NCBI GenBank assembly: GCA_025353765.1
Contig: JANXOD010000016.1
Location: forward strand, 248,001-312,000
DNA from: Sphingobacteriales bacterium
GTDB taxonomy: Bacteria > Bacteroidota > Bacteroidia > Sphingobacteriales > Sphingobacteriaceae
Reading direction: 5' to 3'
Length of the DNA stretch: 64,000 bases
The notes under the pieces are model-generated. The model worked only from the letters and a program-made list of their open reading frames with translations, was not told where the DNA came from and made no database searches. Both the position numbers and the translations under genes were made by a program. This document shows positions 1-64,000 of this stretch, piece by piece. How positions within the stretch are numbered: the stretch's first letter is position 1; the number at the start of each line of letters is the position of its first letter.

Positions 1-996
1 AGTACCGGAAACCATCCGGAAGTACTTGATATCCGAGATTGGGTTACACAAACAGAGAGGGGTATTCAAAATGATCATCTGGAATACCTGGAACAGTCTC
101 CTTTACCCGGTTGGAGTTCTTTAGGTGAATTACAGCCAGTGTATGTTGAATTTGAGCTTGTATATCAGGAAACATTACAAGTCCTTGAGCATGGTTTTTA
201 TCCTCAAAAAATGCAAACTTTAAACCAGGACTTAACCTATTTGGCAGATCAGGATAAAATACTTGGAAAACAAAAAGAATTGCTTCAACAGGATTATGAG
301 TTGCAAAAAACAGATTTTACGGCCCATGAAAAACTGGTAAATGGAAAGGCAATGGCACCTTTGGAATTAGGACAGGATCAAAGTAAACTCATTGCCAAGG
401 CCAGTTCTATAGAACAGCTAGAGGCACAATTGCTGAATCAAAAAGTGAATCGCTTGAGCAAGCAAAAAGAAATTCTGGAATTAAATAAACAAATCGCAGA
501 TCAGCGTAGCAAGTTTACTTCAGCCTTGTATCGTTTTAAAAGTCAAATTGATGAATGGATAAATCGCTATGTAGTATTAGCTCCTGATGAAGGCAGAATA
601 CAATTTATTTCTTCTTTACAGCAAAACCAAAACATTCAGAACGGACAGGATTTATTTTTTGTAGCCCCGGATAACCGTTCTTTTTATGGGGAAATTGTTG
701 CCCGTCAGGCAGGAATAGGAAAAATCAAAACAAATCAAAAAGTGATTATCAAATTGGAGAGTTATCCCAGTTCAGAATATGGATATTTGAATGGAAAAGT
801 AGAATATATATCCCCTTTCCCGGTGAGAGACAGCAGTTTTGTAATACGTGTAGCTTTACCCGAAGGGATGAAAACCAACTATAATAAAGTGCTTCCTTAT
901 AAAAACAACTTGAGAGCTGTGGCCGAAATCATTACTAAAGATAGGCGTTTATTAGAACGTTTTACATCTCAAATTAGTGATGCTATTAGAAGGTAA
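1..996 (+). CDS. HlyD-family secretion adaptor (C-terminal part)
   Basis: The frame is open from base 1, so the gene begins upstream and about 331 codons are visible. The middle is a long heptad-rich coiled coil (about bases 200-530, rich in Lys, Gln, Glu and Leu), followed by a beta-rich stretch with the typical barrel-like region of membrane-fusion adaptors (APDEGRIQF, then FFVAPDNRSFYGEIVARQ). Family members bridge an inner-membrane ABC or RND pump and an outer-membrane channel in the periplasm; in Bacteroidota they often accompany peptide exporters. The partner transporter would lie upstream, outside the window. It converges on the minus-strand thiamine pair with only 12 bp between stops. 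Confidence 0.8.
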   Translation, partial: STGNHPEVLDIRDWVTQTERGIQNDHLEYLEQSPLPGWSSLGELQPVYVEFELVYQETLQVLEHGFYPQKMQTLNQDLTYLADQDKILGKQKELLQQDYELQKTDFTAHEKLVNGKAMAPLELGQDQSKLIAKASSIEQLEAQLLNQKVNRLSKQKEILELNKQIADQRSKFTSALYRFKSQIDEWINRYVVLAPDEGRIQFISSLQQNQNIQNGQDLFFVAPDNRSFYGEIVARQAGIGKIKTNQKVIIKLESYPSSEYGYLNGKVEYISPFPVRDSSFVIRVALPEGMKTNYNKVLPYKNNLRAVAEIITKDRRLLERFTSQISDAIRR

Positions 997-1008
997 GCCA
1001 CTGGTATT

Positions 1009-1572
1009 TTAAATATTTTCTGCAATAAAAATGCATGGCTGATCAAATGTCAGGCTGTAAAAGCCATCTTTCTCGGTTTCTAATACATGTTCCGTTAAAT
1101 AGTATAATCCAGATATATGTAAGTTTTTAACTTCATGTAATAGCTCAAGCTGCTCACCGGCAGACTGCCACTTACTAAAGCCAGAACAAATGGGGTAGAT
1201 CTTTTTATGTTCCGTAAAAATTACCAGATTAATGAGATCTGCAAACAAAATATAATCTTTCAATACAAACTCATTAGTGATAATATTAACAGCCGGGTAA
1301 TTTTCGGCCACTAAAAATTTAAGGGCATCCTGTAAAACATCTCCTGTACTTGGTATGATCCTGGTATTTTCCTGGACCGGATAGTCTGCATTTGGTGTGA
1401 TTATACCATCGATTTTTATAGCCAGAGAATCAGCTTGCTCATACATATAATCAGCAACTAATACCGTAGGACTCCATTCCAGTAACTGGCCAAAATTTTC
1501 TGCAGAAAAATCTAAACTCATAATGAGTAAAGCAGGTTCCTGTTTTTCACGAACAATATGATGAGATGACAT
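1009..1572 (-). CDS. Thiamine pyrophosphokinase-like protein, catalytic motifs missing
   Basis: 187 aa. The N-terminus (MSSHHIVREKQEPALLI, then GQLLEWSPTVLVAD) and general layout match the Bacteroidota thiamine pyrophosphokinase (TPK) fold, which transfers pyrophosphate from ATP to thiamine. However, the acidic motifs expected in an active enzyme are not there: the usual GDxDS-like segment reads IITPNAD, the D-Q/N-x-TD segment reads STGDVLQDAL, and the GxRxDH segment reads FVLKDYILFAD. It is shorter than typical TPKs (about 200-220 aa). It is the downstream gene of a probable operon with the ThiE-like gene (61 bp apart). It may be a regulatory or binding paralog, or a decaying gene that still has an intact frame. 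Family call is fairly sure; function is not. Confidence 0.6.
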   Translation of the reverse strand: MSSHHIVREKQEPALLIMSLDFSAENFGQLLEWSPTVLVADYMYEQADSLAIKIDGIITPNADYPVQENTRIIPSTGDVLQDALKFLVAENYPAVNIITNEFVLKDYILFADLINLVIFTEHKKIYPICSGFSKWQSAGEQLELLHEVKNLHISGLYYLTEHVLETEKDGFYSLTFDQPCIFIAENI

Positions 1573-1633
1573 TAATTGGTACTTAGTAGTTGCGGGCTAA
1601 AATTGCAATAAGATTTTTAAAGTACCAACTCTT

Positions 1634-2269
1634 TTAATAGATCTTTTTGTAAAAAGCTCTTAAAGCTTCGGCAGGATTTCCAGTCTGGTTTACTGCTGAA
1701 GATACCGCCAAACCGTGTACTCCTGTTTCCAGGATTTCTTCAACATCCGTAATTTTTATCCCACCAACGGCTAAGACAGGAATATCAATACCGGACTTGT
1801 TCATTTTTTGGATGATGTTTTCATATCCTTCAACACCTAATAATGGATGTGCATTAGGCTTGGTTTGAGTAATAGAAAATGGTCCGCAACCAATATAATC
1901 TACCAAATTTAATGCGACAATTCGCTTAATATCTTCAAACGAGTTAGCGGAAGCTCCAAGAGTTTTATCTTCCCCGATTTTATTACGAATGACAGTAAAA
2001 TCTACCTGCATATCTTCCAGATGAACTCCTTGTGCGTCTACCTGGTTTAATAAATGATAATGCTCAGTTAATATTAGAGTTGTTCCCCAATCATCGCAAA
2101 TAGCAGCAACCTGCTGAATCTCATTTATAAGATCCGAATCCTTTTTTGTCAGGCAGCGATATTGGATCCAGTTAGCTCCAGCCTCACAAGCTATTTGTGC
2201 CTGCTCTGCATGACTCCGGTAAGGTGAATCCTGTGTGAGATAATGGAATTTGGAAATATATTTTTTCAT
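1634..2269 (-). CDS. thiE: Thiamine phosphate synthase (ThiE/TenI family)
   Basis: 211 aa TIM barrel of the ThiE/TenI family, which in ThiE joins hydroxymethylpyrimidine-PP to thiazole phosphate. Recognisable elements are WIQYR near residue 35, AQGVHLED, LGASANSFED, CGPFSITQTKPN and the phosphate-binding PVLAVGGI plus GLAVSSAV at the C-terminus. Some positions differ from textbook ThiE: the usual QLRxK is QYRCL and the usual ND is TE, so it could also be a TenI-like paralog. The start ATG at 2267-2269 gives the normal family length. No TPP riboswitch is visible in the 130 bp upstream. The TPK-like gene follows on the same strand. Confidence 0.75.
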   Translation of the reverse strand: MKKYISKFHYLTQDSPYRSHAEQAQIACEAGANWIQYRCLTKKDSDLINEIQQVAAICDDWGTTLILTEHYHLLNQVDAQGVHLEDMQVDFTVIRNKIGEDKTLGASANSFEDIKRIVALNLVDYIGCGPFSITQTKPNAHPLLGVEGYENIIQKMNKSGIDIPVLAVGGIKITDVEEILETGVHGLAVSSAVNQTGNPAEALRAFYKKIY

Positions 2270-2373
2270 GTCCTATTTTAAAAAAAATTCAGAAAAATCA
2301 ATAAATGTACTCGGGTTTCCAGACTCTTTTAGCTTTTTACTTTGTCTAAATGCGATTGGACGCAGATTATTTG

Positions 2374-2381
2374 TAGATTTG
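2374..2381 (+). promoter_or_regulatory. Possible -7 promoter box before the 58-aa ORF
   Basis: TAGATTTG fits the Bacteroidota -7 consensus TAnnTTTG and lies 19 bp before the ATG at 2401. No TTTG at the expected -33 spacing is seen (nearest at 2341-2344, too far), so the call is weak. Confidence 0.3.
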
Positions 2382-2400
2382 TATTCGAAACAAATCAAAT

Positions 2401-2577
2401 ATGGAAAATAACGAACAAACTCCTACAAATTATTCTCTATTTTATATTTTAGCTGCGATTACCGGCATATTAACTGCATGGGTTATTACCGGCTCCGTTT
2501 TAATTATGCTTTTGGGCGTAGTATTAGGACTTCTTTCTGCCGGTTTCTTTGTCAATGTATTAGTTAAAGAAAGATAG
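2401..2577 (+). CDS. Small two-helix membrane protein
   Basis: 58 aa, starting MENNEQTPTNYSLF. After a short polar N-terminus come two hydrophobic segments (about residues 13-32 and 33-54) separated by a tight turn, ending in KER, so it should be a hairpin inner-membrane protein. Family not recognised. It stands alone between the divergent thiE gene and a terminator belonging to the convergent sigma operon. A TAGATTTG box lies just upstream. The clean frame, hydrophobic pattern and isolated position argue for a real gene, but it is short. Confidence 0.55.
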   Translation: MENNEQTPTNYSLFYILAAITGILTAWVITGSVLIMLLGVVLGLLSAGFFVNVLVKER

Positions 2578-2599
2578 GGAAGTTTGAGTAGCAACAAAA

Positions 2600-2632
2600 A
2601 AAGTCCCCAACACACGTGCCGGGGACTTTCAA
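2600..2632 (-). terminator. Rho-independent terminator of the sigma operon
   Basis: AAAGTCCCC (2600-2608) pairs perfectly with GGGGACTTT (2621-2629). Read on the minus strand the stem is followed by a run of seven T (2596-2602), which places it downstream of the anti-sigma gene ending at 2735. It could also stop plus-strand transcription from the 58-aa gene. Confidence 0.7.
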
Positions 2633-2734
2633 CCTAAACCTTATCACAATTAATTAAACCAATTATTGATTCAATTATTATAATAACATCGTAATTCAAA
2701 AAAAGTTTTTATAATCTTAAAATATTTTAAAATT

Positions 2735-3220
2735 TTATTTAGCATGCAGTCTTTTACGCAGAACAGTGTCGATAACATACAGCCCTAAAATAGTATCGGC
2801 AAAAAGAAAGCTTTTTAAAACAGTGCCATTTATGTATTTATTAAAATCAACAGTTGGCATTTTATACTCATTAAATATTCCGGTCACAGGTTGAGACCAA
2901 TCTATCTGGAATAACAAAACTCCCAACAAGGTCATAATAGTAATCAGAAAAAATCCGGAGATCCCGTAAATAATCCGTTTATCAATTAAAGATCTCTGGG
3001 GAATTGGTTCCAGGTTTATTTTTTCCATCAGGTTTCGGGTGAAGCTCATAGAAGGTTCATCCAGATCGATGGCCGAAATGCTCTGATTTAATTTTTTTAA
3101 ATCTTCATACATCGCCTGATAGACCGGATCGGTTTCTATCAATTGTTCTATTTCTGTGTGCTCCTGCAAATTGCAGGTTCCATCTAGATAATCCCAGATG
3201 TGCTGTTCCATTCTATTCAT
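2735..3220 (-). CDS. Putative membrane anti-sigma factor
   Basis: 161 aa, unrecognised by name. The N-terminal 60 residues resemble the start of Bacteroidota anti-sigma proteins (MEQHIWDYLDGT followed by an acidic helix), but no HxxxCxxC zinc motif is present. A strong transmembrane segment spans about residues 85-107 and a second hydrophobic stretch lies near 136-152. Its start overlaps the stop of the sigma factor gene by 4 nt (ATGA type), the usual arrangement for translational coupling of a sigma factor and its membrane-bound regulator. The role as anti-sigma factor is inferred from this coupling and topology. Confidence 0.6.
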   Translation of the reverse strand: MNRMEQHIWDYLDGTCNLQEHTEIEQLIETDPVYQAMYEDLKKLNQSISAIDLDEPSMSFTRNLMEKINLEPIPQRSLIDKRIIYGISGFFLITIMTLLGVLLFQIDWSQPVTGIFNEYKMPTVDFNKYINGTVLKSFLFADTILGLYVIDTVLRKRLHAK

Positions 3221-3798
3221 AACAACTCCATTACTTCGTGATTTAACATACGCTCGAGTTTTTCTTTCAAGCGATGACGTGCTCTGTGTAATTTTACTTT
3301 TATGGTATTTGCTTCCATCCCTAATACCTTTCCAATTTCTTCCAAAGATTGTTCTCCCTGATAAAAAAGAGTGATAATTGCTGCATCGTCTGGTAAAAGC
3401 TGAGCAATAGCTTTATTAACGTACACCATTTTTGATTTATATTCCACCTGATCGGCTCTATATTCTGAAACGTGATTTTCTAACTGTAAACCTGAATTCT
3501 CATCATCTATAGATTGAGTATCTAAACGCTTTTTTCTTAAAAAAGTCATGGCGGTAGTATACACAATACTATATAACCAGGTGCTGAATTTGGATGTTTG
3601 CTTAAAGTTATGCAAAGAACGATAGGCTTTTACAAAACAATCCTGGGCAATTTCTTCGGCATCTTCACGCCTTTTTGAAAAACGTAAAGCTAAGGTAAAT
3701 ACAAAACGTTGATGGCGCTTTATCAATTCGGCATAGGCCGATTGCTGACCATCCAGCACTTTAGTAATTAACTCTATATCCGAAAGTTTCGTTTGCAT
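3217..3798 (-). CDS. ECF RNA polymerase sigma factor
   Basis: 193 aa. Region 2 is clear (ELIKRHQRFVFTLALRF, then DAEEIAQDCFVKAYRSL, residues about 22-65) and includes the -10 recognition helix with STWLYSIVYT. Region 4 follows at about 130-180 (SLEEIGKVLGMEANTIKVKL, a helix-turn-helix). No further domains are seen, so it is an ECF (group 4) sigma-70 family member directing RNA polymerase to a small regulon. It is the first gene of a two-gene operon with the putative anti-sigma factor. The operon is divergent from the small membrane protein at 3973. Confidence 0.88.
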   Translation of the reverse strand: MQTKLSDIELITKVLDGQQSAYAELIKRHQRFVFTLALRFSKRREDAEEIAQDCFVKAYRSLHNFKQTSKFSTWLYSIVYTTAMTFLRKKRLDTQSIDDENSGLQLENHVSEYRADQVEYKSKMVYVNKAIAQLLPDDAAIITLFYQGEQSLEEIGKVLGMEANTIKVKLHRARHRLKEKLERMLNHEVMELL

Positions 3799-3972
3799 CA
3801 GTTATCATCTCTGACGTATCTCCCAAATAAAAGGTTACACCCTTTAGCCATGTTTCTTAAAGTTAAGAATTATTTATGGTGCAAGTGTAACCTCAGTAAT
3901 TTCCATGTAGTCATAACTAACAGATCGGTTGATCAACAAAAAACAAATTATTTAAACTTAAATTATACAATC

Positions 3973-4326
3973 ATGGAAGGAATATTAGTTCCGATTTTAA
4001 TTAGCCTTGGCGCATTTGCAATGGTATTCGGATTACGTTATTTAGCTAACAAAGAAAATATGGCAATGATCCAAAACGGGATCGATCCCAAATTAAACCG
4101 TCCGCAACCGCAGCCATATAAAAATTTGAAATGGGGTTTATTACTAATGGGTGCCGGCATAGGGTTATTTTTAGCATATATTTTAGATCATACTATATTA
4201 AACTATTATGGTGGTTTCCGTAGTCGGGATAATGAAGCCATTTACTTTTCTCTAATTGGCATCTTTGGTGGATTGGGATTATTTATCTCTTATCTGATAG
4301 AGAAGAAAAACACATTAGATAAATAA
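3973..4326 (+). CDS. DUF6249-like small membrane protein
   Basis: 117 aa with three hydrophobic segments: residues 2-20 (ILVPILISLGAFAMVFGLRY), about 52-70 and about 90-109. Between the first two is a cytosolic loop of the form NKENMAMIQNGIDPKL, the hallmark of Bacteroidota DUF6249 proteins, often found next to ECF sigma factors. Function unknown. An upstream in-frame ATG at 3793 would add 60 residues that overlap the sigma gene and do not look coding, so the ATG at 3973 is chosen. Divergent from the sigma/anti-sigma operon, it may belong to the regulon. Confidence 0.75.
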   Translation: MEGILVPILISLGAFAMVFGLRYLANKENMAMIQNGIDPKLNRPQPQPYKNLKWGLLLMGAGIGLFLAYILDHTILNYYGGFRSRDNEAIYFSLIGIFGGLGLFISYLIEKKNTLDK

Positions 4327-4345
4327 CCATTCTCAGTTTTTAAAA

Positions 4346-4379
4346 AGAACATCATTCCTTATGGAATAGGTGTTTTTTT
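4346..4379 (+). terminator. Hairpin terminator after the DUF6249-like gene
   Basis: An imperfect stem (AACATCATTCC against GGAATAGGTGTT) is followed by seven T (4372-4379). It lies 20 bp after the stop at 4326 and just before the convergent thioesterase gene. Confidence 0.55.
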
Positions 4380-4385
4380 CGTGTA

Positions 4386-4808
4386 TTAGGTTTTGGGAAT
4401 TACGGCAACTGTTAACCTGCTAATGCAATTCATTTTACCACGATCATCGTAGATCTTAATTTCCCAGACATGTGTTTTTCCGCCTATGTGAATAGGCTTG
4501 CAAATACCGGTAACAAACCCGGATTTAACAGGGCGCAAATGATTGGCATTAATTTCTAAGCCCACACCCATTTTTAGGTTTTCATCTAAAATCATATTTG
4601 AAGCGACACTTCCTAATGATTCGGCTAAAACCACAGATGCTCCACCGTGTAAAATCCCGTAAGGTTGGTGTGTACGTTCATCAACGGGCATGGTTGCAGA
4701 AAGAGAATCAGCTGTTATCTCTGTAAACTCAATACCAATTAATGCACCAATATGCTTTTTGGGGCGATCATTTAGTTCTTTAACCGTATATTCTCTGAAC
4801 CATATCAT
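4386..4808 (-). CDS. Hotdog thioesterase, YdiI/MenI type
   Basis: 140 aa single hotdog domain of the PaaI family. The catalytic set of E. coli YdiI-type enzymes is conserved at the same numbers: Gln48, His54 and Glu63 in HQPYGILHGGASVVLAESLGS. Such enzymes hydrolyse aryl-CoA esters, in the menaquinone pathway 1,4-dihydroxy-2-naphthoyl-CoA. Menaquinone is the usual Bacteroidota quinone, so a MenI role is plausible but the substrate cannot be read from sequence. Last gene of a run polA-kinase-DinB-thioesterase; its ATG overlaps the DinB stop by 4 nt. Confidence 0.8.
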   Translation of the reverse strand: MIWFREYTVKELNDRPKKHIGALIGIEFTEITADSLSATMPVDERTHQPYGILHGGASVVLAESLGSVASNMILDENLKMGVGLEINANHLRPVKSGFVTGICKPIHIGGKTHVWEIKIYDDRGKMNCISRLTVAVIPKT

Positions 4809-5311
4809 ACATATCGTTCTTCTATAATAGCCCGATGATGGTTTACATGGCCGGCTAAAATATATATCAATGCTTTTACACTAATGCTATTCCCACTAGC
4901 CGATCCTGTTCGATTAAGCTCTGTTTCATTTAAAGATTTAATCAGAAACATGTTGGCTTCTCTAACAAGAGCAAATTCTTCTGCCAAACTATTTAGGGTG
5001 CGATCGTTAAAATGGGCATGTGCTACAAATTCATTTTCATCAAAACCAGACAATGGCGTTTGATCATTTCGCGAAAATCGAAGGATACGGTAGGCCATAA
5101 TTCGCTCTGTATCTATCATGTGTCCAACCAATTCTTTAATGGTCCATTTACCCTCAGCATAAGCAAAACAGCTTTTTTCTTCTGAAATAGTCTTTAGAAA
5201 TCGTGTGAAAGAAGTTATCTGGTATTCTAATTCTCCTGCAACGTTATCAGAAACAGTATCAATATACTTTTTAAAATAAGGCGGGTGCTCTTCAGCTGTT
5301 GGTCGGTTCAT
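4805..5311 (-). CDS. DinB/YfiT-like putative metalloenzyme
   Basis: 168 aa four-helix bundle of the DinB_2 group. Candidate metal ligands are His64 in GHMIDTER and His155 plus His158/159 in GHVNHH, the standard three-His arrangement. Family members include thiol transferases (bacillithiol- or mycothiol-dependent) and many of unknown substrate; nothing here fixes the reaction. It overlaps the upstream histidine kinase gene by 20 nt and the downstream thioesterase by 4 nt, so the three are almost certainly co-transcribed. Confidence 0.8.
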   Translation of the reverse strand: MNRPTAEEHPPYFKKYIDTVSDNVAGELEYQITSFTRFLKTISEEKSCFAYAEGKWTIKELVGHMIDTERIMAYRILRFSRNDQTPLSGFDENEFVAHAHFNDRTLNSLAEEFALVREANMFLIKSLNETELNRTGSASGNSISVKALIYILAGHVNHHRAIIEERYV

Positions 5312-6509
5312 ATGTTAAGTTGCTTTTTAAAATAATTCGAAATGTTGTTCCTTTACCCAGTTCTGAATCTTTCACAAAGATATGGCCCCGATGGTAATTT
5401 TCTACAATACGTTTAGTAAGTGATAAGCCCAAACCCCAGCCGCGTTTTCGGGTAGTATAACCCGGTTGAAAGACAGTATCAAATTTCAATCGCGAAATAC
5501 CTGTTCCTGTATCAGTAACATCAATAAACACTTGTTCTTTAACTAAATTTTCAGTGATTTTTAACTCAATTTTACCTGGGCCTTCAATGGCATTTACCGC
5601 ATTTTTTAGAAGATTTTCAAGTACCCAGTCAAAAAGCGGAACGTTTACCAAAGCCTCTACATGAGTATCTCCATTTAAAACAAACTCTATTTTATCACTA
5701 GCCCTCACTTTAAAATAATTTATAAAATTGTTTACTACGTCATAAATTACATAATTTTCAAGAATAGGTTTTGATCCAATTTTTGAAAAACGATCAGCCA
5801 CCATTTCTAAGCGCTTCACATCATTTTCCATCTCCAAAATAAGAGGGTCATCTTCAGCATTAAACTTAGACTTTAGAAGCTCAACCCAAGCCATTAAAGC
5901 TGATATTGGTGTCCCTAATTGATGTGCTGTTTCTTTAGCCATACCCACCCAAACCTGGTTTTGCTCTGACTTTCTGGAAGAATTAAAAACGGCGTATGCA
6001 ATTAACAGAAATATAGCGATTACCGTAAGTTGTATGTAAGGGAATACTCTTAACTGAGTAAGCAGCATAGAATCCTTATAATATACATACCACTTTTTAT
6101 CACCGCTTGAATTCAAATTCAACACAATAGGCTGGTGCTGAGATTTCATTTCTTTCAGCTGGCTTTTAAAATAGGGTGCATCATACTTTTTGTTGATATC
6201 TCCTTTAAATGGAGTTTTGGTATCGTCCAGTCCTCGGTAAAAAAATATATTATCTGTCGAATCTGCTACAATAGCAGGAATTGCCAAACTATCTCTTACA
6301 GTGCTAAAAAAGTTCATGTATTCATCACTGATATCTGGCATACCCACTATATTTCTGATACTTTGCGCCCATAATTCTGCCCGAACACGCTCTACATTTG
6401 AAATATTTTTTACCAAATAATTTGTATACCACAAGGATGCACCTGCAATTAAAATTGCAAAAGCCAGTAATATAAATTTCCAGCGTGCCTTTTGTTGGTA
6501 GGGATTCAT
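5292..6509 (-). CDS. Membrane sensor histidine kinase
   Basis: 405 aa. Transmembrane helices at about residues 12-31 and 158-175 enclose a periplasmic sensor region of about 125 residues. The dimerisation helix carries the phosphorylated His in ETAHQLGTPIS (about residue 187). The HATPase domain has an N box (ENLLKNAVNAIEG), a DTGTGI motif, and the G2-type WGLGLSLTKRIVE. No response regulator lies alongside; this kinase next to polA seems to be an orphan. It begins 26 bp after polA and overlaps the DinB gene. Confidence 0.88.
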   Translation of the reverse strand: MNPYQQKARWKFILLAFAILIAGASLWYTNYLVKNISNVERVRAELWAQSIRNIVGMPDISDEYMNFFSTVRDSLAIPAIVADSTDNIFFYRGLDDTKTPFKGDINKKYDAPYFKSQLKEMKSQHQPIVLNLNSSGDKKWYVYYKDSMLLTQLRVFPYIQLTVIAIFLLIAYAVFNSSRKSEQNQVWVGMAKETAHQLGTPISALMAWVELLKSKFNAEDDPLILEMENDVKRLEMVADRFSKIGSKPILENYVIYDVVNNFINYFKVRASDKIEFVLNGDTHVEALVNVPLFDWVLENLLKNAVNAIEGPGKIELKITENLVKEQVFIDVTDTGTGISRLKFDTVFQPGYTTRKRGWGLGLSLTKRIVENYHRGHIFVKDSELGKGTTFRIILKSNLTYEPTNS

Positions 6510-6535
6510 GGGAGTAATAGAATAATCATTTCCAA

Positions 6536-9334
6536 TTAATGTGCTTCCAGCCAGTTAAGCCCTTCACCAACTTCTACCAAAATTGGGACTTTGGTTTTTA
6601 TGGCATTTTTCATTCGTTCTTCAATGATTGTTTTCATAATTGCAGTTTCATTCTTAGGCACATCAAACACCAATTCATCATGTACCTGCATGGTCATTTT
6701 TGAATTTAGTTTCTGGTCTTTAATATCCTGATGAATATGGATCATCGCAATTTTAATCATGTCTGCTGCAGATCCCTGAATAGGAGCATTTATGGCATTT
6801 CGCTCCGCAAAACCACGTACAGTTGCATTGGCCGAGTTAATGTCGCGTAAATAACGTCTGCGTCCCATCAGCGTTTCTACATATCCATTTTCACGGGCAA
6901 AGTTCATCGTATCATTCATGTACTTTTTAATATTGGGATACGTGTTGAAATAATTTTCGATGATCTCTGCCGCTTCTTTTCTTGGGATAGCTAAACTTTG
7001 AGACAGGCCAAATGCTGATTGTCCGTAAATGATACCAAAATTTACCGCTTTTGCATTTCGGCGCTGGGTAGAAGTGACTTCCTCCAACGAAATTCCATAT
7101 ACTTTTGCTGCTGTTGCAGTATGAATATCCAATCCTTTTGCAAAAGCATCCATCATATTTTCATCTTTACTAATCTCGGCAATTAAGCGTAGTTCGATCT
7201 GCGAATAATCTGCAGAAAGAATGACATGATCATCATCTCTCGGAATAAACGCTTTCCGAACCTCACGTCCTCGTTCTGTTCTGATGGGTATATTTTGCAG
7301 ATTGGGATTATTAGAACTTAACCTTCCGGTTGATGCTACAGCCTGGTTGTATGACGTATGAACCCGGTTTGTTTTTTTATTGATCATTTGGGGCAGTGAA
7401 TCCACATATGTGGATTTTAATTTTTGCAATTGGCGGAAATCCAAAATGTCCGCTACAATATCACTTTTATTGGCCAATCGAGTAAGCACATCTTCACCGG
7501 TTTGATACTGACCAGTTTTTGTTTTTTTAGCTTGAGGATCTAATTGCAATTTATCAAAAAGTACTTCTCCCAACTGTTTAGGTGATGCGATATTAAATTT
7601 GACGCCTGCTTTCTCATATATAGTCCGTTCCAACTGTTTGATATCTGTTTCCAACAGTACAGAAAACTCAGCCAATGCCTGCTGATCAATTTTTACACCT
7701 TCACGTTCAATATCAGCTAATACATAAATTAATGGATTTTCAATTTCCCGGGCTAATTTTTCTGCATTAACCGATTTTAAAATGGGTTCAAAAACATCTT
7801 TTAGCTGTAAGGTAATGTCTGCATCTTCGGCAGCATATTCTTTGATTTTTTCCAGTTCAACATCCCGCATATTACCCTGATTTTTCCCTTTAGCTCCAAT
7901 TAGGGAAGTGATGGTAACAGGTGTATAACCCAGATAATTTTCCGAAAGAAGGTCCATATTATGCCTTGAGTCTGCATCTATCAGGTAATGAGCAAGCATT
8001 GTATCAAATAATTCGCCTTGTACATTAATGCCATACCAGTTTAAAACCAAAATATCATATTTCAAATTCTGGCCTGTTTTAGCGATGTTTTCATTTTCAA
8101 AAACCACTTTAAACTCATCCATACATAACTGGCATTCTGCCTGATTTGCAGATAATGGAACATACCAGGCTTCAAATGGCTTAATGGAAAAGGATAAACC
8201 AACCAGTTCGCAATCATTTGCATCTAAACAGGTGGTTTCGGTATCAAAGCAGAATGATTTTTGTTCTGCTAAGAGTCGAATCAATTCTTTCCTCTTTTCG
8301 GCAGTATCTGCTAAATGATAAGTATGAGGGGTATTATTAATATTTTTAGAAGCCGCGGGTTTTTCGATGATATTAATCTCAATTTCTTCCACTTGATTTA
8401 CAGAAATACCAAACATATCCATTTGCCCGGTTTTAGATGTAGCTTTAACCTCATTCACATTAAATTCATCACCAAAAACACGTCTACCAATGGTGCGAAA
8501 TTCCAGTTCGGCAAAAAGTGGTTCTAATACTCCACGATTAGGTTCTTCTACACATAAAGCATCTACATCCAGATCTACCGGAGCATTTAACATGATGGTT
8601 GCGAGTTTTTTCGAAACCAAGCCCTGCTCCGCAAAAGCTTCTACATTTTCACGAAGTTTTCCTTTAAGCTCATGACTGTTGGCAATAATATTTTCAACAG
8701 ATCCGTATTGCTTAATCAATTGTTTGGCAGTTTTTTCACCAATTCCGGGTATTCCGGGGATATTATCCACCGCATCACCCCATAAGCCCAAAATATCAAT
8801 GACCTGTTCTACACGCTCTACTTCCCATTTTTCTAAAATCTCTTTTACTCCCAATATTTCCATATCATTCCCCATACGAGCGGGTTTATAAATGAAAATA
8901 TTTTCAGATACCAGCTGACCGAAATCCTTATCGGGAGTCATGCAGAAAACGGTGAACCCTTCTATTTCGGCTTTTTTAGCCAGCGTACCAATCACATCAT
9001 CGGCTTCATAGCCATCAGAAAATAATACTGGTATATTAAAACCTTCAATCAAACGAACGATGTATGGAATTGCCAATGACAAGTCTTCGGGCATAGCCTG
9101 ACGGTGAGCTTTATAAGCCGTATAATCTGTGTGCCGTTCTGTTGGAGCTGGAGTATCAAAAACTACAGCCATGTGACTGGGTTTTTCTTTCTTTAAAACT
9201 TCGAGTAAAGTATTGGTAAAGCCCATCACTGCTGAAGTATTTAATCCGCCGGAGGTGAAACGAGGGTTTTTACTTAATGCAAAATGTGCCCTGTAAATAA
9301 GTGCGAAAGCGTCTAAAAGAAAGAGTTTTTTCAT
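6536..9334 (-). CDS. polA: DNA polymerase I
   Basis: 932 aa with all three domains. The 5'-3' flap nuclease covers about 1-290 (DAFALIYRAHFAL, DNIPGIPGIGEKTA). The 3'-5' exonuclease (about 345-520) keeps its metal residues (FDTETT, NLKYDILVL, YAAEDADITL), so proofreading should be active, unlike Taq. The polymerase has motif A (LSADYSQIELR), motif B (KAVNFGIIYGQ) and motif C (QVHDELVFDV). It fills gaps in replication and repair and removes Okazaki primers. It leads a four-gene minus-strand run with the kinase, DinB and thioesterase genes. Confidence 0.97.
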   Translation of the reverse strand: MKKLFLLDAFALIYRAHFALSKNPRFTSGGLNTSAVMGFTNTLLEVLKKEKPSHMAVVFDTPAPTERHTDYTAYKAHRQAMPEDLSLAIPYIVRLIEGFNIPVLFSDGYEADDVIGTLAKKAEIEGFTVFCMTPDKDFGQLVSENIFIYKPARMGNDMEILGVKEILEKWEVERVEQVIDILGLWGDAVDNIPGIPGIGEKTAKQLIKQYGSVENIIANSHELKGKLRENVEAFAEQGLVSKKLATIMLNAPVDLDVDALCVEEPNRGVLEPLFAELEFRTIGRRVFGDEFNVNEVKATSKTGQMDMFGISVNQVEEIEINIIEKPAASKNINNTPHTYHLADTAEKRKELIRLLAEQKSFCFDTETTCLDANDCELVGLSFSIKPFEAWYVPLSANQAECQLCMDEFKVVFENENIAKTGQNLKYDILVLNWYGINVQGELFDTMLAHYLIDADSRHNMDLLSENYLGYTPVTITSLIGAKGKNQGNMRDVELEKIKEYAAEDADITLQLKDVFEPILKSVNAEKLAREIENPLIYVLADIEREGVKIDQQALAEFSVLLETDIKQLERTIYEKAGVKFNIASPKQLGEVLFDKLQLDPQAKKTKTGQYQTGEDVLTRLANKSDIVADILDFRQLQKLKSTYVDSLPQMINKKTNRVHTSYNQAVASTGRLSSNNPNLQNIPIRTERGREVRKAFIPRDDDHVILSADYSQIELRLIAEISKDENMMDAFAKGLDIHTATAAKVYGISLEEVTSTQRRNAKAVNFGIIYGQSAFGLSQSLAIPRKEAAEIIENYFNTYPNIKKYMNDTMNFARENGYVETLMGRRRYLRDINSANATVRGFAERNAINAPIQGSAADMIKIAMIHIHQDIKDQKLNSKMTMQVHDELVFDVPKNETAIMKTIIEERMKNAIKTKVPILVEVGEGLNWLEAH

Positions 9335-9564
9335 TGTTGAGATTATACTGATTTTACCGTTTTAAAAGAAATAGGGATTCTTAATGAACAATACCAAAGA
9401 TAACAATCTCATGAAATTAATCTTGGGAGGTTTTCAAAAACCTACGGAGTTGGTCTTAATTTAAAAGTCGGACGAAAAAGCGCATTATCTTGTTTGTAAT
9501 GCCTGTTTTAATTTGCCATCCAGGCAAGCTGAATTAATCTTTTTAAAATAAATTTTAGAATTTA

Positions 9565-9600
9565 AAAACATTTTAAACTTTAAAGGGGTTGTACCTAAAA
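9565..9600 (+). promoter_or_regulatory. Leader shared with the second lipoprotein gene (copy 1)
   Basis: The stretch AAAACATTTTAAACTTTAAA followed by GGGGTTGTACCTAAAA, ending 20 bp before the ATG at 9621, recurs almost unchanged upstream of the paralog at 60255-61649 (there on the minus strand, 61675-61714). Conservation outside the coding region suggests a common promoter or operator. No clear TTTG/TAnnTTTG pair is seen inside it. The rest of the 9335-9564 gap shows only an AGGTTTT/AAAACCT hairpin at 9428-9443. Confidence 0.5.
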
Positions 9601-9620
9601 TCAGTTTAAAAATTTATCCT

Positions 9621-11072
9621 ATGAAAATTTATCCTTACCTATTAACAGCACTTATTATATGTTCTATTTCCTGCAGAAAAGATGCAGCTCTTAAACCAGA
9701 GCAGCCTGCTGATCCTTATTTATTACAACAGGCCAAAGACTGGTATAGTAATCAACAAAAGCTATCTGCCGCCCCGGGGGCTGTAGACTTGAAAGCTTAT
9801 ACTCCCGATTGGAGCAAAGCCAACATAGTTAAAAACAGTAAAGGACAAAACATCCTCGGACTTTCCTTATTCCGTTCTCCGCAAGTATATATGGAGCTGA
9901 ATGTGGTTATTGCTAATGGTAAACCCTTTGGCATATTCAAAAAATATGTAGAGACTAAGGATAAAAAAGACCAATTAAACATTTATAGTGGAAATGGTCA
10001 ATTAATTACACGGGCTAATTACAATCGGCAAAACCACTTATTAACATCAATTGACCCTCCCGGAATGAAAGTGATGAAAGAGAAGGAACAAGAGCCTGTA
10101 CCTGCACCAGGCGAGGAACCAGGCAGTGGTGGCGGGGGTGGAACAGATCCTGGGCCCGGCCCTATTGGTTTTAGTTATCAGGGGGCGGAAATAACGATTA
10201 CCATTCCTGCAGATCCTCCCGGCTACCAGGGTCCTTCTCCTTCCTTTGGTGGTGGTGGTTTTGACATTCCTTTTCCTTCTTTTCCAATTGGTGGTGGGGG
10301 AGATCCCTATTCTGATTTTCCGCATGGTGGCGGAGGTGGTGGGAATTATAATCCTGCGCCGGTACCTGTAATACCAACTTCGCCTACACCGCCACCCATT
10401 AAAGATAGTATTGATGCGCAATTTGAATGTGCTAAAGAACTATTAGCCATGCTACCTACTTTAAAGAGTGATATTGCAAAAATAGTATACAATACTTTTA
10501 ATAGTCAATCGGCTTATACATTAACTTTTATTAATGGGGAAACAAATTATTTCTTAGCCAATCCTAATACAGATGGATATACAGAGCATATAAGTCCAAC
10601 TGAATCAAAAATAGCATTAAATCCTAACGTACTAAATAATGCCAGCAACGAGTATATTTTAGCAACAATGTATCACGAAGCTTTACATGGGTTCCTGTTT
10701 GCAGAATTTACTAAGTTAGGAGAAGTGTCATTTAAACTAAAATACCCGGATATTTCCATTAAACCAAGTGCAGATCAAACCTGGACTCCTAATCCTCAAC
10801 CTAATTTTTCTATCGATGAAGGAAGCTATTTTACTCCTATTGTTGATAATGACCCTCAGCATCGTACAATGGCTGTTTATTTTACAACCGAACTTAAGAA
10901 TGCTATTTTAGCATACAACCCTAATTTTCCGCCAGATAGGGCAATGGCTTTAGCCCGAGGAGGAATATTTAATGATGCTGTGATTTCAACTTCTGATATT
11001 AATGTATATTATAATAGTGCCGAACGTGACCGAACTAAGGGAAATGCTGTCGGTAAAACATGTACTCCGTAA
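9621..11072 (+). CDS. Lipoprotein with variable HExxH C-terminal domain (candidate polymorphic toxin 1)
   Basis: 483 aa. A signal peptide with lipobox-like CSISC (Cys18) predicts export and lipidation. Residues 19-145 form a domain shared with the protein at 60255-61649 (YTPDWSKA, IVKNSKG, LNV, DKK, GQLIT). Residues 155-262 are a Gly/Pro-rich linker with long Gly runs. Residues 265-483 are a different C-terminal domain with YHEALHGF (His352, Glu353, His356), a zincin-type HExxH motif, ending in a Cys near the terminus. Conserved export half plus low-complexity linker plus swapped enzymatic tip is polymorphic-toxin architecture. A secreted protein gene follows 11 bp later. Toxicity is inference; an ordinary surface protease is the alternative. 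Confidence 0.65.
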   Translation: MKIYPYLLTALIICSISCRKDAALKPEQPADPYLLQQAKDWYSNQQKLSAAPGAVDLKAYTPDWSKANIVKNSKGQNILGLSLFRSPQVYMELNVVIANGKPFGIFKKYVETKDKKDQLNIYSGNGQLITRANYNRQNHLLTSIDPPGMKVMKEKEQEPVPAPGEEPGSGGGGGTDPGPGPIGFSYQGAEITITIPADPPGYQGPSPSFGGGGFDIPFPSFPIGGGGDPYSDFPHGGGGGGNYNPAPVPVIPTSPTPPPIKDSIDAQFECAKELLAMLPTLKSDIAKIVYNTFNSQSAYTLTFINGETNYFLANPNTDGYTEHISPTESKIALNPNVLNNASNEYILATMYHEALHGFLFAEFTKLGEVSFKLKYPDISIKPSADQTWTPNPQPNFSIDEGSYFTPIVDNDPQHRTMAVYFTTELKNAILAYNPNFPPDRAMALARGGIFNDAVISTSDINVYYNSAERDRTKGNAVGKTCTP

Positions 11073-11083
11073 ATTTATTTGAT

Positions 11084-11737
11084 ATGAAGATATATTTTAG
11101 AATATTAATATTGAATTTTATTGTACTATTAATATTTAATTCAGCAGTAGCGCAAATACAGCTTAAATGTGGAGATTTCACCATTCCTATTCCAAAGTTT
11201 AAAGAGAGTCCGGTAGCTTCTTTCGACAATAAATATGCGGTTATTAGTCTTTTAAACCCGATCTATAAATCGAAGAATAAAGTAGAGATTAGAATATATT
11301 CCTATAGAGAGGGAAATATGAACTATATGGGGCAGGTCTATATCATTACCTGCGATAGTAACCGCTTGTGCGGCCAGCGTTTTAGTTATGCACCATGGGT
11401 GTTACATCCGGATTGGGAACCTACTATCCATGATGCTCCTCTTTCCGGAAATATAAAATCTATTCAGATAATAAAACTCAATCCTAAAAAAGACTGGGAG
11501 GGCGTATTTGAAACCTTGATAAAAAATGGTCTGTTTACTATTTCAACAAACCCAAATAGTATAAAAATTACTGAAACAAATCCGGGTTTAGATTGCTATG
11601 CCGTATTAGAGATCAAAATAAATAATCACTACCGGGTGGTTAAATTTAATTCTCGTTCTAAAAACAAAGTGAAAGAAGCGAAGGGTTTACAACGATTACT
11701 CCAAGTATTTTCGGATAATTTTGATATAGATAAATAG
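11084..11737 (+). CDS. Exported protein, candidate immunity protein for the HExxH lipoprotein
   Basis: 217 aa beginning with a signal peptide (MKIYFRILILNF, cleavage after SAVAQ), so it should be periplasmic. Five or so Cys residues are scattered in the mature part, and the C-terminal third has NNHYRVVKF. No family recognised. The start at 11084 follows the lipoprotein stop by 11 bp; an upstream in-frame ATG at 11060 would overlap that gene and spoil the signal peptide. The tight spacing and same compartment as the lipoprotein make a partner or immunity role likely, but no homology proves it. Confidence 0.6.
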   Translation: MKIYFRILILNFIVLLIFNSAVAQIQLKCGDFTIPIPKFKESPVASFDNKYAVISLLNPIYKSKNKVEIRIYSYREGNMNYMGQVYIITCDSNRLCGQRFSYAPWVLHPDWEPTIHDAPLSGNIKSIQIIKLNPKKDWEGVFETLIKNGLFTISTNPNSIKITETNPGLDCYAVLEIKINNHYRVVKFNSRSKNKVKEAKGLQRLLQVFSDNFDIDK

Positions 11738-12049
11738 GAATTTAGTGTTTTCCCGTTGATTGAGATTATGATGAGGAGCCAGTTTGATAACATGGTAAAT
11801 ATTTTAGCAACTTGGGATAACAATGCGCACAACATGAACGATTACCGAAGAACAATGTTATATGGGATGAACAATGTAGGAAATGATCCGCTTAATCAAC
11901 CTTCTCCTGAACTAGTAGCTGCGGTAAATACGGCCTATAACAAAATTTTAACTGATTATGGATATACTACTGCTACTTTAGATACGTATTATTATGATCA
12001 GCTCCACGCTCCTTCTAATCAAAAAGTGCCAAGCATTGGATGTCCATGA
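11738..12049 (+). pseudogene. Displaced C-terminal tip of an HExxH lipoprotein (orphan cassette)
   Basis: The frame directly after the TAG of the preceding gene stays open for 103 codons with no good start (TTG at 11756 or ATG at 11768 are possible). The product (VFPLIEIMM, QFDNMVNILATWDNN, YRRTMLYGMNNVGNDPL, ending SIGCP) aligns loosely with the last ~90 residues of the lipoprotein at 9621-11072 (YFTPIVDNDPQ, HRTMAVYFTTELKNA, DRAMALARGGIFNDAV, ending KTCTP). It lacks export signal, linker and HExxH. This is what remains when a new tip replaces an old one in a polymorphic locus. A short independent gene is less likely. Confidence 0.5.
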
Positions 12050-12091
12050 AGTAAGTTAATCTTATGTGGCTTTAATTAACAATAAAAAATT

Positions 12092-12721
12092 ATGAAAAAA
12101 CTAATTATATCTATACTTCTATTACTAACGTTTCAATTATCTTTTGGACAAGATTCACAACGGGATAGTAGTATAAACAGCTTTATTTTAAACCTAAAAA
12201 AAGATAAAGTTAAGACGGTTTGTTTATATAAAATGTATAGCGGAGGTGAGTACGTGCCCTCAAAAGCAGAAGATAGATGTGGTAGAGGGCGGATGATTCC
12301 TGTTTATATTTTCTGGTATAAACGCGGGAAAAGTTATATGACTAAAAGAGATAATTGCTTTGATTACGCCATTTATGAAATAAAGGATAATACCTTTTGG
12401 CATTTTTACTTTAAAAACCAGGATATTATAAAGAAGGAAAAAATTAAGCCCTTTGCGTGTAAAGTAATCGTAAAGGGAGTAGATACAACCGTAACCCCAC
12501 ATGTTGCTGATGGTTCTTCTGAAAGTATGACTTTTATAGACGAAACTGGTTCTCTAACTCAAATATTTAGCTTTGATTATGACCAGAAGCAAACATCTGA
12601 GATGATTAATGTGAATTTTGAGAATAATGTGAATTCAAAAACACATTATTTAAAGGGTTTAGTAGATTCATTAACTACAGAATTTTATAAGAATAAGGTA
12701 AGAAAAACCAGAAGGCCATAG
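12092..12721 (+). CDS. Exported protein, immunity-like, related to the gene at 59608-60249
   Basis: 209 aa with a clear signal peptide (MKKLIISILLLLTFQLSFGQ). The mature part is rich in Lys, Tyr and Phe. It shares weak but ordered similarity with the protein at 59608-60249: the centre (DGSSESMTF against DGGTSHIFE) and the C-terminus (LKGLVDSLTTEF against LKGFVNT then LTELVEQTF). In the second locus that protein directly follows the paralogous lipoprotein. This supports one family of periplasmic partner proteins. No named family recognised. It probably belonged to the toxin variant whose tip now remains at 11738-12049. Confidence 0.6.
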   Translation: MKKLIISILLLLTFQLSFGQDSQRDSSINSFILNLKKDKVKTVCLYKMYSGGEYVPSKAEDRCGRGRMIPVYIFWYKRGKSYMTKRDNCFDYAIYEIKDNTFWHFYFKNQDIIKKEKIKPFACKVIVKGVDTTVTPHVADGSSESMTFIDETGSLTQIFSFDYDQKQTSEMINVNFENNVNSKTHYLKGLVDSLTTEFYKNKVRKTRRP

Positions 12722-12872
12722 CATATTCTGTAAGACATGGTGAACGGATTCATTTTTTAGAAAGCTTAAATTCTAATGGGCATAAAAAATTAGCAGCTAT
12801 CAGATTCTATTCCTTAGAGTTCTAATAAATCCAAATATTAGGAACCCTAACTAAAGTAATAATAAAACTATC

Positions 12873-13469
12873 ATGAAACATCTAAATAGAATTGCATTTG
12901 TAGTAATAGTTTTTTTTAACACAGTAGCTTATGCTCAAAACTTAGAAGATCCTTCTGAAGAGCAATTATTTTTGAATTGGTTTTTTCAAAATTACCAGCC
13001 GAATTTTAAGAATGATCCCTTGATATTATATACAGATGCTATACATACAGGAAGTTTAAAATCAATAAAAGAAAGCTTTAGCCGAGATACATTAAGAAGT
13101 TTGAGAAATGGATTGAAAGAGCTTTTAGTTCTAACAACTTCTGAGAAGTTATACATAAATAATCAATTGGATAAAATGACGGGAAGGATATGGCATGAAA
13201 ATTTATTAAAAAATTCGCAGATGATTAGCCTGGATAGCATACAAACCTTTTTTGAAAAACAAGGTCCTGGCTGGACTGGATATTATAAAAAATATACTAC
13301 CGGATTTTACAGTTTTTCAAAACCAATTTTTCTCAGAAATAACACGATATGTATATTTGATTATAGCTATTATTGTGGCTCACTCTGTGCTAACGGCGAA
13401 ACAGGAGTTTATTTTAAGCATAACGGAAAATGGAGTAAATGGCTAACAATTAGTACGTGGATAAGTTAA
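12873..13469 (+). CDS. Exported hypothetical protein at end of locus 1
   Basis: 198 aa, signal peptide MKHLNRIAFVVIVFFNTVAY with cleavage near YAQ. The N-terminal leader nearly matches that of the protein at 59608-60249 (MKHLNKIVFLFVLFLSTKAY), but the mature domains differ. The mature part (IHTGSLKSIKESFSRD, then SYYCGSLCANGETGVYFK and NGKWSKW) looks like a small alpha+beta secreted domain with three Cys near the C-terminus. Not recognised. Position in a row of exported genes behind the HExxH lipoprotein suggests another partner or immunity gene. Confidence 0.55.
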   Translation: MKHLNRIAFVVIVFFNTVAYAQNLEDPSEEQLFLNWFFQNYQPNFKNDPLILYTDAIHTGSLKSIKESFSRDTLRSLRNGLKELLVLTTSEKLYINNQLDKMTGRIWHENLLKNSQMISLDSIQTFFEKQGPGWTGYYKKYTTGFYSFSKPIFLRNNTICIFDYSYYCGSLCANGETGVYFKHNGKWSKWLTISTWIS

Positions 13470-13505
13470 GTTTTATATTCTGTCTTGGACTTAAATCACT
13501 TGCTG

Positions 13506-13526
13506 GTGCGAGCTTGCAGCTCGTAC
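13506..13526. repeat. REP-like palindrome
   Basis: GTGCGAGCT (13506-13514), loop TGC, AGCTCGTAC (13518-13526): a 9-bp stem with one G-T type mismatch. It sits 17 bp past the stop of a transposase remnant of the REP-associated type, the usual company of such palindromes. Core GCTTGCAGC recurs at 56015-56030. Confidence 0.6.
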
Positions 13527-13542
13527 TTAATAACCTTATTTT

Positions 13543-13716
13543 CTAAATGAAATCAATTTCAATCATTCCCTTTCCTCCACTATAATCAATTGCACTACTG
13601 TATTTCCAGTAATGCGGTTCAGTTACAAATCCGGCTGCTACAAGATTGTTATGAATGTAATCTACTTTCTGATCTATTACATCAGCACTCCAAAGTTCAA
13701 TCGGCTTATTATGCTG
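13543..13716 (-). pseudogene. C-terminal fragment of a REP-associated (Y1/IS200-like) transposase
   Basis: Reading the minus strand from 13716 gives 57 residues then TAG at 13543: HNKPIELWS, VIDQKVDYIHNN, AAGFVTEPHYWKYSSA, IDYSGGKGMIEIDFI. This is the characteristic end of Bacteroidota Y1-type tyrosine transposases (RAYT). A TAA lies directly before QHNKPIEL and the rest of the gene (catalytic HUH and Tyr) is absent; the Gp37-like gene ends 34 bp further on. So it is a dead remnant that marks past mobility at this boundary. Confidence 0.75.
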
Positions 13717-13749
13717 TTATTTATTTACCTGTAACTTATCACTTAAATC

Positions 13750-14514
13750 TTATGCAGCCTCAAAAGGCATTTCCCTATAAACTTTACCATCTAATTCACA
13801 ACCGCCTTTTGCATGCTGAGGATGTTCCGCTGACATTGTTGGGTCTAATGGATTTTCATTAAATTTTGGTTTGCCCCATTGCTTAAAGAAAAATGCAACC
13901 TTATTTTTCTCACATTTTATCTTAATAGAATCTATCCATGACTTTTCAATTGGACGTGCCTTATGTCCTGATTCACCACCAACTATAACCCAATCGATCT
14001 GTTCAAGATTTAATGTTTTAATCGGACCAATTAGCGGTTCAATAGAAAGGAACTTTGTTTTAGCGGCAGTTTGTGATAAATTGTCTATTCGAAAAGTATA
14101 TTCTTCATTTTCTACAGAAACACCCATCCAAATATTAGGCGTCCAATTTAATTCTGAAGATATTTCTAAAAGTCTTTCAGACCGCTTAGTGAGAACCTGA
14201 TAGATATGTTGAGGAGTTTGATTCATCACAGCAAAAACTGCCTTAATGTATTGCAATGAAACTTCTGGGTGAAATAGATCACTCATAGAATTGACAAAAA
14301 CCACTTTAGGCTTTCTCCATGAAAACGGGATATTGAGAGATTCAGGATGAGTTTTTACTTTTTTAAATCCATCTTTATATTTCTCAACGCCCATAGCTTT
14401 TAAGCGCTTAGACATTACTTCTGCATAACAAAACTTACAGCCAGGACTAATCTTAGTACATCCTGTAACAGGGTTCCAGGTAAGTTCTGTCCATTCAATT
14501 GATGATATAGCCAT
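13750..14514 (-). CDS. Phage Gp37/Gp68-family protein (DUF5131), three-Cys motif
   Basis: 254 aa of the Gp37/DUF5131 family. The N-terminus holds the three-cysteine motif C19-x6-C26-x2-C29 (NPVTGCTKISPGCKFCYAE), similar to iron-sulfur radical-SAM-like proteins. Also typical are VFVNSMSDLFHPEV, YQVLTKRSERL, WMGVSVEN, FLSIEPLIGP and WVIVGGESGHKARP. Function is unknown. Its start shares one base with the stop of the upstream TcmP gene (TAATG), so translation is coupled and the two products likely act together. The pair lies between REP-like sequences, consistent with a mobile accessory cassette. Confidence 0.85.
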   Translation of the reverse strand: MAISSIEWTELTWNPVTGCTKISPGCKFCYAEVMSKRLKAMGVEKYKDGFKKVKTHPESLNIPFSWRKPKVVFVNSMSDLFHPEVSLQYIKAVFAVMNQTPQHIYQVLTKRSERLLEISSELNWTPNIWMGVSVENEEYTFRIDNLSQTAAKTKFLSIEPLIGPIKTLNLEQIDWVIVGGESGHKARPIEKSWIDSIKIKCEKNKVAFFFKQWGKPKFNENPLDPTMSAEHPQHAKGGCELDGKVYREMPFEAA

Positions 14515-15365
14515 TATAATCTATATTTAGGTTTAATCACTTCATTTGCAATATTCAATGCTGAACGATTATTTGTTGCCATCATAAAATGATACATTAT
14601 TGAATTTGTACTATTTCGCATTACGAAAGGCTCTGAAACAAATTTAAAAACATTCCCTAACCTCTTCTTATATAAATCCCCCGCTTTAGTTATAGTCCTT
14701 TTTTCTTTATTAACAGTTATTTCTTCACCAAATAAAGTATTAATAACTTGAGTTTTATAAAAATGATCTTTAATTTCCTGTCTTGGTAAACCTAAAAAAG
14801 TTTCCAGTTTTGTTAACCATGAGTCAGATATATCACCATTTTTCTTTAATAACCTATTAACCCCTAAACCTGTAGGAACTAAAATCCATAAATCAATTCC
14901 TAAATTCTTTAAAGCCGAAATTGATTCCCAATTAACAGACATGCCATATGGATCTACAAAAGCCAAAGTCCGAAATTTATTGTTCTCTTTCAAAAAATTA
15001 GCCATGTCTATCAATTTGGTATTACAATCAGCTTGAACAATATGCGCATTTTGGATAACATGTGCATTTTTTCCTAAATAGTTAGATTGGATATTAGCTT
15101 CCAATGCGGCCTTAATTTTCTCATCTTTTTCTACAAAATAATATTTATCAAAAGGTTTTGGATCTTGAATTTCCAATATACGTAATGAAGTGCCTTTAAC
15201 AACTTCTTCACCTTCATCGACTTCAATTAATCCCGAACCAGCAAAGCCATCAAAGTATAAAGTCTTTGCCCAAGGTTGCTTGTTCATAATAATTAAGTAT
15301 GCCTTAGCATACTCAACTATTATTTCCATTTTTGCTTCTGTCCAATTGCCCCCAAACTGATTCAT
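14514..15365 (-). CDS. tcmP: Three-Cys-motif partner protein TcmP
   Basis: 283 aa. The start of the protein (MNQFGGNWTEAKMEIIVEY) and YFDGFAGSG (Asp39) are hallmarks of the TcmP family. The fold looks like a Rossmann methyltransferase: motif I at 38-45, acidic YYFVEKDE at the end of strand 2, then QADCN, and FVDPYG (Asp138-Gly141) where methyltransferases have a catalytic DPPY-like loop. By name and genomics the family accompanies Gp37-like three-Cys proteins, and here too the pair overlaps by 1 nt. Biochemical role unknown; modification of a nucleic acid or small molecule is inference. Confidence 0.85.
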   Translation of the reverse strand: MNQFGGNWTEAKMEIIVEYAKAYLIIMNKQPWAKTLYFDGFAGSGLIEVDEGEEVVKGTSLRILEIQDPKPFDKYYFVEKDEKIKAALEANIQSNYLGKNAHVIQNAHIVQADCNTKLIDMANFLKENNKFRTLAFVDPYGMSVNWESISALKNLGIDLWILVPTGLGVNRLLKKNGDISDSWLTKLETFLGLPRQEIKDHFYKTQVINTLFGEEITVNKEKRTITKAGDLYKKRLGNVFKFVSEPFVMRNSTNSIMYHFMMATNNRSALNIANEVIKPKYRL

Positions 15366-15430
15366 AAACGAAATTACTAAAAAAATTAGTATTCAGATTA
15401 AAATTATGTTTAATATTCTTATCTATCTCT

Positions 15431-15470
15431 CCCCACCTACGCAAGTATCTCGTGCTGGCGTGTGCTTAGC
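15431..15470. repeat. REP-like sequence upstream of tcmP
   Basis: CGCAAGTATCTCGTGCTGG followed by CGTGTGCTTAGC can fold on itself, and its TGCTGGCGTGTGCTT resembles TGCTGGTGCGAGCTT at 13502-13516. Together with the palindrome and transposase fragment on the other side it brackets the TcmP-Gp37 pair. Nothing else is seen in 15366-15643. Confidence 0.4.
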
Positions 15471-15643
15471 CTATTTACTCTTTTTATTCTATTGCAATAC
15501 TCCATTTATATGAGTTACCCAGCTTAATTCATTCCGCTAAATATACCGCATCTGTAACAACAATTTTACAAAGTTTTCAACATATGAATTTTATTTGCGG
15601 ACAAATATTAACTTTAAAAAATTATTAATTAAAATAAATACCT

Positions 15644-16108
15644 ATGAGTTATCAAAACATTTCCATTGATTTAACACAGGCTGATGTAGATGCCGTGAAA
15701 ACAGCTATTAACACTATTAATAGCAAACTGCCTTTCTTAATCACTATTGACGGGCAGGAGCGTCTGGAATTGGTAAAACTTGGCGCAAAAAGCGTAGATT
15801 TTGTACAGGATGCCAGTGCAGCTGTAGACAATTTCCCCGCTATTATGCCCCCATCATTTGACGTTGCCGAATATGGCAAAGACAGTTCATTGTTTAAATC
15901 GCTTAGCGAAATTAAGCTGCTGCTTGATTCATTAAGTGAAAAAGTAACCAATACGTATATGGCTGTAGGCAGCGAAGCCATGGTTGCTTCCTTAGAAGTG
16001 TATGCTTATGTACAAACTGCTGCTCCACGCACCCCGGGTTTGCAATCGGTTGCCGAAAAACTGAAGGAGCGGTTTAAAAAGACTAAAAAGCTAAAAGCAA
16101 CCTCTTAA
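15644..16108 (+). CDS. Conserved-looking helical cytosolic protein, function unknown
   Basis: 154 aa, no signal peptide or membrane segment. The sequence is helix-rich with Ala, Leu, Lys and Glu, begins MSYQNISIDLTQADVDAVKTA, has a central LPFLITIDGQERLELVKLG and a basic tail (LKERFKKTKKLKATS). Composition and regular frame use look like a real, well-expressed protein. Family not recognised. It stands alone, followed by a strong terminator and then the 21-bp repeat array A. A basic tail could mean nucleic acid or envelope contact, but this is only a hint. Confidence 0.7.
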   Translation: MSYQNISIDLTQADVDAVKTAINTINSKLPFLITIDGQERLELVKLGAKSVDFVQDASAAVDNFPAIMPPSFDVAEYGKDSSLFKSLSEIKLLLDSLSEKVTNTYMAVGSEAMVASLEVYAYVQTAAPRTPGLQSVAEKLKERFKKTKKLKATS

Positions 16109-16141
16109 ACAGAGGAAATATTAAACTGCCCGATTTTCGGG

Positions 16142-16173
16142 AAAAGCTCCGGTCAATAGCCGGAGCTTTTTTT
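16142..16173 (+). terminator. Strong rho-independent terminator
   Basis: AAAAGCTCCGG (16142-16152) pairs perfectly with CCGGAGCTTTT (16160-16170) and continues into T's. It ends the single-gene unit 15644-16108. Confidence 0.9.
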
Positions 16174-16179
16174 ATGACG

Positions 16180-16410
16180 AGTTGACAGTTTTACTGTCAA
16201 GCGAATATGTAAAAGATGCAAGCTTGATACTTTTAGATGCAAGCGAGTAACAAAAAGATACAACGTTGATACTAAAAGATGCAAACGAATAACAAAAAGA
16301 TGCAACGTTGATACTAAAAGATGCAAGCGAATATAAAAAAGATACAACGCTGATACTAAAACTGTCAAGCGAATATGAAAAAGACTCAGCGTTAATACTA
16401 AAAGATGCAA
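16180..16410. repeat. Degenerate 21-bp tandem repeat, array A (11 units)
   Basis: Eleven consecutive units of exactly 21 bp with no spacers, alternating in two types so that a 42-bp super-unit is visible (GATGCAAGCGAATAACAAAA and GATGCAACGTTGATACTAAA types, plus strand). On the minus strand one frame is open through all units as a heptad series, for example LHLLVST-LHLFVIR, starting from a TTG. It is hydrophobic and has no plausible gene start, so it is annotated as a repeat. Related 21-bp arrays lie at 42344-42448 and 54377-54607. The remaining 16411-16519 shows nothing. Confidence 0.85.
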
Positions 16411-16519
16411 CCTTGCCTTGAAATAATAAAGCAGATATCTTATCCCTGGAAAAAATAGTTTAACAACTCAAAACCCAAACTGTCATATTAAGAACTACAT
16501 TATTAAAGCTCAAGAGTAG

Positions 16520-17086
16520 CTAGCGGGCTATACAACCTTCTACATGATCATTGACCATTCCGGTTGCCTGCATATGGGCATAGCAAATGGTTGTTCCAAA
16601 AAATTTAAAGCCGCGTTTTTTCATGTCTTTAGCTATCGCATCCGAAAGTTCGGTACGTGCCGGAGCTTCTCTATGGTCCTTCAAATAATTGTGAACAGGT
16701 TTTTTATCGGGCAGAAAACCCCATATATAATTGGAGAAGCTTCCAAACTCTTTTTGAATACCCAGAAATAATTTAGCATTGCTTATTGTAGCTTTTATCT
16801 TAAGCCTGTTGCGGATGATACCTGCATCCTGCAGCAATCTCTCTACATCAGCATCTGTAAAAGCGGCTACTTTATCCGCATCAAAATCGGAAAAGGCTTT
16901 ACGGTAATTTTCACGCTTACGCAAAATAGTAATCCAGCTTAATCCGGCCTGGGCACTTTCTAAAACCAGGAACTCAAATAAAGTTTTATCATCATAAACG
17001 GGTTTACCCCATTCTTCATCGTGGTATTTTACATACAAAGGATCTGTACCACACCAGGCGCATCTTTTTAGATTTTGAGTTTCCAT
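16520..17086 (-). CDS. tag: DNA-3-methyladenine glycosylase I
   Basis: 188 aa, normal Tag length. The enzyme cuts 3-methyladenine from alkylated DNA. The N-terminal RCAWCG and C-terminal YAHMQATGMVNDHVEGC supply the Cys/His ligands of the Tag zinc site. The conserved DPLYVKYHDEEWGKP and LESAQAGLSWITIL core and GIIRNRLKI are present. Its ATG overlaps the stop of the AhpD-like gene by 1 nt, so it is the last gene of a run trmB, alkyltransferase-like, AhpD-like, tag, with two DNA-alkylation functions together. Confidence 0.93.
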   Translation of the reverse strand: METQNLKRCAWCGTDPLYVKYHDEEWGKPVYDDKTLFEFLVLESAQAGLSWITILRKRENYRKAFSDFDADKVAAFTDADVERLLQDAGIIRNRLKIKATISNAKLFLGIQKEFGSFSNYIWGFLPDKKPVHNYLKDHREAPARTELSDAIAKDMKKRGFKFFGTTICYAHMQATGMVNDHVEGCIAR

Positions 17087-17436
17087 TATAATTTAGTGTT
17101 TGAAAGTTCATCCCAATATTCAACTGCTCTTCTGTAATGCGGAATAACGATTGATCCGCCAACCAGGTTAGCAATCATAAAAATTTCATTCATTTCTTCG
17201 GTATTCACACCTGCTTCATGGCATTTACCCAGATGGTATTTGATGCAATCATCGCAACGCAAAACCATAGAGGCTACCAGGCCAAGCATTTCTTTCGTTT
17301 TTACATTTAAAGCACCATCCGCATAGGTTGTGGTATCTAAAGCAAAAAAACGTTTAATATTGGTGTTTGCGCTTTCCATGATACGGTCGTTCATTTTACT
17401 GCGGTAACTATTAAATTCTTCGATTAATTTTCCCAT
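17086..17436 (-). CDS. Carboxymuconolactone decarboxylase/AhpD-like protein
   Basis: 116 aa all-helical protein of the CMD/AhpD superfamily. The redox motif Cys61-x2-Cys64-x3-His68 (RCDDCIKYHLGKC) is complete, as in AhpD-type disulfide reductases and many stress-associated proteins. It probably acts as a cytosolic peroxidase-linked redox protein; the substrate is not evident. It sits between the alkyltransferase-like gene (66 bp upstream) and tag (1-nt overlap), hinting at a common stress response, although the gap upstream may hold its own promoter. Confidence 0.85.
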   Translation of the reverse strand: MGKLIEEFNSYRSKMNDRIMESANTNIKRFFALDTTTYADGALNVKTKEMLGLVASMVLRCDDCIKYHLGKCHEAGVNTEEMNEIFMIANLVGGSIVIPHYRRAVEYWDELSNTKL

Positions 17437-17446
17437 GATCTATATT

Positions 17447-17484
17447 TGAATGAATGATTGATTGAATGAATGATTGAGTGAATA
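17447..17484. repeat. Short TGAATGAT simple repeat
   Basis: Alternating TGAATGAATGATTGAT units fill the gap between the alkyltransferase-like and AhpD-like genes. Non-coding. Such short repeats can vary in length. Confidence 0.7.
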
Positions 17485-17502
17485 ATTATTATTTGATTCT
17501 GC

Positions 17503-17838
17503 TTATAGTTCTAATTCTATGCTTGGATTCCAAAAAAGAGTTTTAAAAGCTACCACTTTATCATTCTCCACTTTAATCCCTTCGTTTTCTAATAACTGCT
17601 GCATTAAATCCGGCGAACCGAAATGGAATTTCCCGGTAAGTAAACCATTTCTGTTTACCACACGTTGTGCCGGAACAGGCGGGGAAGCAGTATGTGCTGC
17701 GTTCATGGCATAACCCACCATTCGGGATGAACCTTTTGTGCCCAGATATGCGGCAATCGCTCCGTATGATGTTACCCGTCCTTTAGGTATCAAACGCACC
17801 ACCTGGTAAACCTGGTCATAAAATGTGGCTGCTTCCAT
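17503..17838 (-). CDS. Alkyltransferase-like protein (ATL), no active-site Cys
   Basis: 111 aa, matching the C-terminal domain of O6-alkylguanine-DNA alkyltransferase. The helix-turn-helix part (IPKGRVTSYGAIAAYLG) and SSRMVGYAMNA arginine-finger region are present, but the PCHRV motif reads PAQRV (Ala57 replaces the alkyl-accepting Cys). ATL proteins bind alkylated guanine and hand it to nucleotide excision repair instead of repairing it directly. It overlaps trmB by 1 nt and shares a gene run with tag. Confidence in the class is high. Confidence 0.9.
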   Translation of the reverse strand: MEAATFYDQVYQVVRLIPKGRVTSYGAIAAYLGTKGSSRMVGYAMNAAHTASPPVPAQRVVNRNGLLTGKFHFGSPDLMQQLLENEGIKVENDKVVAFKTLFWNPSIELEL

Positions 17839-18488
17839 CAGTGAAAACTAAATTTTAGATAATTGATATTTTTATCATGAGCAAGATACTTTTTCTCATA
17901 GTAAGTTTTAATGGAAAGTACCTCATCGGCAAAATCAGAACGGTAAAGGTCTTCGGTTTTGATATGAAGCTTTAATTTCAGTTCATCAATTTTTTCATGT
18001 GTGTAGGAATGTAAGTCATCATTATCTGTTTTTAAATGCATCATCCCGCTTTGCTGAAGAATTACTTTATACATATCCAGAAATCTTGGAGAAGTTAAGC
18101 GTTTTTTTTCACGACTTATTTGCGGTTGAGGATCCGGAAAAGTGATCCATATTTCTGCTATTTCCTGATCTGCAAAATAATCCAGAATACTTTCAATTTG
18201 TATCCGCAGAAAAGCCACATTGGGTATGTTTTCCTCTATAGCAGTTTTTGCTCCCCGCCAAATCCGGTTTCCTTTGTAATCAATACCAATAAAATTCTTT
18301 TCGGGATAAAGCTGGGCAAGGTTTACTGTGTATTCACCCTTGCCACAAGCCAACTCCAGTATTAAAGGATAATTGTTTTGAAAATGTTTTTTAGTCCAGC
18401 TACCTTTTAACGCTTTACCTTCATCTAATTCAAATACGTTATCAAACGCCTTTATTTCTGCAAACCGGCGTAGTTTATCTTTCCCCAT
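17838..18488 (-). CDS. trmB: tRNA (guanine-N7)-methyltransferase
   Basis: 216 aa. SAM-dependent enzyme that makes m7G46 in tRNA variable loops. SAM motif I is ELACGKGEYTVNLA, the acidic motif II is FIGIDYKGNRIWRG, and the family signature is WITFPDPQPQ followed by KKRLTSPRFL. Length is normal for the Bacteroidota form. First gene of the run that continues into the ATL gene through a 1-nt overlap. It is divergent from the fucose synthase gene with 58 bp between. Confidence 0.93.
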   Translation of the reverse strand: MGKDKLRRFAEIKAFDNVFELDEGKALKGSWTKKHFQNNYPLILELACGKGEYTVNLAQLYPEKNFIGIDYKGNRIWRGAKTAIEENIPNVAFLRIQIESILDYFADQEIAEIWITFPDPQPQISREKKRLTSPRFLDMYKVILQQSGMMHLKTDNDDLHSYTHEKIDELKLKLHIKTEDLYRSDFADEVLSIKTYYEKKYLAHDKNINYLKFSFH

Positions 18489-18546
18489 GTTGTAATCTTA
18501 ATGGCTGCAAAAATAGTTTTATCTTTGCTTCCACAAGTTAAAGGTA

Positions 18547-19473
18547 TTGGAAAAAAACGCTAAAATATATATTGCCGGCCATCGGGGCATGGTAGGCTCG
18601 GCCATCATGAGAAAGTTGAAGAATGAGGGTTATACAAACCTGCTAACCCGTACTTCTGCCGAACTTGATCTAAGAAACCAGCAAGCCGTAACTGATTTTT
18701 TTAAAGAAGAGAAACCCGAATATGTTTTTTTAGCCGCTGCGAAAGTGGGGGGAATTATAGCTAATAATACCTATCGGGCAGATTTTTTGTACGAGAATTT
18801 ACAAATCCAAAATAATGTCATTCATAATTCTTACTTATCAGGAGTAAAGAAATTAATGTTTTTAGGATCAAGCTGTATATATCCTAAACTGGCCCCGCAA
18901 CCACTTAAAGAAGAGTACTTACTTACCGGTTTATTGGAAGAAACGAATGAGCCTTATGCCATTGCTAAAATTGCAGGTATTAAACTATGTGATGCTTATC
19001 GTGATCAGTATGGCTGCAATTTTATTTCGGTAATGCCCACCAATTTGTATGGCTATAATGATAATTACGATCTTCAAAATTCACACGTTTTACCAGCTCT
19101 TATTCGCAAATTTCATGAAGCCAAATTAAACCAAGCCGAAAATGTAACGATATGGGGAACGGGAAGTCCGAAGCGTGAGTTTTTATTTGCTGATGATTTA
19201 GCAAACGCCTGTTTTTTTCTAATGGAAAATTATAATGAGCCTAACCTGATTAATATAGGAACAGGTGAAGATATTACTATCAAAGACCTGGCTTTATTAA
19301 TTAAAGGCATTATTGGTTTTGAAGGTGATTTAGTTTTCGACAGTACAAAACCAGATGGTACACCACGCAAATTAATGGACGTTTCAAAACTTCATTCCCT
19401 GGGTTGGAGGCATCAAATAGAATTGCAAGATGGTATTCAACTGGCTTATAAAGATTTTTTGAAAAATATATAG
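18547..19473 (+). CDS. fcl: GDP-L-fucose synthase
   Basis: 308 aa short-chain dehydrogenase. It converts GDP-4-keto-6-deoxymannose to GDP-L-fucose for surface polysaccharides. NADP-binding GHRGMVGSA is at residues 11-19, the catalytic Ser in GSSCIYP and Tyr-x3-Lys in EPYAIAK, and the substrate loop [11 protein letters not shown]. The start is a TTG at 18547: the first ATG in frame would cut into the NADP motif, so a non-ATG start is well supported. Its usual partner gmd is not adjacent. Confidence 0.93.
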
Positions 19474-19619
19474 ACTTGGAACCTAAATCCTATTAGCTCA
19501 TAAGCAATAGACAAACCCTCCATTTTATGATTTCCGACCTTGTTTGTTGCGTTTAACACAGGCAACGCTCCATCAGTAACCTTCAAAGCAGCAAACTCAG
19601 TCGCGGGGTTTTTATTCAT
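19446..19619 (-). CDS. Possible 57-aa ORF or dispersed-repeat remnant
   Basis: A clean 57-codon frame reads [17 protein letters not shown], then [15 protein letters not shown] and [16 protein letters not shown]. Its 3' end overlaps the end of the fucose synthase gene tail to tail. It has no export signal. The sequence has a protein-like composition but the stretch resembles intergenic repeat sequences of this phylum more than a known family; I cannot name it. The rest of the 19474-19802 gap contains only the hairpin at 19669-19700. Confidence 0.3.
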
Positions 19620-19668
19620 TAGTGTTTATATTCTATATGGTATTCATGGTCTCCCTTTGGTCGGCATG

Positions 19669-19700
19669 CATACTTTTTTCACCTGTAGAAAAAAAGTATG
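19669..19700. repeat. Stem-loop with 12-bp arms
   Basis: CATACTTTTTTC (19669-19680), 7-nt loop, GAAAAAAAGTATG (19688-19700). The arms pair almost perfectly. It lies between the convergent fucose synthase and beta-CASP genes; it could be a bidirectional terminator or part of a dispersed element. Confidence 0.5.
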
Positions 19701-19802
19701 ATCCGCGATAGCGACTAACGTACATAAAGCCCAATGCTTTTATTTTCTTTTAACCTCCAGACTGATCATCACCTTGACTATTTAAAATACGTGTTTGCCC
19801 AA

Positions 19803-21203
19803 CTAAAGCTCAACTTCCCGATGCCTCTCCGGTATTTCTACCCGTTGAAATCCTTTGGCTAAAATCTTTTCACGAAAGTGTTGCTGAACATCATATTCCC
19901 CATGTACCAGAAACACTGTTTTAACCAAAGCAGGATCCTGGCAGGAAATAAAATGCAACAAATCTTCATAATCACCATGTGCACTCATCGATTTTATAGA
20001 ACGTACTTCTGCTTTAACGCCATACTCATCACCAAATATGGATACTATCGGTTTCCCGGCGAGCAATCGTCCGCCTAAAGAATTGGGTTCACAATAACCA
20101 ACCATTAGAATGGTATTCTTTTCATTGCCAATATTGTTTTTGATATGATGTTTTACTCTTCCGGCTTCGGCCATGCCGGATGAAGATATAATTACACAGG
20201 GACGAGGATCAGTATTTAATGCTTTTGATTCTTCTGTAGTTTCAATAAACCTCAATCCCTTAAACTTAAAAATGTCACTATCCTGTTTTAAAACATCTTT
20301 AACATCCTTATTAAATAGATCTGTATGATCTTCTAAAACCTGGGTAGCTTTTAAAGATAAAGGACTATCCACATAATATGGAACATCAGGCAGTTTCCCC
20401 TTTAATTCCAAACTATTTAATGCATATAATATTTCCTGGGTTCGGCCTACGCTAAAAGCAGGAATGATCAATTTCCCGCCTTTTAAAATGCAGGTTTGGT
20501 GTATTACTTCCAATAATTGTCCTTGTGTGGGCTCCAAATCTTTATGAAGAGAATCTCCATAAGTAGATTCTAATAAAATATAATCGGCCTGAGGGAATGT
20601 TTGCGGCGATTTTAAAAGCAGGTCGCTATAACGGCCAACATCACCGCTAAAGGTAATTTGAGTTAATTTTCCTTCTTCTAATATGGATAAATGAACAGCG
20701 GCGCTTCCAATAATATGGCCGGCATCTGTAAAACGTATCGTTATTCGGGGATCAATTTCACGTTCCTCATTGTATTCCATAATCTTAAATAAACGTAAAG
20801 CTTCAATGACATCATCATCTGTATAAAGCGGATGTACCAATGGCAACCCTTTTTGTTTGCGGTGCTTATTACTATACTCCGCATCCTGTGTTTGAATTTT
20901 TGCCGAATCCATCAGGAGAATTCTTGCCAGATCCATTGTTGCGGCCGTACAGAATATTTCTCCTTTAAATCCTTTAGCAACCAAACGTGGAATTAAGCCG
21001 CAATGATCAATATGTGCATGGGATAAAAGAAGATAATTTACCTTACGGGGATCAAAGCCAAAATCTTCGTTCATACTCTCTGTTTCCTCGCCCATACCTT
21101 GAAACATGCCACAGTCTAATAATACCTTGATTCCGTTATTTAAGGTAATTAGGTGTTTGCTGCCGGTAACATTGCGGGCGGCTCCGTGGAAAGCGATTTT
21201 CAT
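19803..21203 (-). CDS. Beta-CASP metallo-beta-lactamase-fold nuclease
   Basis: 466 aa of the CPSF73/RNase J-like beta-CASP group. Metal ligands: LSHAHIDHCG (HxHxDH), DAGHIIGSA, GDVGR, and the C-terminal SAHGD and VHGE. Between them is the beta-CASP insertion (PAFSVGRTQEILY, IISSSGMAEAGRVKHH). Such proteins process RNA, or sometimes DNA, by hydrolysis in the cytosol. Bacterial members of this length are mostly uncharacterised mRNA-processing exonucleases. It is a single gene with promoter region upstream (21204-21405) shared with a divergent TonB-like gene. Confidence 0.9.
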   Translation of the reverse strand: MKIAFHGAARNVTGSKHLITLNNGIKVLLDCGMFQGMGEETESMNEDFGFDPRKVNYLLLSHAHIDHCGLIPRLVAKGFKGEIFCTAATMDLARILLMDSAKIQTQDAEYSNKHRKQKGLPLVHPLYTDDDVIEALRLFKIMEYNEEREIDPRITIRFTDAGHIIGSAAVHLSILEEGKLTQITFSGDVGRYSDLLLKSPQTFPQADYILLESTYGDSLHKDLEPTQGQLLEVIHQTCILKGGKLIIPAFSVGRTQEILYALNSLELKGKLPDVPYYVDSPLSLKATQVLEDHTDLFNKDVKDVLKQDSDIFKFKGLRFIETTEESKALNTDPRPCVIISSSGMAEAGRVKHHIKNNIGNEKNTILMVGYCEPNSLGGRLLAGKPIVSIFGDEYGVKAEVRSIKSMSAHGDYEDLLHFISCQDPALVKTVFLVHGEYDVQQHFREKILAKGFQRVEIPERHREVEL

Positions 21204-21405
21204 AAATTGCCAATAAGTTAAAGGAACAAGATAGGAGTTAATTTCGAATCAATGGGAGAAATCCTTAGGCAGATGGTACCGCAAACTTTGATATATAGGT
21301 AATGCAATAAAATGGTATTTTAACGTTTGGAATAATATTATCTCCATTGAGAATTATCATTATTAAATTAAAACTAATATATTTGAGTGTTACAATAATT
21401 GCAGT

Positions 21406-21786
21406 GTGAAAAGAGTAGTTTTAATATTAATTATTGCATTTTTAGCCTTTATCTCTGTAAAAGCACAGAACAAGGAAAAACCCGCTGATTTTTCATCTGT
21501 GGAGATCCTTCCTCAGTTTCCCGGAGGGCAGAGTAACTTTACAAAATACATATATAGTAGCCTAAAATATCCAACCGATGCCCGTAAAATTAAAGGTAAG
21601 GTTATTGTCAGTTTTATAGTTGAAAAGGATGGAAGTCTGTCTAATATTAGGGTTTTAAAAGGATTAGGGGGAACCTATGATAAAGAAGCTGTTCGCATTA
21701 TAAAAGAATCTCCAATTTGGCAACCGGCTATTCAAGGCGATAAAGCGGTACGGTTTGCCTATACGGCACCCATAAACTTTCAGTAA
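21406..21786 (+). CDS. Secreted TonB C-terminal domain protein
   Basis: 126 aa with a GTG start and signal peptide (KRVVLILIIAFLAFISVKAQ). The rest is one TonB C-terminal domain (LPQFPGGQSNFTKYI, KGKVIVSFIVEKDGSLSNIRV, DKEAVRIIKESPIWQPA). Full TonB carries an inner-membrane anchor and a proline-rich spacer; both are missing, as in many small Bacteroidota paralogs. It may bind TonB boxes in the periplasm without energising them. It stands alone, divergent from the beta-CASP gene and convergent with the sdh operon. Confidence 0.85.
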   Translation: MKRVVLILIIAFLAFISVKAQNKEKPADFSSVEILPQFPGGQSNFTKYIYSSLKYPTDARKIKGKVIVSFIVEKDGSLSNIRVLKGLGGTYDKEAVRIIKESPIWQPAIQGDKAVRFAYTAPINFQ

Positions 21787-21859
21787 ATAAACTTTTTAAA
21801 CTTATATTGGCATATACAGATTGCATATACACTGCCTTTCGAAATTCCGGACTACTACA

Positions 21860-22633
21860 TTAATGAATTTCTTCTTCTTTAAATAGTTTTGCAGTAAAAT
21901 ATTCCCGGTTCATGCGGGCAATATTGGTAAGAGAAATTTCCTTGGGGCACTCTGCTTCGCAGGCACCGGTATTGGTACAATTTCCAAAACCTTCAGCATC
22001 CATTTGAGCTACCATGGCCTGTACACGGCGGTAACGCTCTGGTTGGCCTTGCGGTAATAAAGCTAACTGTGATACTTTAGCAGAAACAAATAACATAGCT
22101 GATGCATTTTTACAGGCTGCCACACAGGCACCGCATTGAATACAGGTAGCCGAATTAAATGCTTCATCAGAAATAACTTTAGGGACAGGTATGGTATTGG
22201 CATCCGGTACACCGCCTGTGTTTATAGATACATAACCACCGGCTTGTTGTATGCGGTCAAGGGCGGAACGGTTAGTAGATAAATCCTTTATTACCGGGAA
22301 AGATGCAGCACGAAATGGTTCAATTACAATCGTTTCGCCATCATAAAAACTACGCATGTGTAATTGGCAGGTTGCAATTCCCTGCTTTGGTCCATGGGCT
22401 CTGCCATTAATATATAATGCACATGATCCACAAATTCCTTCACGGCAATCATGGTCAAAACCGATTGGTTCATCTCCACTTTTAACCAGATCTTCATTCA
22501 CTACGTCAAGCATCTCCAGAAAAGACATATCCGGAGAAACGTGATCGGCCTTGTAGGTAACAAACTTACCTTTTGTATCTGTATTCTGCTGACGCCAAAC
22601 TTTTAGCGTTAAATTCATTGTATTATTTTCCAT
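21860..22633 (-). CDS. sdhB: Succinate dehydrogenase/fumarate reductase iron-sulfur subunit
   Basis: 257 aa. N-terminal [2Fe-2S] ferredoxin domain with [17 protein letters not shown]-terminal cluster motifs [12 protein letters not shown] and [13 protein letters not shown] for the [4Fe-4S] and [3Fe-4S] centres. It passes electrons from the flavoprotein to the quinone site. Last gene of the operon sdhC-sdhA-orf-sdhB; 57 bp separate it from the unusual secreted ORF upstream. Complex II of the TCA cycle and respiratory chain. Confidence 0.95.
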
Positions 22634-22690
22634 GACCTATCAATCAGCGGGTTTCATCGTAAAAATCTTTTATTTATTTAGAGCTGCTAT

Positions 22691-23341
22691 TTAGCCTTTA
22701 TTAATATCAAAATTAGCTAATTTTTGTAAGGGCTTTACAGCATGCTTCCCTTTTTCATTTTTCAACCATTTACATTCTTTATCGTCCATCTTACGATATT
22801 CATACTGGCCGGTTAATAGGTTTTCATCTTTATATTCTGTATTCAGAAAATTATCCAATTTCTCACACATTTCAACATCATAATAGCTAAGACTGGTTCG
22901 GCCAATTAAATAAAAGGTATTATTACGAAACTGAAAACGGTGTGTATATGACCATCTATCAGCACTGCCGCCGTAATGATGTATAACTAATGAATTTTTT
23001 TCAATATCTATACTTTCAAAAGGATCACCAAATGCCCCGCCACTATTCTTGTTTAAAATAGCATTGTTGGTTTGAGCTGCTTTTTTCCAGCCGTTGCTTT
23101 CTTTAAATAAAATAATTAAAGGGCGGTCAAGATCATCATAATTATCTTTCTCTTTTTCCTTTTTATTATATAGGACCAATGCTTTATCCGGTTGTCCATC
23201 CTTATTTAAATCTCCATTACAGGTGGCCAGAGTGTCATATCCTTTCGGGATAAATACTTTCCAATTATCTTGATTTTTTTGTTGAGCTTGTAGCTGGTTA
23301 ACAGTCAACAGCAATGTTAAAAACAATATTATTTTATACAT
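22691..23341 (-). CDS. Secreted FG-GAP-like hypothetical inserted in the sdh operon
   Basis: 216 aa, signal peptide MYKIILFLTLLLTVNQLQAQ. The mature part begins WKVFIPKGYDTLATC and has DLNKDGQPDKALVLY, a Ca-binding loop of the FG-GAP/EF-hand-like repeat type, then HHYGGSADRWSYTHRFQFR. It resembles Bacteroidota secreted proteins that report on a measured quantity, but no named family is certain. It starts 4 bp after the sdhA stop, so it is co-translated with complex II genes although its product is exported. It separates sdhA from sdhB, which are normally adjacent. Confidence 0.7.
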   Translation of the reverse strand: MYKIILFLTLLLTVNQLQAQQKNQDNWKVFIPKGYDTLATCNGDLNKDGQPDKALVLYNKKEKEKDNYDDLDRPLIILFKESNGWKKAAQTNNAILNKNSGGAFGDPFESIDIEKNSLVIHHYGGSADRWSYTHRFQFRNNTFYLIGRTSLSYYDVEMCEKLDNFLNTEYKDENLLTGQYEYRKMDDKECKWLKNEKGKHAVKPLQKLANFDINKG

Positions 23342-23345
23342 TTCT

Positions 23346-25280
23346 TTATTTATAACTCCTCTGTGTCAGCTTAACATTTTCAAAAACCAGCTCCTCTTTA
23401 TGTAAGTCTTCCGGTTGATTATTACCTTTATATTCCCAGGCAGCTACATACGTATAATGTTCATCATCACGCAATGCTTCGCCTTCTTCAGTTTGACTTT
23501 CTACACGGAAATGGCCACCACACGATTCTTTACGATCCAATGCATCATCTACCATCAATTCTCCCAATTCCAAGAAATCGGCTACACGACCCGCTTTCTC
23601 TAAATTCTGATTAAACTCTTCGTTAATACCAGAAACAAGGGCTTTTTTCCAGAAATCATCGCGTAAAGCACGAATAAGCCCCTTTGCTTTGAGTAATCCT
23701 TCTTCATTACGGGCCATACCGCAATATTCCCACATAATATGACCTAGTTCTTTGTGATATTCATTCACGGTTTTTGTTCCTTTAAGGGATAACAGCTTAT
23801 GTATGCGTTCTGTTACGTTCTTTACTGTTTCTGCAAATGCAGGATGGTTTTCATCAACCGGTTTTGGACCAATAGTAGCCAAATAATCGCCTAAGGTATA
23901 TGGGATCACAAAATAACCATCGGCTAAACCTTGCATTAGAGCAGAAGCTCCCAAACGATTTGCACCATGATCGGAGAAATTAGCTTCACCCAAAGCGTAT
24001 AAACCAGGAACCGTCGTTTGCAGATTATAATCTACCCATAAACCGCCCATCGTATAATGAACAGCCGGATAAATACGCATAGGTTGTTTATACGGGTTTT
24101 CATCGGTGATCTGCTGGTACATATCAAACAAATTGCCATATTTTGCACGTACGGCATCTTCACCTAAACGACTGATTGCTTCTGCAAAATCAAGAAAAAC
24201 TGCCATCCCGGATTTACCAACTCCACGACCTTCATCGGCTACTTCTTTTGCGTTACGTGAAGCCACATCACGGGGAACCAGATTACCAAACGCCGGATAT
24301 TTGCGTTCCAGGAAATAATCACGATCTTCTTCTTTCAAATCGGTTACTTTTAATAACCCATCCCGAAGTTTTTTCGCTAATTCTACTGTTTTAGGTGCCC
24401 ATACCCTTCCATCATTACGCAAAGACTCAGACATCAGCGTTAACTTAGACTGATGATCTCCGCTTACCGGGATACAGGTTGGATGTATTTGCGTAAAACA
24501 AGGATTGCCAAAATAGGCACCCCGTTTATGTGCTTTCCAAGCTGCAGTAACATTGCAACCCATTGCATTGGTTGATAAATAAAATACGTTTCCGTAACCA
24601 CCTGTACATAAAAGTACGGCATGTGCTGCATGAGTTTCTATTTTACCACTCACCAGATCTCGTGTAACAATACCTTTTGCCTGCCCATCAATAGTGACTA
24701 CATCCAGCATTTCATGGCGGCTATACATATCCACTTTACCATGATGTATCTGGCGGTTTAAAGCCGAGTAAGCTCCAAGCAACAATTGTTGTCCGGTTTG
24801 ACCACGGGCATAAAAAGTACGTGAAACTTGGGAACCACCAAATGAGCGATTATCTAATAAGCCTCCGTATTCCCGTGCAAACGGAACACCTTGGGCTACA
24901 CATTGATCAATTATATTAACCGAAACTTCTGCTAAACGGTATACATTTCCTTCGCGTGCACGATAATCTCCGCCTTTAATGGTATCGTAAAATAAACGGT
25001 AAACGCTATCTCCATCGTTTTGGTAATTCTTTGCTGCATTTATTCCACCTTGTGCTGCAATGGAATGAGCTCTGCGTGCACTATCCTGAAAACAGAATGC
25101 TTTTACATTATATCCCAGTTCTGCCAAGGAAGCTGCGGCTGAGGCTCCAGCTAATCCAGTTCCAACTACAATAACAGTATATTTACGCTTATTTGCAGGA
25201 TTTACCAGTTTCAGGTTAAACTTATGTTTTGACCATTTCTCGGCTAAGGGGCCTTCTGGAATTTTAGCATCTAATTTCAT
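23346..25280 (-). CDS. sdhA: Succinate dehydrogenase/fumarate reductase flavoprotein subunit
   Basis: 644 aa. FAD-binding [18 protein letters not shown] is near residue 40, the covalent FAD His lies in [11 protein letters not shown], and active-site residues appear in HPTCIP and [10 protein letters not shown], with the late [13 protein letters not shown]. It oxidises succinate to fumarate, or the reverse, on the cytosolic side. It lies 50 bp downstream of sdhC. The length and motifs match the Bacteroidota type that pairs with one di-heme cytochrome b subunit. Confidence 0.96.
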
Positions 25281-25330
25281 CTCAGAAATTTATTTTTGTT
25301 ATCCCGATTATTCGGAATAATGTGATCATC

Positions 25331-26116
25331 TTATTTAAAAAAGAAAAAGTATAATGGCATGGCTGCAAATCCTATCGGGATTAATACCCCAAAAACCCAT
25401 ACACCTAAAAAACGGATAAGAGGAATATACTTTTTATGATCCCAACCTATGGTTTGAAAGGCGCTTCTAAAACCATGAATTAAATGGAAAGAAAGAGCAG
25501 CCATAGAAATAACATATAAAGTTACATACCACCATTGTTTAAAAGACTCATTTACAATTTTGTAAAGATTTTTTGCAATAATTACCTGAGTTCCAGACCG
25601 AGCATCTACATAATCGGCATGAGCTAATTCCTTACCTTCAAAAGGAATAGAAGTTACTTTAATATCCTGAGGATTTTGCAGGCTAATTTCATAACGCGCA
25701 TATGGTAAATTCCCCCAATGATATTGTGCCCAAAAATTACTCATGTGCACTACCAGAAATATTAAAAGTATGGTTCCTAAAATTCCCATATTGCGAGAAG
25801 TCCATGGACTGTTTGCAGAACCATTGAAAACAGCATAACCTATGGGGCGAGCTTTTTTATTATTAATGGTAAGCACCAATGCATAAATTGCATGAACAAT
25901 AATAGATGTATAGAGTAAATAAGATATAACCTTAATGGGTGGGAAATGCGTCATGAAATAGGCGTACGAATTGAATGCCTGGCCTCCATCATCTTTAAAC
26001 AACTGGAGATTACCAATTAAATGTATAACCAGAAAAGTACACATGAAAAGGCCCGTTAAAGACATGATCAATTTTTTTCCTAGTGATGATGAGAAAGTTT
26101 GTGCGAAATTGCTCAT
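25331..26116 (-). CDS. sdhC: Succinate dehydrogenase cytochrome b subunit
   Basis: 261 aa integral membrane protein with about five transmembrane helices (about residues 12-32, 58-78, 108-128, 190-210, 232-255). Histidines for heme ligation occur in the helices (VIHLIGN, IVHAIYAL, VVHMSNFW, LIHGFRSA). It anchors SdhA/SdhB and reduces menaquinone. First gene of the sdh operon. About 200 bp of AT-rich sequence and a terminator separate it from the upstream htrA-like gene on the same strand. Confidence 0.93.
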   Translation of the reverse strand: MSNFAQTFSSSLGKKLIMSLTGLFMCTFLVIHLIGNLQLFKDDGGQAFNSYAYFMTHFPPIKVISYLLYTSIIVHAIYALVLTINNKKARPIGYAVFNGSANSPWTSRNMGILGTILLIFLVVHMSNFWAQYHWGNLPYARYEISLQNPQDIKVTSIPFEGKELAHADYVDARSGTQVIIAKNLYKIVNESFKQWWYVTLYVISMAALSFHLIHGFRSAFQTIGWDHKKYIPLIRFLGVWVFGVLIPIGFAAMPLYFFFFK

Positions 26117-26268
26117 TACCTTGAGTTTTTTATTTTATAGAGTAGCAAAAGTATCCATAATCTGCTAAAAAATATATAGGATTTGAGCTTTGCAAAAAGA
26201 TTTAAGCTATTTAGAAACAATCTAATCAAAAGATGGTAGAGATGAAATAGAATCCTAACAAACAAAAT

Positions 26269-26298
26269 AAAGCCCTCTAAAAAAATTAGAAGGCTTTT
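26269..26298 (-). terminator. Terminator after the htrA-like gene
   Basis: AAAGCCCTCTAA and TTAGAAGGCTTTT form a stem with a short A loop. It lies 23 bp beyond the stop at 26321 on the minus strand and is followed there by TATTTTG. Upstream of sdhC (starts 26116), so it insulates that operon. Confidence 0.75.
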
Positions 26299-26320
26299 GT
26301 TCAATTTGCTATTCCTATTT

Positions 26321-27835
26321 TTATTTATTGACCTGAAATTGATACCTCATCTGGAATCCATCGGGAGTTATTGCATTAATTATTGCCATATTATTCTTTC
26401 CTGAAGAAATAGCCGTTTCAATATCTTCTGTTTTATTAATTGGCTTGCCGTTTATGGATGTTATAATTGTTCCTTTTGGCAATCCTATCTGTTCGAAAAA
26501 TCCATCAGGACGAACATCGGTAACAACCACTCCAGAAGTAACTCCATATTTCTTTTTTTGCACATTCGTTAATGGCGCAAAGCTGGCACCCATATTCTTG
26601 GTTACCACTTCAGCAGAGCGGCTATTGGAAGCTATTTTAACAGACTCTTCGCCTTTCAACGTAACACTTGCCATTTGTATTTTCCCATCCCGCAAATAAG
26701 TCAATTGTACTTTATCACCTGGGCCCAAACGACCAATACGTTCTTGCAAATCAGAAGAGGAATAAATATCCTTATCATCAATTTTAGTAATGATATCTCC
26801 TTTTTTCAAACCGGCTTTCTCCGCTCCGCTATTAGCAACAACGTCATTTACATATAAACCGTTCAACTCATTTATCCCCAACTCCTTGGATCGATCTGCA
26901 TCTAATTCTGTATAACTTACCCCAAGGAAGCCCCGTTTTACAGAACCAAATTTCATAAAATCATCCAATACTTTTTTAGCAAGATTGATAGGAATTGCAA
27001 ATCCATAACCTTCATAATTTCCACTTTGTGATGCGATAGCGGCATTAATACCAATCAGTTCGCCATTTGTATTAACCAATGCCCCCCCGCTATTACCACG
27101 ATTAATGGCTGCATCTGTTTGAATGAATGATTCTATAGCTGTTCTAGCCTGAGGTTCTCCCGTAGGACCTGGACGGCTATTCTGACCGATTATTCCAATT
27201 TGGCGGCCCTTGGCACTAACAATACCCGCTGTTACTGTAGTGTTTAATGCAAATGGATAGCCTACTGCCAAAACCCATTCTCCTACACGTACTTCGTCAG
27301 AATTTCCTAATTTTACAATTGGATATCCCTTACCTTCAATTTTAATAAGAGCCAAATCTGTATTAGCATCACGGCCAATAACCTTAGCCTCCAAAGACCG
27401 TTTATCTGTAAGGATGACCTCTATCTTATCTGCATCTTCTACAACATGATTATTTGTAACAATATATCCATCATCAGAAATAATAACACCAGAACCCGAA
27501 GCCATTACAGGACTTTGCGATCTTCCCCGGTTACCAAAAAAATCTTCAAACATATCTCCAAATGGATCTTGTCCTGACATACTATTTTTGGATGTATTAC
27601 TATAAGTTGTTTTGATATGAACTACAGCGGGGGTCACCATTGCCGCAGCCTGTGTAAAGTCCAAATTACCCGTTGATGATGTAATGGCGGGTGTTGGATT
27701 ATTAGTGAAATGGACTTTCTGTTTTTCCTCAAAAGTTAATCCCTCGTTGTATTTATTTTCAACAAGTTTATACGCCCCAATTGCAACAGCACCTCCAAGA
27801 CATGCTGTTAAAAAAGTGATACCTATCTTTTTCAT
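26321..27835 (-). CDS. degQ: HtrA/DegQ-type periplasmic serine protease
   Basis: 504 aa. An N-terminal hydrophobic segment (about residues 4-22) exports or anchors it. The trypsin-like domain has His in NNHVVEDAD, Asp in ANTDLALIKI and Ser in NRGNSGGALV; two PDZ domains follow (about 295-380 and 410-500). It degrades or holds misfolded envelope proteins. It is a single gene with its own terminator. The 250-bp gap to dapF is AT-rich and holds both divergent promoters, of which I can define no clear box. Confidence 0.93.
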   Translation of the reverse strand: MKKIGITFLTACLGGAVAIGAYKLVENKYNEGLTFEEKQKVHFTNNPTPAITSSTGNLDFTQAAAMVTPAVVHIKTTYSNTSKNSMSGQDPFGDMFEDFFGNRGRSQSPVMASGSGVIISDDGYIVTNNHVVEDADKIEVILTDKRSLEAKVIGRDANTDLALIKIEGKGYPIVKLGNSDEVRVGEWVLAVGYPFALNTTVTAGIVSAKGRQIGIIGQNSRPGPTGEPQARTAIESFIQTDAAINRGNSGGALVNTNGELIGINAAIASQSGNYEGYGFAIPINLAKKVLDDFMKFGSVKRGFLGVSYTELDADRSKELGINELNGLYVNDVVANSGAEKAGLKKGDIITKIDDKDIYSSSDLQERIGRLGPGDKVQLTYLRDGKIQMASVTLKGEESVKIASNSRSAEVVTKNMGASFAPLTNVQKKKYGVTSGVVVTDVRPDGFFEQIGLPKGTIITSINGKPINKTEDIETAISSGKNNMAIINAITPDGFQMRYQFQVNK

Positions 27836-28085
27836 ATTGTTTTTATAGTTTGTGATTTAAGGTTATTCAAAATTAATACCATTAAACGATTTTAAAATAC
27901 TTTATGTACTGCAAAATGTGTTAAAAAATGTTAAAACATCTTTTTACTAATTATATGAACTCATCTTAATATAAGAACATGGTTAATCGGTATCACCTTT
28001 TATTAAGATACGGTCATAAACCCCTCATAAAATTAGGGGATTCCATTTTACATTTCAAATTTTCGTAATGTTGTATGAAGATTAT

Positions 28086-28871
28086 ATGAAGTTAGAATTT
28101 TTTAAATATGAAGGTGCCGGAAATGATTTTATTCTGGTGGATAACAGGGCTTTGACAATCAATCATCAACGCCCGGAATTAATACAAAAACTATGTCATC
28201 GGCGCTTTGGCATTGGTGCAGATGGAATTATATTCTTGCAGCAAACCAAGGATTTTGATTTTGAGATGATTTATTATAATGCAGACGGCCACCCCAGTAG
28301 CATGTGTGGTAATGGAGGAAGATGCATTGTAGCATTCGCAAAATTTTTAGGAATTATTAAAACAAGAACTAACTTTTTGGCAGTTGATGGACCTCATTAT
28401 GCCACAATTTCAGAAAAAGGGGACTGGGTAAGTTTGCAAATGATAAATGTCGATACCATAAAAAAAGATAAAGAAGCATTTGTATTAAATACCGGATCTC
28501 CTCATTATGTAACTTGCGTTAACAATTTGAAAGAATTAGATGTATACCATGAAGGTAAATCTATCAGATATAATGATGTTTATAAAACCAATGGCATAAA
28601 TGTGAATTTTATAGAGGATAAGGGGGATCATTATTTTGTGAGAACTTACGAGCGGGGAGTAGAAGATGAAACGTATGCCTGCGGAACCGGCGTAACTGCT
28701 GCTGCTGTTGCGATGGCAAAAAAGAAAAATAAAACCGGATTAATTAATACAACTATAAAAGTATTGGGCGGTGCATTGAATGTTCGTTTCCATACAGATG
28801 GAAAAACATTTACTGATCTGTTTTTAGAAGGCCCGGCAACATTTGTATTTACAGGACACGTTGAGCTTTAA
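28086..28871 (+). CDS. dapF: Diaminopimelate epimerase
   Basis: 261 aa. It interconverts LL- and meso-diaminopimelate for lysine and peptidoglycan. Both catalytic Cys are present: Cys74 in SSMCGNGGRC and the second in YACGTGVTAAAVA. The protein opens with the typical KLEFFKYEGAGNDF, so the ATG at 28086 is preferred to the one at 28068, which would add six residues. It is followed by 144 bp of T-rich sequence before the SNF2 gene. Confidence 0.96.
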   Translation: MKLEFFKYEGAGNDFILVDNRALTINHQRPELIQKLCHRRFGIGADGIIFLQQTKDFDFEMIYYNADGHPSSMCGNGGRCIVAFAKFLGIIKTRTNFLAVDGPHYATISEKGDWVSLQMINVDTIKKDKEAFVLNTGSPHYVTCVNNLKELDVYHEGKSIRYNDVYKTNGINVNFIEDKGDHYFVRTYERGVEDETYACGTGVTAAAVAMAKKKNKTGLINTTIKVLGGALNVRFHTDGKTFTDLFLEGPATFVFTGHVEL

Positions 28872-29015
28872 TTTTTCTAATGTGAAATTATCTTAAAATT
28901 TTAATTGCAAAGATTCTCTTTTATAAATTTTTATTCTTTTTCTTAAAATAAAGATTTTTATCATACATTTATCTTTTTTTAATTGCAATCTTGCTTTAAT
29001 TTTCGTTCACTACCT

Positions 29016-31916
29016 ATGTTACGAGTTGATAGCAGCAAGCCATTTAAGATTGTTTACTCTGTATGTAAACATGAGTTTTTAGGCTATTTAATTGAACCAC
29101 ATGTGGTTCAGCTGAATCCTAATGGAGGTTTCTCGCTCACTTACCAACGCTTGTTCAGTACTACTGCCAAAGAATTTTCCCATATTTTGGATGAGAATGA
29201 CCACAGGCTAATTAAACTATTAGAAGAAACCGAGCAGGGATACCTTATCAAGCGGTTTCATAAAAAAGCCATCCGCCCGATGGAGTATTTTACTTCCGTA
29301 TTTAATGAAACTCTTTATGAAGTTTTAAGGCCTAAAATCGAAAAAAAACTAGTAGAGGCATTGCAAATTTTGGGTGATAAACAACTCTATTTAATGAGTA
29401 AAGAAGGCTGGCCTGTGGAGCGCCCTTTACAAATCGCATCTGAACCGGCATCTATATTATTTCATTTCAGATGTAATGAAAACGAAACACGTTATTTTCC
29501 AACTATAAAATATCAGGGTTTACGCATTGAGTTTATGTTTAAAGATGCCCAGATAATCTGTAACCAATCCGCCTGGCTATTATTAGATGATTTGCTTTAT
29601 TATTTTGATGAACAGCTGGAAGGTAAAAAATTACAACCTTTTTTAAATAAGCGATTTATTTCCATCCCAAAAGCATCCGAAAAAACTTATTTTGAAAAAT
29701 TTGTTGGTCCTTTAATTGAAAAGCATTCTGTTTACGCCGAGGGATTTGAAATAAGAACTGAAAAGTTTGAGGCAACACCTATATTAAAAGTATTATATGT
29801 AGAAAGCGGAGTATCCCAATTACAGTTTTATTTCCGTTATGGAGAGTACATTTTTCCGGCGGGCAGCGATAAAAAGGTTTCTGTAAGAATGGAAAAGCAA
29901 GGAGATGAATATATATTTCATCGTGTAAAACGTTCTTTAAACTGGGAAAAAAGCAAGTTCGCTGAGTTGAAGGAAATGGGACTAAAAACTTCGGGGGCCT
30001 TATTTTTTAACCTGGAAGTAGCTGAAAATACTGGAAATGAACCCGAGAGTATTCCTTTCAGTATTATTAACTGGGTAAATGAAAACCATAATGAATTACA
30101 AGCCAAGGGCTTTACACTTGAACAGCATGATGGTGAAAAAAGATTTGTAATTGGCAGTAGCAAAATCGATCTGGAAATTCGAGAAAATAATGATTGGTTT
30201 GATATTCATGCCATTGTTCATTTTGGCCCTTACCAAATACCCTTTATTGATTTAAAAAACCACATTTTAAACAAAATAAGAGCATTCAAATTACCTTCTG
30301 GTGAAATTGCAGTTATACCCGAAAAATGGTTTTCACAATACAGCAACCTGTTACAATTTACAGAGGGAGGTAAACATCTAAAACTTAAGAAACACCATAT
30401 AGGTTTAGTGAATGATTTTATCAATAGCGAGCTGGCAACTGTTACTATGGATAGAAAACTTCAAAAGCTAACAGAATTTGAAGAGATTGAAAATATAAAT
30501 ATCCCCAAATCATTTAATGGCATATTAAGACCTTATCAAAAAGCTGGTTACGACTGGTTTCATTTTTTGCGTAAGTATAATTTTGGCGGATGTTTAGCTG
30601 ATGATATGGGATTGGGGAAAACTGTTCAAACTCTGGCATTACTGCAAAAAATTAAAGAAGAAAATGATGATGTTGGTGTTGAATCTACTTCACTTATCAT
30701 CATGCCTACTTCTCTTATTTACAACTGGCAAAATGAAGCCGCTAAATTTGCACCACAATTAAAAATCTTGGTTCATACCGGCAGTTTTAGGAATAAAGAA
30801 ATAGAGCTATTTACTGATTATGATATCGTCATTACAACGTATGGTGTTACCCGTGTGGATGCAGAAGTATTCAAGACTTTTTATTTTAACTACATTATTC
30901 TAGATGAAAGTCAGCAGATAAAAAATCCGTCCTCAAAAGCTTTTAGAGCTGTTAAAATGCTTAAATCTAAGCACAAATTAATACTTAGCGGTACACCTGT
31001 TGAAAATTCTGTAAATGATCTGTGGACACAAATGTCTTTTATTAACCCAGGTTTACTTGGCAATCAGCATTTCTTTTATACAGACTTTGTAATTCCCATA
31101 GAAAAAAAGAAGGACGAAGAAAAAGCAAGAAAACTGCAATCATTAATAAAACCATTTGTTTTAAGGCGAACTAAAAGTCAGGTTGCAACAGAGCTGCCGC
31201 CAAAAACAGAACAGTTATTTTACTGCCAGATGAGTGAAGAACAGGGTGAGTATTATGAAAAAATTAAGTCGGAATATCGGAATGAATTATTGACGAGTGT
31301 AGAAAACGGAACATTTAATAAATCGCCAGTTCAGATTTTACAAGGCTTAACAAAACTGCGTCAAATTGCTAACCATCCAGAAATGATTGATGATGGATAT
31401 GAAGGAGATTCTGGCAAATTTGAAGATGTGATAAACACCCTGGAAAATGTTTTATCACGCGGACATAAAGTTTTGGTATTCTCGCAATTTGTAAAACAGC
31501 TTGATATTTACAGAAGGCATTTCAATAAAGAAAATATTGCATACACTTACTTAGATGGGGCCACGCGTAACCGTGGGGAAGTAGTAAAAGAATTTCAGGA
31601 AAATAAAGAGATCAAATTATTTTTGATCTCTATTAAGGCTGGCGGAGTGGGATTAAATTTAACTGAAGCGGATTACGTATTTATTCTTGATCCCTGGTGG
31701 AATCCGGCTGTAGAACAACAGGCTATAGATCGTACACATCGCATAGGGCAAACCAAAAGTGTGTTTATCTATAAATTTATTACTAAAGATACCGTTGAAG
31801 AAAAAATACTGACTTTACAAAACCGTAAACGCAGAGTAGCGGAATCTTTAATAACTACCGAAGAAAGTTTTGTAAAATCATTAACAGCCCAGGATATAAA
31901 GGAAATACTCAGTTAA
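29016..31916 (+). CDS. SNF2-family DNA-dependent ATPase
   Basis: 966 aa from the ATG at 29016 (an upstream start at 28983 is possible but its residues do not look conserved). The N-terminal 480 residues carry no obvious motif and no zinc-chelating SWIM Cys cluster. The ATPase spans about residues 500-960: Walker A DDMGLGKT near 530, DExx as ILDESQQIKN, LSGTPVENS, SQFVKQLDIY and the final arginine-finger helix DRTHRIGQTK. It translocates on duplex DNA, possibly remodelling protein-DNA complexes or RNA polymerase. It is a single gene, between dapF and the convergent ferritin-like gene. Confidence 0.92.
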   Translation: MLRVDSSKPFKIVYSVCKHEFLGYLIEPHVVQLNPNGGFSLTYQRLFSTTAKEFSHILDENDHRLIKLLEETEQGYLIKRFHKKAIRPMEYFTSVFNETLYEVLRPKIEKKLVEALQILGDKQLYLMSKEGWPVERPLQIASEPASILFHFRCNENETRYFPTIKYQGLRIEFMFKDAQIICNQSAWLLLDDLLYYFDEQLEGKKLQPFLNKRFISIPKASEKTYFEKFVGPLIEKHSVYAEGFEIRTEKFEATPILKVLYVESGVSQLQFYFRYGEYIFPAGSDKKVSVRMEKQGDEYIFHRVKRSLNWEKSKFAELKEMGLKTSGALFFNLEVAENTGNEPESIPFSIINWVNENHNELQAKGFTLEQHDGEKRFVIGSSKIDLEIRENNDWFDIHAIVHFGPYQIPFIDLKNHILNKIRAFKLPSGEIAVIPEKWFSQYSNLLQFTEGGKHLKLKKHHIGLVNDFINSELATVTMDRKLQKLTEFEEIENINIPKSFNGILRPYQKAGYDWFHFLRKYNFGGCLADDMGLGKTVQTLALLQKIKEENDDVGVESTSLIIMPTSLIYNWQNEAAKFAPQLKILVHTGSFRNKEIELFTDYDIVITTYGVTRVDAEVFKTFYFNYIILDESQQIKNPSSKAFRAVKMLKSKHKLILSGTPVENSVNDLWTQMSFINPGLLGNQHFFYTDFVIPIEKKKDEEKARKLQSLIKPFVLRRTKSQVATELPPKTEQLFYCQMSEEQGEYYEKIKSEYRNELLTSVENGTFNKSPVQILQGLTKLRQIANHPEMIDDGYEGDSGKFEDVINTLENVLSRGHKVLVFSQFVKQLDIYRRHFNKENIAYTYLDGATRNRGEVVKEFQENKEIKLFLISIKAGGVGLNLTEADYVFILDPWWNPAVEQQAIDRTHRIGQTKSVFIYKFITKDTVEEKILTLQNRKRRVAESLITTEESFVKSLTAQDIKEILS

Positions 31917-31941
31917 TAACTTTACAAAGCCTTTAATTTTT

Positions 31942-32472
31942 CTATTTACTCTCTTTCAATGCGCTTTCGTTTACAGATCCTTCTGCAATTTGTGTTAATA
32001 AAGCATCTGCTTTTTTCTCTTCTTCTAATGTTTCATTTAGCAATTTAGAGGCTTCTTTAAAACCCAATGCATCAGCCAAGGTTCTTATAGTTCCGTAAGA
32101 TGCAATTTCATAGTGTTCTACCTTTTGACAAGCGGCAATAATACCCACATTGCGTGTCAGGCTGCCATCTTCAGTTTCTGATATAATGGTTTCCGATTCT
32201 TTCACTAAACCTTCCATGGCTTCGCATTTTTGTGCAGAGGCTTTTTCTCCAACACTTTCAAAAACTTGTTCTAAACGGGTAACTTGATTTTCTGTTTCCG
32301 ATAAATGTTTTTCGATAGCTGACTTTAACTCTTCTGAAGTAGCTTTTTCAGCCATTTTGGGAAGTGCCTTTACAAGACTTTTCTCTGCCCAATAAATATC
32401 TTTTAATGAATCAATAAAAAATTCTTTCAAGGCAGATTCATTTGCCTGTGTTTTTTCCGTTGTAGTTTTCAT
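31942..32472 (-). CDS. YciE-like ferritin-like protein (DUF892)
   Basis: 176 aa from MKTTTEK at 32472; an earlier start would add 18 unlike residues. Four-helix bundle with the DUF892 opening LKEFFIDSLKDIYWAEKSL, Glu and His residues at ligand positions (ETENQVTRLEQVF, KVEHYEIASYGTI, LEEEKKADALL). YciE-like proteins bind iron and are induced by osmotic or general stress. Convergent with the SNF2 gene (25 bp apart). A single gene. Confidence 0.88.
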   Translation of the reverse strand: MKTTTEKTQANESALKEFFIDSLKDIYWAEKSLVKALPKMAEKATSEELKSAIEKHLSETENQVTRLEQVFESVGEKASAQKCEAMEGLVKESETIISETEDGSLTRNVGIIAACQKVEHYEIASYGTIRTLADALGFKEASKLLNETLEEEKKADALLTQIAEGSVNESALKESK

Positions 32473-32560
32473 TTTTTCTGTGATTTTAATTATACTTTTC
32501 AATAACAACATGTATGAAAACAACACCGGCTTAAATGAAAGGTTTTAAAAATTTAAGAAT

Positions 32561-32591
32561 GGGGGGTTAAAGCCCCCTCTCCAAAGGAGAG
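32561..32591. repeat. Two adjacent short hairpins after msrA
   Basis: GGGGG..CCCCC (32561-32577) and CTCTCC..GGAGAG (32577-32591) follow the msrA stop by 16 bp on the minus strand. There is no T-run, so this is more likely an intergenic repeat than a classic terminator. Confidence 0.4.
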
Positions 32592-32607
32592 AGTTAGATG
32601 CATGAGG

Positions 32608-33261
32608 CTAATTCTTCAGTTTCCCTTTATATGCCTTTTTAAAGTTTTCGAAACGAGGTATAGAAACACCTCTCACATAAGGATTATCCGAATTGAATTT
32701 AACATACTTTTGATGATAATCTTCGGCACGGTAAAACTCCGTTAATGGTTTTAATTCTGTAACAATTGGCTTTTTAAACCTGCCAGATTTACTCACATCC
32801 CGTATGGCCTGCGTGGCAGCAGTGTTTTCGGCAGGAGTACTATAAAAAATAATAGAACGATAAGATGAACCTTCATCGGGACCTTGCTTATTCAATGTAG
32901 TAGGATCATGAGATGTAAAGAACACATTTAACAATTCATTATAACTTACAATCTTAGGGTTATAATACACTAAAACAGTTTCTGCATAGCCGGTAGTTTC
33001 CGAGCTAACTGCTTCGTAGGTTGGATTTGATTTAGAACCCCCGGCATAACCAGAAACGGCAGAATCTACACCAATTACTTCATCATAAATATGTTCTGAA
33101 CACCAAAAACAACCTTCTGCAAATGCAGCTATCGCTTTCCCTTTGGGAGCAATTAGTTTTACTTTTCTAACACCCTCATTTTTCTTTTGTGATTGCGCAT
33201 CGCAGGAAAAAAGAATGAATATTGCTGATAATACAGTTACCGTTAAAATTATACGTTTCAT
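32608..33261 (-). CDS. msrA: Exported peptide methionine-S-sulfoxide reductase
   Basis: 217 aa. Lipoprotein-type signal (ILFSC, Cys20) puts the enzyme in the envelope. The catalytic Cys51 is in EGCFWCSEH, followed by GYAGGSKSNPTYEAVS and the YRSIIFYST and AEDYHQKY blocks, as expected for MsrA. It reduces S-methionine sulfoxide in oxidised proteins. No MsrB domain is attached. It lies between the yifB and ferritin-like genes, all on the minus strand. Confidence 0.93.
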   Translation of the reverse strand: MKRIILTVTVLSAIFILFSCDAQSQKKNEGVRKVKLIAPKGKAIAAFAEGCFWCSEHIYDEVIGVDSAVSGYAGGSKSNPTYEAVSSETTGYAETVLVYYNPKIVSYNELLNVFFTSHDPTTLNKQGPDEGSSYRSIIFYSTPAENTAATQAIRDVSKSGRFKKPIVTELKPLTEFYRAEDYHQKYVKFNSDNPYVRGVSIPRFENFKKAYKGKLKN

Positions 33262-33317
33262 ACATGAATATACGCAATGATTTAAAGAATGGGTTTAGCT
33301 CATTGTAATTTATTTAG

Positions 33318-34856
33318 CTAACCCGCCCAGCCCTCTCTATCTAAACTGCGATAATGTATGGCTTCAGCCAAATGCTCTATTTTTATTTCTTCGCTACTGG
33401 CTAAATCTGCAATGGTTCTGGATACCTTTAGAATGCGATCATAAGCACGGGCAGATAAACCCAATTTTTCCATCGCTTTTTTTAATAACATTTGTCCGGC
33501 ATCATTAATCTGGCAAATATCCCTAACCATTTTCGGACTCATTTGAGCATTACAAAACACATCGGCTTTCTCTTCAAAACGTTTGGTTTGAATATCCCGG
33601 GCAATAGTTACACGCTCGCGTATTTTATCACTTTTCTCTGTTAATCGATCGGATGAAAGCTCATTAAAATTAATCGGAGTTACTTCCACATGCAGGTCAA
33701 TACGATCTAATAATGGTCCGGATATTTTACTGAGATATTTTTGTACCACACCCGGAGCACAAATACATTCCTTTTCGGGATGATTGTAAAAACCACATGG
33801 ACAAGGGTTCATCGATGCCACTAGCATGAAGCTCGCGGGATAATCAACCGTTGATTTTGCCCGTGATATAGTTACTTTGCGTTCTTCTAAAGGCTGGCGC
33901 ATCACCTCCAAAACCGTACGTTTAAACTCGGGCAATTCATCCAGGAATAAAACTCCGTTATGGGCCAGGGATATTTCGCCCGGCTGCGGATTTGTTCCTC
34001 CTCCAACCAATGCCACATCACTTATAGTATGATGCGGAGAACGAAAGGGACGGACCGTCATTAAAGAATCTGAAGCAGCCAATTTACCCGCTACCGAATG
34101 AATTTTGGTGGTATCTAATGCTTCGTATAGGTTTAAAGGAGGTAATATGGTGGGTAAACGTTTAGCCAACATAGTCTTCCCTGCTCCAGGCGGACCAATC
34201 AAAATTAAATTATGGCCTCCGGATGCCGCAATTTCTAATGCCCGTTTTATATTTTCCTGCCCTTTTACATCCGAAAAATCACTTTCATAATTGCTGATGT
34301 TATTCAGAAACTCTTCACGGGTATTTACAATGGTTCTTTCCAGCTCAATTTTATGATTGAAAAAATCAATTACCTCGGCAATGTTCTCCACTCCGTAAAC
34401 CTCAAAATCGCCCACAATGGCAGCTTCACGTGCATTTGCTTTGGGTAATATTAAACCCTTAAAGCCATCTTTCCGTCCCTGGATGGCAATGGGTAGAGCT
34501 CCTTTTATAGGTTGTAGGCCGCCATCTAAAGAAACTTCGCCCATAATCAGGTACTGTTCCAGTTTTTCGCTTTCTACCTGACCGGATGCGCTCAAAATCC
34601 CCATCGCAATAGCCAGATCATATGCAGAGCCTTCTTTGCGAATATCGGCAGGAGCGAGGTTGACTACAATCTTTTGCCTGGGCATGCGGTAATTGGAATT
34701 ATTGATAGCGCTTTCTACCCGAAGCATGCTTTCTTTTACCGCATTATCTGGCAAACCGACAATGAAATATTTGGTGCCGCTGCTGATGTTAACTTCAATA
34801 GTAATGGTAATGGCTTCTATGCCATAAACGGCACTTCCATAGGTTTTTACAGGCAT
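33318..34856 (-). CDS. comM: YifB/ComM Mg-chelatase-like AAA+ ATPase
   Basis: 512 aa. An N-terminal Lon-like fold (about 1-170) precedes an AAA+ module with Walker [10 protein letters not shown], Walker B FLDELPEF and the magnesium-chelatase-like C-terminal helices. A zinc-like [15 protein letters not shown] hairpin sits in the AAA module. In other bacteria this protein helps branch migration during DNA uptake by natural transformation. Position between msrA and ffh; all three are on the minus strand but separated by gaps. Confidence 0.92.
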
Positions 34857-34953
34857 CTGTTCTAAAGGTTGATGATCTAAAGTACAGAAATTTAATTAAT
34901 ATAAAAGCCCTATAAGGTTTTACTTTGTGGGACTTACTTTAAAAATACTGTAT

Positions 34954-36294
34954 TTATTTCCCAAACGGCATTTTAGGCATTCCCTTCATCATTTTAGCGG
35001 CAGCAGCCGGATTAGAGAATTGTTTCATCATTTTGCGCATATCCTCAAACTGCTTGATGAGTTTATTCACTTCGGTTATATTACTGCCCGCACCTTTGGC
35101 AATACGAGTACGCCGGCTTTGAGTAATGGCATCCGGATTCTCACGTTCAAATGGTGTCATCGAGCGGATAATAGCTTCAATCGGGACAAATGCATTATCA
35201 TCCACATCTACATCCTTTATCGCTTTGCCTACACCGGGTATCATTCCCATCAAATCTTTCATATTACCCATTTTCTTGATCTGCTGGATCTGGCTAAGAA
35301 AATCGTTAAAATCGAATTTATTTTTGCGGATTTTACGTTGAAGTTCTGCAGATTCTTTTTCGTCAAACTGCAGTTGTGCTCGTTCAACTAAAGAGACCAC
35401 ATCACCCATACCCAGAATACGGGATGCCATCCTATCGGGATAGAATACATCCAAGGCTTCCATTTTTTCGCCGGTACCAATAAATTTGATGGGTTTATTA
35501 ACAACCGATTTAATAGATAATGCTGCTCCACCACGGGTATCACCATCTAATTTGGTTAATACCACACCTGTAAAATCAAGACGGTCATTAAATACTTTTG
35601 CCGTATTTACCGCATCCTGACCGGTCATAGAATCAACTACAAATAAGATTTCCTGTGGATTTGTTCTGGCTTTAACTTCAGAAATCTCATTCATCAATTC
35701 ATTATCGATGGCTAAGCGGCCAGCTGTATCTATAATAACTACATTTTGGCCATTCTTTTTCGCTTCTGCGATACCGGCGATAGCAATAGCTACCGGATCT
35801 TTTGAATTGCGATCGGTATAAACCGGAACTCCGATCTGCCCGGCTAAAATTTCCAGTTGATCAATAGCCGCAAGGCGATAAACATCTCCTGCAACCAATA
35901 ATGGTTTTTTATTTTTTTGTGTTTTAAGAAAGTTCGCCAGCTTTCCCGAAAAAGTAGTTTTACCGGCACCATTTAAACCCGCTATTAAAATGATGGTTGG
36001 ATTGGCCGATAAATTTAATTCCTCTACCGCTCCGCCCATCAGGTTGGTTAGCTCATCATTTACGATCTTGGTGAGCAACTGTCCGGGAGAGATGGAGGTA
36101 AGTACATTTTGTCCTAATGCCTTTTCCTTTACATCATCTGTAAAAGCTTTAGCGGTTTTATAATTTACGTCGGCATCCAGAAGAGCTTTGCGGATCTCTT
36201 TCATGGTTTCGGCCACGTTTATTTCTGTGATACTTCCTTGTCCCTTCAGAACTTTAAATGCCCTGTCGAGTTTATCCTGTAAATTTTCAAACAT
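34954..36294 (-). CDS. ffh: Signal recognition particle protein Ffh
   Basis: 446 aa. NG GTPase domain: GLNGAGKTTFSGKLA, DTAGR, TKLDGDTRGGA; M domain at the C-terminus with methionine-rich tail (MRKMMKQF, KMMKGMPKMPF) for signal peptide and 4.5S RNA binding. It delivers membrane proteins to the Sec/YidC machinery. It is a single gene; the 97-bp downstream gap holds a weak AAAACC/GGCTTTT hairpin. Confidence 0.96.
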   Translation of the reverse strand: MFENLQDKLDRAFKVLKGQGSITEINVAETMKEIRKALLDADVNYKTAKAFTDDVKEKALGQNVLTSISPGQLLTKIVNDELTNLMGGAVEELNLSANPTIILIAGLNGAGKTTFSGKLANFLKTQKNKKPLLVAGDVYRLAAIDQLEILAGQIGVPVYTDRNSKDPVAIAIAGIAEAKKNGQNVVIIDTAGRLAIDNELMNEISEVKARTNPQEILFVVDSMTGQDAVNTAKVFNDRLDFTGVVLTKLDGDTRGGAALSIKSVVNKPIKFIGTGEKMEALDVFYPDRMASRILGMGDVVSLVERAQLQFDEKESAELQRKIRKNKFDFNDFLSQIQQIKKMGNMKDLMGMIPGVGKAIKDVDVDDNAFVPIEAIIRSMTPFERENPDAITQSRRTRIAKGAGSNITEVNKLIKQFEDMRKMMKQFSNPAAAAKMMKGMPKMPFGK

Positions 36295-36512
36295 GTTATT
36301 AATCAGCTTTAAGCACTTGCAAAGTTATAATTTCTATACCATTCGGCTTAACAAATTTTGGGTTTGTAACAACAACAGGCTTTTTCTTTCTAAAATAATC
36401 GGGTTACAATTTGCACTTTAACAAAATTTAACGGATTTTGATGCAACGTTTTCCGAAATTAGGCGTCATATAAAACAAAAATAAACACACTATTAAATTT
36501 AACCCCGGTTTG

Positions 36513-38924
36513 ATGAAAAAACGTATACTATTGACCTCTATAATATGGACAGTAGCTACCCTTTGTATTGCACAGGAAGTTAAGAAATTGAATGCTGTAC
36601 GTACAGATAAATCACCCAAGATTGATGGAATATTGGATGATGAAGCTTGGAAAAATGCACCCATTGCAGGCAATTTTATAGAATTCAGGCCAAATCCCGG
36701 AAAACCAGAAAAAGAAAACCAGAAAACAGAGGTAAGGATAGTGTATGATAATTCTGCTATTTATGTGGCAGCCCGTATGTATGATAATCCCGATAGTATA
36801 GCCCGGGAAATTGCAGCAAGAGATCAGGTTGGAGATGCGGATTTCTTTGGAATTATTTTCGATACCTATTTAGATAAAATTAATGGTAGCGGGTTTTATG
36901 TAACTGCTGCAGGCTCACAATTTGATGCAAAATACTCTGTTGGTGGAAATGAGGATCCTAACTGGAATGCAGTATGGGAAAGCAATGTAAAAATAGATAA
37001 GGAGGGCTGGACTGCAGAAATGAAAATACCATATTCTGCTTTACGATTTTCAAAAAAAGATATCCAGGAATGGGGTATTAATATGACCCGAAGAAGACAG
37101 AAAATTCAGCAGCAATTTTTTTGGAATTCTGTTGATCCCCAAAAGAGTGGATTCATTAATCAAAGTGGGGAGGTATCTGGCATTTCAAATATTAAAGCAC
37201 CCGTACGGTTATCTTTTTCTCCATACGTTTCCAGTTATGCAAACCATTATCCCTATAACCAACCTGGTATAAAAAATACAAGCAGTTCATTTAATGGAGG
37301 AATGGACATTAAATACGGTATTAATCAAAGTTTCACATTGGACATGACCCTGGTTCCAGATTTTGGACAGGTTCAATCTGATAACCAAATTTTGAACCTT
37401 TCACCATTTGAGGTTCAGTATAATGAAAACCGGCAGTTTTTTACGGAAGGAACAGAGTTATTTAGCAAAGGGAATTTATTCTATTCAAGACGTATAGGAT
37501 CAAATCCCAATTATCTAGGAGAAGCGTCAATAGTTAACGGAGAAAAGGTAGTTGAATATCCAACTGAAGCTAAATTACTAAATGCTACCAAAATATCCGG
37601 CAGAACAGCAAAAGGTTTAGGAATTGGCTTTTTTAATGCGATTACCAACCATATGCAGGCTAGGGTTGAAGATGCCCAGGGAAACGAAAGATTAGTAGAA
37701 ACACAACCATTAACCAATTATAATATTATCGTATTTGATCAATCATTAAAAAATAATTCATCACTAAGCTTTATTAATACCAATGTGTTGCGCCAAGGTT
37801 CAATATACGATGCCAATGTATCTGCAATCGACTTTAGTTTAAATGATAAGAAGAACATTTGGAATGTAAAAGGTACTGGAAGAATGAGTAATTTAAATGG
37901 ATCATCCCAAAATAGCACTGGTTATAGTTATGATCTAAAGTTTGGCAAACAGAGTGGAAAATTCACATATAATTTTGTTCAAAAACTTACTGATGATAAA
38001 TATGATTCGAATGATTTAGGCCTTCTTTTTAACAACAATTTTTTTAATAATTCTTTATATGGAGAAATGGATCTATATAAAGGCAAAAAATTCTATAATG
38101 TAATAAGTGCTTATGCTGAAATAGATCATTCCGAAAGATTTAAGCCTCGTGCCTACCAGAGTTTTGGCATTTATTCGGGAATGTATATCCAGTACAAAAA
38201 TTTATGGTATTCAAATATTAACCTGGATTGGCAGCCTGAATCCAACGATTTTTATGAAGCCAGAAATGGCTTGTTATTCCGTACATCTGCTACACATGGA
38301 ATAAATTTAAGTTTAAGTTCTAACCGTTCAAAAAGATATAATGCAGGAGTTTCGGGTGCGTATCGAAGCAGAAATCAATTTGGTGGTAAAGGATATGATA
38401 TGGGCTTTTATCAAAATTTCCGGGTTAATAATAAGGTTAGTCTTGGCAATGATTTTAGTTATCAGCCACGACTTAATAACGCTGGATGGGTTGGTACTGT
38501 AAATAATGAAACTATCTTCTCCCGTTTCAATCGCCAGACTATTGAAAATTCAATTGATGCCAAGTACACTATTAATACAACCATGGGCTTTACTTTAGTC
38601 GCCCGTCATTACTGGTCTAACCGTCAAAATAAAGATTTTTATAGCCTTAATTCGAATGGAAATCTGGAGGCCAATAATACCATTACTAATACCTATGATG
38701 TTAACTTTAATACATTTAATTTGGATATGAACTATACTTGGCGTTTTGCACCCGGAAGTGAGCTGACTGTAGCCTGGAAAGATATTTCACAAGATGATGA
38801 GGCGTTAATAAGAAAAGGTTATGGCAAAAATTTTGATCACATATTCAGTACTCCGCAAAGCAATAGTTTTTCCTTAAAAATATTATATTATATAGATTAT
38901 TTGCAGCTGCGAAAAAAATCATAA
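36513..38924 (+). CDS. DUF5916 outer-membrane protein with CBM9-like N-terminus
   Basis: 803 aa from ATG 36513 (the TTG just before it is ignored). Signal peptide MKKRILLTSIIWTVATLCIA. The first 200 residues are a CBM9-like beta-sandwich (KIDGILDDEAW, WTAEMKIPYSALRF), followed by DUF5916 (DMTLVPDFGQVQSDNQ, YNENRQFFTEGTELF) and a long stretch of alternating aromatic strands that fits a beta-barrel, ending in YYIDYLQLRKKS. Common in Bacteroidota, role unclear, probably surface uptake or carbohydrate contact. It is followed by a terminator. Confidence 0.88.
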   Translation: MKKRILLTSIIWTVATLCIAQEVKKLNAVRTDKSPKIDGILDDEAWKNAPIAGNFIEFRPNPGKPEKENQKTEVRIVYDNSAIYVAARMYDNPDSIAREIAARDQVGDADFFGIIFDTYLDKINGSGFYVTAAGSQFDAKYSVGGNEDPNWNAVWESNVKIDKEGWTAEMKIPYSALRFSKKDIQEWGINMTRRRQKIQQQFFWNSVDPQKSGFINQSGEVSGISNIKAPVRLSFSPYVSSYANHYPYNQPGIKNTSSSFNGGMDIKYGINQSFTLDMTLVPDFGQVQSDNQILNLSPFEVQYNENRQFFTEGTELFSKGNLFYSRRIGSNPNYLGEASIVNGEKVVEYPTEAKLLNATKISGRTAKGLGIGFFNAITNHMQARVEDAQGNERLVETQPLTNYNIIVFDQSLKNNSSLSFINTNVLRQGSIYDANVSAIDFSLNDKKNIWNVKGTGRMSNLNGSSQNSTGYSYDLKFGKQSGKFTYNFVQKLTDDKYDSNDLGLLFNNNFFNNSLYGEMDLYKGKKFYNVISAYAEIDHSERFKPRAYQSFGIYSGMYIQYKNLWYSNINLDWQPESNDFYEARNGLLFRTSATHGINLSLSSNRSKRYNAGVSGAYRSRNQFGGKGYDMGFYQNFRVNNKVSLGNDFSYQPRLNNAGWVGTVNNETIFSRFNRQTIENSIDAKYTINTTMGFTLVARHYWSNRQNKDFYSLNSNGNLEANNTITNTYDVNFNTFNLDMNYTWRFAPGSELTVAWKDISQDDEALIRKGYGKNFDHIFSTPQSNSFSLKILYYIDYLQLRKKS

Positions 38925-38950
38925 ATATTTAGTGTTGATTGTTTAATGAC

Positions 38951-38991
38951 AAATGGGTTATGTGTTAAATTACATGCCCATTTCTCTTTTA
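38951..38991 (+). terminator. Terminator after the DUF5916 gene
   Basis: AAATGGG (38951-38957) pairs with CCCATTT (38977-38983) and an inner ATGT/ACAT continues the stem, followed by CTCTTTTAT. It lies 27 bp after the stop. Confidence 0.7.
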
Positions 38992-39031
38992 TAAACAGAT
39001 CATATAATTGATTTGCTAATTTGCCGGCTTA

Positions 39032-40108
39032 ATGATACCCGTTGAAAACATATCCTATATAAATAAAAAGCAGGCAGTAGAACGCTTAACAGCTTTATGG
39101 GCCTTAAACGAGGCCGGACTTGGTGGATTTTTACATGCCTTTCGCAGTCCTTTTACAGGAATTATAGTTGGTGGCATATCTGTTATCCTACTGGTGATGA
39201 TTTCTTATTTCTCAGAATTCAGAGTTTCTGTTTTATTAAAATCATTAGTACTGGTACTAATTGTTAAAGCAATGGTTAGTCCGTACTCTCCATTACCGGC
39301 TTATTTTGCGGTAAGCTTTCAGGCAATAATTACATTGATTATTTTCAGTATCATCCGGAATATAAAAATAGCATCATTATTCATTGCTGTATTTAGTATG
39401 CTGGAATCTGCCTTACAAAAAGTGGCTTTATTAACCATTTTATTTGGCCATACTTTTTGGAAAGCTATAGATAATTTTGCTCAATCTATATTCCATCAAT
39501 TAGGCTGGTTATCAGTCAGCAACGATTTACATTTATCAGGATGGATCATTGGATTTTACTTATTTATTTATCTCTCTTTCGGGATACTGATTGGCATTTA
39601 TGCCGGCATTTTGCCCAACCGCATTTTAAAAGTTATAAGTGCTGATACTAGATTTATTGATCAACAAAAAATACAGCAAATATTAGCTTCGAAGATTTTA
39701 GCAAAGTCCAAAAAATCAAGTAAAAAACGCTTACTATTATTTTTATTCCTACCCACTTTATTATTGATATTTTATGCTTTAAAATTCGAAAATAACTGGA
39801 TACAGAGCGTACAATTACTGGCACGTTCCATTCTTATCCTGCTGTTATGGTATCTCATTATTGGTCCCTTTTTAATGAAAATACTGAAGCAATTTTTAAC
39901 AAAAAAACGGTCTGAATATTTTACTGAAGTGGAGCAAACACTGGCTTTATTTCCTGCACTAAAAAAGCTAACCGCTTTATGCTGGGAAGAAACAACTTCT
40001 AGAAAAGGATACAAACGCTGGTACCTATTTATGGAAAATTTAATCGCTTATACCTTACTTTATAAATCTATATCTGCTGATGAAAACCCAATTACACATA
40101 CTGAGTAA
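39032..40108 (+). CDS. Multispan membrane protein paired with a THEP1-like NTPase
   Basis: 358 aa. After a cytosolic N-terminus (about 36 residues) there are about six hydrophobic helices (about 40-60, 65-85, 93-112, 115-140, 170-195, 235-290 in two spans), with a basic cytosolic loop SKKSSKKR. It has no signal-peptide and no recognisable transporter motif. The C-terminus overlaps the next gene by 29 nt, so the two are translated together. A nucleotide-driven membrane function, like an ATPase/permease pair, is possible but unproven. Family not recognised. Confidence 0.7.
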   Translation: MIPVENISYINKKQAVERLTALWALNEAGLGGFLHAFRSPFTGIIVGGISVILLVMISYFSEFRVSVLLKSLVLVLIVKAMVSPYSPLPAYFAVSFQAIITLIIFSIIRNIKIASLFIAVFSMLESALQKVALLTILFGHTFWKAIDNFAQSIFHQLGWLSVSNDLHLSGWIIGFYLFIYLSFGILIGIYAGILPNRILKVISADTRFIDQQKIQQILASKILAKSKKSSKKRLLLFLFLPTLLLIFYALKFENNWIQSVQLLARSILILLLWYLIIGPFLMKILKQFLTKKRSEYFTEVEQTLALFPALKKLTALCWEETTSRKGYKRWYLFMENLIAYTLLYKSISADENPITHTE

Positions 40109-40562
40109 ACCCATACATTCCGGTAAAACAACGGAGCTTTATAAATGGGCAGAAAACAGCACTGATGTTGCTGGCGTTTTAACTCCGGATCTGAATGGCG
40201 TTCGGATGATTTATGATTTGGCTGCAAAGAAACATTTTCCATTTGAGATTCCGCAAAATACAACGGTTTCTAACATTCAGGCAATCGGACGTTTTACTTT
40301 TTATCAATCTGCTTTTGATTTGGTTCATATTATTATTGAAGAAGCATTTTTAAAAGATTCCAACTGGTTAATAATTGATGAAGTTGGCCCATTAGAGCTT
40401 CAGGAAAAAGGATTTCATCCTATTTTAAAACAAATCATCCCCGCTTATTTAGGCGGAATAAAAAAAGGGAATTTAGTGTTAGTGATTCGTGAAAATTTAT
40501 TAAAACAGGTGCGTGATTTTTATGAGATTAAGGGGTATGAGGAATTTGATTGGAAGCTCTGA
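40080..40562 (+). CDS. THEP1-like nucleoside-triphosphatase
   Basis: 160 aa of the NTPase_1/THEP1 type. The P loop is the variant SKPIHSGKTT (residues about 9-18) and Walker B is WLIIDEVGPLEL (about residue 98). THEP1-like enzymes hydrolyse NTPs and are thought to couple to other processes. Its start lies 29 nt inside the end of the preceding membrane protein gene, strongly suggesting a common complex. The final codons end KGYEEFDWKL. 160 bp separate it from the glycosyltransferase gene. Confidence 0.8.
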   Translation: MKTQLHILSKPIHSGKTTELYKWAENSTDVAGVLTPDLNGVRMIYDLAAKKHFPFEIPQNTTVSNIQAIGRFTFYQSAFDLVHIIIEEAFLKDSNWLIIDEVGPLELQEKGFHPILKQIIPAYLGGIKKGNLVLVIRENLLKQVRDFYEIKGYEEFDWKL

Positions 40563-40722
40563 TTTGTATTATATCTCCGGTTTTTTGATATTAAAGTAAT
40601 CGAACTATTCTATATCGTAAAAACATAACAAAATATAGTGTGCATATTTACATTTTAGCTATGTAAAAACGACAAAACAGGAGGCTAATTGCGACAGTGG
40701 GATCTTTAAAAGATAAATAACT

Positions 40723-42255
40723 ATGCAAAAGAATACGATAGATGAAAGTTTAAAATCAGATGCATTTGCCGGGGGCTTACTGGCTTTCTTTATCCTTTTA
40801 AAATTGGCTCTACCTTTTATACTGGTAAACCCTGTTTATGAGTTACACCGCGATGAATATTTACATTTAGATCAGGCTAAACATTTGACTTGGGGGTTTC
40901 AATCGGTTCCTCCGGTAACTTCAATTATTGCCTACGTAATAAATATTTTAGGGGGGAGTGTATTTTGGATCCGTTTTATTTCGGCCTTAATTGGTGCTGG
41001 CACGTTGATTTTTACGTGGCAAATTATTGATGAATTAGAAGGGCGTTTATATGCAAAAACCTTAGCCGCTGTTTCATTAATTTGTTGTGCCATTGCCCGA
41101 CTCGATTTACTTTTTCAGCCTAATGCATTTGACATACTCTGCTGGACAGCCGTTTACTTTTTCCTGATTAAATATATCAATACCAAACATGCACGGTTTT
41201 TATACCTAACAGCTATTGCGCTTGCTCTGGGGTTTTTGAATAAATACAGTATTGCTTTTTTAGTTATCGGCTTAATCCCGGGTTTAGCTTTATCTCGGGA
41301 ACGGAAAATATTTAAGAACAAATATTTGTATTTTTCGGCTTTGCTGGTTCTGATTATTATTTCGCCTAATTTAATCTGGCAATATCAAAACCATTTTCCG
41401 GTAATTTCACATATGGCAGAATTAAAGGCCACACAGCTGGATAAAATTAATCGTATTGATTTTCTCAAAGATCAGATCCTGTATTACATTGCTGTGCTTA
41501 TTGTTATTTTATCCGCCTTTGCGGGATTAACTTTTTACAAAGGATTTAAACAGTTTAGATGGATCTTAATTGGGTATATCATAAGCATTGCTCTGTTTAC
41601 GTGGTTTAGGGCAAAGGGATATTATGCAGCGGGTTTATATCCTGTCCTTCTGGCTTTTGGATCAATTTATCTGGCAAATATTCTGGCATCAGGATGGAAA
41701 AGGTATTTGAGAATCTTGGTACTCATTTTATCGCCCGGCTTTTTTATATTAACCATGCATTTTGCTTACCCTATTTTATCACCTCTGGAAATTATTAGCA
41801 AAAGGCAACGATTTAAGGCGATTGGCTTGTTACGTTGGGAAGATGGAAAGCAACATGATTTACCACAGGATTTTGCCGATATGCTGGGCTGGAAAGAACT
41901 AGCCATCAAAGTTGATTCTGTTTATAGATCTATTCCTGACAAAGAAAACACGTTAATTTTATGTAATAATTACGGTGAAGCCGGAGCGATTAACTATTAC
42001 TCTTCATTTAAAAACATTAATGCGGTATCTTACAATGCCGATTATATGAATTGGTTTAAATTAGATAAACCGATTAAAAATGTAATACTGGTAAAGGAAA
42101 AAGAGAACGAAAAATATATCCCTACAGGATTTAAAAAAATGGGATCAATAGATAATACATTGGCCAGGGAATACGGTACGGTTATTTACTTTTTTAAAGA
42201 CATGGAAATTGATTATAGAAGGGTTATACAGGAAAATTTAAAACAAATTAAATGA
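40723..42255 (+). CDS. Glycosyltransferase family 39/ArnT-like membrane protein
   Basis: 510 aa. Multispan GT-C protein of the PMT/ArnT group: the first luminal loop has the catalytic-type acidic motif HRDEYLHLDQA (about residue 45), followed by 10 or more transmembrane helices to about residue 350 and a soluble C-terminal domain. Such enzymes move sugars from lipid-linked donors to lipid A or proteins in the periplasm. Donor and acceptor cannot be predicted. It is a single gene, convergent with the CarboxypepD_reg gene and the 21-bp array B. Confidence 0.85.
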   Translation: MQKNTIDESLKSDAFAGGLLAFFILLKLALPFILVNPVYELHRDEYLHLDQAKHLTWGFQSVPPVTSIIAYVINILGGSVFWIRFISALIGAGTLIFTWQIIDELEGRLYAKTLAAVSLICCAIARLDLLFQPNAFDILCWTAVYFFLIKYINTKHARFLYLTAIALALGFLNKYSIAFLVIGLIPGLALSRERKIFKNKYLYFSALLVLIIISPNLIWQYQNHFPVISHMAELKATQLDKINRIDFLKDQILYYIAVLIVILSAFAGLTFYKGFKQFRWILIGYIISIALFTWFRAKGYYAAGLYPVLLAFGSIYLANILASGWKRYLRILVLILSPGFFILTMHFAYPILSPLEIISKRQRFKAIGLLRWEDGKQHDLPQDFADMLGWKELAIKVDSVYRSIPDKENTLILCNNYGEAGAINYYSSFKNINAVSYNADYMNWFKLDKPIKNVILVKEKENEKYIPTGFKKMGSIDNTLAREYGTVIYFFKDMEIDYRRVIQENLKQIK

Positions 42256-42343
42256 TTATAAGCCTGCTCTCTCATTTTCCATTATAATAAGAGTTTCGCT
42301 GTTCAATTCTTATTCAGACAGAAGGTAATCTGATACTTTCAGT

Positions 42344-42448
42344 GGGCATCTGGGTAATGTAAGAAGGCATTTAGGTGTTGCAAGAGAGCATTTGGATAAT
42401 GTCAATAAGCATTTGGGCAGTGTTAGTGGGCATTTGGATATCGTAAAT
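42344..42448. repeat. Degenerate 21-bp tandem repeat, array B (5 units)
   Basis: Five consecutive 21-bp units start at 42344, 42365, 42386, 42407 and 42428. In the plus frame they read GHLGNVR, RHLGVAR, EHLDNVN, KHLGSVS, GHLDIVN. The Leu codons (CTG, TTA, TTG) and Val codons (GTA, GTC, GTT) vary at silent positions, but there is no start and a TAA lies 24 nt before the first unit. The last unit runs into the end of the minus-strand gene at 42423. A sixth very degenerate unit may precede. Confidence 0.8.
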
Positions 42449-43217
42449 GCTCAACCCTGTTATTGACAGAATCTTTCAAAGGAGCTAATCTAAAAGCAGA
42501 CGGATTTTGCAGGTAGCGGCTATAGCCGGTTTTGATAAAGGAGATGAGTTCATAATCATTTGCTTCAATAATGAAGTAATAACCAGGACGGTATTGCTGA
42601 ATGAAATCAGTTAGCTTTTCTCCTGTTAAGCCCGTAACACTTCCGACTAAACTTCGGGTGTAACGATAACCGATCATATCTTCACGATAGTCCCGTTCTA
42701 TTATGCGCTGAAGTTGCCGGGCATTTCTTCCTGCTTTGCTGAGTAAATTATAAAGCGTATTGATACTTAAGCCTGCACCTCCGGCACCGTTACTTCCGCC
42801 TATAGCGATCGCATCTTTTAAATCGCCCTTTGTATAGGCATCCTTATATTCTTTTTGAGTTTGCTTCAGCTTATTTTTAGGAGAATTTACGGTATCACGA
42901 ACAGTCACTTCCGGCAGTTGAATACTGGTGCGTTTGAGATAAAAAAGGATGACGTTTTGATTCTTAACACTAATAGTATCTACACCGTAACCTTGTAATG
43001 CGGCTATAAAAATATCGCCGGCACGGGCAGTACTTGTAAACTCTCCTTTAGTGTTATTGAAAAAGCCTTTACTTGTACGTAGATTATAAATATACACCCG
43101 TGTCAATCGTTGTTTGCTATCACGATCAAACACAATTCCCTGGATCTGCTTTTCTTGTGCAAGTAATTTCCCTGCAAAAAGGCTGATGAGAAATATAATA
43201 TAAACGATCCGTTTCAA
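42423..43217 (-). CDS. Secreted CarboxypepD_reg-like protein
   Basis: 264 aa. Signal peptide MKRIVYIIFLISLFAGKLLA. Residues about 24-95 form a carboxypeptidase-regulatory-like beta-sandwich (QGIVFDRDSKQRLTRVYIYNL, then FTSTARAGDIFIAALQGYGVDTI), common in Bacteroidota surface proteins. The C-terminal half has no known domain. Its last codons (RYPNAH) fall within the 21-bp array B, so the natural end may have been changed. It heads nothing; the glucosaminidase genes lie upstream on the same strand. Confidence 0.8.
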   Translation of the reverse strand: MKRIVYIIFLISLFAGKLLAQEKQIQGIVFDRDSKQRLTRVYIYNLRTSKGFFNNTKGEFTSTARAGDIFIAALQGYGVDTISVKNQNVILFYLKRTSIQLPEVTVRDTVNSPKNKLKQTQKEYKDAYTKGDLKDAIAIGGSNGAGGAGLSINTLYNLLSKAGRNARQLQRIIERDYREDMIGYRYTRSLVGSVTGLTGEKLTDFIQQYRPGYYFIIEANDYELISFIKTGYSRYLQNPSAFRLAPLKDSVNNRVEHLRYPNAH

Positions 43218-43294
43218 GATGATAAATTTAATCTAAAATTGCTTTACTGAACTGAGTTTAACAGTCATTAACAATTGGATGAAATGCCGGTAAA

Positions 43295-44116
43295 TTATTT
43301 AGATACCAGCAATAATTGTCCCAGTTTGATATCCGTATTTTGAAGATTATTTAAAATCTTAAGATCGTCAACCGTTAAGGAAAAACGTTTGGCAATCAAA
43401 TATAAAGTATCGCCTTGTTTTACTTCGCATATTTTCATTGACACAGGTGGTTTTGCCGGTTCTTCTTTCTTTTCCTGCGGGGCGTTCTCAAAAATTTCGG
43501 TCAGTGTTTTTTCTTCGCGTTTTATCTTTTCTTCATGATTTTCCTTACGGTCGTACTGGTCAAGGTTATAGCGCTGCACCAGGCTTATTAAAAGCTCCGG
43601 GTACTTGGGGTTAGTGGCATAACCTGCTTGTTTTAATCCATTGGCCCAACCTGCGTAATCATCTTTATTCAGCTCAAATAAAGAAGCATAACGTTTACGT
43701 TTTAAGAACTCAGAATGATCACGAAAGGATTCTTCGGGCGTTTTATATACCCGGAAACAATCGTCTTTCTTATCATCATCTCTAAGGATCGTTTTTCCTT
43801 TCCAGTTTGCATTACATTTTATGCCAAAATGATTATTTGCTTCGCGGGCCAGACTCCCATTACCGTTGCCGGATTCCAATAATCCCTGCGCTAATGTGAT
43901 ACTTGCAGGAATGCCATATAAATTCATTTCTGCTATCGCGATAGGTTTATATCGTGCAATGTAATCGTCTGCCGAGTACTTATTAACCAATGCATTTCCG
44001 GAAATAACTTTAGTTTTTTGGGGGGATTGCGGAGGCTTTTTTACGATCTGTTTCTTGCTGCTACACGAAGCAACTAAAACAGCAATACATAAAGCAAATA
44101 CATACTTAAATTTCAT
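43295..44116 (-). CDS. LysM-containing glucosaminidase lipoprotein
   Basis: 273 aa. Lipoprotein signal VLVASCSSKKQ. Residues about 40-185 are a GH73-type glucosaminidase domain (AEMNLYGIPASITLAQGLLES with catalytic Glu, NNHFGIKC, then RYASLFELNKDDYAGWANGL), followed by a linker and a C-terminal LysM (EVKQGDTLYLIAKRFSLTVDDL). It cleaves peptidoglycan glycans or binds them in the envelope. It starts 7 bp after a paralog of the same make-up, so the two form a cell-wall hydrolase pair after the methyltransferase gene. Confidence 0.9.
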   Translation of the reverse strand: MKFKYVFALCIAVLVASCSSKKQIVKKPPQSPQKTKVISGNALVNKYSADDYIARYKPIAIAEMNLYGIPASITLAQGLLESGNGNGSLAREANNHFGIKCNANWKGKTILRDDDKKDDCFRVYKTPEESFRDHSEFLKRKRYASLFELNKDDYAGWANGLKQAGYATNPKYPELLISLVQRYNLDQYDRKENHEEKIKREEKTLTEIFENAPQEKKEEPAKPPVSMKICEVKQGDTLYLIAKRFSLTVDDLKILNNLQNTDIKLGQLLLVSK

Positions 44117-44123
44117 GTTATAC

Positions 44124-44801
44124 CTATATTTTTAGTTTTTGACCTCTTTGTAAATGAGTAGTTTTTAAATGATTTTTATGACGCAAAACTTTAGCGGTTG
44201 TATTAAATTTTTCTGCAATCCCTGATAATGTATCTCCTTTTTTAACATGATAATAATTTGCTTTCTTTTTTCTGGAAACCAATGGCCCAATGGGTTTATC
44301 ATATCCGGCCAGTTCAACATAATCTGCAGGGCGATTATCATACTGATACAAATGGTACTTATTAATTAAACCCAAAACCCGTCGCGACCATAATTTATCG
44401 GCTGCGTAGCCACCGCGTTGTATGCCCAAAGCCCAGTTTCTATAATCATAATGCGAGTATTTAGTAAAGAGTTTGCTAAACTGTCTATGGCTTTTTAACA
44501 CCGTTATAAAATCTGCATAACACAATTCAACAGATTCATATCCCTTATAAGAAGACCTTATTTTTTTGCTTGAATTACGTCCTTTTATACCAAAATGGTT
44601 ATTTAAATAACGGGCAATTTTACTGGTACCACAACCAGATTCATGCATAGCTGCACCTAAAATAATACTTGCCGGAACGCCCGTATCATTCATCTGTTTT
44701 ATTGCCGCATCTCTATACTTTTCAACATATTTTGTTCCTGCTGTTTGTGCTGCTGCAGATAGGGTTAGCCCAATAAATAACAGTGTTAAAATTCTTCTCA
44801 T
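44124..44801 (-). CDS. LysM-containing glucosaminidase (paralog)
   Basis: 225 aa. Signal peptide MRRILTLLFIGLTLSAAAQ without lipobox, so secreted rather than lipidated. Glucosaminidase domain (IKQMNDTGVPASIILGAAMHES, NNHFGIKG) and C-terminal LysM (HVKKGDTLSGIAEKFNTTAKVL). Shares domain order with the next gene and likely arose by duplication. Its ATG overlaps the stop of the methyltransferase gene by 4 nt. Confidence 0.9.
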   Translation of the reverse strand: MRRILTLLFIGLTLSAAAQTAGTKYVEKYRDAAIKQMNDTGVPASIILGAAMHESGCGTSKIARYLNNHFGIKGRNSSKKIRSSYKGYESVELCYADFITVLKSHRQFSKLFTKYSHYDYRNWALGIQRGGYAADKLWSRRVLGLINKYHLYQYDNRPADYVELAGYDKPIGPLVSRKKKANYYHVKKGDTLSGIAEKFNTTAKVLRHKNHLKTTHLQRGQKLKI

Positions 44802-45442
44802 ACCTTGTTTTTTCGGATCACAAAAAGCCCGTCGCGTACAGGAAGAATTAACTTCTCTACCCTGGGATCATTATTCACCATGTGATTAAATTTATTTATT
44901 TCAGAGGTATCTTTATCTATCTTATCATCCGACAAAACCTTTCCACTCCAAAGCACATTATCAACGATGATAATGCCACCCAAGCGTAATTTATCGATGA
45001 CCATCTCATAGTAAACGCCGTTATTCTTTTTATCGGCATCTATAAAAACCAGATCCAAATCTTCTTTTATAGTGGGAATTATTTCAAGGGCATTACCCAA
45101 ATGATAATTTATTTTGGAATTTAATGTGGATTTTTCAAAGTTGCTCCGTACCATTTGTTCCAACTCTTTGTTGATATCAATAGTATGAATAATACCTTTG
45201 TTAGAAAGCCCTTCGGCAAGGCAAAGTGTAGCATAGCCGGTAAATGTTCCGATCTCTAAAATACAATCGGGATGAAGCATTTTGCTCAGCATGCTGAGTA
45301 CCCGACCCTGGTAATGACCGGAAAGCATTCGTGGCATTAATACCTTTAAATGTGTCTCCCTATCGATGTGTTTTAATAACTCCGATTCGGGATCACAATA
45401 GCGTTCCAGGTAGTTTTTAAGTTCATCGCTTAGTAACTCCAT
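44798..45442 (-). CDS. Class I SAM-dependent O-methyltransferase
   Basis: 214 aa from the ATG at 45440-45442 (MELLSDELKNYLERYC); an upstream ATG would add 29 unlike residues. SAM motif I LEIGTFTGYATLCLA, then TIDINKELE, DLVFIDADKKNNG (divalent metal Asp) and IIVDNVLWSGKV are typical of the O-methyltransferase_3 (COMT/caffeoyl-CoA) group. Substrate unknown. It is translationally coupled to the glucosaminidase genes downstream, an unusual mix of functions. Confidence 0.88.
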   Translation of the reverse strand: MELLSDELKNYLERYCDPESELLKHIDRETHLKVLMPRMLSGHYQGRVLSMLSKMLHPDCILEIGTFTGYATLCLAEGLSNKGIIHTIDINKELEQMVRSNFEKSTLNSKINYHLGNALEIIPTIKEDLDLVFIDADKKNNGVYYEMVIDKLRLGGIIIVDNVLWSGKVLSDDKIDKDTSEINKFNHMVNNDPRVEKLILPVRDGLFVIRKNKV

Positions 45443-45543
45443 TGCGCAAAGATAACATTTTGATTTTTGAGCAAAAAAGTCGACTTTTTTAAGATAGAAG
45501 AATAAAGATTCCATTTGGTGAGATACCAAACGGGGAAGTAGGA

Positions 45544-45575
45544 AACAAAAAAGTCCAAGCTATTTGCCTGAACTT
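45544..45575 (-). terminator. Terminator of the GATase-like lipoprotein gene
   Basis: An imperfect stem (AAGTCCAAGC, GCCTGAACTT) reads on the minus strand into six T's. It lies 42 bp after the stop at 45617. Confidence 0.55.
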
Positions 45576-45616
45576 CTCAAGAATAAATGAATTGGATGCT
45601 CTTCTTTAATTTGCTA

Positions 45617-46711
45617 TTATTTAGCCAGCCAAAGAGAAGCATTAAGTTGTAAAGCCGAGTGTGAAGTGCTGGCATACACATCGCCAGACCACCCATTAAA
45701 TAGTTTATCACCTGGATCACCTGTTCCATCATCAGAAGTTGAGCTATCTCCAATGAATGCTACTCTACCTTTATAATAAGTTGAACATAATGCCATAACA
45801 CCATTTTTGCTTTCCAACTCATAATCAGTACCCGGAAGCCAAAACAAGCCCTGTACAGTCACATTGGCGTTAGGGTCATTGCTTTCAACCAGAGTAGCTG
45901 TTGTACCATTATGAAATGCTAATTTAGAAGCCGGACCCCCTAAACCATTTAATATTTTTTGAGCAGACGCATTAGGGCCCACATAAACAGTAGGACTGGC
46001 CGGACTTACGTTTACATGATCTATTGAAAACCCAAATGGGTTGTTTAACATCAGGTCATCCCATACCATTGGAGAATCAGCTCCATCATTATCCCGGTCT
46101 GAACCGTCATGATCAGAAACCATCATTAATCCTCCGCCATTTTTAACAAAATTAAGAATAGCCGTTTTTTCCGAAGCAGTAAATTTCACGTTCGGCTCAA
46201 CTACTATATATACATTATAGTTTTTTAAATCCTGGGGATTGGTGCTATCACCATAGGTAATTTTCGCCTCACTTGGCAACGTTTCAACATATCCTCCCAG
46301 TTTTACCAAATCGATGGCCCAGGCAGATAAGGCACCTTTCCAATATGTTTCGGGAGTGCTGGGAGTAATACCGCTTTGGGCTGGAGTAGGATAACGTTGG
46401 GCTTTACTTTCGGCAGGAGAACTGGCAACCATTTCTGTTCCATCTCCATCTATTTGCCAATCCGCATTACCGGCATTTTCATGTTTAGTGGCATCAAACA
46501 AAAATTTCTTTTTGAGATAAATAGGATAAATAGTAGACGGAAGATTGGGCCGTTCAATTGTTTGGCCCGGACCTGCAATTGCTTGTGTCTTTTCAGTTTG
46601 ACCTGTATTAACCGCCGGTTCTAGAACAAGCGTTTTTTTACAACCCGATAAAACTGAGCCTGTAATAATTAAGGCTAAAAATGGGTACTTTAATTTTTTT
46701 AAATAAATCAT
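45617..46711 (-). CDS. Lipoprotein with GATase-like alpha/beta domain
   Basis: 364 aa. Lipobox VLSGC followed by KK. After a Pro/Gly/Thr-rich stretch (about 28-55 and 95-120), an alpha/beta region resembles class I glutamine amidotransferase-like folds found in secreted Bacteroidota proteins: NYNVYIVVEPNVKFTASEKT, ILNFVKNGGGLMMVSDHDGSD, then GRVAFIGDSSTSDDG. A catalytic triad cannot be assigned, and no Cys nucleophile is clear. Possibly a carbohydrate-associated sensor or hydrolase. It stands alone with its own terminator between recQ and the methyltransferase gene. Confidence 0.65.
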   Translation of the reverse strand: MIYLKKLKYPFLALIITGSVLSGCKKTLVLEPAVNTGQTEKTQAIAGPGQTIERPNLPSTIYPIYLKKKFLFDATKHENAGNADWQIDGDGTEMVASSPAESKAQRYPTPAQSGITPSTPETYWKGALSAWAIDLVKLGGYVETLPSEAKITYGDSTNPQDLKNYNVYIVVEPNVKFTASEKTAILNFVKNGGGLMMVSDHDGSDRDNDGADSPMVWDDLMLNNPFGFSIDHVNVSPASPTVYVGPNASAQKILNGLGGPASKLAFHNGTTATLVESNDPNANVTVQGLFWLPGTDYELESKNGVMALCSTYYKGRVAFIGDSSTSDDGTGDPGDKLFNGWSGDVYASTSHSALQLNASLWLAK

Positions 46712-46796
46712 GGAATTGAGATTGTGAGGATAAAATTATTTCTGCAATAGTCGGACAAAAAAGTGGCTATATCCTGATTCCTATGTTAACTTATTA

Positions 46797-48926
46797 TTAT
46801 CTCTTTTCAGATGCTGATTTTTCGATAACAGCCATAGCCAGCCTTATTTTATGATAGGGGATAGATTCATTCAAATATTCAAAGATGGGTTTCATGGCTA
46901 CCATTTTGCCAACTATGCTCATCGCTTTTTTAACTTCTTCCACTTCCGGCCAGCTCACAAATTCATCCAGATTAGAAATGTTTCCACGCTGATATAAATA
47001 GGCCAAATGAGAATAAACCGTTTGCGAACTTATTTTCCGTTCTGCGGCAATTTCATCCGGGTTTAATCCCTCCTGATAAAATAATAGAGTTTCCCGGTAA
47101 GTATCTCCTTTTTTCTTTTTTAAGTATGATTCACCTAAAAAATCTAAAATAGCATCTAAAAAGGTCTGGCCATATTTGGCAAATTTATGTTCGCCAACTC
47201 CTGAAACATGGAGCATATCTTTAGCAGTTTTAGGTTTATCCATTACCATGGCCTGTAAGGTTGCATCACTAAAAATAATATAGGCTGGCACATTTTCCTC
47301 CATTGCAAAATCACGGCGAACTTTTCGGAGTACATCAAATAATTCTTCTTCCGGAGCGACAACTGTTTTAATCCTTTTCTCTCGGGTTGCTTTTTCTTTG
47401 GGAAGAATAGCTTGTAAAATAGTTAGCTCAATGTTCCTTTTTCCAAATAAAATATCTTTACCTACGGGAGTTATTTTCAGCACAAAATTTTCATCGTAGG
47501 CTATTTCCAAAACGCCCATATTCAGCATTTGCATGAGATAGCGTTGCCAATCCATGGAGTTAATATCTGAGCCTGCTCCATGAGTTTTTAGTTTCTCATA
47601 TCCGGCTTCCAGGATTTCTATTCTCCTCGAACCACGCAATACATCAATCACCATTTGGGCTCCTTCTTTTTCACCCATGCGGGCAATGGCCGACAATGCT
47701 TTTTGAACGATAGTGGTTCCGTCAAAATGCTTACGTGGATTTTTGCACACATCACAATTGCCGCAATTTTCATACAATGTTTCCGAAAAATAATTTAACA
47801 GTATTTTTCTGCGACAACTATCTGCTTCGGCATAATGTTGTATGCGCTTTAATTTTTCTAAATTAATTTCTGCCTGTCCGCCTTCACTGGCAAATTTATT
47901 CAGCAGAATAATATCGGCATAGCTATAATAAAGTATCGTTTCAGAAGGTAATCCATCACGGCCTGCCCGGCCAATTTCCTGGTAATAACCTTCCATGTTT
48001 TTAGGCATATTAAAATGGATCACCCATCGCACGTTGGATTTGTCAATACCCATCCCAAAAGCAATGGTGGCGCATACGATTTGAAGCTCATCATTAATAA
48101 AATCTTCCTGGGTTTTTGCCCGATCATCGGCATTCATTCCTGCATGATAATAAGAAGCATTAATTCCTGCGGATATTAGTTTTTCAGCAACTTCTTCGCA
48201 TTTATTCCTGCTCAGACAATAAATAATTCCGCTTTGGTTTGTACGTTCTTTTACAAAATCAATAATCTCCTCTGCTTTTTGCTTGGGCTTTATACCAATG
48301 CGTACATCCAGACTTAAGTTTTTCCTGTCGAAGGATGACACAAATAATTTTGGATCTTTAAGATGAAGCTGTTTGCTGATATCCCGCCGGGTAACTTTAT
48401 CTGCAGTAGCCGTTAAAGCAATGAATGGAATAGCACTAAAACGATCACGAAGAAAACCCATTTTAGTATATTCCGGCCGGAAATCATGCCCCCATGAAGA
48501 GATGCAATGTGCTTCATCAATGGCAAATAATGCAGGTTTTGCCATCCGGCTGATAACTTCTAAATCCGTTAATAATTTCTCCGGAGATACATACAATAAC
48601 TTTATTTCATTACAATTGCAGGCTTCCAAAATTTCTTCCTGTTCGCTAAAGTTTTGTGTGCTGTTTAAAAATGCAGCAGCTATTCCATTCGTTTTTAAGG
48701 CATCCACCTGATCTTTCATCAGGGAAATTAGCGGCGAAATTACGATACAGGTTCCATCCATTAATAAAGCAGGAATTTGAAAACAGACTGATTTCCCACC
48801 ACCTGTTGGCATTAAAACCAAGGCGTCTTTTTTATCCAGAACATGCTCAATTATTTCTGCCTGATGAGGACGAAAGTTATCATAGCCATAGTGTTTTTTA
48901 AGAATCTGTTGTGCTTTAGAAATCAT
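46797..48926 (-). CDS. recQ: ATP-dependent DNA helicase RecQ
   Basis: 709 aa. Helicase core with Walker A MPTGGGKS, DEAHCISSWGHDFRPEY, and QEIGRAGRDG. RecQ zinc-binding Cys cluster (CRRKILL, ENCGNCDVC) is followed by the winged helix, an HRDC domain (ELFDVLRKVRRDFAMEENVP) and a further C-terminal helix-turn-helix (LNPDEIAAERKISSQTVYSHL). Unwinds recombination intermediates and stalled forks. It lies 13 bp upstream-to-downstream from ruvX (48940), so the two junction-processing genes form a unit. Confidence 0.96.
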   Translation of the reverse strand: MISKAQQILKKHYGYDNFRPHQAEIIEHVLDKKDALVLMPTGGGKSVCFQIPALLMDGTCIVISPLISLMKDQVDALKTNGIAAAFLNSTQNFSEQEEILEACNCNEIKLLYVSPEKLLTDLEVISRMAKPALFAIDEAHCISSWGHDFRPEYTKMGFLRDRFSAIPFIALTATADKVTRRDISKQLHLKDPKLFVSSFDRKNLSLDVRIGIKPKQKAEEIIDFVKERTNQSGIIYCLSRNKCEEVAEKLISAGINASYYHAGMNADDRAKTQEDFINDELQIVCATIAFGMGIDKSNVRWVIHFNMPKNMEGYYQEIGRAGRDGLPSETILYYSYADIILLNKFASEGGQAEINLEKLKRIQHYAEADSCRRKILLNYFSETLYENCGNCDVCKNPRKHFDGTTIVQKALSAIARMGEKEGAQMVIDVLRGSRRIEILEAGYEKLKTHGAGSDINSMDWQRYLMQMLNMGVLEIAYDENFVLKITPVGKDILFGKRNIELTILQAILPKEKATREKRIKTVVAPEEELFDVLRKVRRDFAMEENVPAYIIFSDATLQAMVMDKPKTAKDMLHVSGVGEHKFAKYGQTFLDAILDFLGESYLKKKKGDTYRETLLFYQEGLNPDEIAAERKISSQTVYSHLAYLYQRGNISNLDEFVSWPEVEEVKKAMSIVGKMVAMKPIFEYLNESIPYHKIRLAMAVIEKSASEKR

Positions 48927-48939
48927 AGGTTAGATAATT

Positions 48940-49359
48940 TTAAAGTAGATAGTTTTTTTTCTCCAGATAGGATTGAAGAATAATAGTAGCAGAAATAGTA
49001 TCCACCCGATTTTTATTTTGCCGGTCTGATTTTTTGAAACCGCTTTGTGCAATAGTTGCTGCAGCCATCTTAGAAGTAAAACGTTCATCCATCATTTCAA
49101 TAGGCATTTCAGGGAAGTTCTTTTTTAAAATAGTAACAAATCCCTTTACATGTTGTGCAGATTGAGATGGCGAACCATTCATTTGTTTAGGATCTCCCAC
49201 TACAAAAAGTTCCACCTGTTCGGTTGAAAGATATTTCTTTAAAAACTCAACAATATCTTTGGGATGAATGGTATCAAGCCCGGTTGCAATGATCTGCAAT
49301 GGATCTGTAACGGCAATACCGATACGTTTGTTTCCGTAATCAAAAGCGATGATGCGCAT
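48940..49359 (-). CDS. ruvX: Putative Holliday junction resolvase RuvX/YqgF
   Basis: 139 aa RNase H-like fold: IAFDYGNKRIGIAVTDP with the first catalytic Asp, VGDPKQMNGSPSQSA, and MMDERFTSKMAA with the Glu/Asp, normal for YqgF. It is implicated in 16S rRNA processing and junction resolution. It comes 66 bp after thiL and 13 bp before recQ on the same strand, giving a probable thiL-ruvX-recQ transcript. Confidence 0.93.
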   Translation of the reverse strand: MRIIAFDYGNKRIGIAVTDPLQIIATGLDTIHPKDIVEFLKKYLSTEQVELFVVGDPKQMNGSPSQSAQHVKGFVTILKKNFPEMPIEMMDERFTSKMAAATIAQSGFKKSDRQNKNRVDTISATIILQSYLEKKNYLL

Positions 49360-49425
49360 TTTAGTATTGGGTATTGAGACTTATTCATTTCTTCCGGAAT
49401 TCCCGACTTTTCCAGACTGTGTTAT

Positions 49426-50469
49426 TCAATTGCTTTTTAAAGAAGTCCAGCCCTGCGCTTTAATTTCATGCACAATGCCTGCTTTGGAAATTAAATTACA
49501 TCCGGCAGCAGCTTCTGTGATATGACCGATGATGGATATATCAGGATTGTTCTTGATCTTTTCAAAATCACTTTGCTTAATGGTAAAAAGTAATTCATAA
49601 TCTTCGCCACCATTTAAGGCACAAACAGTCGGATCGATCCCAAAATCACGGGCGGTATCATACGTCATCGGATCGATTGGTATTTTCTCTTCATAAAGAT
49701 TACATCCCTTTTTAGATTGTTTACAGATGTGTAAGATCTCGGATGATAAACCATCTGAAATATCAATCATAGATGTTGGCTTAATTTTCATCAATTTCAA
49801 AACCTCTACAATATCTTTACGTGCTTCCGGTTTTAACTGGCGCTCTACAATGTAATCTTTCCCTTCCAGGTCAGGCTGGATGTTTGGATTTTCCAAAAAA
49901 ATATTCTTTTCCCGTTCCAATAATTGTAAACCGATGTATGCTCCTCCTAGATCTCCGGAAACACATAACAAATCGCCTTCCTGTGCTCCATCCCGATAAC
50001 AAATATCTTTTTCATCGGCATAACCAATACTCGTTATACCGATAATTAATCCTTGTTTAGAGGATGATGTATCTCCGCCAATGAGATCAACTCCATATTT
50101 TTCGCAGGCGATGGTCATTCCCTGGTATAATTCTTCCACCGCTTCGAGCGGAAATTTGCTGGATAAGCCTATTGCAACGGTAACCTGGCTTGCTGTACCA
50201 TTCATGGCATAAATATCGCTTAGATTTACTTGTATGGCTTTATAGCCTAAATGTTTAAGCGGCATGTAAGCCAGATCAAAATGAATCCCTTCCAATAAAA
50301 GATCGGTGGAAATAAGCGTCTTTTTCCCTTCGAAATTTAAAACAGCTGCATCGTCACCAATTCCTTTTACAGACGTTTTATTTTTGATTTCTATATGTTT
50401 GGTTAAATGATCTATTAATCCAAATTCACCTAATTGCTCTATTTCTGTACGGCCTTTATTCTCAAACAT
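49426..50469 (-). CDS. thiL: Thiamine-monophosphate kinase
   Basis: 347 aa. AIR-synthase-like kinase that phosphorylates thiamine monophosphate to the pyrophosphate. Motifs: VKGIGDDAAVL, DLLLEGIHFDL, GGDTSSSKQGL, SMIDISDGLSSEI and NGGEDYELLF. Length is normal. It supplies TPP, which makes sense of the ThiE-like gene at 1634-2269 and, since ThiL can provide TPP without TPK, could explain why the TPK-like protein may have lost activity. Confidence 0.95.
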   Translation of the reverse strand: MFENKGRTEIEQLGEFGLIDHLTKHIEIKNKTSVKGIGDDAAVLNFEGKKTLISTDLLLEGIHFDLAYMPLKHLGYKAIQVNLSDIYAMNGTASQVTVAIGLSSKFPLEAVEELYQGMTIACEKYGVDLIGGDTSSSKQGLIIGITSIGYADEKDICYRDGAQEGDLLCVSGDLGGAYIGLQLLEREKNIFLENPNIQPDLEGKDYIVERQLKPEARKDIVEVLKLMKIKPTSMIDISDGLSSEILHICKQSKKGCNLYEEKIPIDPMTYDTARDFGIDPTVCALNGGEDYELLFTIKQSDFEKIKNNPDISIIGHITEAAAGCNLISKAGIVHEIKAQGWTSLKSN

Positions 50470-50551
50470 ATATTCGTTTTATCAAACAAAATTGCGAAAA
50501 TTTAAGTTCTCCTATAGTTAAAAGATTATAATAACTTTATTAGAAAGCATT

Positions 50552-50986
50552 ATGGAAATGTTTACCAAACAAATATCCCTTCGCTGGGCAGATTTAGATC
50601 CTAATTTTCATTTGCGTCATAGCGTTTATTATGATTTAGGAGCGCAATATCGTCTTGAAATATTAGAGCAGTTGGGGCTTACTCTTCAACTTATGCAGAA
50701 TGAAGGTTTTAGTCCTGTTTTATTTAGGGAAGAATGTGTTTTTAAAAAAGAAATACATTTATCAGATACCGTAACAATAACTACTAAAATTTCAAAAATG
50801 AAACCGGACGGATCAAGATGGACCTTTCAGAACGAATTTTTATCGGGTAAGGATAAGCTTAATGCCATATTAACAGTTGATGGGGATTGGATGGATATAA
50901 GAAAAAGAAAACTCATATCACCACCAGAAGTAGTGATTGATATGTTTAAACTATTTCCAAAAACTGATGATTTTATTTTAATTTAA
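50552..50986 (+). CDS. 4HBT-type acyl-CoA thioesterase
   Basis: 144 aa single hotdog domain of the FadM/YbgC-like group (LRWADLDPNFHLRHSVYYDLGAQYR with the conserved WxDxDxxxH pattern and VDGDWMDIRKRK near the C-terminus). The Asp in ADLDPN is the catalytic-type residue. Hydrolyses a thioester of CoA, substrate unknown. It is a single gene divergent from thiL and convergent with nadA (28 bp). Confidence 0.85.
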   Translation: MEMFTKQISLRWADLDPNFHLRHSVYYDLGAQYRLEILEQLGLTLQLMQNEGFSPVLFREECVFKKEIHLSDTVTITTKISKMKPDGSRWTFQNEFLSGKDKLNAILTVDGDWMDIRKRKLISPPEVVIDMFKLFPKTDDFILI

Positions 50987-51014
50987 GATTCTTCTAAGGT
51001 TTGTTTAATTCTAC

Positions 51015-52007
51015 CTATAAACCAAGCTGTGCAGAAATTTCTAACATCCGTTCTATTGGTTTTTGTGCTTTAAGTATGATATCCATTGGGACGGTAACTT
51101 CGGGCAAACCATTCTTCATACATAAATAAAGTTTTTCCAACGTATTACGTTTCATGTGCGGGCACTCATTACAGGCGCATGAATTATTTGGAGGAGCCGG
51201 AATAAACACTTTACCCGGATTTGCTTTTTCCATCTGGTGTATAATTCCGCTTTCTGTGGCCACTATAAATTCTGTTGCCGGGTTATTGATGGAATATTTT
51301 AATAAGCCGGTGGTAGAACCTATATAATCGGCCATTTGCAGTACCACTTCTTCACATTCCGGATGTGCAATGAATTTGGCATTTGGATGCCGTTCTTTTA
51401 ACTTCAATATCCGCTGTTGTGAAAATATTTCATGCACCATACAGGCACCATTCCATAACACTAAATCTCTGCCGGTTTTCTGAGCTACATATCTTCCTAA
51501 ATTACGATCAGGACCAAAGATTATTTTCTGGTCTTTTGGTAAACTCTCCACTATTTGAACGGCATTGGATGAAGTACATACAATATCACTCAATGCTTTT
51601 AATTCTGCTGTACAATTCACATAGGTGATCACCAGGTGATCAGGGTATTTCTCTTTAAACTTGGCAAACAAATGCGGCGGACAGCTATCTGATAAAGAAC
51701 ATCCTGCTTTTAAATCTGGCAGTAAAACCTTTTTATTGGGTGATAAAATCTTAGCTGTTTCTGCCATGAAATGTACACCTGCAAAAACTATCACATCAGC
51801 GTTTGTTTTGGCCGCTTCCTGTGATAACCCCAAACTATCTCCAATATAATCAGCAATATCCTGAATATCCGGTTCCTGGTAATAATGAGCTAGTACTACC
51901 GCATTTTTTTGCTTCTTTAATTTATTTATTTCATCAAACAGATCCAGTGTCGGATCAATAGGTTCATCGATAAAACCTTTAATATTTAATTCTTCGAAGG
52001 TATCCAT
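51015..52007 (-). CDS. nadA: Quinolinate synthase
   Basis: 330 aa from ATG 52005-52007; the earlier ATGs at 52016 and 52031 would add residues unlike the family. NadA condenses iminoaspartate with dihydroxyacetone phosphate, using a [4Fe-4S] cluster. Cys ligands lie in [20 protein letters not shown] and [11 protein letters not shown]. Motifs [20 protein letters not shown] and [14 protein letters not shown] are present. It is divergent from nadB (52708) over about 700 bp; together they make quinolinate for NAD. Confidence 0.96.
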
Positions 52008-52461
52008 TATTAACATCTTCAATAAATACAATTTATCTTTTAAATAGATTCTTATTGTTTATTAGTGTGTTGGTAATGTTAGAAAATAGCCCCATTTTTT
52101 ATTGATAATCTGGTTGTGCTTTTATTACTAACAATCTCTTAACATTAATTTAATACTATATACCTGATAGTGAGATGTATTAATATTACTAATATTTTTT
52201 TAGAATCTTATATGTGTAGTTTTTATGTTTTGTAAAAAGTGGATTACTCTTCTTTATTATCTTAAAACTAATTCAAAAATAAGGTAAAATCAGCTCATTG
52301 GAATTACTTATTCGCATTTTTAAATATTAATCAACCAGTATTTATCGTAAATTAACATCTTTGATGCAGTTGTTAACACTTATTTAGTTTGTCCCTCGAC
52401 TTCTTTGGGATGATAATGAATTGAATGGAATGAGAGAATGTCTAAATGAATTTCTAAAACC
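52008..52461. other. AT-rich stretch between nadA and nadB, no gene seen
   Basis: About 450 bp with no plausible coding frame, apart from the AT-rich promoter-like sequence of nadA. No riboswitch fold for NAD or quinolinate could be recognised by eye. Confidence 0.5.
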
Positions 52462-52567
52462 ATGTCATTCCGAATGAGTGATAACGAAGAGGAAACTTAT
52501 TTGTGGCATACAATAAATTTGTGTTCATATAAATAAGATCTCTCGCCTTGCAGGTTTGAGATGACAT
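52462..52567. repeat. 109-bp dispersed element, copy 1 (diverged)
   Basis: Begins ATGTCATTCCGAATGAG and ends GATGACAT. Its interior GTGATAACGAAGAGGAAACT and CGCCTTGCAGGTTTG are shared with copies at 59472-59580 and 61798-61906. The ends form an inverted repeat (ATGTCATTCCGAA and TT(C)GGGATGACAT in the best copy), a MITE-like layout without a transposase. Confidence 0.75.
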
Positions 52568-52607
52568 GAGTGAAGATGAGTTTAATTAAATTTAGTTTTT
52601 GCGTTAG

Positions 52608-52672
52608 GGATTGAAGTGGAAATCCTTTTTGCTTTTTTAGCAAAAAGATTGTAACGAAAAGCCCGCCCGAAC
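52608..52672. repeat. Intergenic hairpin element upstream of nadB
   Basis: GGGATTGAAGTGGAAATCC is followed by a stem CTTTTTGCT/AGCAAAAAG (52625-52647) and GATTGTAACGAAAAGCCC. This wording seems familiar from intergenic regions of Bacteroidota, but I cannot confirm it. It ends about 35 bp before the nadB ATG. Confidence 0.4.
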
Positions 52673-52707
52673 GCCCATAGTATACACGATTTGAATTTTT
52701 ATTTGAT

Positions 52708-54294
52708 ATGAGAGATGCTGATTTCTTAGTAATAGGATCTGGTATTGCCGGTTTATGTTTTGCATTGAAGGCAGCCAAACATGGTAAGGTACTGATCGTT
52801 ACCAAAGCCAGTGAAGACGAATCAAACACGAAGTATGCCCAGGGCGGAGTTGCAGTTGTGGTGGATGAAGAGGATTCTTTTGATAAACATATAGAAGATA
52901 CTTTAATTGCTGGTGATGGTTTATGTGATAAACACATTGTGGAGCTGGTTGTAAGAGAAGGTCCGGAACGGATAGATGAAATAATAAAGTACGGTACACA
53001 TTTCGATAAAACCAATAAAGGAATATTTGACCTGGCTAAAGAGGGTGGTCATTCTGAACACCGGGTATTGCATTATAAGGATATTACAGGCTTAGAAATT
53101 GAACGGGCTTTATTGGAGCAGATTCATAAGGAGCCTAATATTGAAATACTCACACATTATTTTGCCATAGAACTAATTACACAACATCATTTAGGTGAGT
53201 TTGTAGATAAAAGTTCGGATGATATTCAGTGCTATGGTATTTATGCTTTAAATACAGTTACTCATAGCGTAGAAAAGATTGTTTCGAAAGTTACCGTGAT
53301 GGCTTCGGGTGGTGCGGGGCATATTTATTCGACTACCACAAACCCAGTTATAGCCACAGGCGATGGAATAGCGATGGTTTATCGTGCAAAAGGTAAGGTT
53401 CGAAATATGGAATTTATCCAGTTTCATCCTACAGCTTTGTATAACCCGGGTGAATACCCCTCTTTTTTAATTTCGGAAGCCGTACGTGGTTTTGGCGGAG
53501 TCCTTAAAACTAAAAACGGTGAAGAATTCATGCAAAATTATGATGAGCGCAGATCTTTAGCTCCGCGTGATATTGTGGCAAGAGCTATTGATGCGGAAAT
53601 GAAAAAGTCCGGTGATGATTTTGTTTACCTGGATATCAGGCATCGGTTGAAAACGGATATACTCGCTCATTTTCCTAATATTTTTGCCAAATGTTTAAGT
53701 ATCGGGATTGATATGACTAAGGATATGATCCCTGTTACACCGGCAGCTCATTATATGTGTGGCGGTATTATGGTAGATGAGTTTGGAAGATCGTCTATTC
53801 ACCGCTTATATGCCTGTGGCGAATGTGCTTCTACGGGTTTACATGGTGCTAACCGCTTAGCTTCTAATTCGTTATTAGAGGCTACTGTTTTTGCACATCG
53901 TATTTATGAGGATTCTGTTAAGCAATTCAATCATAATATCATCCCTTCAAACATCCCCGAATGGGATGAAACCAATACGCAATTATCTAATGAAGATATT
54001 TTAGTGACCCATAATCTCCGTGAAACCCAAAAAGTGATGAGTGATTATGTGGGAATTGTCCGCTCTGATTTTAGATTGGACCGGGCCATGCGTCGCCTGG
54101 GTTTATTGCATGAAGAAACAGAAAGCTTTTATAAAAAAACGAAACTATCTGTAAAGTTATGCGAGCTTCGCAATGTGATTCAGAATGCATACATTGTGAT
54201 AAAATCGGCTATGTTGCGTAAAGAGAGCAGGGGATTGCATTATACGACGGATTATCCGAAACATGCGGAGACGTTGGAGGATACCGTATTTTAA
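52708..54294 (+). CDS. nadB: L-aspartate oxidase
   Basis: 528 aa. Oxidises L-aspartate to iminoaspartate with FAD, the substrate for NadA. FAD dinucleotide fold VIGSGIAGLCFALKAA; TKYAQGGVAVV; active-site HPTALYNPG and RGFGGVLKT; cap residues AAHYMCGGIMVDEFG; helical C-terminus (LRNVIQNAYIVIKSA). Paired with nadA (divergent). Length and domain order are normal. Confidence 0.96.
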   Translation: MRDADFLVIGSGIAGLCFALKAAKHGKVLIVTKASEDESNTKYAQGGVAVVVDEEDSFDKHIEDTLIAGDGLCDKHIVELVVREGPERIDEIIKYGTHFDKTNKGIFDLAKEGGHSEHRVLHYKDITGLEIERALLEQIHKEPNIEILTHYFAIELITQHHLGEFVDKSSDDIQCYGIYALNTVTHSVEKIVSKVTVMASGGAGHIYSTTTNPVIATGDGIAMVYRAKGKVRNMEFIQFHPTALYNPGEYPSFLISEAVRGFGGVLKTKNGEEFMQNYDERRSLAPRDIVARAIDAEMKKSGDDFVYLDIRHRLKTDILAHFPNIFAKCLSIGIDMTKDMIPVTPAAHYMCGGIMVDEFGRSSIHRLYACGECASTGLHGANRLASNSLLEATVFAHRIYEDSVKQFNHNIIPSNIPEWDETNTQLSNEDILVTHNLRETQKVMSDYVGIVRSDFRLDRAMRRLGLLHEETESFYKKTKLSVKLCELRNVIQNAYIVIKSAMLRKESRGLHYTTDYPKHAETLEDTVF

Positions 54295-54376
54295 ACCGGA
54301 AGTCCAATCTCTTTTTATTTGTATGTTGGATAGGTTTCGCAGAGTGTGGCGAAGTTTAAGAGCTTTCGCTTTCTAA

Positions 54377-54607
54377 GTTGCAACGCTAGTTTTCTAAGTT
54401 GCAAGAGGAGTTTTCCTTTTCACATTGCTAGTTTTCTTTCTTACAATGGGAGTTTCTTAAGTTGCAACGCTGGTTTTCTTTCTCACATTGCTAGTTTTCT
54501 AAGTTACAATTCGAGTTTTCTTTTTCACAACGTGAGTTTTTAAAGTTGCATTGCTAGCTTTCTTTCTTGCAAGGGGAGTTTTCCTTTTCACAATGTGGCT
54601 TTTCTAA
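54377..54607. repeat. Degenerate 21-bp tandem repeat, array C (11 units)
   Basis: Eleven units of exactly 21 bp start at 54377 (GTTGCAACGCTAGTTTTCTA), with a weaker unit before. Core features are TTGCAA or TCACAT at the left and AGTTTTCT in the middle. Plus-frame reading gives a heptad (SFLSCNA, SFLSCKR, SFPFHIA, SFLSYNG and so on) up to a TAA in the eighth unit; synonymous changes are frequent. No start, so it is not called a gene. It fills most of the nadB-DUF559 gap. Confidence 0.85.
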
Positions 54608-54641
54608 TTTTTGGGTTGGGAGCGTTCATTAAGCAAAAAAT

Positions 54642-55025
54642 TTATCTTTTTGCAATCCAATCCTCCAAAAACTTAATCACTCCGTTTATATCCTCTAAAA
54701 CTTCCTCATCTGTAAAACGGAGAACAGTAAAACCGATGGCCTCCAAATCTGCTTGGCGTTTCAAATCTTTCTCATAAACTTCTTCCCAGGTATGAGTAAT
54801 GCCATCTACTTCAATAATCAGCATTAATTCCGTACACATAAAATCAGCGATATAATTTAACACCGGTCTTTGTCTTCTAAACTGATAACCTTGCATTTGC
54901 CTGGCTTTTAAAACATATTTCCACAAACACGCCTCTGCTTTAGTCATTTGTTTTCTCAGAACTGATGCCAGAGGTTTTAATTTAGGATTGTAAGCATAAA
55001 AGTTTCTTTTATTGGCTTTTTCCAT
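54642..55025 (-). CDS. DUF559 endonuclease-like protein
   Basis: 127 aa. A DUF559/Vsr-like PD-(D/E)XK fold: MTKAEACLWKYVLKARQM and YQFRRQRPV lead into YIADFMCTELMLIIEVDGITH (Asp and Glu of the active site, then DG-H). Related to the very short patch repair endonuclease and proteins often found as mobile accessory genes. Substrate unknown. It borders array C and the helical gene at 55110. Confidence 0.85.
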   Translation of the reverse strand: MEKANKRNFYAYNPKLKPLASVLRKQMTKAEACLWKYVLKARQMQGYQFRRQRPVLNYIADFMCTELMLIIEVDGITHTWEEVYEKDLKRQADLEAIGFTVLRFTDEEVLEDINGVIKFLEDWIAKR

Positions 55026-55069
55026 TACAAGAAATTATAATTATTGCTTAACCACCTCCGCCTTCGGCA

Positions 55070-55085
55070 CCTCCGCCAGCGGAGG
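55070..55085. repeat. CCTCCGCCAGCGGAGG palindrome
   Basis: CCTCCG-CCAG-CGGAGG, about 25 bp after the stop of the gene at 55110 on the minus strand. It may act as terminator stem, but no T-run follows, so it is listed as a palindrome. Confidence 0.5.
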
Positions 55086-55109
55086 ACATACTTCTGAATG
55101 GAACAATTG

Positions 55110-55847
55110 TTATTTACGTTCTGAAAACTTGATACCGCTTACCTGCTTGTACTCGGGGCTGGTGGCTCCGAAAGCGGATTTGATGTATTTTTTTACATCC
55201 AGGCTTGTATTATAGAGGCCGGTTTCTTCGGCGTACAGGATTTTGTCTCTTTCTATGCGGGCGTTGCTTACATCGGTGTAAGCGGTGGCTACGTCTGCAT
55301 TGGCCTGTGTCTGCTGAGTAATTAAAGCAGTTAGGGTAGCTACTTTTAAATCTGTTTCATTGGGTTTGTAGGTTGGTTCGTTTATTAATGCAGATACCAT
55401 TCCTTTGAGGTGTTCTATCTGCTGGTTATAGGATTGCTGCGAGGAGGAAATAGTTTTGGGTACTGGTGTGTTCGGATCGACAGGGGTGACAGCTTCTTCT
55501 ACTTTGCCTGCTTTTTTACCCTGCATTTTCCGGTTGAACCCTTTTATATCTTTTTTGCTTTCTTCTGATGCATCGGTTGTATCAAAGGCGTTAACAATGC
55601 GAGTGGCTAATTGTTTATTGTCTTTAAATAGATTTACGCGGGCATTTACGGCTGCGTTAAATTTTGTTTTTTCTGTTATTACAGCGTCTACTGCGGTTTT
55701 GGCGGCAAGATACATGGCATCTAATTGTGCTGCCTGAACGGCTGCTTTACTCGGGTTGTACTTTGCTCCGTATCCTTTAGTAAAGGTGTTGAGACTTAAA
55801 AAGCTGTCTACATTTTGGGCGTGCCCGGTTTCTGAGGTTGATGACAT
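55110..55847 (-). CDS. Helical Ala/Lys-rich protein, function unknown
   Basis: 245 aa, no signal peptide. Predicted to be almost all helix: AAQLDAMYLAAKTAVDAVITEK, then a Gly/Lys-rich basic patch (KGFNRKMQGKKAGKVEEA), a Thr/Pro spacer, and another helical part (EHLKGMVSALINE, IERDKILYAEE) ending with a basic tail (FSERK). The composition resembles a structural or scaffold protein. Family not recognised. It lies near 21-bp array C, as the other unknown helical gene (15644-16108) lies beside array A. Confidence 0.65.
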   Translation of the reverse strand: MSSTSETGHAQNVDSFLSLNTFTKGYGAKYNPSKAAVQAAQLDAMYLAAKTAVDAVITEKTKFNAAVNARVNLFKDNKQLATRIVNAFDTTDASEESKKDIKGFNRKMQGKKAGKVEEAVTPVDPNTPVPKTISSSQQSYNQQIEHLKGMVSALINEPTYKPNETDLKVATLTALITQQTQANADVATAYTDVSNARIERDKILYAEETGLYNTSLDVKKYIKSAFGATSPEYKQVSGIKFSERK

Positions 55848-56014
55848 AAAATTTGTTTTTAAGGTTAATGGATGTATATTAAAATTTATAGCAATAAATA
55901 TATAAATAATTTTTATAAACTCATTTTATGAAAATAATTTTCAATTAATGATTTAATAAGATATGGTGTTTAGTTGCTAAGGGATAAATAGCCTTTGCCT
56001 GATGTAGGAGGAGA

Positions 56015-56030
56015 GCTACAGGCTTGCAGC
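56015..56030. repeat. REP-like palindrome at the island edge
   Basis: GCTACAGGCTTGCAGC is nearly self-complementary (G-T wobbles). Its core GCTTGCAGC matches that of the palindrome at 13506-13526. It stands 68 bp from the end of the DGQHR gene. The remaining 55848-56097 is AT-rich without genes. Confidence 0.5.
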
Positions 56031-56097
56031 AGCGAGGATGATATTATAAGAAGTAATGACACTGGATTGAACAGTAGATAGTAACAGGATTAATATT

Positions 56098-58377
56098 TTA
56101 TTTCTTTACTAGCCAATCATAGATCTCTTCTATGAAGGACAATTCTTCACTAGTAACATAATACGTATGATAGTTCTCATTGCGTATTCTATTTAATTCA
56201 ACCATCCATTTAGTTTTAGCGTCTTTACCACCAGAGATCTTTTCTTCATTTGGTCTGGTATAAGAAATCTCAAACATTTTTTGCCAATTTTTAAGTATTA
56301 TTTCTCTATAATCTATTAAATGAAGTTGATCCCAAGGCTCCTTTTCCTCATTCTCATCTTCAATTTCCCGGTTTTTCTTTGCTGCTAATGCAATAGCATC
56401 CGAGTAAATCTTTTCAGGTAATCCTTTTTTAAACCAGCTCTTACCAAATTCATCTTCTAGTTTTTGTTTTATATTAACCTTCAAATTAGAATTCTCTATT
56501 TCTCTTATATATTTAAAGGCAGTTTCATTATTTTCTTTTTCCTCCTTTTTTAGATATTCATCCAGTCCTTCAAAATGAATATCTGAATGGTCTTTTCTTA
56601 AGGCTATTTGCAAAGTTCTCCAGTACTTTGCATTTCCAGGAGTACCATAAGCTTTTTTCAACTCATTAGTTTTTTCTTCATCAAGTTCTTTATAAAAATG
56701 AAGTATAGTATCTAAATATGTCTTTGTCTCCCCAAAAATTTCTTTTATAGGAGTGGAAGCAGTGATTATTTTTTGAGATAGTAAATGATTAACAATATCA
56801 TTTAGCAACATAGTTATACCATAAAAACCCTTATTAATAAGTATTATATTGCCCTCACTTTCCCATATTTCTTCAAGGCTTTCTTTTATGAAATTGAAAC
56901 ATCTGATTAAATATTCTGAAATATTTTCATATGCTTTTTGAAGATCTCCTGTATAAAATGTGCCTAATTTTTCAATCTCTTTTGCCTTTACCTTACCTAA
57001 AAAATCGCTCTTGCTTAAAGTTATACCAATTTGTTCCATCGAAATGAGTTTCGAGTCTTCACCTATTGTTATTTTATCGTATAAGGGCGAATTTCGTGTT
57101 TCGCCTAAATGAATAGCTATTCTAGATTTAAGCGCTTTTATTTGATTTAAATAGCTATCTGAATCCCACAATAAATCAGCATCTAACGTATTTCTTAAAT
57201 CCTTAGATACCGGCTTTTGATTCTTATTGATTTGCATAAATAGCCTAACTTGTTCCGACCTATCTAAATTTACTAATGCGACTACAGGAATTGTATTTGT
57301 TGATTTATATTGAGAATTTGAATAACCATATAATCTATGTTGACCATCAATTATATACGCTGACCTATATTTCTTTGGAAGATGTAGTATACCAATACGT
57401 GAAATAGCATCTGGGACTTGAGTCTCACTCCTTTCAAAAACCAAATCTTTGTTTTTATCTGATACTATGTTAATGATTACTGAATTAGGAAAATATCCCT
57501 TTTCATCATCTATAAAGGAATGTATTTCCTTTAATCTATTTTTTTTAATTAATCTTTGATAGGTAGGCATCATATTTTCATTTGCCTTATTTCGATGAAG
57601 AACATATCCAATTTTTAATAATTTTTCAGGTTCGATTGAAAAAGAATAATAGGTATGCCCACCCATCTTACCTTTAATAGCAGGTGTTCTGTTTTCTAAA
57701 TCTGGAATTTCTTGGCCTGCAAAGAGGGCTCCTAAAAGTTGATATCTTGCAGCGATCCCAATCTGTGATTGTAAAGAATAATAATAGTCAATAACTTCTT
57801 CAGAAAAGTGGATTCCATCAATATTAGCAAGCCTAGACTCATCAGTAGAAGAAAGCCCTAGGTTTCTAGTTGCGAGAATATATTTAAATTTAGGTTTGGT
57901 TGATGGAAATAAAGCTGAAATAGTATTAATTATACCGCTTTTCTTGCTTTTCATGGCTTCAAGTTCCTTGTTAAAATCACCCAGTTTATTCTTGATAGAT
58001 GATTTACATTCAATAATTAGAACTGTTTCATCGTCTTTAGCAAATACATCAATTTGCTGTGTCAATGAGAAGTTATTTTTATCATAAGGCAGATGTAAAT
58101 ATCTATCCTTATTCATTAGTTTAAACCCAAGCTGTGCAAATAATGACCATACTTTATCTTCAAAAGCAATATCATCAGATTTTTTTCTAAGTATTTTTGT
58201 TGTCGTCTTCAGGATGGTGTCTACCTCCCACCCATCGAGAAGTTTTTCTTCTAATGCACTCGAACCATTATTATAACTTTCTTTATAAAATTCCGATTTT
58301 CGAGTTCTAAGACTTTTTTGAATTTCATTCCCTGGAATTAACTTACTGAGAAGGGTGACTTTTTGATCTTCTGTCAT
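56098..58377 (-). CDS. DGQHR-domain protein with N-terminal PD-(D/E)XK nuclease domain
   Basis: 759 aa. Residues about 70-130 look like a restriction-endonuclease fold: helix FEDKVWSLFAQLGF, then QQIDVF (Asp110) and VLIIECKSS (Glu123, Lys125). Residues about 260-450 form a DGQHR domain, as in DndB: QRLIKKNRLKEIHSFI, ISRIGILHL, DGQHR at 344-348, VNLDRSEQVRLFMQINKNQKPVS. The C-terminal 250 residues are unassigned and helical. DGQHR proteins appear in phosphorothioate modification (DndB) and in defence islands. The start overlaps the Dam gene stop by 4 nt. A restriction-like partner of that methylase is the best reading, but is inference. Confidence 0.75.
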   Translation of the reverse strand: MTEDQKVTLLSKLIPGNEIQKSLRTRKSEFYKESYNNGSSALEEKLLDGWEVDTILKTTTKILRKKSDDIAFEDKVWSLFAQLGFKLMNKDRYLHLPYDKNNFSLTQQIDVFAKDDETVLIIECKSSIKNKLGDFNKELEAMKSKKSGIINTISALFPSTKPKFKYILATRNLGLSSTDESRLANIDGIHFSEEVIDYYYSLQSQIGIAARYQLLGALFAGQEIPDLENRTPAIKGKMGGHTYYSFSIEPEKLLKIGYVLHRNKANENMMPTYQRLIKKNRLKEIHSFIDDEKGYFPNSVIINIVSDKNKDLVFERSETQVPDAISRIGILHLPKKYRSAYIIDGQHRLYGYSNSQYKSTNTIPVVALVNLDRSEQVRLFMQINKNQKPVSKDLRNTLDADLLWDSDSYLNQIKALKSRIAIHLGETRNSPLYDKITIGEDSKLISMEQIGITLSKSDFLGKVKAKEIEKLGTFYTGDLQKAYENISEYLIRCFNFIKESLEEIWESEGNIILINKGFYGITMLLNDIVNHLLSQKIITASTPIKEIFGETKTYLDTILHFYKELDEEKTNELKKAYGTPGNAKYWRTLQIALRKDHSDIHFEGLDEYLKKEEKENNETAFKYIREIENSNLKVNIKQKLEDEFGKSWFKKGLPEKIYSDAIALAAKKNREIEDENEEKEPWDQLHLIDYREIILKNWQKMFEISYTRPNEEKISGGKDAKTKWMVELNRIRNENYHTYYVTSEELSFIEEIYDWLVKK

Positions 58378-59216
58378 AGATTAGTATTTGTAAAAACAAA
58401 CTCATTTGTTTGACCTCTTTCAGCATTCATACCGCCAATTAAACTCGCTCTCTCTAGTCTAATTTTTCGATCTCCCTTTTCAAAAATTTCTTCAATTGTA
58501 GTATGAGCCGCATTTGTTAATATATAAAATGCATCTTTTTCTCTAATCTCATCAATCATTGCACTTAGCCTAATTTGATCTTCTAAGGAAAATATTTTTT
58601 CATTATATTTTATAAAGCCATTATCATTATGAGAGACGGTATAAGGAGGATCAAGAAACACAAGATCTCCAGTATTTACATTTTCCAGAATATCATAAAA
58701 ATCACCTTTAAAAAGAGTTGTATCTTGTAATGATCTACTTGCTTTTATTAGAACATTTTCGTCAAGAAATTCTTTAGTTCTAAATCCATATGGCACATTG
58801 TAAACTCCTTTAAGATTTACTCTGTAAATCCCATTATACGAAGTTTGATTTAGGTAAATGAATTGTGCAGCTCGATCATGAATGCTTTCAAAATTCATGT
58901 TTCTTATTTTATAATAATCCTCCTCTGTATTATTAAAACTTTTAAGCTTTTTTATTATCGCATTTACATCATCTTTTATTGCCTGATATGTTTCAATTAG
59001 ATCACTATTTAAATCAGAAAGAAATGAATGGTTCTTTGGATTAAGATAAAAAAAAGTGGATCCCCCCCCCAGAAAGGCTTCATGATAATTATTGTAATTA
59101 GATTTCTTAATGTTATCAAGATATTTAATTAGCCAAGATTTTCCGCCTGCCCATCTTAAAAAAGGCTTTGCAACTTTACTTTCTGATGCATCTATTGTTT
59201 CTTTCATTTTTTGCAT
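58374..59216 (-). CDS. Dam-type (D12 class) DNA adenine methyltransferase
   Basis: 280 aa. D12 adenine-N6 methyltransferase: KPFLRWAGGKSWLI (residues 17-30), the SAM loop EAFLGGGSTFFY (48-53 is FLGGGS), acidic SDLNSDLIETYQAI, SYNGIYRVN, and catalytic FLDPPY (Asp189-Tyr192). The fold predicts methylation of adenine, commonly GATC in this class. The codons for FLGGGS contain a run of nine G, so expression could switch by slippage. First gene of the pair with the DGQHR protein (4-nt overlap). Confidence 0.9.
   Translation of the reverse strand: MQKMKETIDASESKVAKPFLRWAGGKSWLIKYLDNIKKSNYNNYHEAFLGGGSTFFYLNPKNHSFLSDLNSDLIETYQAIKDDVNAIIKKLKSFNNTEEDYYKIRNMNFESIHDRAAQFIYLNQTSYNGIYRVNLKGVYNVPYGFRTKEFLDENVLIKASRSLQDTTLFKGDFYDILENVNTGDLVFLDPPYTVSHNDNGFIKYNEKIFSLEDQIRLSAMIDEIREKDAFYILTNAAHTTIEEIFEKGDRKIRLERASLIGGMNAERGQTNEFVFTNTNL
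59062..59070. repeat. Poly-C/G tract (9 bases) inside the methylase gene
   Basis: C9 on the plus strand (G9 in the coding strand) encodes Gly-Gly-Gly of the SAM-binding loop. A gain or loss of one base would shift the frame within the first fifth of the protein. No other homopolymer G/C run of this length was noticed in the window's coding regions. Confidence 0.8.
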
Positions 59217-59446
59217 CTATTCTTCAAAATGGAAAGTTAGTAAGTTCAATCTGCTTTCTTTATTTGCAAGGAGCTAATTCAATTAAAGACTCGACTATAA
59301 GAAACAAATATTAAAAAAATTAATCGATAGATTAGATATTAATATAATAACTTTCTGACTTAAGCTTAAAGACTAAATTATTGTAGGCTTCTATTTGAAT
59401 CTGAAGCTAGCGATTTAAGAAAAAGTAATAAGTCAAAAGTATACTA

Positions 59447-59463
59447 TTGGGGGATCCCCCCAA
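59447..59463. repeat. TTGGGGGATCCCCCCAA palindrome
   Basis: A 17-bp perfect-looking inverted repeat (one extra C) around GGATCC. It contains GATC, a Dam-type site. It sits just before the 109-bp element copy 2. The rest of 59217-59446 is AT-rich without a gene. Confidence 0.6.
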
Positions 59464-59471
59464 CAAAAACA

Positions 59472-59580
59472 ATGTCATTCCGAACGAGTGATAACGAGGA
59501 GGAAACTGATTGGGTGCTTAAAACAAAGTAAGGTAGTAATACCAAATAAGTTCCCTCACCTTGCAGGTTCGGAAGGACAT
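59472..59580. repeat. 109-bp dispersed element, copy 2
   Basis: ATGTCATTCCGAACGAGTGA at the left end, GTTCGGAAGGACAT at the right. About 93 percent identical by eye to copy 3 (61798-61906), same orientation. The two bracket the second lipoprotein/partner cassette (59608-61649). Copy 1 lies upstream of nadB. Confidence 0.8.
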
Positions 59581-59607
59581 AGGTAGAATTACAACCCAGA
59601 GAGAATT

Positions 59608-60249
59608 TTACCTAAGTCGGATAGGATCATCCTTAAATGTTTGCTCAACCAGCTCTGTTAGCTTATCATACGTATTAACAAAACCCTTAAGAATCCCATA
59701 TTCCTGATTAAAGGGGTAACACCTTTCTAAATAAAAAGATGGAGCATAGGTATCAATGCCTTTTTTAGAAGTCTTAGTGTGTTCAAATATATGCGAAGTA
59801 CCTCCATCTTTTATGGATTCATAATTAATTGTATCTCCTTTAATTGGGCAATATTCGGGCAGTTTATGGTAATCTTCTTTAGAAAATTTAAACGCTTCGG
59901 CGGATGCGATTTCCTTTAAATATGTTTTTGCTTCTAACTCAGCAAGTTTTTTTTGATTAACCTTAAGTATGGGCTTTTTTGTGAAATAATCAATATTTAT
60001 TAAGCGAATCAAATAGTATTCCTGCCCTTTCTTAATAATGCCATAAAATCCATAATCAATGCTAATCCAATTAGAAGTTGAATAGGTCAATAGTGCATAA
60101 TCAATCTTATTTAGCTTTACGAATTTTTCAAGAGAGTCAACTTCAGGAACAAGAAATTTCCGAGTATCATTCCTTACGTCTATTTGGGTATATGCTTTTG
60201 TGCTAAGAAAAAGTACAAATAAGAATACTATTTTATTTAGATGTTTCAT
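59608..60249 (-). CDS. Exported protein, candidate immunity protein of locus 2
   Basis: 213 aa. Signal peptide MKHLNKIVFLFVLFLSTKAY with cleavage after YTQ. Mature part starts IDVRNDTRKFLV, has YCPIKGDTINYESIKDGGTS, YAPSFYLERCYPFN, and ends LTELVEQTFKDD. It resembles the exported protein at 12092-12721 in the middle and C-terminus, and its signal peptide resembles that of 12873-13469. It begins 5 bp after the stop of the lipoprotein gene, so it is its co-translated partner. Immunity is inferred from the arrangement. Confidence 0.6.
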   Translation of the reverse strand: MKHLNKIVFLFVLFLSTKAYTQIDVRNDTRKFLVPEVDSLEKFVKLNKIDYALLTYSTSNWISIDYGFYGIIKKGQEYYLIRLINIDYFTKKPILKVNQKKLAELEAKTYLKEIASAEAFKFSKEDYHKLPEYCPIKGDTINYESIKDGGTSHIFEHTKTSKKGIDTYAPSFYLERCYPFNQEYGILKGFVNTYDKLTELVEQTFKDDPIRLR

Positions 60250-60254
60250 CTTGA

Positions 60255-61649
60255 TTAATTACAAACTGGGTTGCCTAAACTTTTAGTGATATAGTCTCTG
60301 GAGATATCTTTCAATTCGTCTTTAGTCATACTTCCTCCAGGATAATCAAAATTAGTTGAGTTAATATAACTATTTGCATCAGCTAAACCACTCCATGCTA
60401 AAGCTGTTGCATCTTTTATTGGGATATTATACAGCCCCGAAAGAAAAGTAGCCATTGGCTGTACATAATTAGTTGCCATATCTTGATGTTCAATGACCTG
60501 CAATTTATTTTGTCCCGTGTAAGCAAAATAAGAATGAATTACTTCATGAATTATAACAGTCGCTGAATTTTCTTTAGTACTTGGTAATAGAGTATTGGTA
60601 CTTATGCTTATGGTGCCGAAAAAGTTCCCACCTACAAAACCTGGTTGTGCATCAAATTTAGCAGCTACAGATTTGCCATTTTTATTAAATACATCCGGTG
60701 CATCCACTACACTAATTTGGACCTTAGTATTTTGATCTAACGCACTAATAATTTCACTTATTTTACCGGCTACATTAGAATTCTTTAGTGAGTTTACTAC
60801 TGCTTTCAAACAAGGGTCTTTAACCTCATTCTTAATATCAGCAGGTTTCGGTTCTGGCTTTTTAGGCTTTGGTGCAGCAGGTGCACCGCCTCCGCCATAT
60901 GACCAATGATGATGACTATCTTCATCTGGTTCAGGGCTATAATGACTACCAATAGGCTCTGAAGGAAAGTTATATGAAGGCCTATTATGATGAAACGGTT
61001 GACCTATCACCACCACCTCAGATAATGATCCACCATAGACTGTGGGGTCTCCACCAATAGGACCACTGTAGTCATTACTGCTACCACCGATGTAGCCACC
61101 ACCACCGCTGTCATTACCACGGGGTCCACTATCCTCACCCCGGAGACTACCATCCCAGGGTCGAGGCAGTGGGACTCTCGGTTTATCAGGGATTGACATT
61201 AATCTAAACGCAGAATAATTAGTAGAGGTCAATAGCCCCTTTTTCTCATCGTCAGCTCCGTTTGTAATTAATCTGCCAGAGCCATCATACATACTTAACC
61301 GACTTTTTTTATCTGTACCGAGGGTATACTGCTTAAGTATCCCAAGCGTTTGGCCATCCACAGTCATTACATTCAAGTCTATATACTCTTGTGATGAGCT
61401 AAGCAAAGTAAGCCCCAGTACATTTTCTCCTTTACTGTTTTTAACGATCTGGGCTTTGCTCCAATCGGGGGTATACCCGTTCACATTGGGAGTTCCAGAG
61501 CTAGCAGATGCTTGTTGAGTACGATACCAATTTTGGGCTTCTTGCAGTAAAATCGGATCGGCAGGTTGCTCTATTTTAAGCGGTGCATCTTTCCTACAGG
61601 AAATAGAAAATACAATAAGTGCTATTAATAGGTAGGGGTAAATTTTCAT
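60255..61649 (-). CDS. Lipoprotein with HExxH C-terminal domain (candidate polymorphic toxin 2)
   Basis: 464 aa, paralog of 9621-11072. Lipobox region SISCRKDAPLK (Cys18), shared N-terminal domain (residues 19-150: PADPILLQEAQNWY, YTPDWSKAQIVKNSKG, DKKSRL), then a Gly/Pro/Ser-rich linker containing LSEVVVIGQ (a motif common at plug-like or exported-toxin junctions), a His-rich patch and a Pro/Lys stretch. The C-terminal domain from residue 270 has IIHEVIHSYFAYTG (His368, Glu369, His372), a metallopeptidase-like HExxH, and a last Cys. The tip sequence differs from the first paralog, as in polymorphic toxins. Between 109-bp repeats. Confidence 0.65.
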   Translation of the reverse strand: MKIYPYLLIALIVFSISCRKDAPLKIEQPADPILLQEAQNWYRTQQASASSGTPNVNGYTPDWSKAQIVKNSKGENVLGLTLLSSSQEYIDLNVMTVDGQTLGILKQYTLGTDKKSRLSMYDGSGRLITNGADDEKKGLLTSTNYSAFRLMSIPDKPRVPLPRPWDGSLRGEDSGPRGNDSGGGGYIGGSSNDYSGPIGGDPTVYGGSLSEVVVIGQPFHHNRPSYNFPSEPIGSHYSPEPDEDSHHHWSYGGGGAPAAPKPKKPEPKPADIKNEVKDPCLKAVVNSLKNSNVAGKISEIISALDQNTKVQISVVDAPDVFNKNGKSVAAKFDAQPGFVGGNFFGTISISTNTLLPSTKENSATVIIHEVIHSYFAYTGQNKLQVIEHQDMATNYVQPMATFLSGLYNIPIKDATALAWSGLADANSYINSTNFDYPGGSMTKDELKDISRDYITKSLGNPVCN

Positions 61650-61674
61650 GTTAATTGTTTAGTTTTTAGCATAT

Positions 61675-61714
61675 ATTTTAGGTACAACCTGCTTAAAGTT
61701 TGAAATGTTTTAAA
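61675..61714 (-). promoter_or_regulatory. Leader shared with the first lipoprotein gene (copy 2)
   Basis: On the minus strand: TTTTAAAACATTTCAAACTT, then TAAGCAGGTTGTACCTAAAAT, 25 bp before the ATG. It closely matches 9565-9600 upstream of the paralog, with which it probably shares regulation. The rest of 61715-61797 shows no gene. Confidence 0.5.
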
Positions 61715-61797
61715 ATCTGAGATTATTTAAAAATCAGGGAGGGAAAGAAAAAGTAAAGGACAAAAGCATCCCATTTTTGAATGCTCAAACAAACACC

Positions 61798-61906
61798 ATG
61801 TCATTCCGAACGAGTGATAACGAGGAGGAAACTAATTAGGTGCTTAAAACAAATTGAGATAGTAATACCAAATAAGTTCCCTCACCTTGCAGGTTCGGGA
61901 TGACAT
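61798..61906. repeat. 109-bp dispersed element, copy 3
   Basis: Starts ATGTCATTCCGAACGAGTGA and ends GGTTCGGGATGACAT. The ends form a 14-bp inverted repeat with one mismatch. Same orientation as copy 2 on the other side of the lipoprotein/partner cassette. 61907-62026 shows no gene. Confidence 0.8.
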
Positions 61907-62026
61907 GGAGGAAATGGGTTTTGGGATGTACACAAGACTGTACCGTGTTGCATTTCTTTAAAGGGCTGAGGCTGAATTAGCAAGAATAGTAAAATAACAA
62001 AAAATAAATATGTTCTTCTCGCCTTA

Positions 62027-62575
62027 TTACCCCTCGGTAGTTGATTTCTTCCCCTTCCTGATTATAAATGAAAATATCATCAAAGCTATGGAAGGTAAAC
62101 CAATCCATACCAATTCACTTTGTATTACTGCTAATCCCTTGCCTTTAAAAAAAGTAGTGATGCTAATGGGAGACACTTTAATAGGCCGGAATGGAAAGAA
62201 ATAACGTTGATTATTAAATGGCGAAAAAAAGGCTACACCCAATCCGCCTGTGGTCATAGCATCCAGTATAGCATGAGATACACAGGATAAGAACAGGAAT
62301 ATAAAGATCCGTGTTTTCTCTTTTGAAGTTTGCGATCGGTAAAAAGCAAAAACAAGTACTATTGAAAGAATAAGGGCAAATACAATAGAATGTGTAAATC
62401 CACGATGTCCCCAAAATGAATCATATGGAACACCGAATTTAAATCCTATGGAGTCTGCATCAGGTAGAATAGAAACAATCATTCCCATTAACATAAGTTT
62501 TCCCTGCATTCTTTTTACAATGCCTGTAGAGCCAAATGCTAATGATGCGGCTGCATGTCCGAATGCTGATGCCAT
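62027..62575 (-). CDS. YdjM-like membrane metal-dependent hydrolase
   Basis: 182 aa from MASAFGHAAASLAFG at 62575 (an upstream ATG at 62608 adds 11 unlike residues). Four membrane segments, with the family's metal motifs: LPDADSIGF, WGHRGFTHS and CVSHAILDAMTTGG. Members of the YdjM/YfhO-like hydrolase family are predicted to cut phospholipid-related substrates in the membrane. The substrate is unknown. A single gene between accessory locus 2 and the SMI1 gene. Confidence 0.85.
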   Translation of the reverse strand: MASAFGHAAASLAFGSTGIVKRMQGKLMLMGMIVSILPDADSIGFKFGVPYDSFWGHRGFTHSIVFALILSIVLVFAFYRSQTSKEKTRIFIFLFLSCVSHAILDAMTTGGLGVAFFSPFNNQRYFFPFRPIKVSPISITTFFKGKGLAVIQSELVWIGLPSIALMIFSFIIRKGKKSTTEG

Positions 62576-62750
62576 GATAACAGGAATTTCTTCTTGTAAA
62601 GAAAGCAAATTTTTTTGAGAGGAAATCTGAAGCGAAAAGCCTTATCGTCTGTTCGGATAGCTGTGATAGGATAATTTAATTAAATGCGATTGTAATTAAA
62701 ATATTCAAGCTATTTTTAGCAGGTTATATAAAACCTAAAATCACCTTTAA

Positions 62751-63251
62751 ATGGAAAAGATTTGGAATGAATTCATTGGTCATCTTACTAAAACAGAGCC
62801 GGAGTCCCTTAGCAAAATTAACCCTCCTGCTACAACAGAGCAATTAAATGAAGCTAAGGCTATATTGGGTTCTGTATTTCACGAAGATATAGAACAGCTT
62901 TACCATTTAGCAAATGGATTTACAGAGGGCGCTTATTTACTTAGAGATGATTATCGTATTTTGCCCATAGATGAAATGATTAAACAATCTCTTGCTTTGG
63001 CAGGAAAGCGTATTTTTACTGATTATGAAGCCGGGCAATCCAGAAAAATAAAAAAAGGTGATATGATTGTTTTGGCATTAGCTGAAGAAGATAATTGTGA
63101 TGTAGAAAAAATAAGTATTTCTGTTACAAGAGGAAAAACGAATGTTGCCATTTGGTTTAAAGAAGACGGAATTCATGATTATGAAGAAGTTATTGATACT
63201 TCAGAAACTTTAGAAGAATGGCTAACCTCAGTATTAGAGTATTACAGTTAG
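62751..63251 (+). CDS. SMI1/KNR4 (SUKH) family protein
   Basis: 166 aa. Fits the SMI1/KNR4 (SUKH) fold: PPATTEQLNEAKAILGSVFHEDIEQLYHLANG, then LRDDYRILPIDEMI and VAIWFKEDGIHDYEEVIDTS. In bacteria these proteins mostly serve as immunity to polymorphic toxins, and others are housekeeping. It stands alone without a toxin partner but near locus 2. Its end overlaps a possible longer start of the carbonic anhydrase gene; the ATG at 63278 removes that. Confidence 0.75.
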   Translation: MEKIWNEFIGHLTKTEPESLSKINPPATTEQLNEAKAILGSVFHEDIEQLYHLANGFTEGAYLLRDDYRILPIDEMIKQSLALAGKRIFTDYEAGQSRKIKKGDMIVLALAEEDNCDVEKISISVTRGKTNVAIWFKEDGIHDYEEVIDTSETLEEWLTSVLEYYS

Positions 63252-63277
63252 AAAGAATAAAGAAATTAAAGAGAACA

Positions 63278-63799
63278 ATGCCTCTCATATTACCAGTAAA
63301 AGGAAAATCACCCAGCATCGGAAACGATTGTTTCATTGCAGAAAATGCGACTATTGTGGGCGAGGTAGTCATGGGCAATAACTGTTCGGTATGGTTTAAT
63401 GCGGTCATCCGCGGAGACGTAAATTCTATTCATATCGGCAATAATACCAATATCCAGGATGGAGCCGTCATTCATTGTACATATCAAAAAGCGGCAACTA
63501 CTATTGGGAATAATGTTTCCATAGGCCATAATGCTTTAGTACATGGTTGTACCTTACAGGATCATGTTTTGATTGGGATGGGCGCTATTGTGATGGATCA
63601 TGTGGTTGTGGAAGAGTATTGCATTATTGCAGCAGGTGCTGTCGTATTAGAGAATACCATTTGTGAATCCGGCTTTTTATATGCGGGTATGCCGGCCAAA
63701 AAGATAAAACCGATTACAGATCATCAGCGTGAATTGCTCAATAAACTTTCTGAAAACTATATGATGTATTCCAAATGGTTTACTGATCCGGAGGGATAG
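63278..63799 (+). CDS. Gamma-class carbonic anhydrase-like protein
   Basis: 173 aa from the ATG at 63278. A left-handed beta-helix of hexapeptide repeats (VVMGNNCSVWFNAVIRGD, HIGNNTNIQDGAVIHC, TIGNNVSIGHNALVHGC, VLIGMGAIVMDHVV) with His ligands in IHC, IGHN and VHGC. Gamma-carbonic anhydrase or related metal enzyme in the cytosol. It converges with the Ig-like gene, whose last 20 nt overlap this gene's end. The longer start at 63218 would lie inside the SMI1 gene. Confidence 0.88.
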   Translation: MPLILPVKGKSPSIGNDCFIAENATIVGEVVMGNNCSVWFNAVIRGDVNSIHIGNNTNIQDGAVIHCTYQKAATTIGNNVSIGHNALVHGCTLQDHVLIGMGAIVMDHVVVEEYCIIAAGAVVLENTICESGFLYAGMPAKKIKPITDHQRELLNKLSENYMMYSKWFTDPEG

Positions 63800-64000
63800 A
63801 GATTTTTTCTTCCAGGTCCCAGTTTGGGCGAAGCGATATTTCTTTATCAAAGTTCCAGATCTTTTCGGGATGTTTCTTTGTTTTAACATTGCCCGTATCC
63901 CATTGCCCGTTTTTATTTGCATCATAAACCACCCGGATATAGTATTTTGCGGTGGGATAAGAAGTATAATTTATAGTGGTGTTTTTTGTGATTACATCTG
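63780..64000 (-). CDS. C-terminal part of an Ig-like domain protein
   Basis: Partial, entering from the right window edge. The visible 72 residues read DVITKNTTINYTSYP, then YYIRVVYDANKNGQWDTGNV, KHPEKIWNFDKEI and SLRPNWDLEEKI, with stop at 63780-63782. This ending, with a calcium-type DANKNGQWD loop, is typical of the long Ig-like (Big_5-type) surface proteins of Sphingobacteriales. Overlaps the carbonic anhydrase gene tail to tail by 20 nt. Confidence 0.7.
   Translation of the reverse strand, partial: DVITKNTTINYTSYPTAKYYIRVVYDANKNGQWDTGNVKTKKHPEKIWNFDKEISLRPNWDLEEKISIPPDQ

Follow-up and report, generated by a model that had tools for sequence, protein, structure and literature searches.

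Two overlapping genes on the minus strand of the window, the 64-kb stretch of Bacteroidota DNA analysed here, encode a DNA adenine methylase and a 759-aa partner protein with three domains. Together they appear to form a compact antiviral defence module that has barely been described. We favor, with a probability of roughly 0.55, a reading in which this module is a mobile restriction-modification (R-M)-like defence whose methylase marks self DNA and whose NTP-gated partner carries both DNase and RNase effectors. The methylase gene (58374-59216, minus strand, 280 aa) lies upstream and is coupled by a 4-nt ATGA start-stop overlap (58374-58377, minus strand) to the gene for the putative effector/sensor (56098-58377, minus strand), which combines a PD-(D/E)XK-like domain, a DGQHR domain of DndB/ParB-sulfiredoxin type and a HEPN domain. 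The first-pass annotation had reported this gene pair, and rereading the window confirmed both its coordinates and the overlap; the identical ATGA overlap recurs in many homologous loci.

The upstream protein had been called a D12 methylase, an identity that was borne out by profile matches well above cut-off. It matches PF02086 (MethyltransfD12) at 1.6e-42, with 146 bits against a cut-off of 22, and TIGR00571 (dam) at 4.2e-60, with 204 bits against a cut-off of 114.9, and its sequence contains a DPPY motif. Its closest solved relative in the PDB is DpnM (DpnII 1, 2dpm; 1.8e-43), and the R-x-N and NVP(F/Y)G region is as in DpnM and Dam. By homology, the enzyme thus belongs to the D12-class (Dam/DpnM-like) DNA adenine-N6 methyltransferases, and it is the only D12 protein encoded in the 2.83-Mb source genome. 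GATC avoidance, a sign of active restriction, was absent from the window (observed/expected 0.92); this counts against the defence-module reading and is uninformative on the specificity of the methylase.

The most conserved segment of the partner is its DGQHR core (residues 233-528; 56794-57681, minus strand), which matches TIGR03187 at 1.9e-44, with 152.5 bits against a cut-off of 58.85; the protein also matches the Pfam DndB model at 7.4e-17. The DGQHR motif itself (residues 344-348; 57334-57348, minus strand) is kept in 27/28 full-length homologues, the exception being L041 with DSQHR, and Q274-R275, D344, Q346, H347, R348 and N384 are invariant in 27/27 homologues; F380 to N384 of the query fit an FxxxN-like motif. 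Because a first AlphaFold2 run on eight family members was too shallow beyond residue 220, we remodelled residues 225-759 with 17 sequences (mean pLDDT 84). Foldseek comparison of this second model with the PDB returned the ParB/sulfiredoxin-fold neighbours SspE, BrxU, PadC and Srx, all weak (E about 1), and its neighbours were clear among viral DndB-like and GmrSD_N-like predicted structures. A relation between DGQHR and GmrS domains has been described (PMC4619093). The domain had been annotated as DNA-sensing, which was an assumption; the resemblance tested points instead to ParB/sulfiredoxin-fold domains (SspE, BrxU, Srx), some of which have been shown to control a nuclease through NTP hydrolysis.

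At the N terminus, the first AlphaFold2 run gave a confident alpha/beta domain over residues 1-200 (pLDDT about 80-90), whose Foldseek matches were mainly PD-(D/E)XK nucleases (Cdn1, VC1899, EndoMS, Card1, AF1548, McrC and FokI). The best E-value was only 2e-3, but the matches were consistent. Together with a Pfam Hjc match above cut-off in the relative L045, these results support a PD-(D/E)XK fold for residues ~61-200 (57778-58197, minus strand), and so structure prediction supported the nuclease fold on which the first-pass annotation had staked its interpretation. The candidate active site, D110...E123-x-K125 (58003-58050, minus strand), is intact in the query, with each residue where the annotation had placed it, in IDV...ECK. 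As a family-wide pattern, however, it held only in part: of 28 full-length homologues, 16 have an intact D-(E/D)-K triad (21 if Lys-to-Arg is counted), 5 have Arg in place of Lys and 7 have a broken triad, which counts against the defence-module reading. One of the seven, L089, has Q-x-K, a variant used by some nucleases of the PD-(D/E)XK fold. Since several homologues with an eroded triad still keep the gene pair, the PD domain cannot on its own account for effector activity across the family.

A third domain, missing from the first-pass annotation, occupies the C terminus (residues ~621-757; 56107-56517, minus strand). Using PF18731 (HEPN_Swt1) proteins taken from related genomes, profile-profile comparison by hhalign matched the C-terminal ~140 residues with a probability of 98.3 (E 1.2e-14), whereas the three remaining segments of the family's proteins, run as controls, scored at most 1.1%. 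The query's own Pfam HEPN_Swt1 match was below threshold (0.07), and those of relatives reached 7.9e-4 and 1.5e-4. The segment is helical in the AlphaFold2 model and carries an Rx4H motif, R732-NENY-H737 (56167-56184, minus strand), whose Arg and His are both kept in 26/28 homologues; L049 and L050 lack both and keep the PD triad. As HEPN structures did not surface when the second model was searched against the PDB with Foldseek, we base the assignment on the profile comparison and the motif, which point to a Swt1-like HEPN domain that is probably RNA-cutting. The PADLOC candidate defence family PDC-M34B also matches the query C terminus, and roughly half of the family members that were scanned have a match to its models. 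In the query lineage, both the PD and HEPN segments are under purifying selection (pN about 0.09-0.16 versus pS about 0.7-0.84). That losses of the two motifs exclude one another is suggestive, there being no overlap in the homologues, but the cases are too few to claim it.

We collected full-length homologues from species genomes, IMG/VR proviruses and plasmids (n=28 including the query). A same-clade D12 methylase adjoins 23/28 of them versus 2/33 other DGQHR loci (Fisher p about 1e-9), and in those two control loci it stands in a different arrangement. The predicted co-occurrence of the two genes is therefore far above chance. The pairing recurs in distant bacteria and in proviruses, with the methylase upstream in two separate clades of the tree and downstream in a third, which implies that it has been kept or re-formed across rearrangements. 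Divergence of methylase and partner is also correlated (Mantel r 0.85, p 0.0002), which shows co-transmission rather than function, since the two genes are inherited together. That an orphan Dam gene merely sits beside an unrelated DGQHR gene has a point in its favor in the four full-length relatives without a nearby D12 methylase (L024, L025, L042 and L053), which also count against the defence-module reading. Set against the frequency of pairing, the two gene orders, the correlated divergence and the ATGA overlap, chance neighborhood nevertheless deserves almost no credence, and chance adjacency was rejected on the strength of the control DGQHR loci. L045, where a more distant D12 methylase lies downstream together with another DGQHR protein, likewise counts against the defence-module reading.

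Under the favored reading, the Dam-type enzyme would methylate adenines in a short host motif, possibly GATC, so that host DNA is marked as self. The DGQHR core, with its ParB/sulfiredoxin-like fold, would survey DNA and bind or hydrolyse NTP, and would translate the recognition of a site, marked or unmarked, into a change of conformation. Unmarked or aberrant DNA would then release the effectors: the N-terminal PD-(D/E)XK domain would cut or nick DNA, and HEPN at the C terminus, probably dimeric, would cleave RNA and halt the cell. Methyl self-marking, an NTPase switch in the DGQHR domain, DNA cutting by the PD domain and RNA cutting by HEPN are proposed by analogy, in the case of the NTP switch with SspE, DndI and GmrS. 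In SspE and DndI, NTP hydrolysis and defence both depend on the DGQQR motif or an equivalent Arg, and DGQQR domains gate nucleases through NTP (PMC11662687, PMC13251355); HEPN domains tied to R-M nucleases have been proposed as suicide effectors (PMC3710099). The PD and HEPN effectors look partly redundant, because each is eroded in some homologues and none clearly lacks both. What selection appears to keep is the NTPase-like core and its partnership with a modification enzyme.

Two decayed loci bear on this scheme from opposite sides. In L041 the methylase (10306-10713) is truncated at its N terminus, the PD triad is broken and the Gly of the DGQHR motif is changed, which is what one would predict of a partner that endangers its host once the mark is gone. 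In L050 the methylase (5553-6401) is interrupted by an in-frame stop, yet the PD triad is intact and the HEPN motif is lost; this locus counts against the defence-module reading.

Other divisions of labor between the two proteins have to be weighed against this reading. One is a type II-like R-M system, in which cleavage of unmethylated recognition sites by the PD-(D/E)XK domain is the only effector activity, and the DGQHR and HEPN domains serve no more than DNA binding and dimerisation. The intact triad of the query, the PD fold and the strong linkage to a methylase all agree with such a system, but as many as 12/28 homologues have a broken or altered triad, in most cases with the pair retained, and the HEPN Arg and His persist almost throughout the family. 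A HEPN domain acting only as a helper is disfavored, because its catalytic motif would not be expected to persist. We therefore regard a type II-like system as unlikely, and of the R-M-like two-gene unit originally proposed, the linkage and the nuclease fold stand, but the PD nuclease as the only effector across the family does not. The sign of the methyl signal could also be reversed, such that the partner attacks only once the host mark has activated its NTPase. SspE, the closest mechanistic analogue, requires the host mark for its antiphage activity (PMC11662687, PMC13251355), and SspE and BrxU are among the ParB/sulfiredoxin-fold neighbours; however, no pocket for marked DNA was identified, and the truncated methylase beside a damaged partner in L041 fits a toxin blocked by the mark better than one activated by it. 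Such a mark-activated partner seems to us a little less probable still than a type II-like enzyme.

The DGQHR protein might instead regulate modification or assist it as an accessory subunit, and be no effector at all, as proposed for DndB and DpdB. It is with the DpdB, DndB and TIGR04172 models that the DGQHR domain scores best. Those models cover only the DGQHR part, though, and a purely regulatory protein would leave the fused PD and HEPN domains, with their conserved PD and Rx4H residues, without a role; we consider it improbable, more so than either of the two preceding alternatives. Within the favored reading of an R-M-like defence with two effectors, a bolder version holds that a single NTP-gated polypeptide combines DNase and RNase effectors, recognises base methylation as the mark of self, and forms a two-gene immune system with an exchangeable modification partner, either Dam or a B12-type radical-SAM enzyme. 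We put this version forward as a tentative possibility, well short of the likelihood of the general reading.

The exchangeable partner is suggested by relatives in whose neighborhood a radical-SAM gene takes the place of the Dam methylase: the plasmid copies L024 (Novosphingobium; region 10347-14616) and L025 (Agrobacterium/Rhizobium; 10350-14573) and the provirus L053 (10177-11412). The L053 radical-SAM gene has a B12-binding match, and the L024 and L053 proteins are 41% identical. Both plasmid copies also have a second DGQHR gene and a gene for an ATP-binding protein (GHKL in L024), and a GHKL ATPase gene lies upstream in L042. The radical-SAM partner might make a DNA mark of a new kind, and these relatives point to a possible unrecognised DNA modification system.

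In another arrangement, a gene for a ~380-aa DGQHR protein follows one whose small product is a predicted membrane protein (L080 1689-4160; L081; L004 10400-12141; L039 6088-7829). The ~380-aa DGQHR unit stands directly with a D12 methylase in L080 and directly downstream of the three-domain pair in L004 and L039. The small membrane protein and the ~380-aa DGQHR protein are a second, related module.

Searches against known systems returned only parts of the module. By sequence, the large protein had no match in the PDB even at E 10; in the phage collection it had only partial matches covering the DGQHR domain, and scans of the viral collection with single proteins and with alignment A3 found no new full-length family members. 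Among PADLOC and NCBIfam profiles for known systems, only partial matches appeared (DpdB and PDC-M34B). The query shares the DGQHR domain family (TIGR03187, PF14072) with DndB and DpdB, but differs in its three-domain fusion, and no dnd or dpd partner genes were found around the pair. For Dnd, TIGR04172 reached 97 bits against 450, and there was no other Dnd-like profile match in the neighbouring genes scanned; for Dpd, NF041060 reached 77.9 bits against 300, and no dpd partner was found among the neighbouring genes scanned. As for DpnII-type and other Dam-family type II R-M systems, the methylase is of the DpnM/Dam family, but the partner has no match to any known type II endonuclease and has NTPase-like and HEPN domains. 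The earlier view that the pair is distinct from both Dnd and classical type II systems thus stands.

SspE, DndI, GmrSD and BrxU resemble the partner in fusing a DGQ(Q/H)R ParB/sulfiredoxin domain to a nuclease, and SspE and DndI work with a host DNA mark. Their nuclease is HNH, however, and a profile scan found no DUF1524/HNH match in the query, which has PD-(D/E)XK and HEPN domains instead; the presumed mark here is D12 base methylation, and there it is phosphorothioation or phage base modification. PD-Lambda-5, which its authors called compacted RM+Abi (Vassallo et al. 2022, PMC9519451), resembles the module in that our methylase matches its B component models; a profile scan of the partner found no A component, so that the methylase alone matches. 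Anantharaman et al. (2013, PMC3710099) tabulate a fusion of Swt1-like HEPN with ParB (type Saro_3948), as well as a MAE_28990 HEPN whose operon also encodes a DNA methylase and a ParB nuclease. The likeness lies in an Abi2/Swt1-class HEPN that is joined to a ParB-like domain or encoded next to one, methylase genes being present in one of the operons; the difference is that these table entries describe neither a PD-(D/E)XK N terminus nor a Dam-type two-gene unit and that the HEPN protein of the methylase operon is separate. HEPN-ParB fusions and a HEPN-ParB-methylase operon have accordingly been known since 2013, and the pair described here is a variation on them. Saro_3948 is possibly identical with L024, the relative on the Novosphingobium plasmid, or closely akin to it. 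Judging by title and abstract, none of the open-access papers that mention DGQHR describes the two-gene module, although such absence is not proof.

If the favored reading is correct, the ParB/sulfiredoxin logic of sensing a mark, hydrolysing and striking, known for phosphorothioate systems, would apply to ordinary adenine methylation as well, here with a single protein carrying two different nucleases, and the mostly unexplained DGQHR proteins would gain a tractable model. Having only two genes, the module is directly testable in a laboratory strain.

The pair lies in an acquired island (54295-63217) bounded by nadB on one side and the gene for a gamma-carbonic anhydrase on the other. In six congeners, the carbonic anhydrase gene follows nadB within about 15 bp or overlaps it, and the island is absent; in the source genome 8.9 kb separate the two genes. 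GC content of the pair is 30.3% versus 36.1% for the window. The family is patchy: within the genus it occurs in the source genome and one other, and it is present in 13/351 of a sample of the order, with three full-length matches and one partial match among 396 in a phylum sample; copies also occur in proviruses and on plasmids. The unoccupied site in the congeners, the provirus and plasmid copies and a defence neighbour in L004 speak for horizontal spread and so for the defence-module reading. Placement in defence islands, as initially suggested, was found in one case, L004, whose locus follows the candidate defence system PDC-M27ABC; in the few other loci checked, the neighbours are mostly ordinary genes, and a defence context in only one of the loci examined counts against the defence-module reading. 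The same acquired island encodes a DUF559 protein (54642-55025, minus strand) that also matches the REase_MTES_1575 model below cut-off, and beside its gene a 21-nt unit is repeated in tandem about a dozen times (54370-54623; 7 codons, SFLSCNA-like). Upstream of the pair, a 119-nt direct repeat (59462-59580 and 61788-61906; 92% identical, 2326 bp apart) flanks two hypothetical genes and may mark a duplication or insertion.

What the first reader, a model, noticed from the sequence alone, without database searches (positions are those of the whole stretch)
60255..61649. Second copy of the same lipoprotein class 50 kb away with a different tip
The first 150 residues match the locus-1 protein (YTPDWSKA, IVKNSKG, DKK), the linker is of another composition (LSEVVVIGQ, His and Pro/Lys patches), and the HExxH is IIHEVIH in a different sequence context. 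Two members with fixed N-part and swapped tips in one window is direct evidence for modular evolution.
Basis: partly seen in the sequence, partly recalled or inferred. Interest (0 to 1): 0.75.

Follow-up and report, generated by a model that had tools for sequence, protein, structure and literature searches.

The report
Lipoprotein with swappable protease tip
The gene encodes a membrane-anchored protein whose rear end, a predicted zinc protease, is exchanged between gene copies together with the small exported protein encoded next to it, which is the signature of a bacterial weapon carried with its own antidote.

Summary
Window 60255-61649 (-) encodes a 464-aa lipoprotein whose first 150 residues are 56% identical to the locus-1 protein (9621-11072, +), while the tips share 18-31%. 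The genome holds four such genes (A and B in the window, C and D on other contigs) plus a fifth tip on a short N-terminus. These copies settle modularity. B and C are 85-86% identical in N-part and linker, then at chance level in the tip. A and D match weakly before the tip, then closely through the tip and the next gene, and stop at its end. The exchanged unit is therefore tip plus downstream gene. Across 55 loci the downstream protein follows the tip: 102 of 414 pairs with like tips but unlike N-parts have like partners, against 0 of 172 with like N-parts but unlike tips. Relatives in Sphingobacteriaceae carry zincin, C39-like, JAB-like and unknown tips on one N-part. I read this as an uncatalogued lipoprotein-anchored polymorphic toxin/immunity family. 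Tips A and B are both remote selecase/SprT-like zincins, so 'different tip' means different clades of one peptidase superfamily. Toxicity, immunity, surface exposure and delivery are inferred.

The parts
60255..61649 (-). Copy A: lipoprotein with zincin tip, 464 aa
   Evidence: relatives
61596..61649 (-). Signal peptide and lipobox, residues 1-18 (SISC-RKDA); Cys18 is the putative lipidated residue
   Evidence: sequence; Cys18 invariant and Lys20 nearly invariant in 18 N-parts
61245..61571 (-). Conserved N-domain, residues 27-135: one helix and six strands
   Evidence: AF2 model, pLDDT mostly 63-89; alignment A5
60885..61244 (-). Low-complexity linker (Gly/Pro/His), residues 136-255, predicted disordered
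   Evidence: pLDDT under 50 for 137-255
60258..60842 (-). Variable tip, residues 270-464, predicted zincin metallopeptidase
   Evidence: homologous tip B model
60534..60548 (-). HEVIH, residues 368-372; third putative zinc ligand His388 at 60486-60488
   Evidence: invariant H, E, H and downstream H in 12 diverse tips
59608..60249 (-). Putative immunity protein of A, 213 aa with signal peptide; starts 5 bp after A
   Evidence: 65% identical homolog behind copy D and nowhere else in the genome; co-inherited block
9621..11072 (+). Copy B: same N-part, different zincin tip, 483 aa; HEALH at 10674-10688
   Evidence: AF2 tip model pLDDT 84.5, pTM 0.85
11060..11737 (+). Putative immunity protein of B, 225 aa with signal peptide; overlaps the end of B by 13 bp
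   Evidence: position and signal peptide
11765..12043 (+). Remnant: C-terminal half of an L060-type zincin tip, without HExxH (within ORF 11756-12049)
   Evidence: tblastn 36% over 92 aa, E 1e-11
12092..12721 (+). Putative orphan immunity protein, 209 aa with signal peptide
   Evidence: position behind the tip remnant and signal peptide only
12873..13469 (+). Putative orphan immunity protein, 198 aa; signal peptide like that of the A immunity protein
   Evidence: 12 of 22 residues identical, E 8e-4

Best explanation
Copy A is one allele of a polymorphic toxin system of Bacteroidota whose delivery part is a lipoprotein. A constant module (lipobox, small helix-plus-sheet domain, long flexible linker) anchors the protein in the outer membrane and holds out an exchangeable C-terminal enzyme. 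Here the enzyme is a small zinc metallopeptidase of zincin fold. The gene directly downstream makes an exported protein that neutralises that tip in the producer and its kin. Tip and immunity gene move together by recombination at the linker, leaving old tip ends and spare immunity genes behind. Shown by sequence: constant N-part, tip exchange, co-travel of the downstream gene, remnants, intact HExxH and third His. Inferred: that the tip cleaves envelope proteins of neighbouring related cells on contact, that the downstream protein is its antidote acting in the periplasm, that the lipoprotein faces outward, and any delivery route.
For: DNA homology B-C runs from about -80 to codon ~254 and then falls to chance; A-D homology is strong from about codon 255 to the end of the downstream gene. 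Tip data reject an A+B+C+D clade (AU p 0.0006) and L050+L051 (p 0.003); N-part data reject B+L054 (p 0.003) and L049+L051 (p 0.025); no correlation of N and tip identity (Mantel p 0.84). Paralogs in one relative: 92-93% N-part plus linker, tips 21-28% (zincin, another zincin, C39-like). Partner follows tip: 102/414 against 0/172. Tip remnants and spare partner genes in this genome and in relatives. Exported partners fit an envelope target. Tip B model: top matches are zinc peptidases and the zincin-like YbeY.
Against: No toxicity, protease or neutralisation data. No match above cut-off to any catalogued toxin or immunity family. Most recognisable tips are peptidases, which also fits a secreted-protease-plus-inhibitor system. 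Copy D ends about ten residues early and L118 has HESIY in place of HExxH, so some copies may be dead. Fold matches stay at Z 7.3 or below. No delivery machinery was identified.
Confidence: 0.75

Rival explanations
1. Secreted-protease-plus-inhibitor modules: surface proteases for nutrition or matrix processing, with a co-encoded exported inhibitor that protects the producer's own envelope, not aimed at other cells.
For: Recognisable tips are mostly peptidases (zincin, C39-like, JAB-like), and an exported inhibitor would also follow its protease.
Against: Does not explain rapid tip exchange on near-identical N-parts, orphan tips with spare partner genes, tandem extra partners (L126), or large tips with no recognisable peptidase signature (L043, L045/L052, L047).
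Confidence: 0.13
2. Effectors aimed at eukaryotes (protists), like the Amoebophilus lipobox proteins APD1/APD2 with constant N-domains and varied C-termini.
For: Same layout: lipobox, constant domain, varied enzymatic ends (PMC3482391).
Against: A tip-specific exported partner directly downstream would be needless; the named carriers are mostly genera known to me as free-living or plant- and soil-associated Bacteroidota.
Confidence: 0.06
3. One vertically inherited peptidase family in which the tip simply evolves fast.
For: Tips A-D share HExxH, a downstream His, a Gly and, except in truncated D, a C-terminal Cys.
Against: L051 shares its tip closely with a gene whose N-part is distant, and unrelated tips sit on 92-93% identical N-parts.
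Confidence: 0.02

Closest known systems
[quoted passage not shown] 2012, PMC3482391)
   Same: Constant N-terminal trafficking part, exchanged C-terminal toxin domain, downstream immunity gene, standalone cassettes.
   Different: The N-part here is a small lipoprotein domain not matched by any family model used; the partner genes are exported; the tips matched no Tox-MPTase model in the Pfam scan.
SitA lipoprotein toxins of myxobacteria (PMC5562445, PMC8546572)
   Same: Outer-membrane lipoproteins with polymorphic C-terminal toxins and a cognate immunity gene directly downstream.
   Different: SitA tips studied are nucleases active in the cytoplasm and are delivered by TraA/TraB outer membrane exchange; here recognisable tips are mostly peptidases, partners carry signal peptides, and no such exchange is known to me in Bacteroidota. 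Sequence relationship was not tested.
TANFOR polymorphic toxins of Bacteroidetes (PMC7073777)
   Same: Same phylum, constant N-terminal domain, varied C-terminal toxin, downstream immunity.
   Different: TANFOR proteins are described as large (one has its toxin domain at residues 1542-1841) and are proposed type IX substrates; that paper's text has no mention of lipoproteins or metallopeptidases.
Amoebophilus APD1/APD2 effectors (PMC3482391, section 37)
   Same: Signal peptide plus lipobox plus constant domain plus diverse C-termini, in the same phylum.
   Different: Proposed to act on a eukaryotic host, deployed in parallel, not by serial cassette exchange.
Selecase / SprT / Wss1-type minimal zincins
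   Same: Predicted fold and zinc motif: VIA-align Z 7.3 and 7.1 to selecase, 6.4 to Spartan.
   Different: Sequence below every family cut-off (SprT-like 16.1 against 25.6 bits); exported and C-terminal in a lipoprotein.

Membership tests
Polymorphic toxin system | Constant N-part with exchanged C-terminal domains | tested here: met
Polymorphic toxin system | Downstream gene specific to the tip | tested here: met
   102/414 like-tip, unlike-N pairs against 0/172 like-N, unlike-tip pairs
Polymorphic toxin system | Orphan tip or immunity cassettes nearby | tested here: met
   window 11765-12043; L007 6476-6559 and its 171-aa partner of the B-tip type; L059, L052
Polymorphic toxin system | Tip is toxic and the partner neutralises it | not testable with these tools
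   needs experiment
SitA lipoprotein toxins | Lipobox plus polymorphic C-terminus plus downstream partner | tested here: met
SitA lipoprotein toxins | Delivery by TraA/TraB outer membrane exchange | not tested
   TraA/TraB were not searched for
SitA lipoprotein toxins | Overlapping sitB gene upstream (typical in M. xanthus) | tested here: not met
   no gene overlaps A upstream, and the genes upstream of A and B differ
TANFOR toxins | N-terminal TANFOR domain | tested here: inconclusive
   no NCBIfam family matched A or B, but I did not verify that the TANFOR model is in that library
Tox-MPTase toxin families | Match to a Tox-MPTase sequence model | tested here: inconclusive
   A and B matched none in Pfam at E up to 1; presence of all five models was not verified
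SprT-like (PF10263) | Score over the curated cut-off | tested here: not met
   14.2 and 16.1 bits against 25.6
Zincin metallopeptidases | HExxH plus a third ligand in a zincin fold | tested here: met
   motif; model of tip B aligns best with zincins, though at Z 7.3 or below
Bacteroidetes surface lipoproteins | Lipoprotein export signal K-(D/E)2 after the Cys (PMC5080379) | tested here: inconclusive
   most N-parts read C-x-K-(D/E); a full K-(D/E)2 occurs in L044, L048 and L053, but A has K-D-A

The most novel reading that the evidence does not exclude
Bacteroidota carry a contact weapon built on surface lipoproteins and independent of type VI secretion: a tethered, exchangeable protease that attacks the envelope of neighbours, with an exported antidote, and in many carriers a dedicated Wzy_C-type ligase next door that modifies the tethered protein.
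Probability: 0.3. Interest if true: 0.8.

Novelty: new variant of a known kind. Interest (0 to 1): 0.62.

Why it matters
It would add a lipoprotein-anchored, mostly protease-tipped branch to polymorphic toxins in a major environmental phylum, with tip and antidote families not found in Pfam, NCBIfam or PADLOC. The paralog sets with near-identical N-parts and different tips are ready-made natural experiments for testing specificity and delivery.

Tried and rejected
A first genome-contig scan with the four N-parts found nothing; the N-part is too variable for back-translated patterns, so the second scan used the tips. Plasmid and phage collections gave no match to A or B respectively. PDB sequence profiles gave only weak SprT/Wss1/selecase leads. 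Foldseek gave no match at E 0.001 or better for full-length A or tip B; its weak top rows for tip B are other zincin enzymes, which a common zinc site explains. The N-domain's weak beta-barrel Foldseek rows were not taken as evidence. A role of the Wzy_C ligase in the window's own genome was rejected: its closest homolog there scores only E 9e-6. The second conserved neighbour found beside some relatives (transglutaminase-like, L055) was not found in this genome either. Type VI delivery looks unlikely here: no VipB match.

Full report
What is there. The ORF at 60255-61649 (minus strand) encodes 464 residues: signal peptide with lipobox (Cys18), a conserved domain to about residue 135, a Gly/Pro/His-rich linker to about residue 255, and a C-terminal tip with HEVIH. 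The locus-1 protein at 9621-11072 is 56% identical over the first 150 residues (E 5e-52), 38% over the linker and 18-31% over the tip.

The rest of the genome. The window is contig C20:248001-312000 of a 2.83-Mb draft genome. Two more copies exist: C on C6 and D on C16. D stops about ten residues short of A, with homology continuing past the stop. A fifth tip (285 aa) sits on a short signal peptide on C6.

Proof of modularity. At the DNA level B and C are alike from about 80 bases before the start to codon ~254, then fall to chance for the tip and everything after. A and D behave the other way: weak similarity in the linker, strong again from codon ~255 through the tip and through the whole downstream gene, ending where that gene ends. 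Protein identities: N-part B-C 85%, linker B-C 86%, tip B-C 25%; A-D 52%, 39% and 73%. Over 12 zincin-tipped relatives N-part and tip identities are uncorrelated (Mantel p 0.84), and AU tests reject forcing one tree onto the other data: tips as an A+B+C+D clade p 0.0006; tips L050+L051 p 0.003; tips B+C p 0.042; N-parts B+L054 p 0.003; N-parts L049+L051 p 0.025; N-parts A+D were not rejected (p 0.13). The tested groups were chosen after seeing the trees, so these p-values lean low. L049 and L051, from two genomes, share 94% identical tips over 176 aa but 41% N-parts. In relative G322, a single-contig genome, copies L119, L121 and L122 have 92-93% identical N-part plus linker and tips of 21-28% identity: a zincin, a C39-like domain and another zincin. 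In relative G177, adjacent genes share 90% N-parts with unrelated tips.

The partner gene. Nearly every locus has, directly downstream on the same strand, a small protein, mostly with a signal peptide or lipobox (simple hydrophobicity rule). Over 55 loci, partners are similar in 123 of 478 pairs with similar tips, and in 1 of 1007 pairs without. Split by N-part: 102 of 414 pairs with unlike N-parts but like tips, and 0 of 172 pairs with like N-parts but unlike tips. Permuting partners gives a mean of 40 and a maximum of 93 against 123 observed. Pairs of loci are not independent, so I rely on the contrast, not on a p-value. In the window, A is followed after 5 bp by a 213-aa exported protein whose only homolog in the genome (65%) lies behind D.

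Orphans. Downstream of B lie the C-terminal half of another tip type (11765-12043) and two further exported proteins (12092-12721, 12873-13469). Downstream of D lie 28 residues of an A-type tip end and a 171-aa protein homologous to partners of B-type tips in Pedobacter. Relatives L059 and L052 show larger arrays of linker-plus-tip or tip-end fragments with extra partners; L126 has three tandem partner paralogs. Such leftovers are expected when cassettes replace one another.

What the tip is. Twelve diverse tips share H, E, H of HExxH, a downstream His, one Gly and a near-invariant C-terminal Cys. AlphaFold2 gives a confident model for tip B (pLDDT 84.5, pTM 0.85) and a moderate one for full-length A (62.6, linker disordered, tip 270-460 folded). 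VIA-align places selecase (Z 7.3), YbeY (7.1) and Spartan (6.4) on top, and sequence profiles point weakly the same way. Z below 8 can reflect a common arrangement only, so 'zincin' rests on fold plus motif together, and a particular peptidase family is not claimed.

How it probably works. The layout is that of a polymorphic toxin: constant carrier, exchangeable enzyme, tip-specific protein next door, orphan cassettes. Because the partners are exported, the target is probably in the envelope. The lipoproteins mostly start C-x-K-(D/E), close to but not fully the published surface export signal (PMC5080379). The genome has SprA of the type IX system and no VipB of type VI. None of these three points establishes a route. 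Toxicity and neutralisation are untested.

What is known. Closest in principle are polymorphic toxins in general (PMC3482391), myxobacterial SitA lipoprotein toxins (PMC5562445), TANFOR toxins of Bacteroidetes (PMC7073777) and the Amoebophilus lipobox effectors (PMC3482391). The searched literature did not show this family; subscription papers are mostly not held, so that is weak evidence of absence. Pfam, NCBIfam and PADLOC have no model over cut-off for the toxin or partner proteins submitted to each.

A side lead. In many relatives a Wzy_C (O-antigen-ligase-type) membrane protein lies next to the lipoprotein gene. The cases used to build the profile prove nothing further, but three new ones were found independently: G330, G351 and G232. 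The window's genome has no such neighbour, so it is not essential.

Noticed in passing
L042 7757-9517, L053 1775-3571 and others; G330, G351, G232: A distinct clade of Wzy_C ligase-type membrane proteins sits next to the lipoprotein toxin gene in many Sphingobacteriaceae, absent from the window's genome. It may modify the tethered protein.
   Followed up: partly
L043 2091-3725, L053 3543-4946, L055 146-2143, L056 7783-9759: A second conserved neighbour of 470-665 aa, lipoprotein or exported; the L055 member has a transglutaminase-like and an F5/8 type C domain. Not found in this genome.
   Followed up: partly
window 56098-59216 (-): Directly beyond the A partner: a D12-class adenine methyltransferase and a DndB/DpdB-like 759-aa protein with a weak HEPN match, possibly a defence module.
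   Followed up: no
L118 3183-4628 (+): A close relative of HExxH tips reads HESIY at the zinc site, possibly a dead copy kept with its partner.
   Followed up: no
L007 5488-5886 and 8533-8814: The D locus is flanked on both sides by copies of the same small gene (80% over 70 aa), as if the cassette had been inserted into or next to it.
   Followed up: no
L133 1354-2211 (-): Fifth zincin tip of the genome on a short signal peptide without the N-domain, followed by an exported 226-aa protein.
   Followed up: partly
window 54346-54630; L008 2293-2629: Short ORFs of near-perfect repeats of a simple motif (FLSCNASFLS..., STLTLAMSTLE...) at two loci.
   Followed up: no
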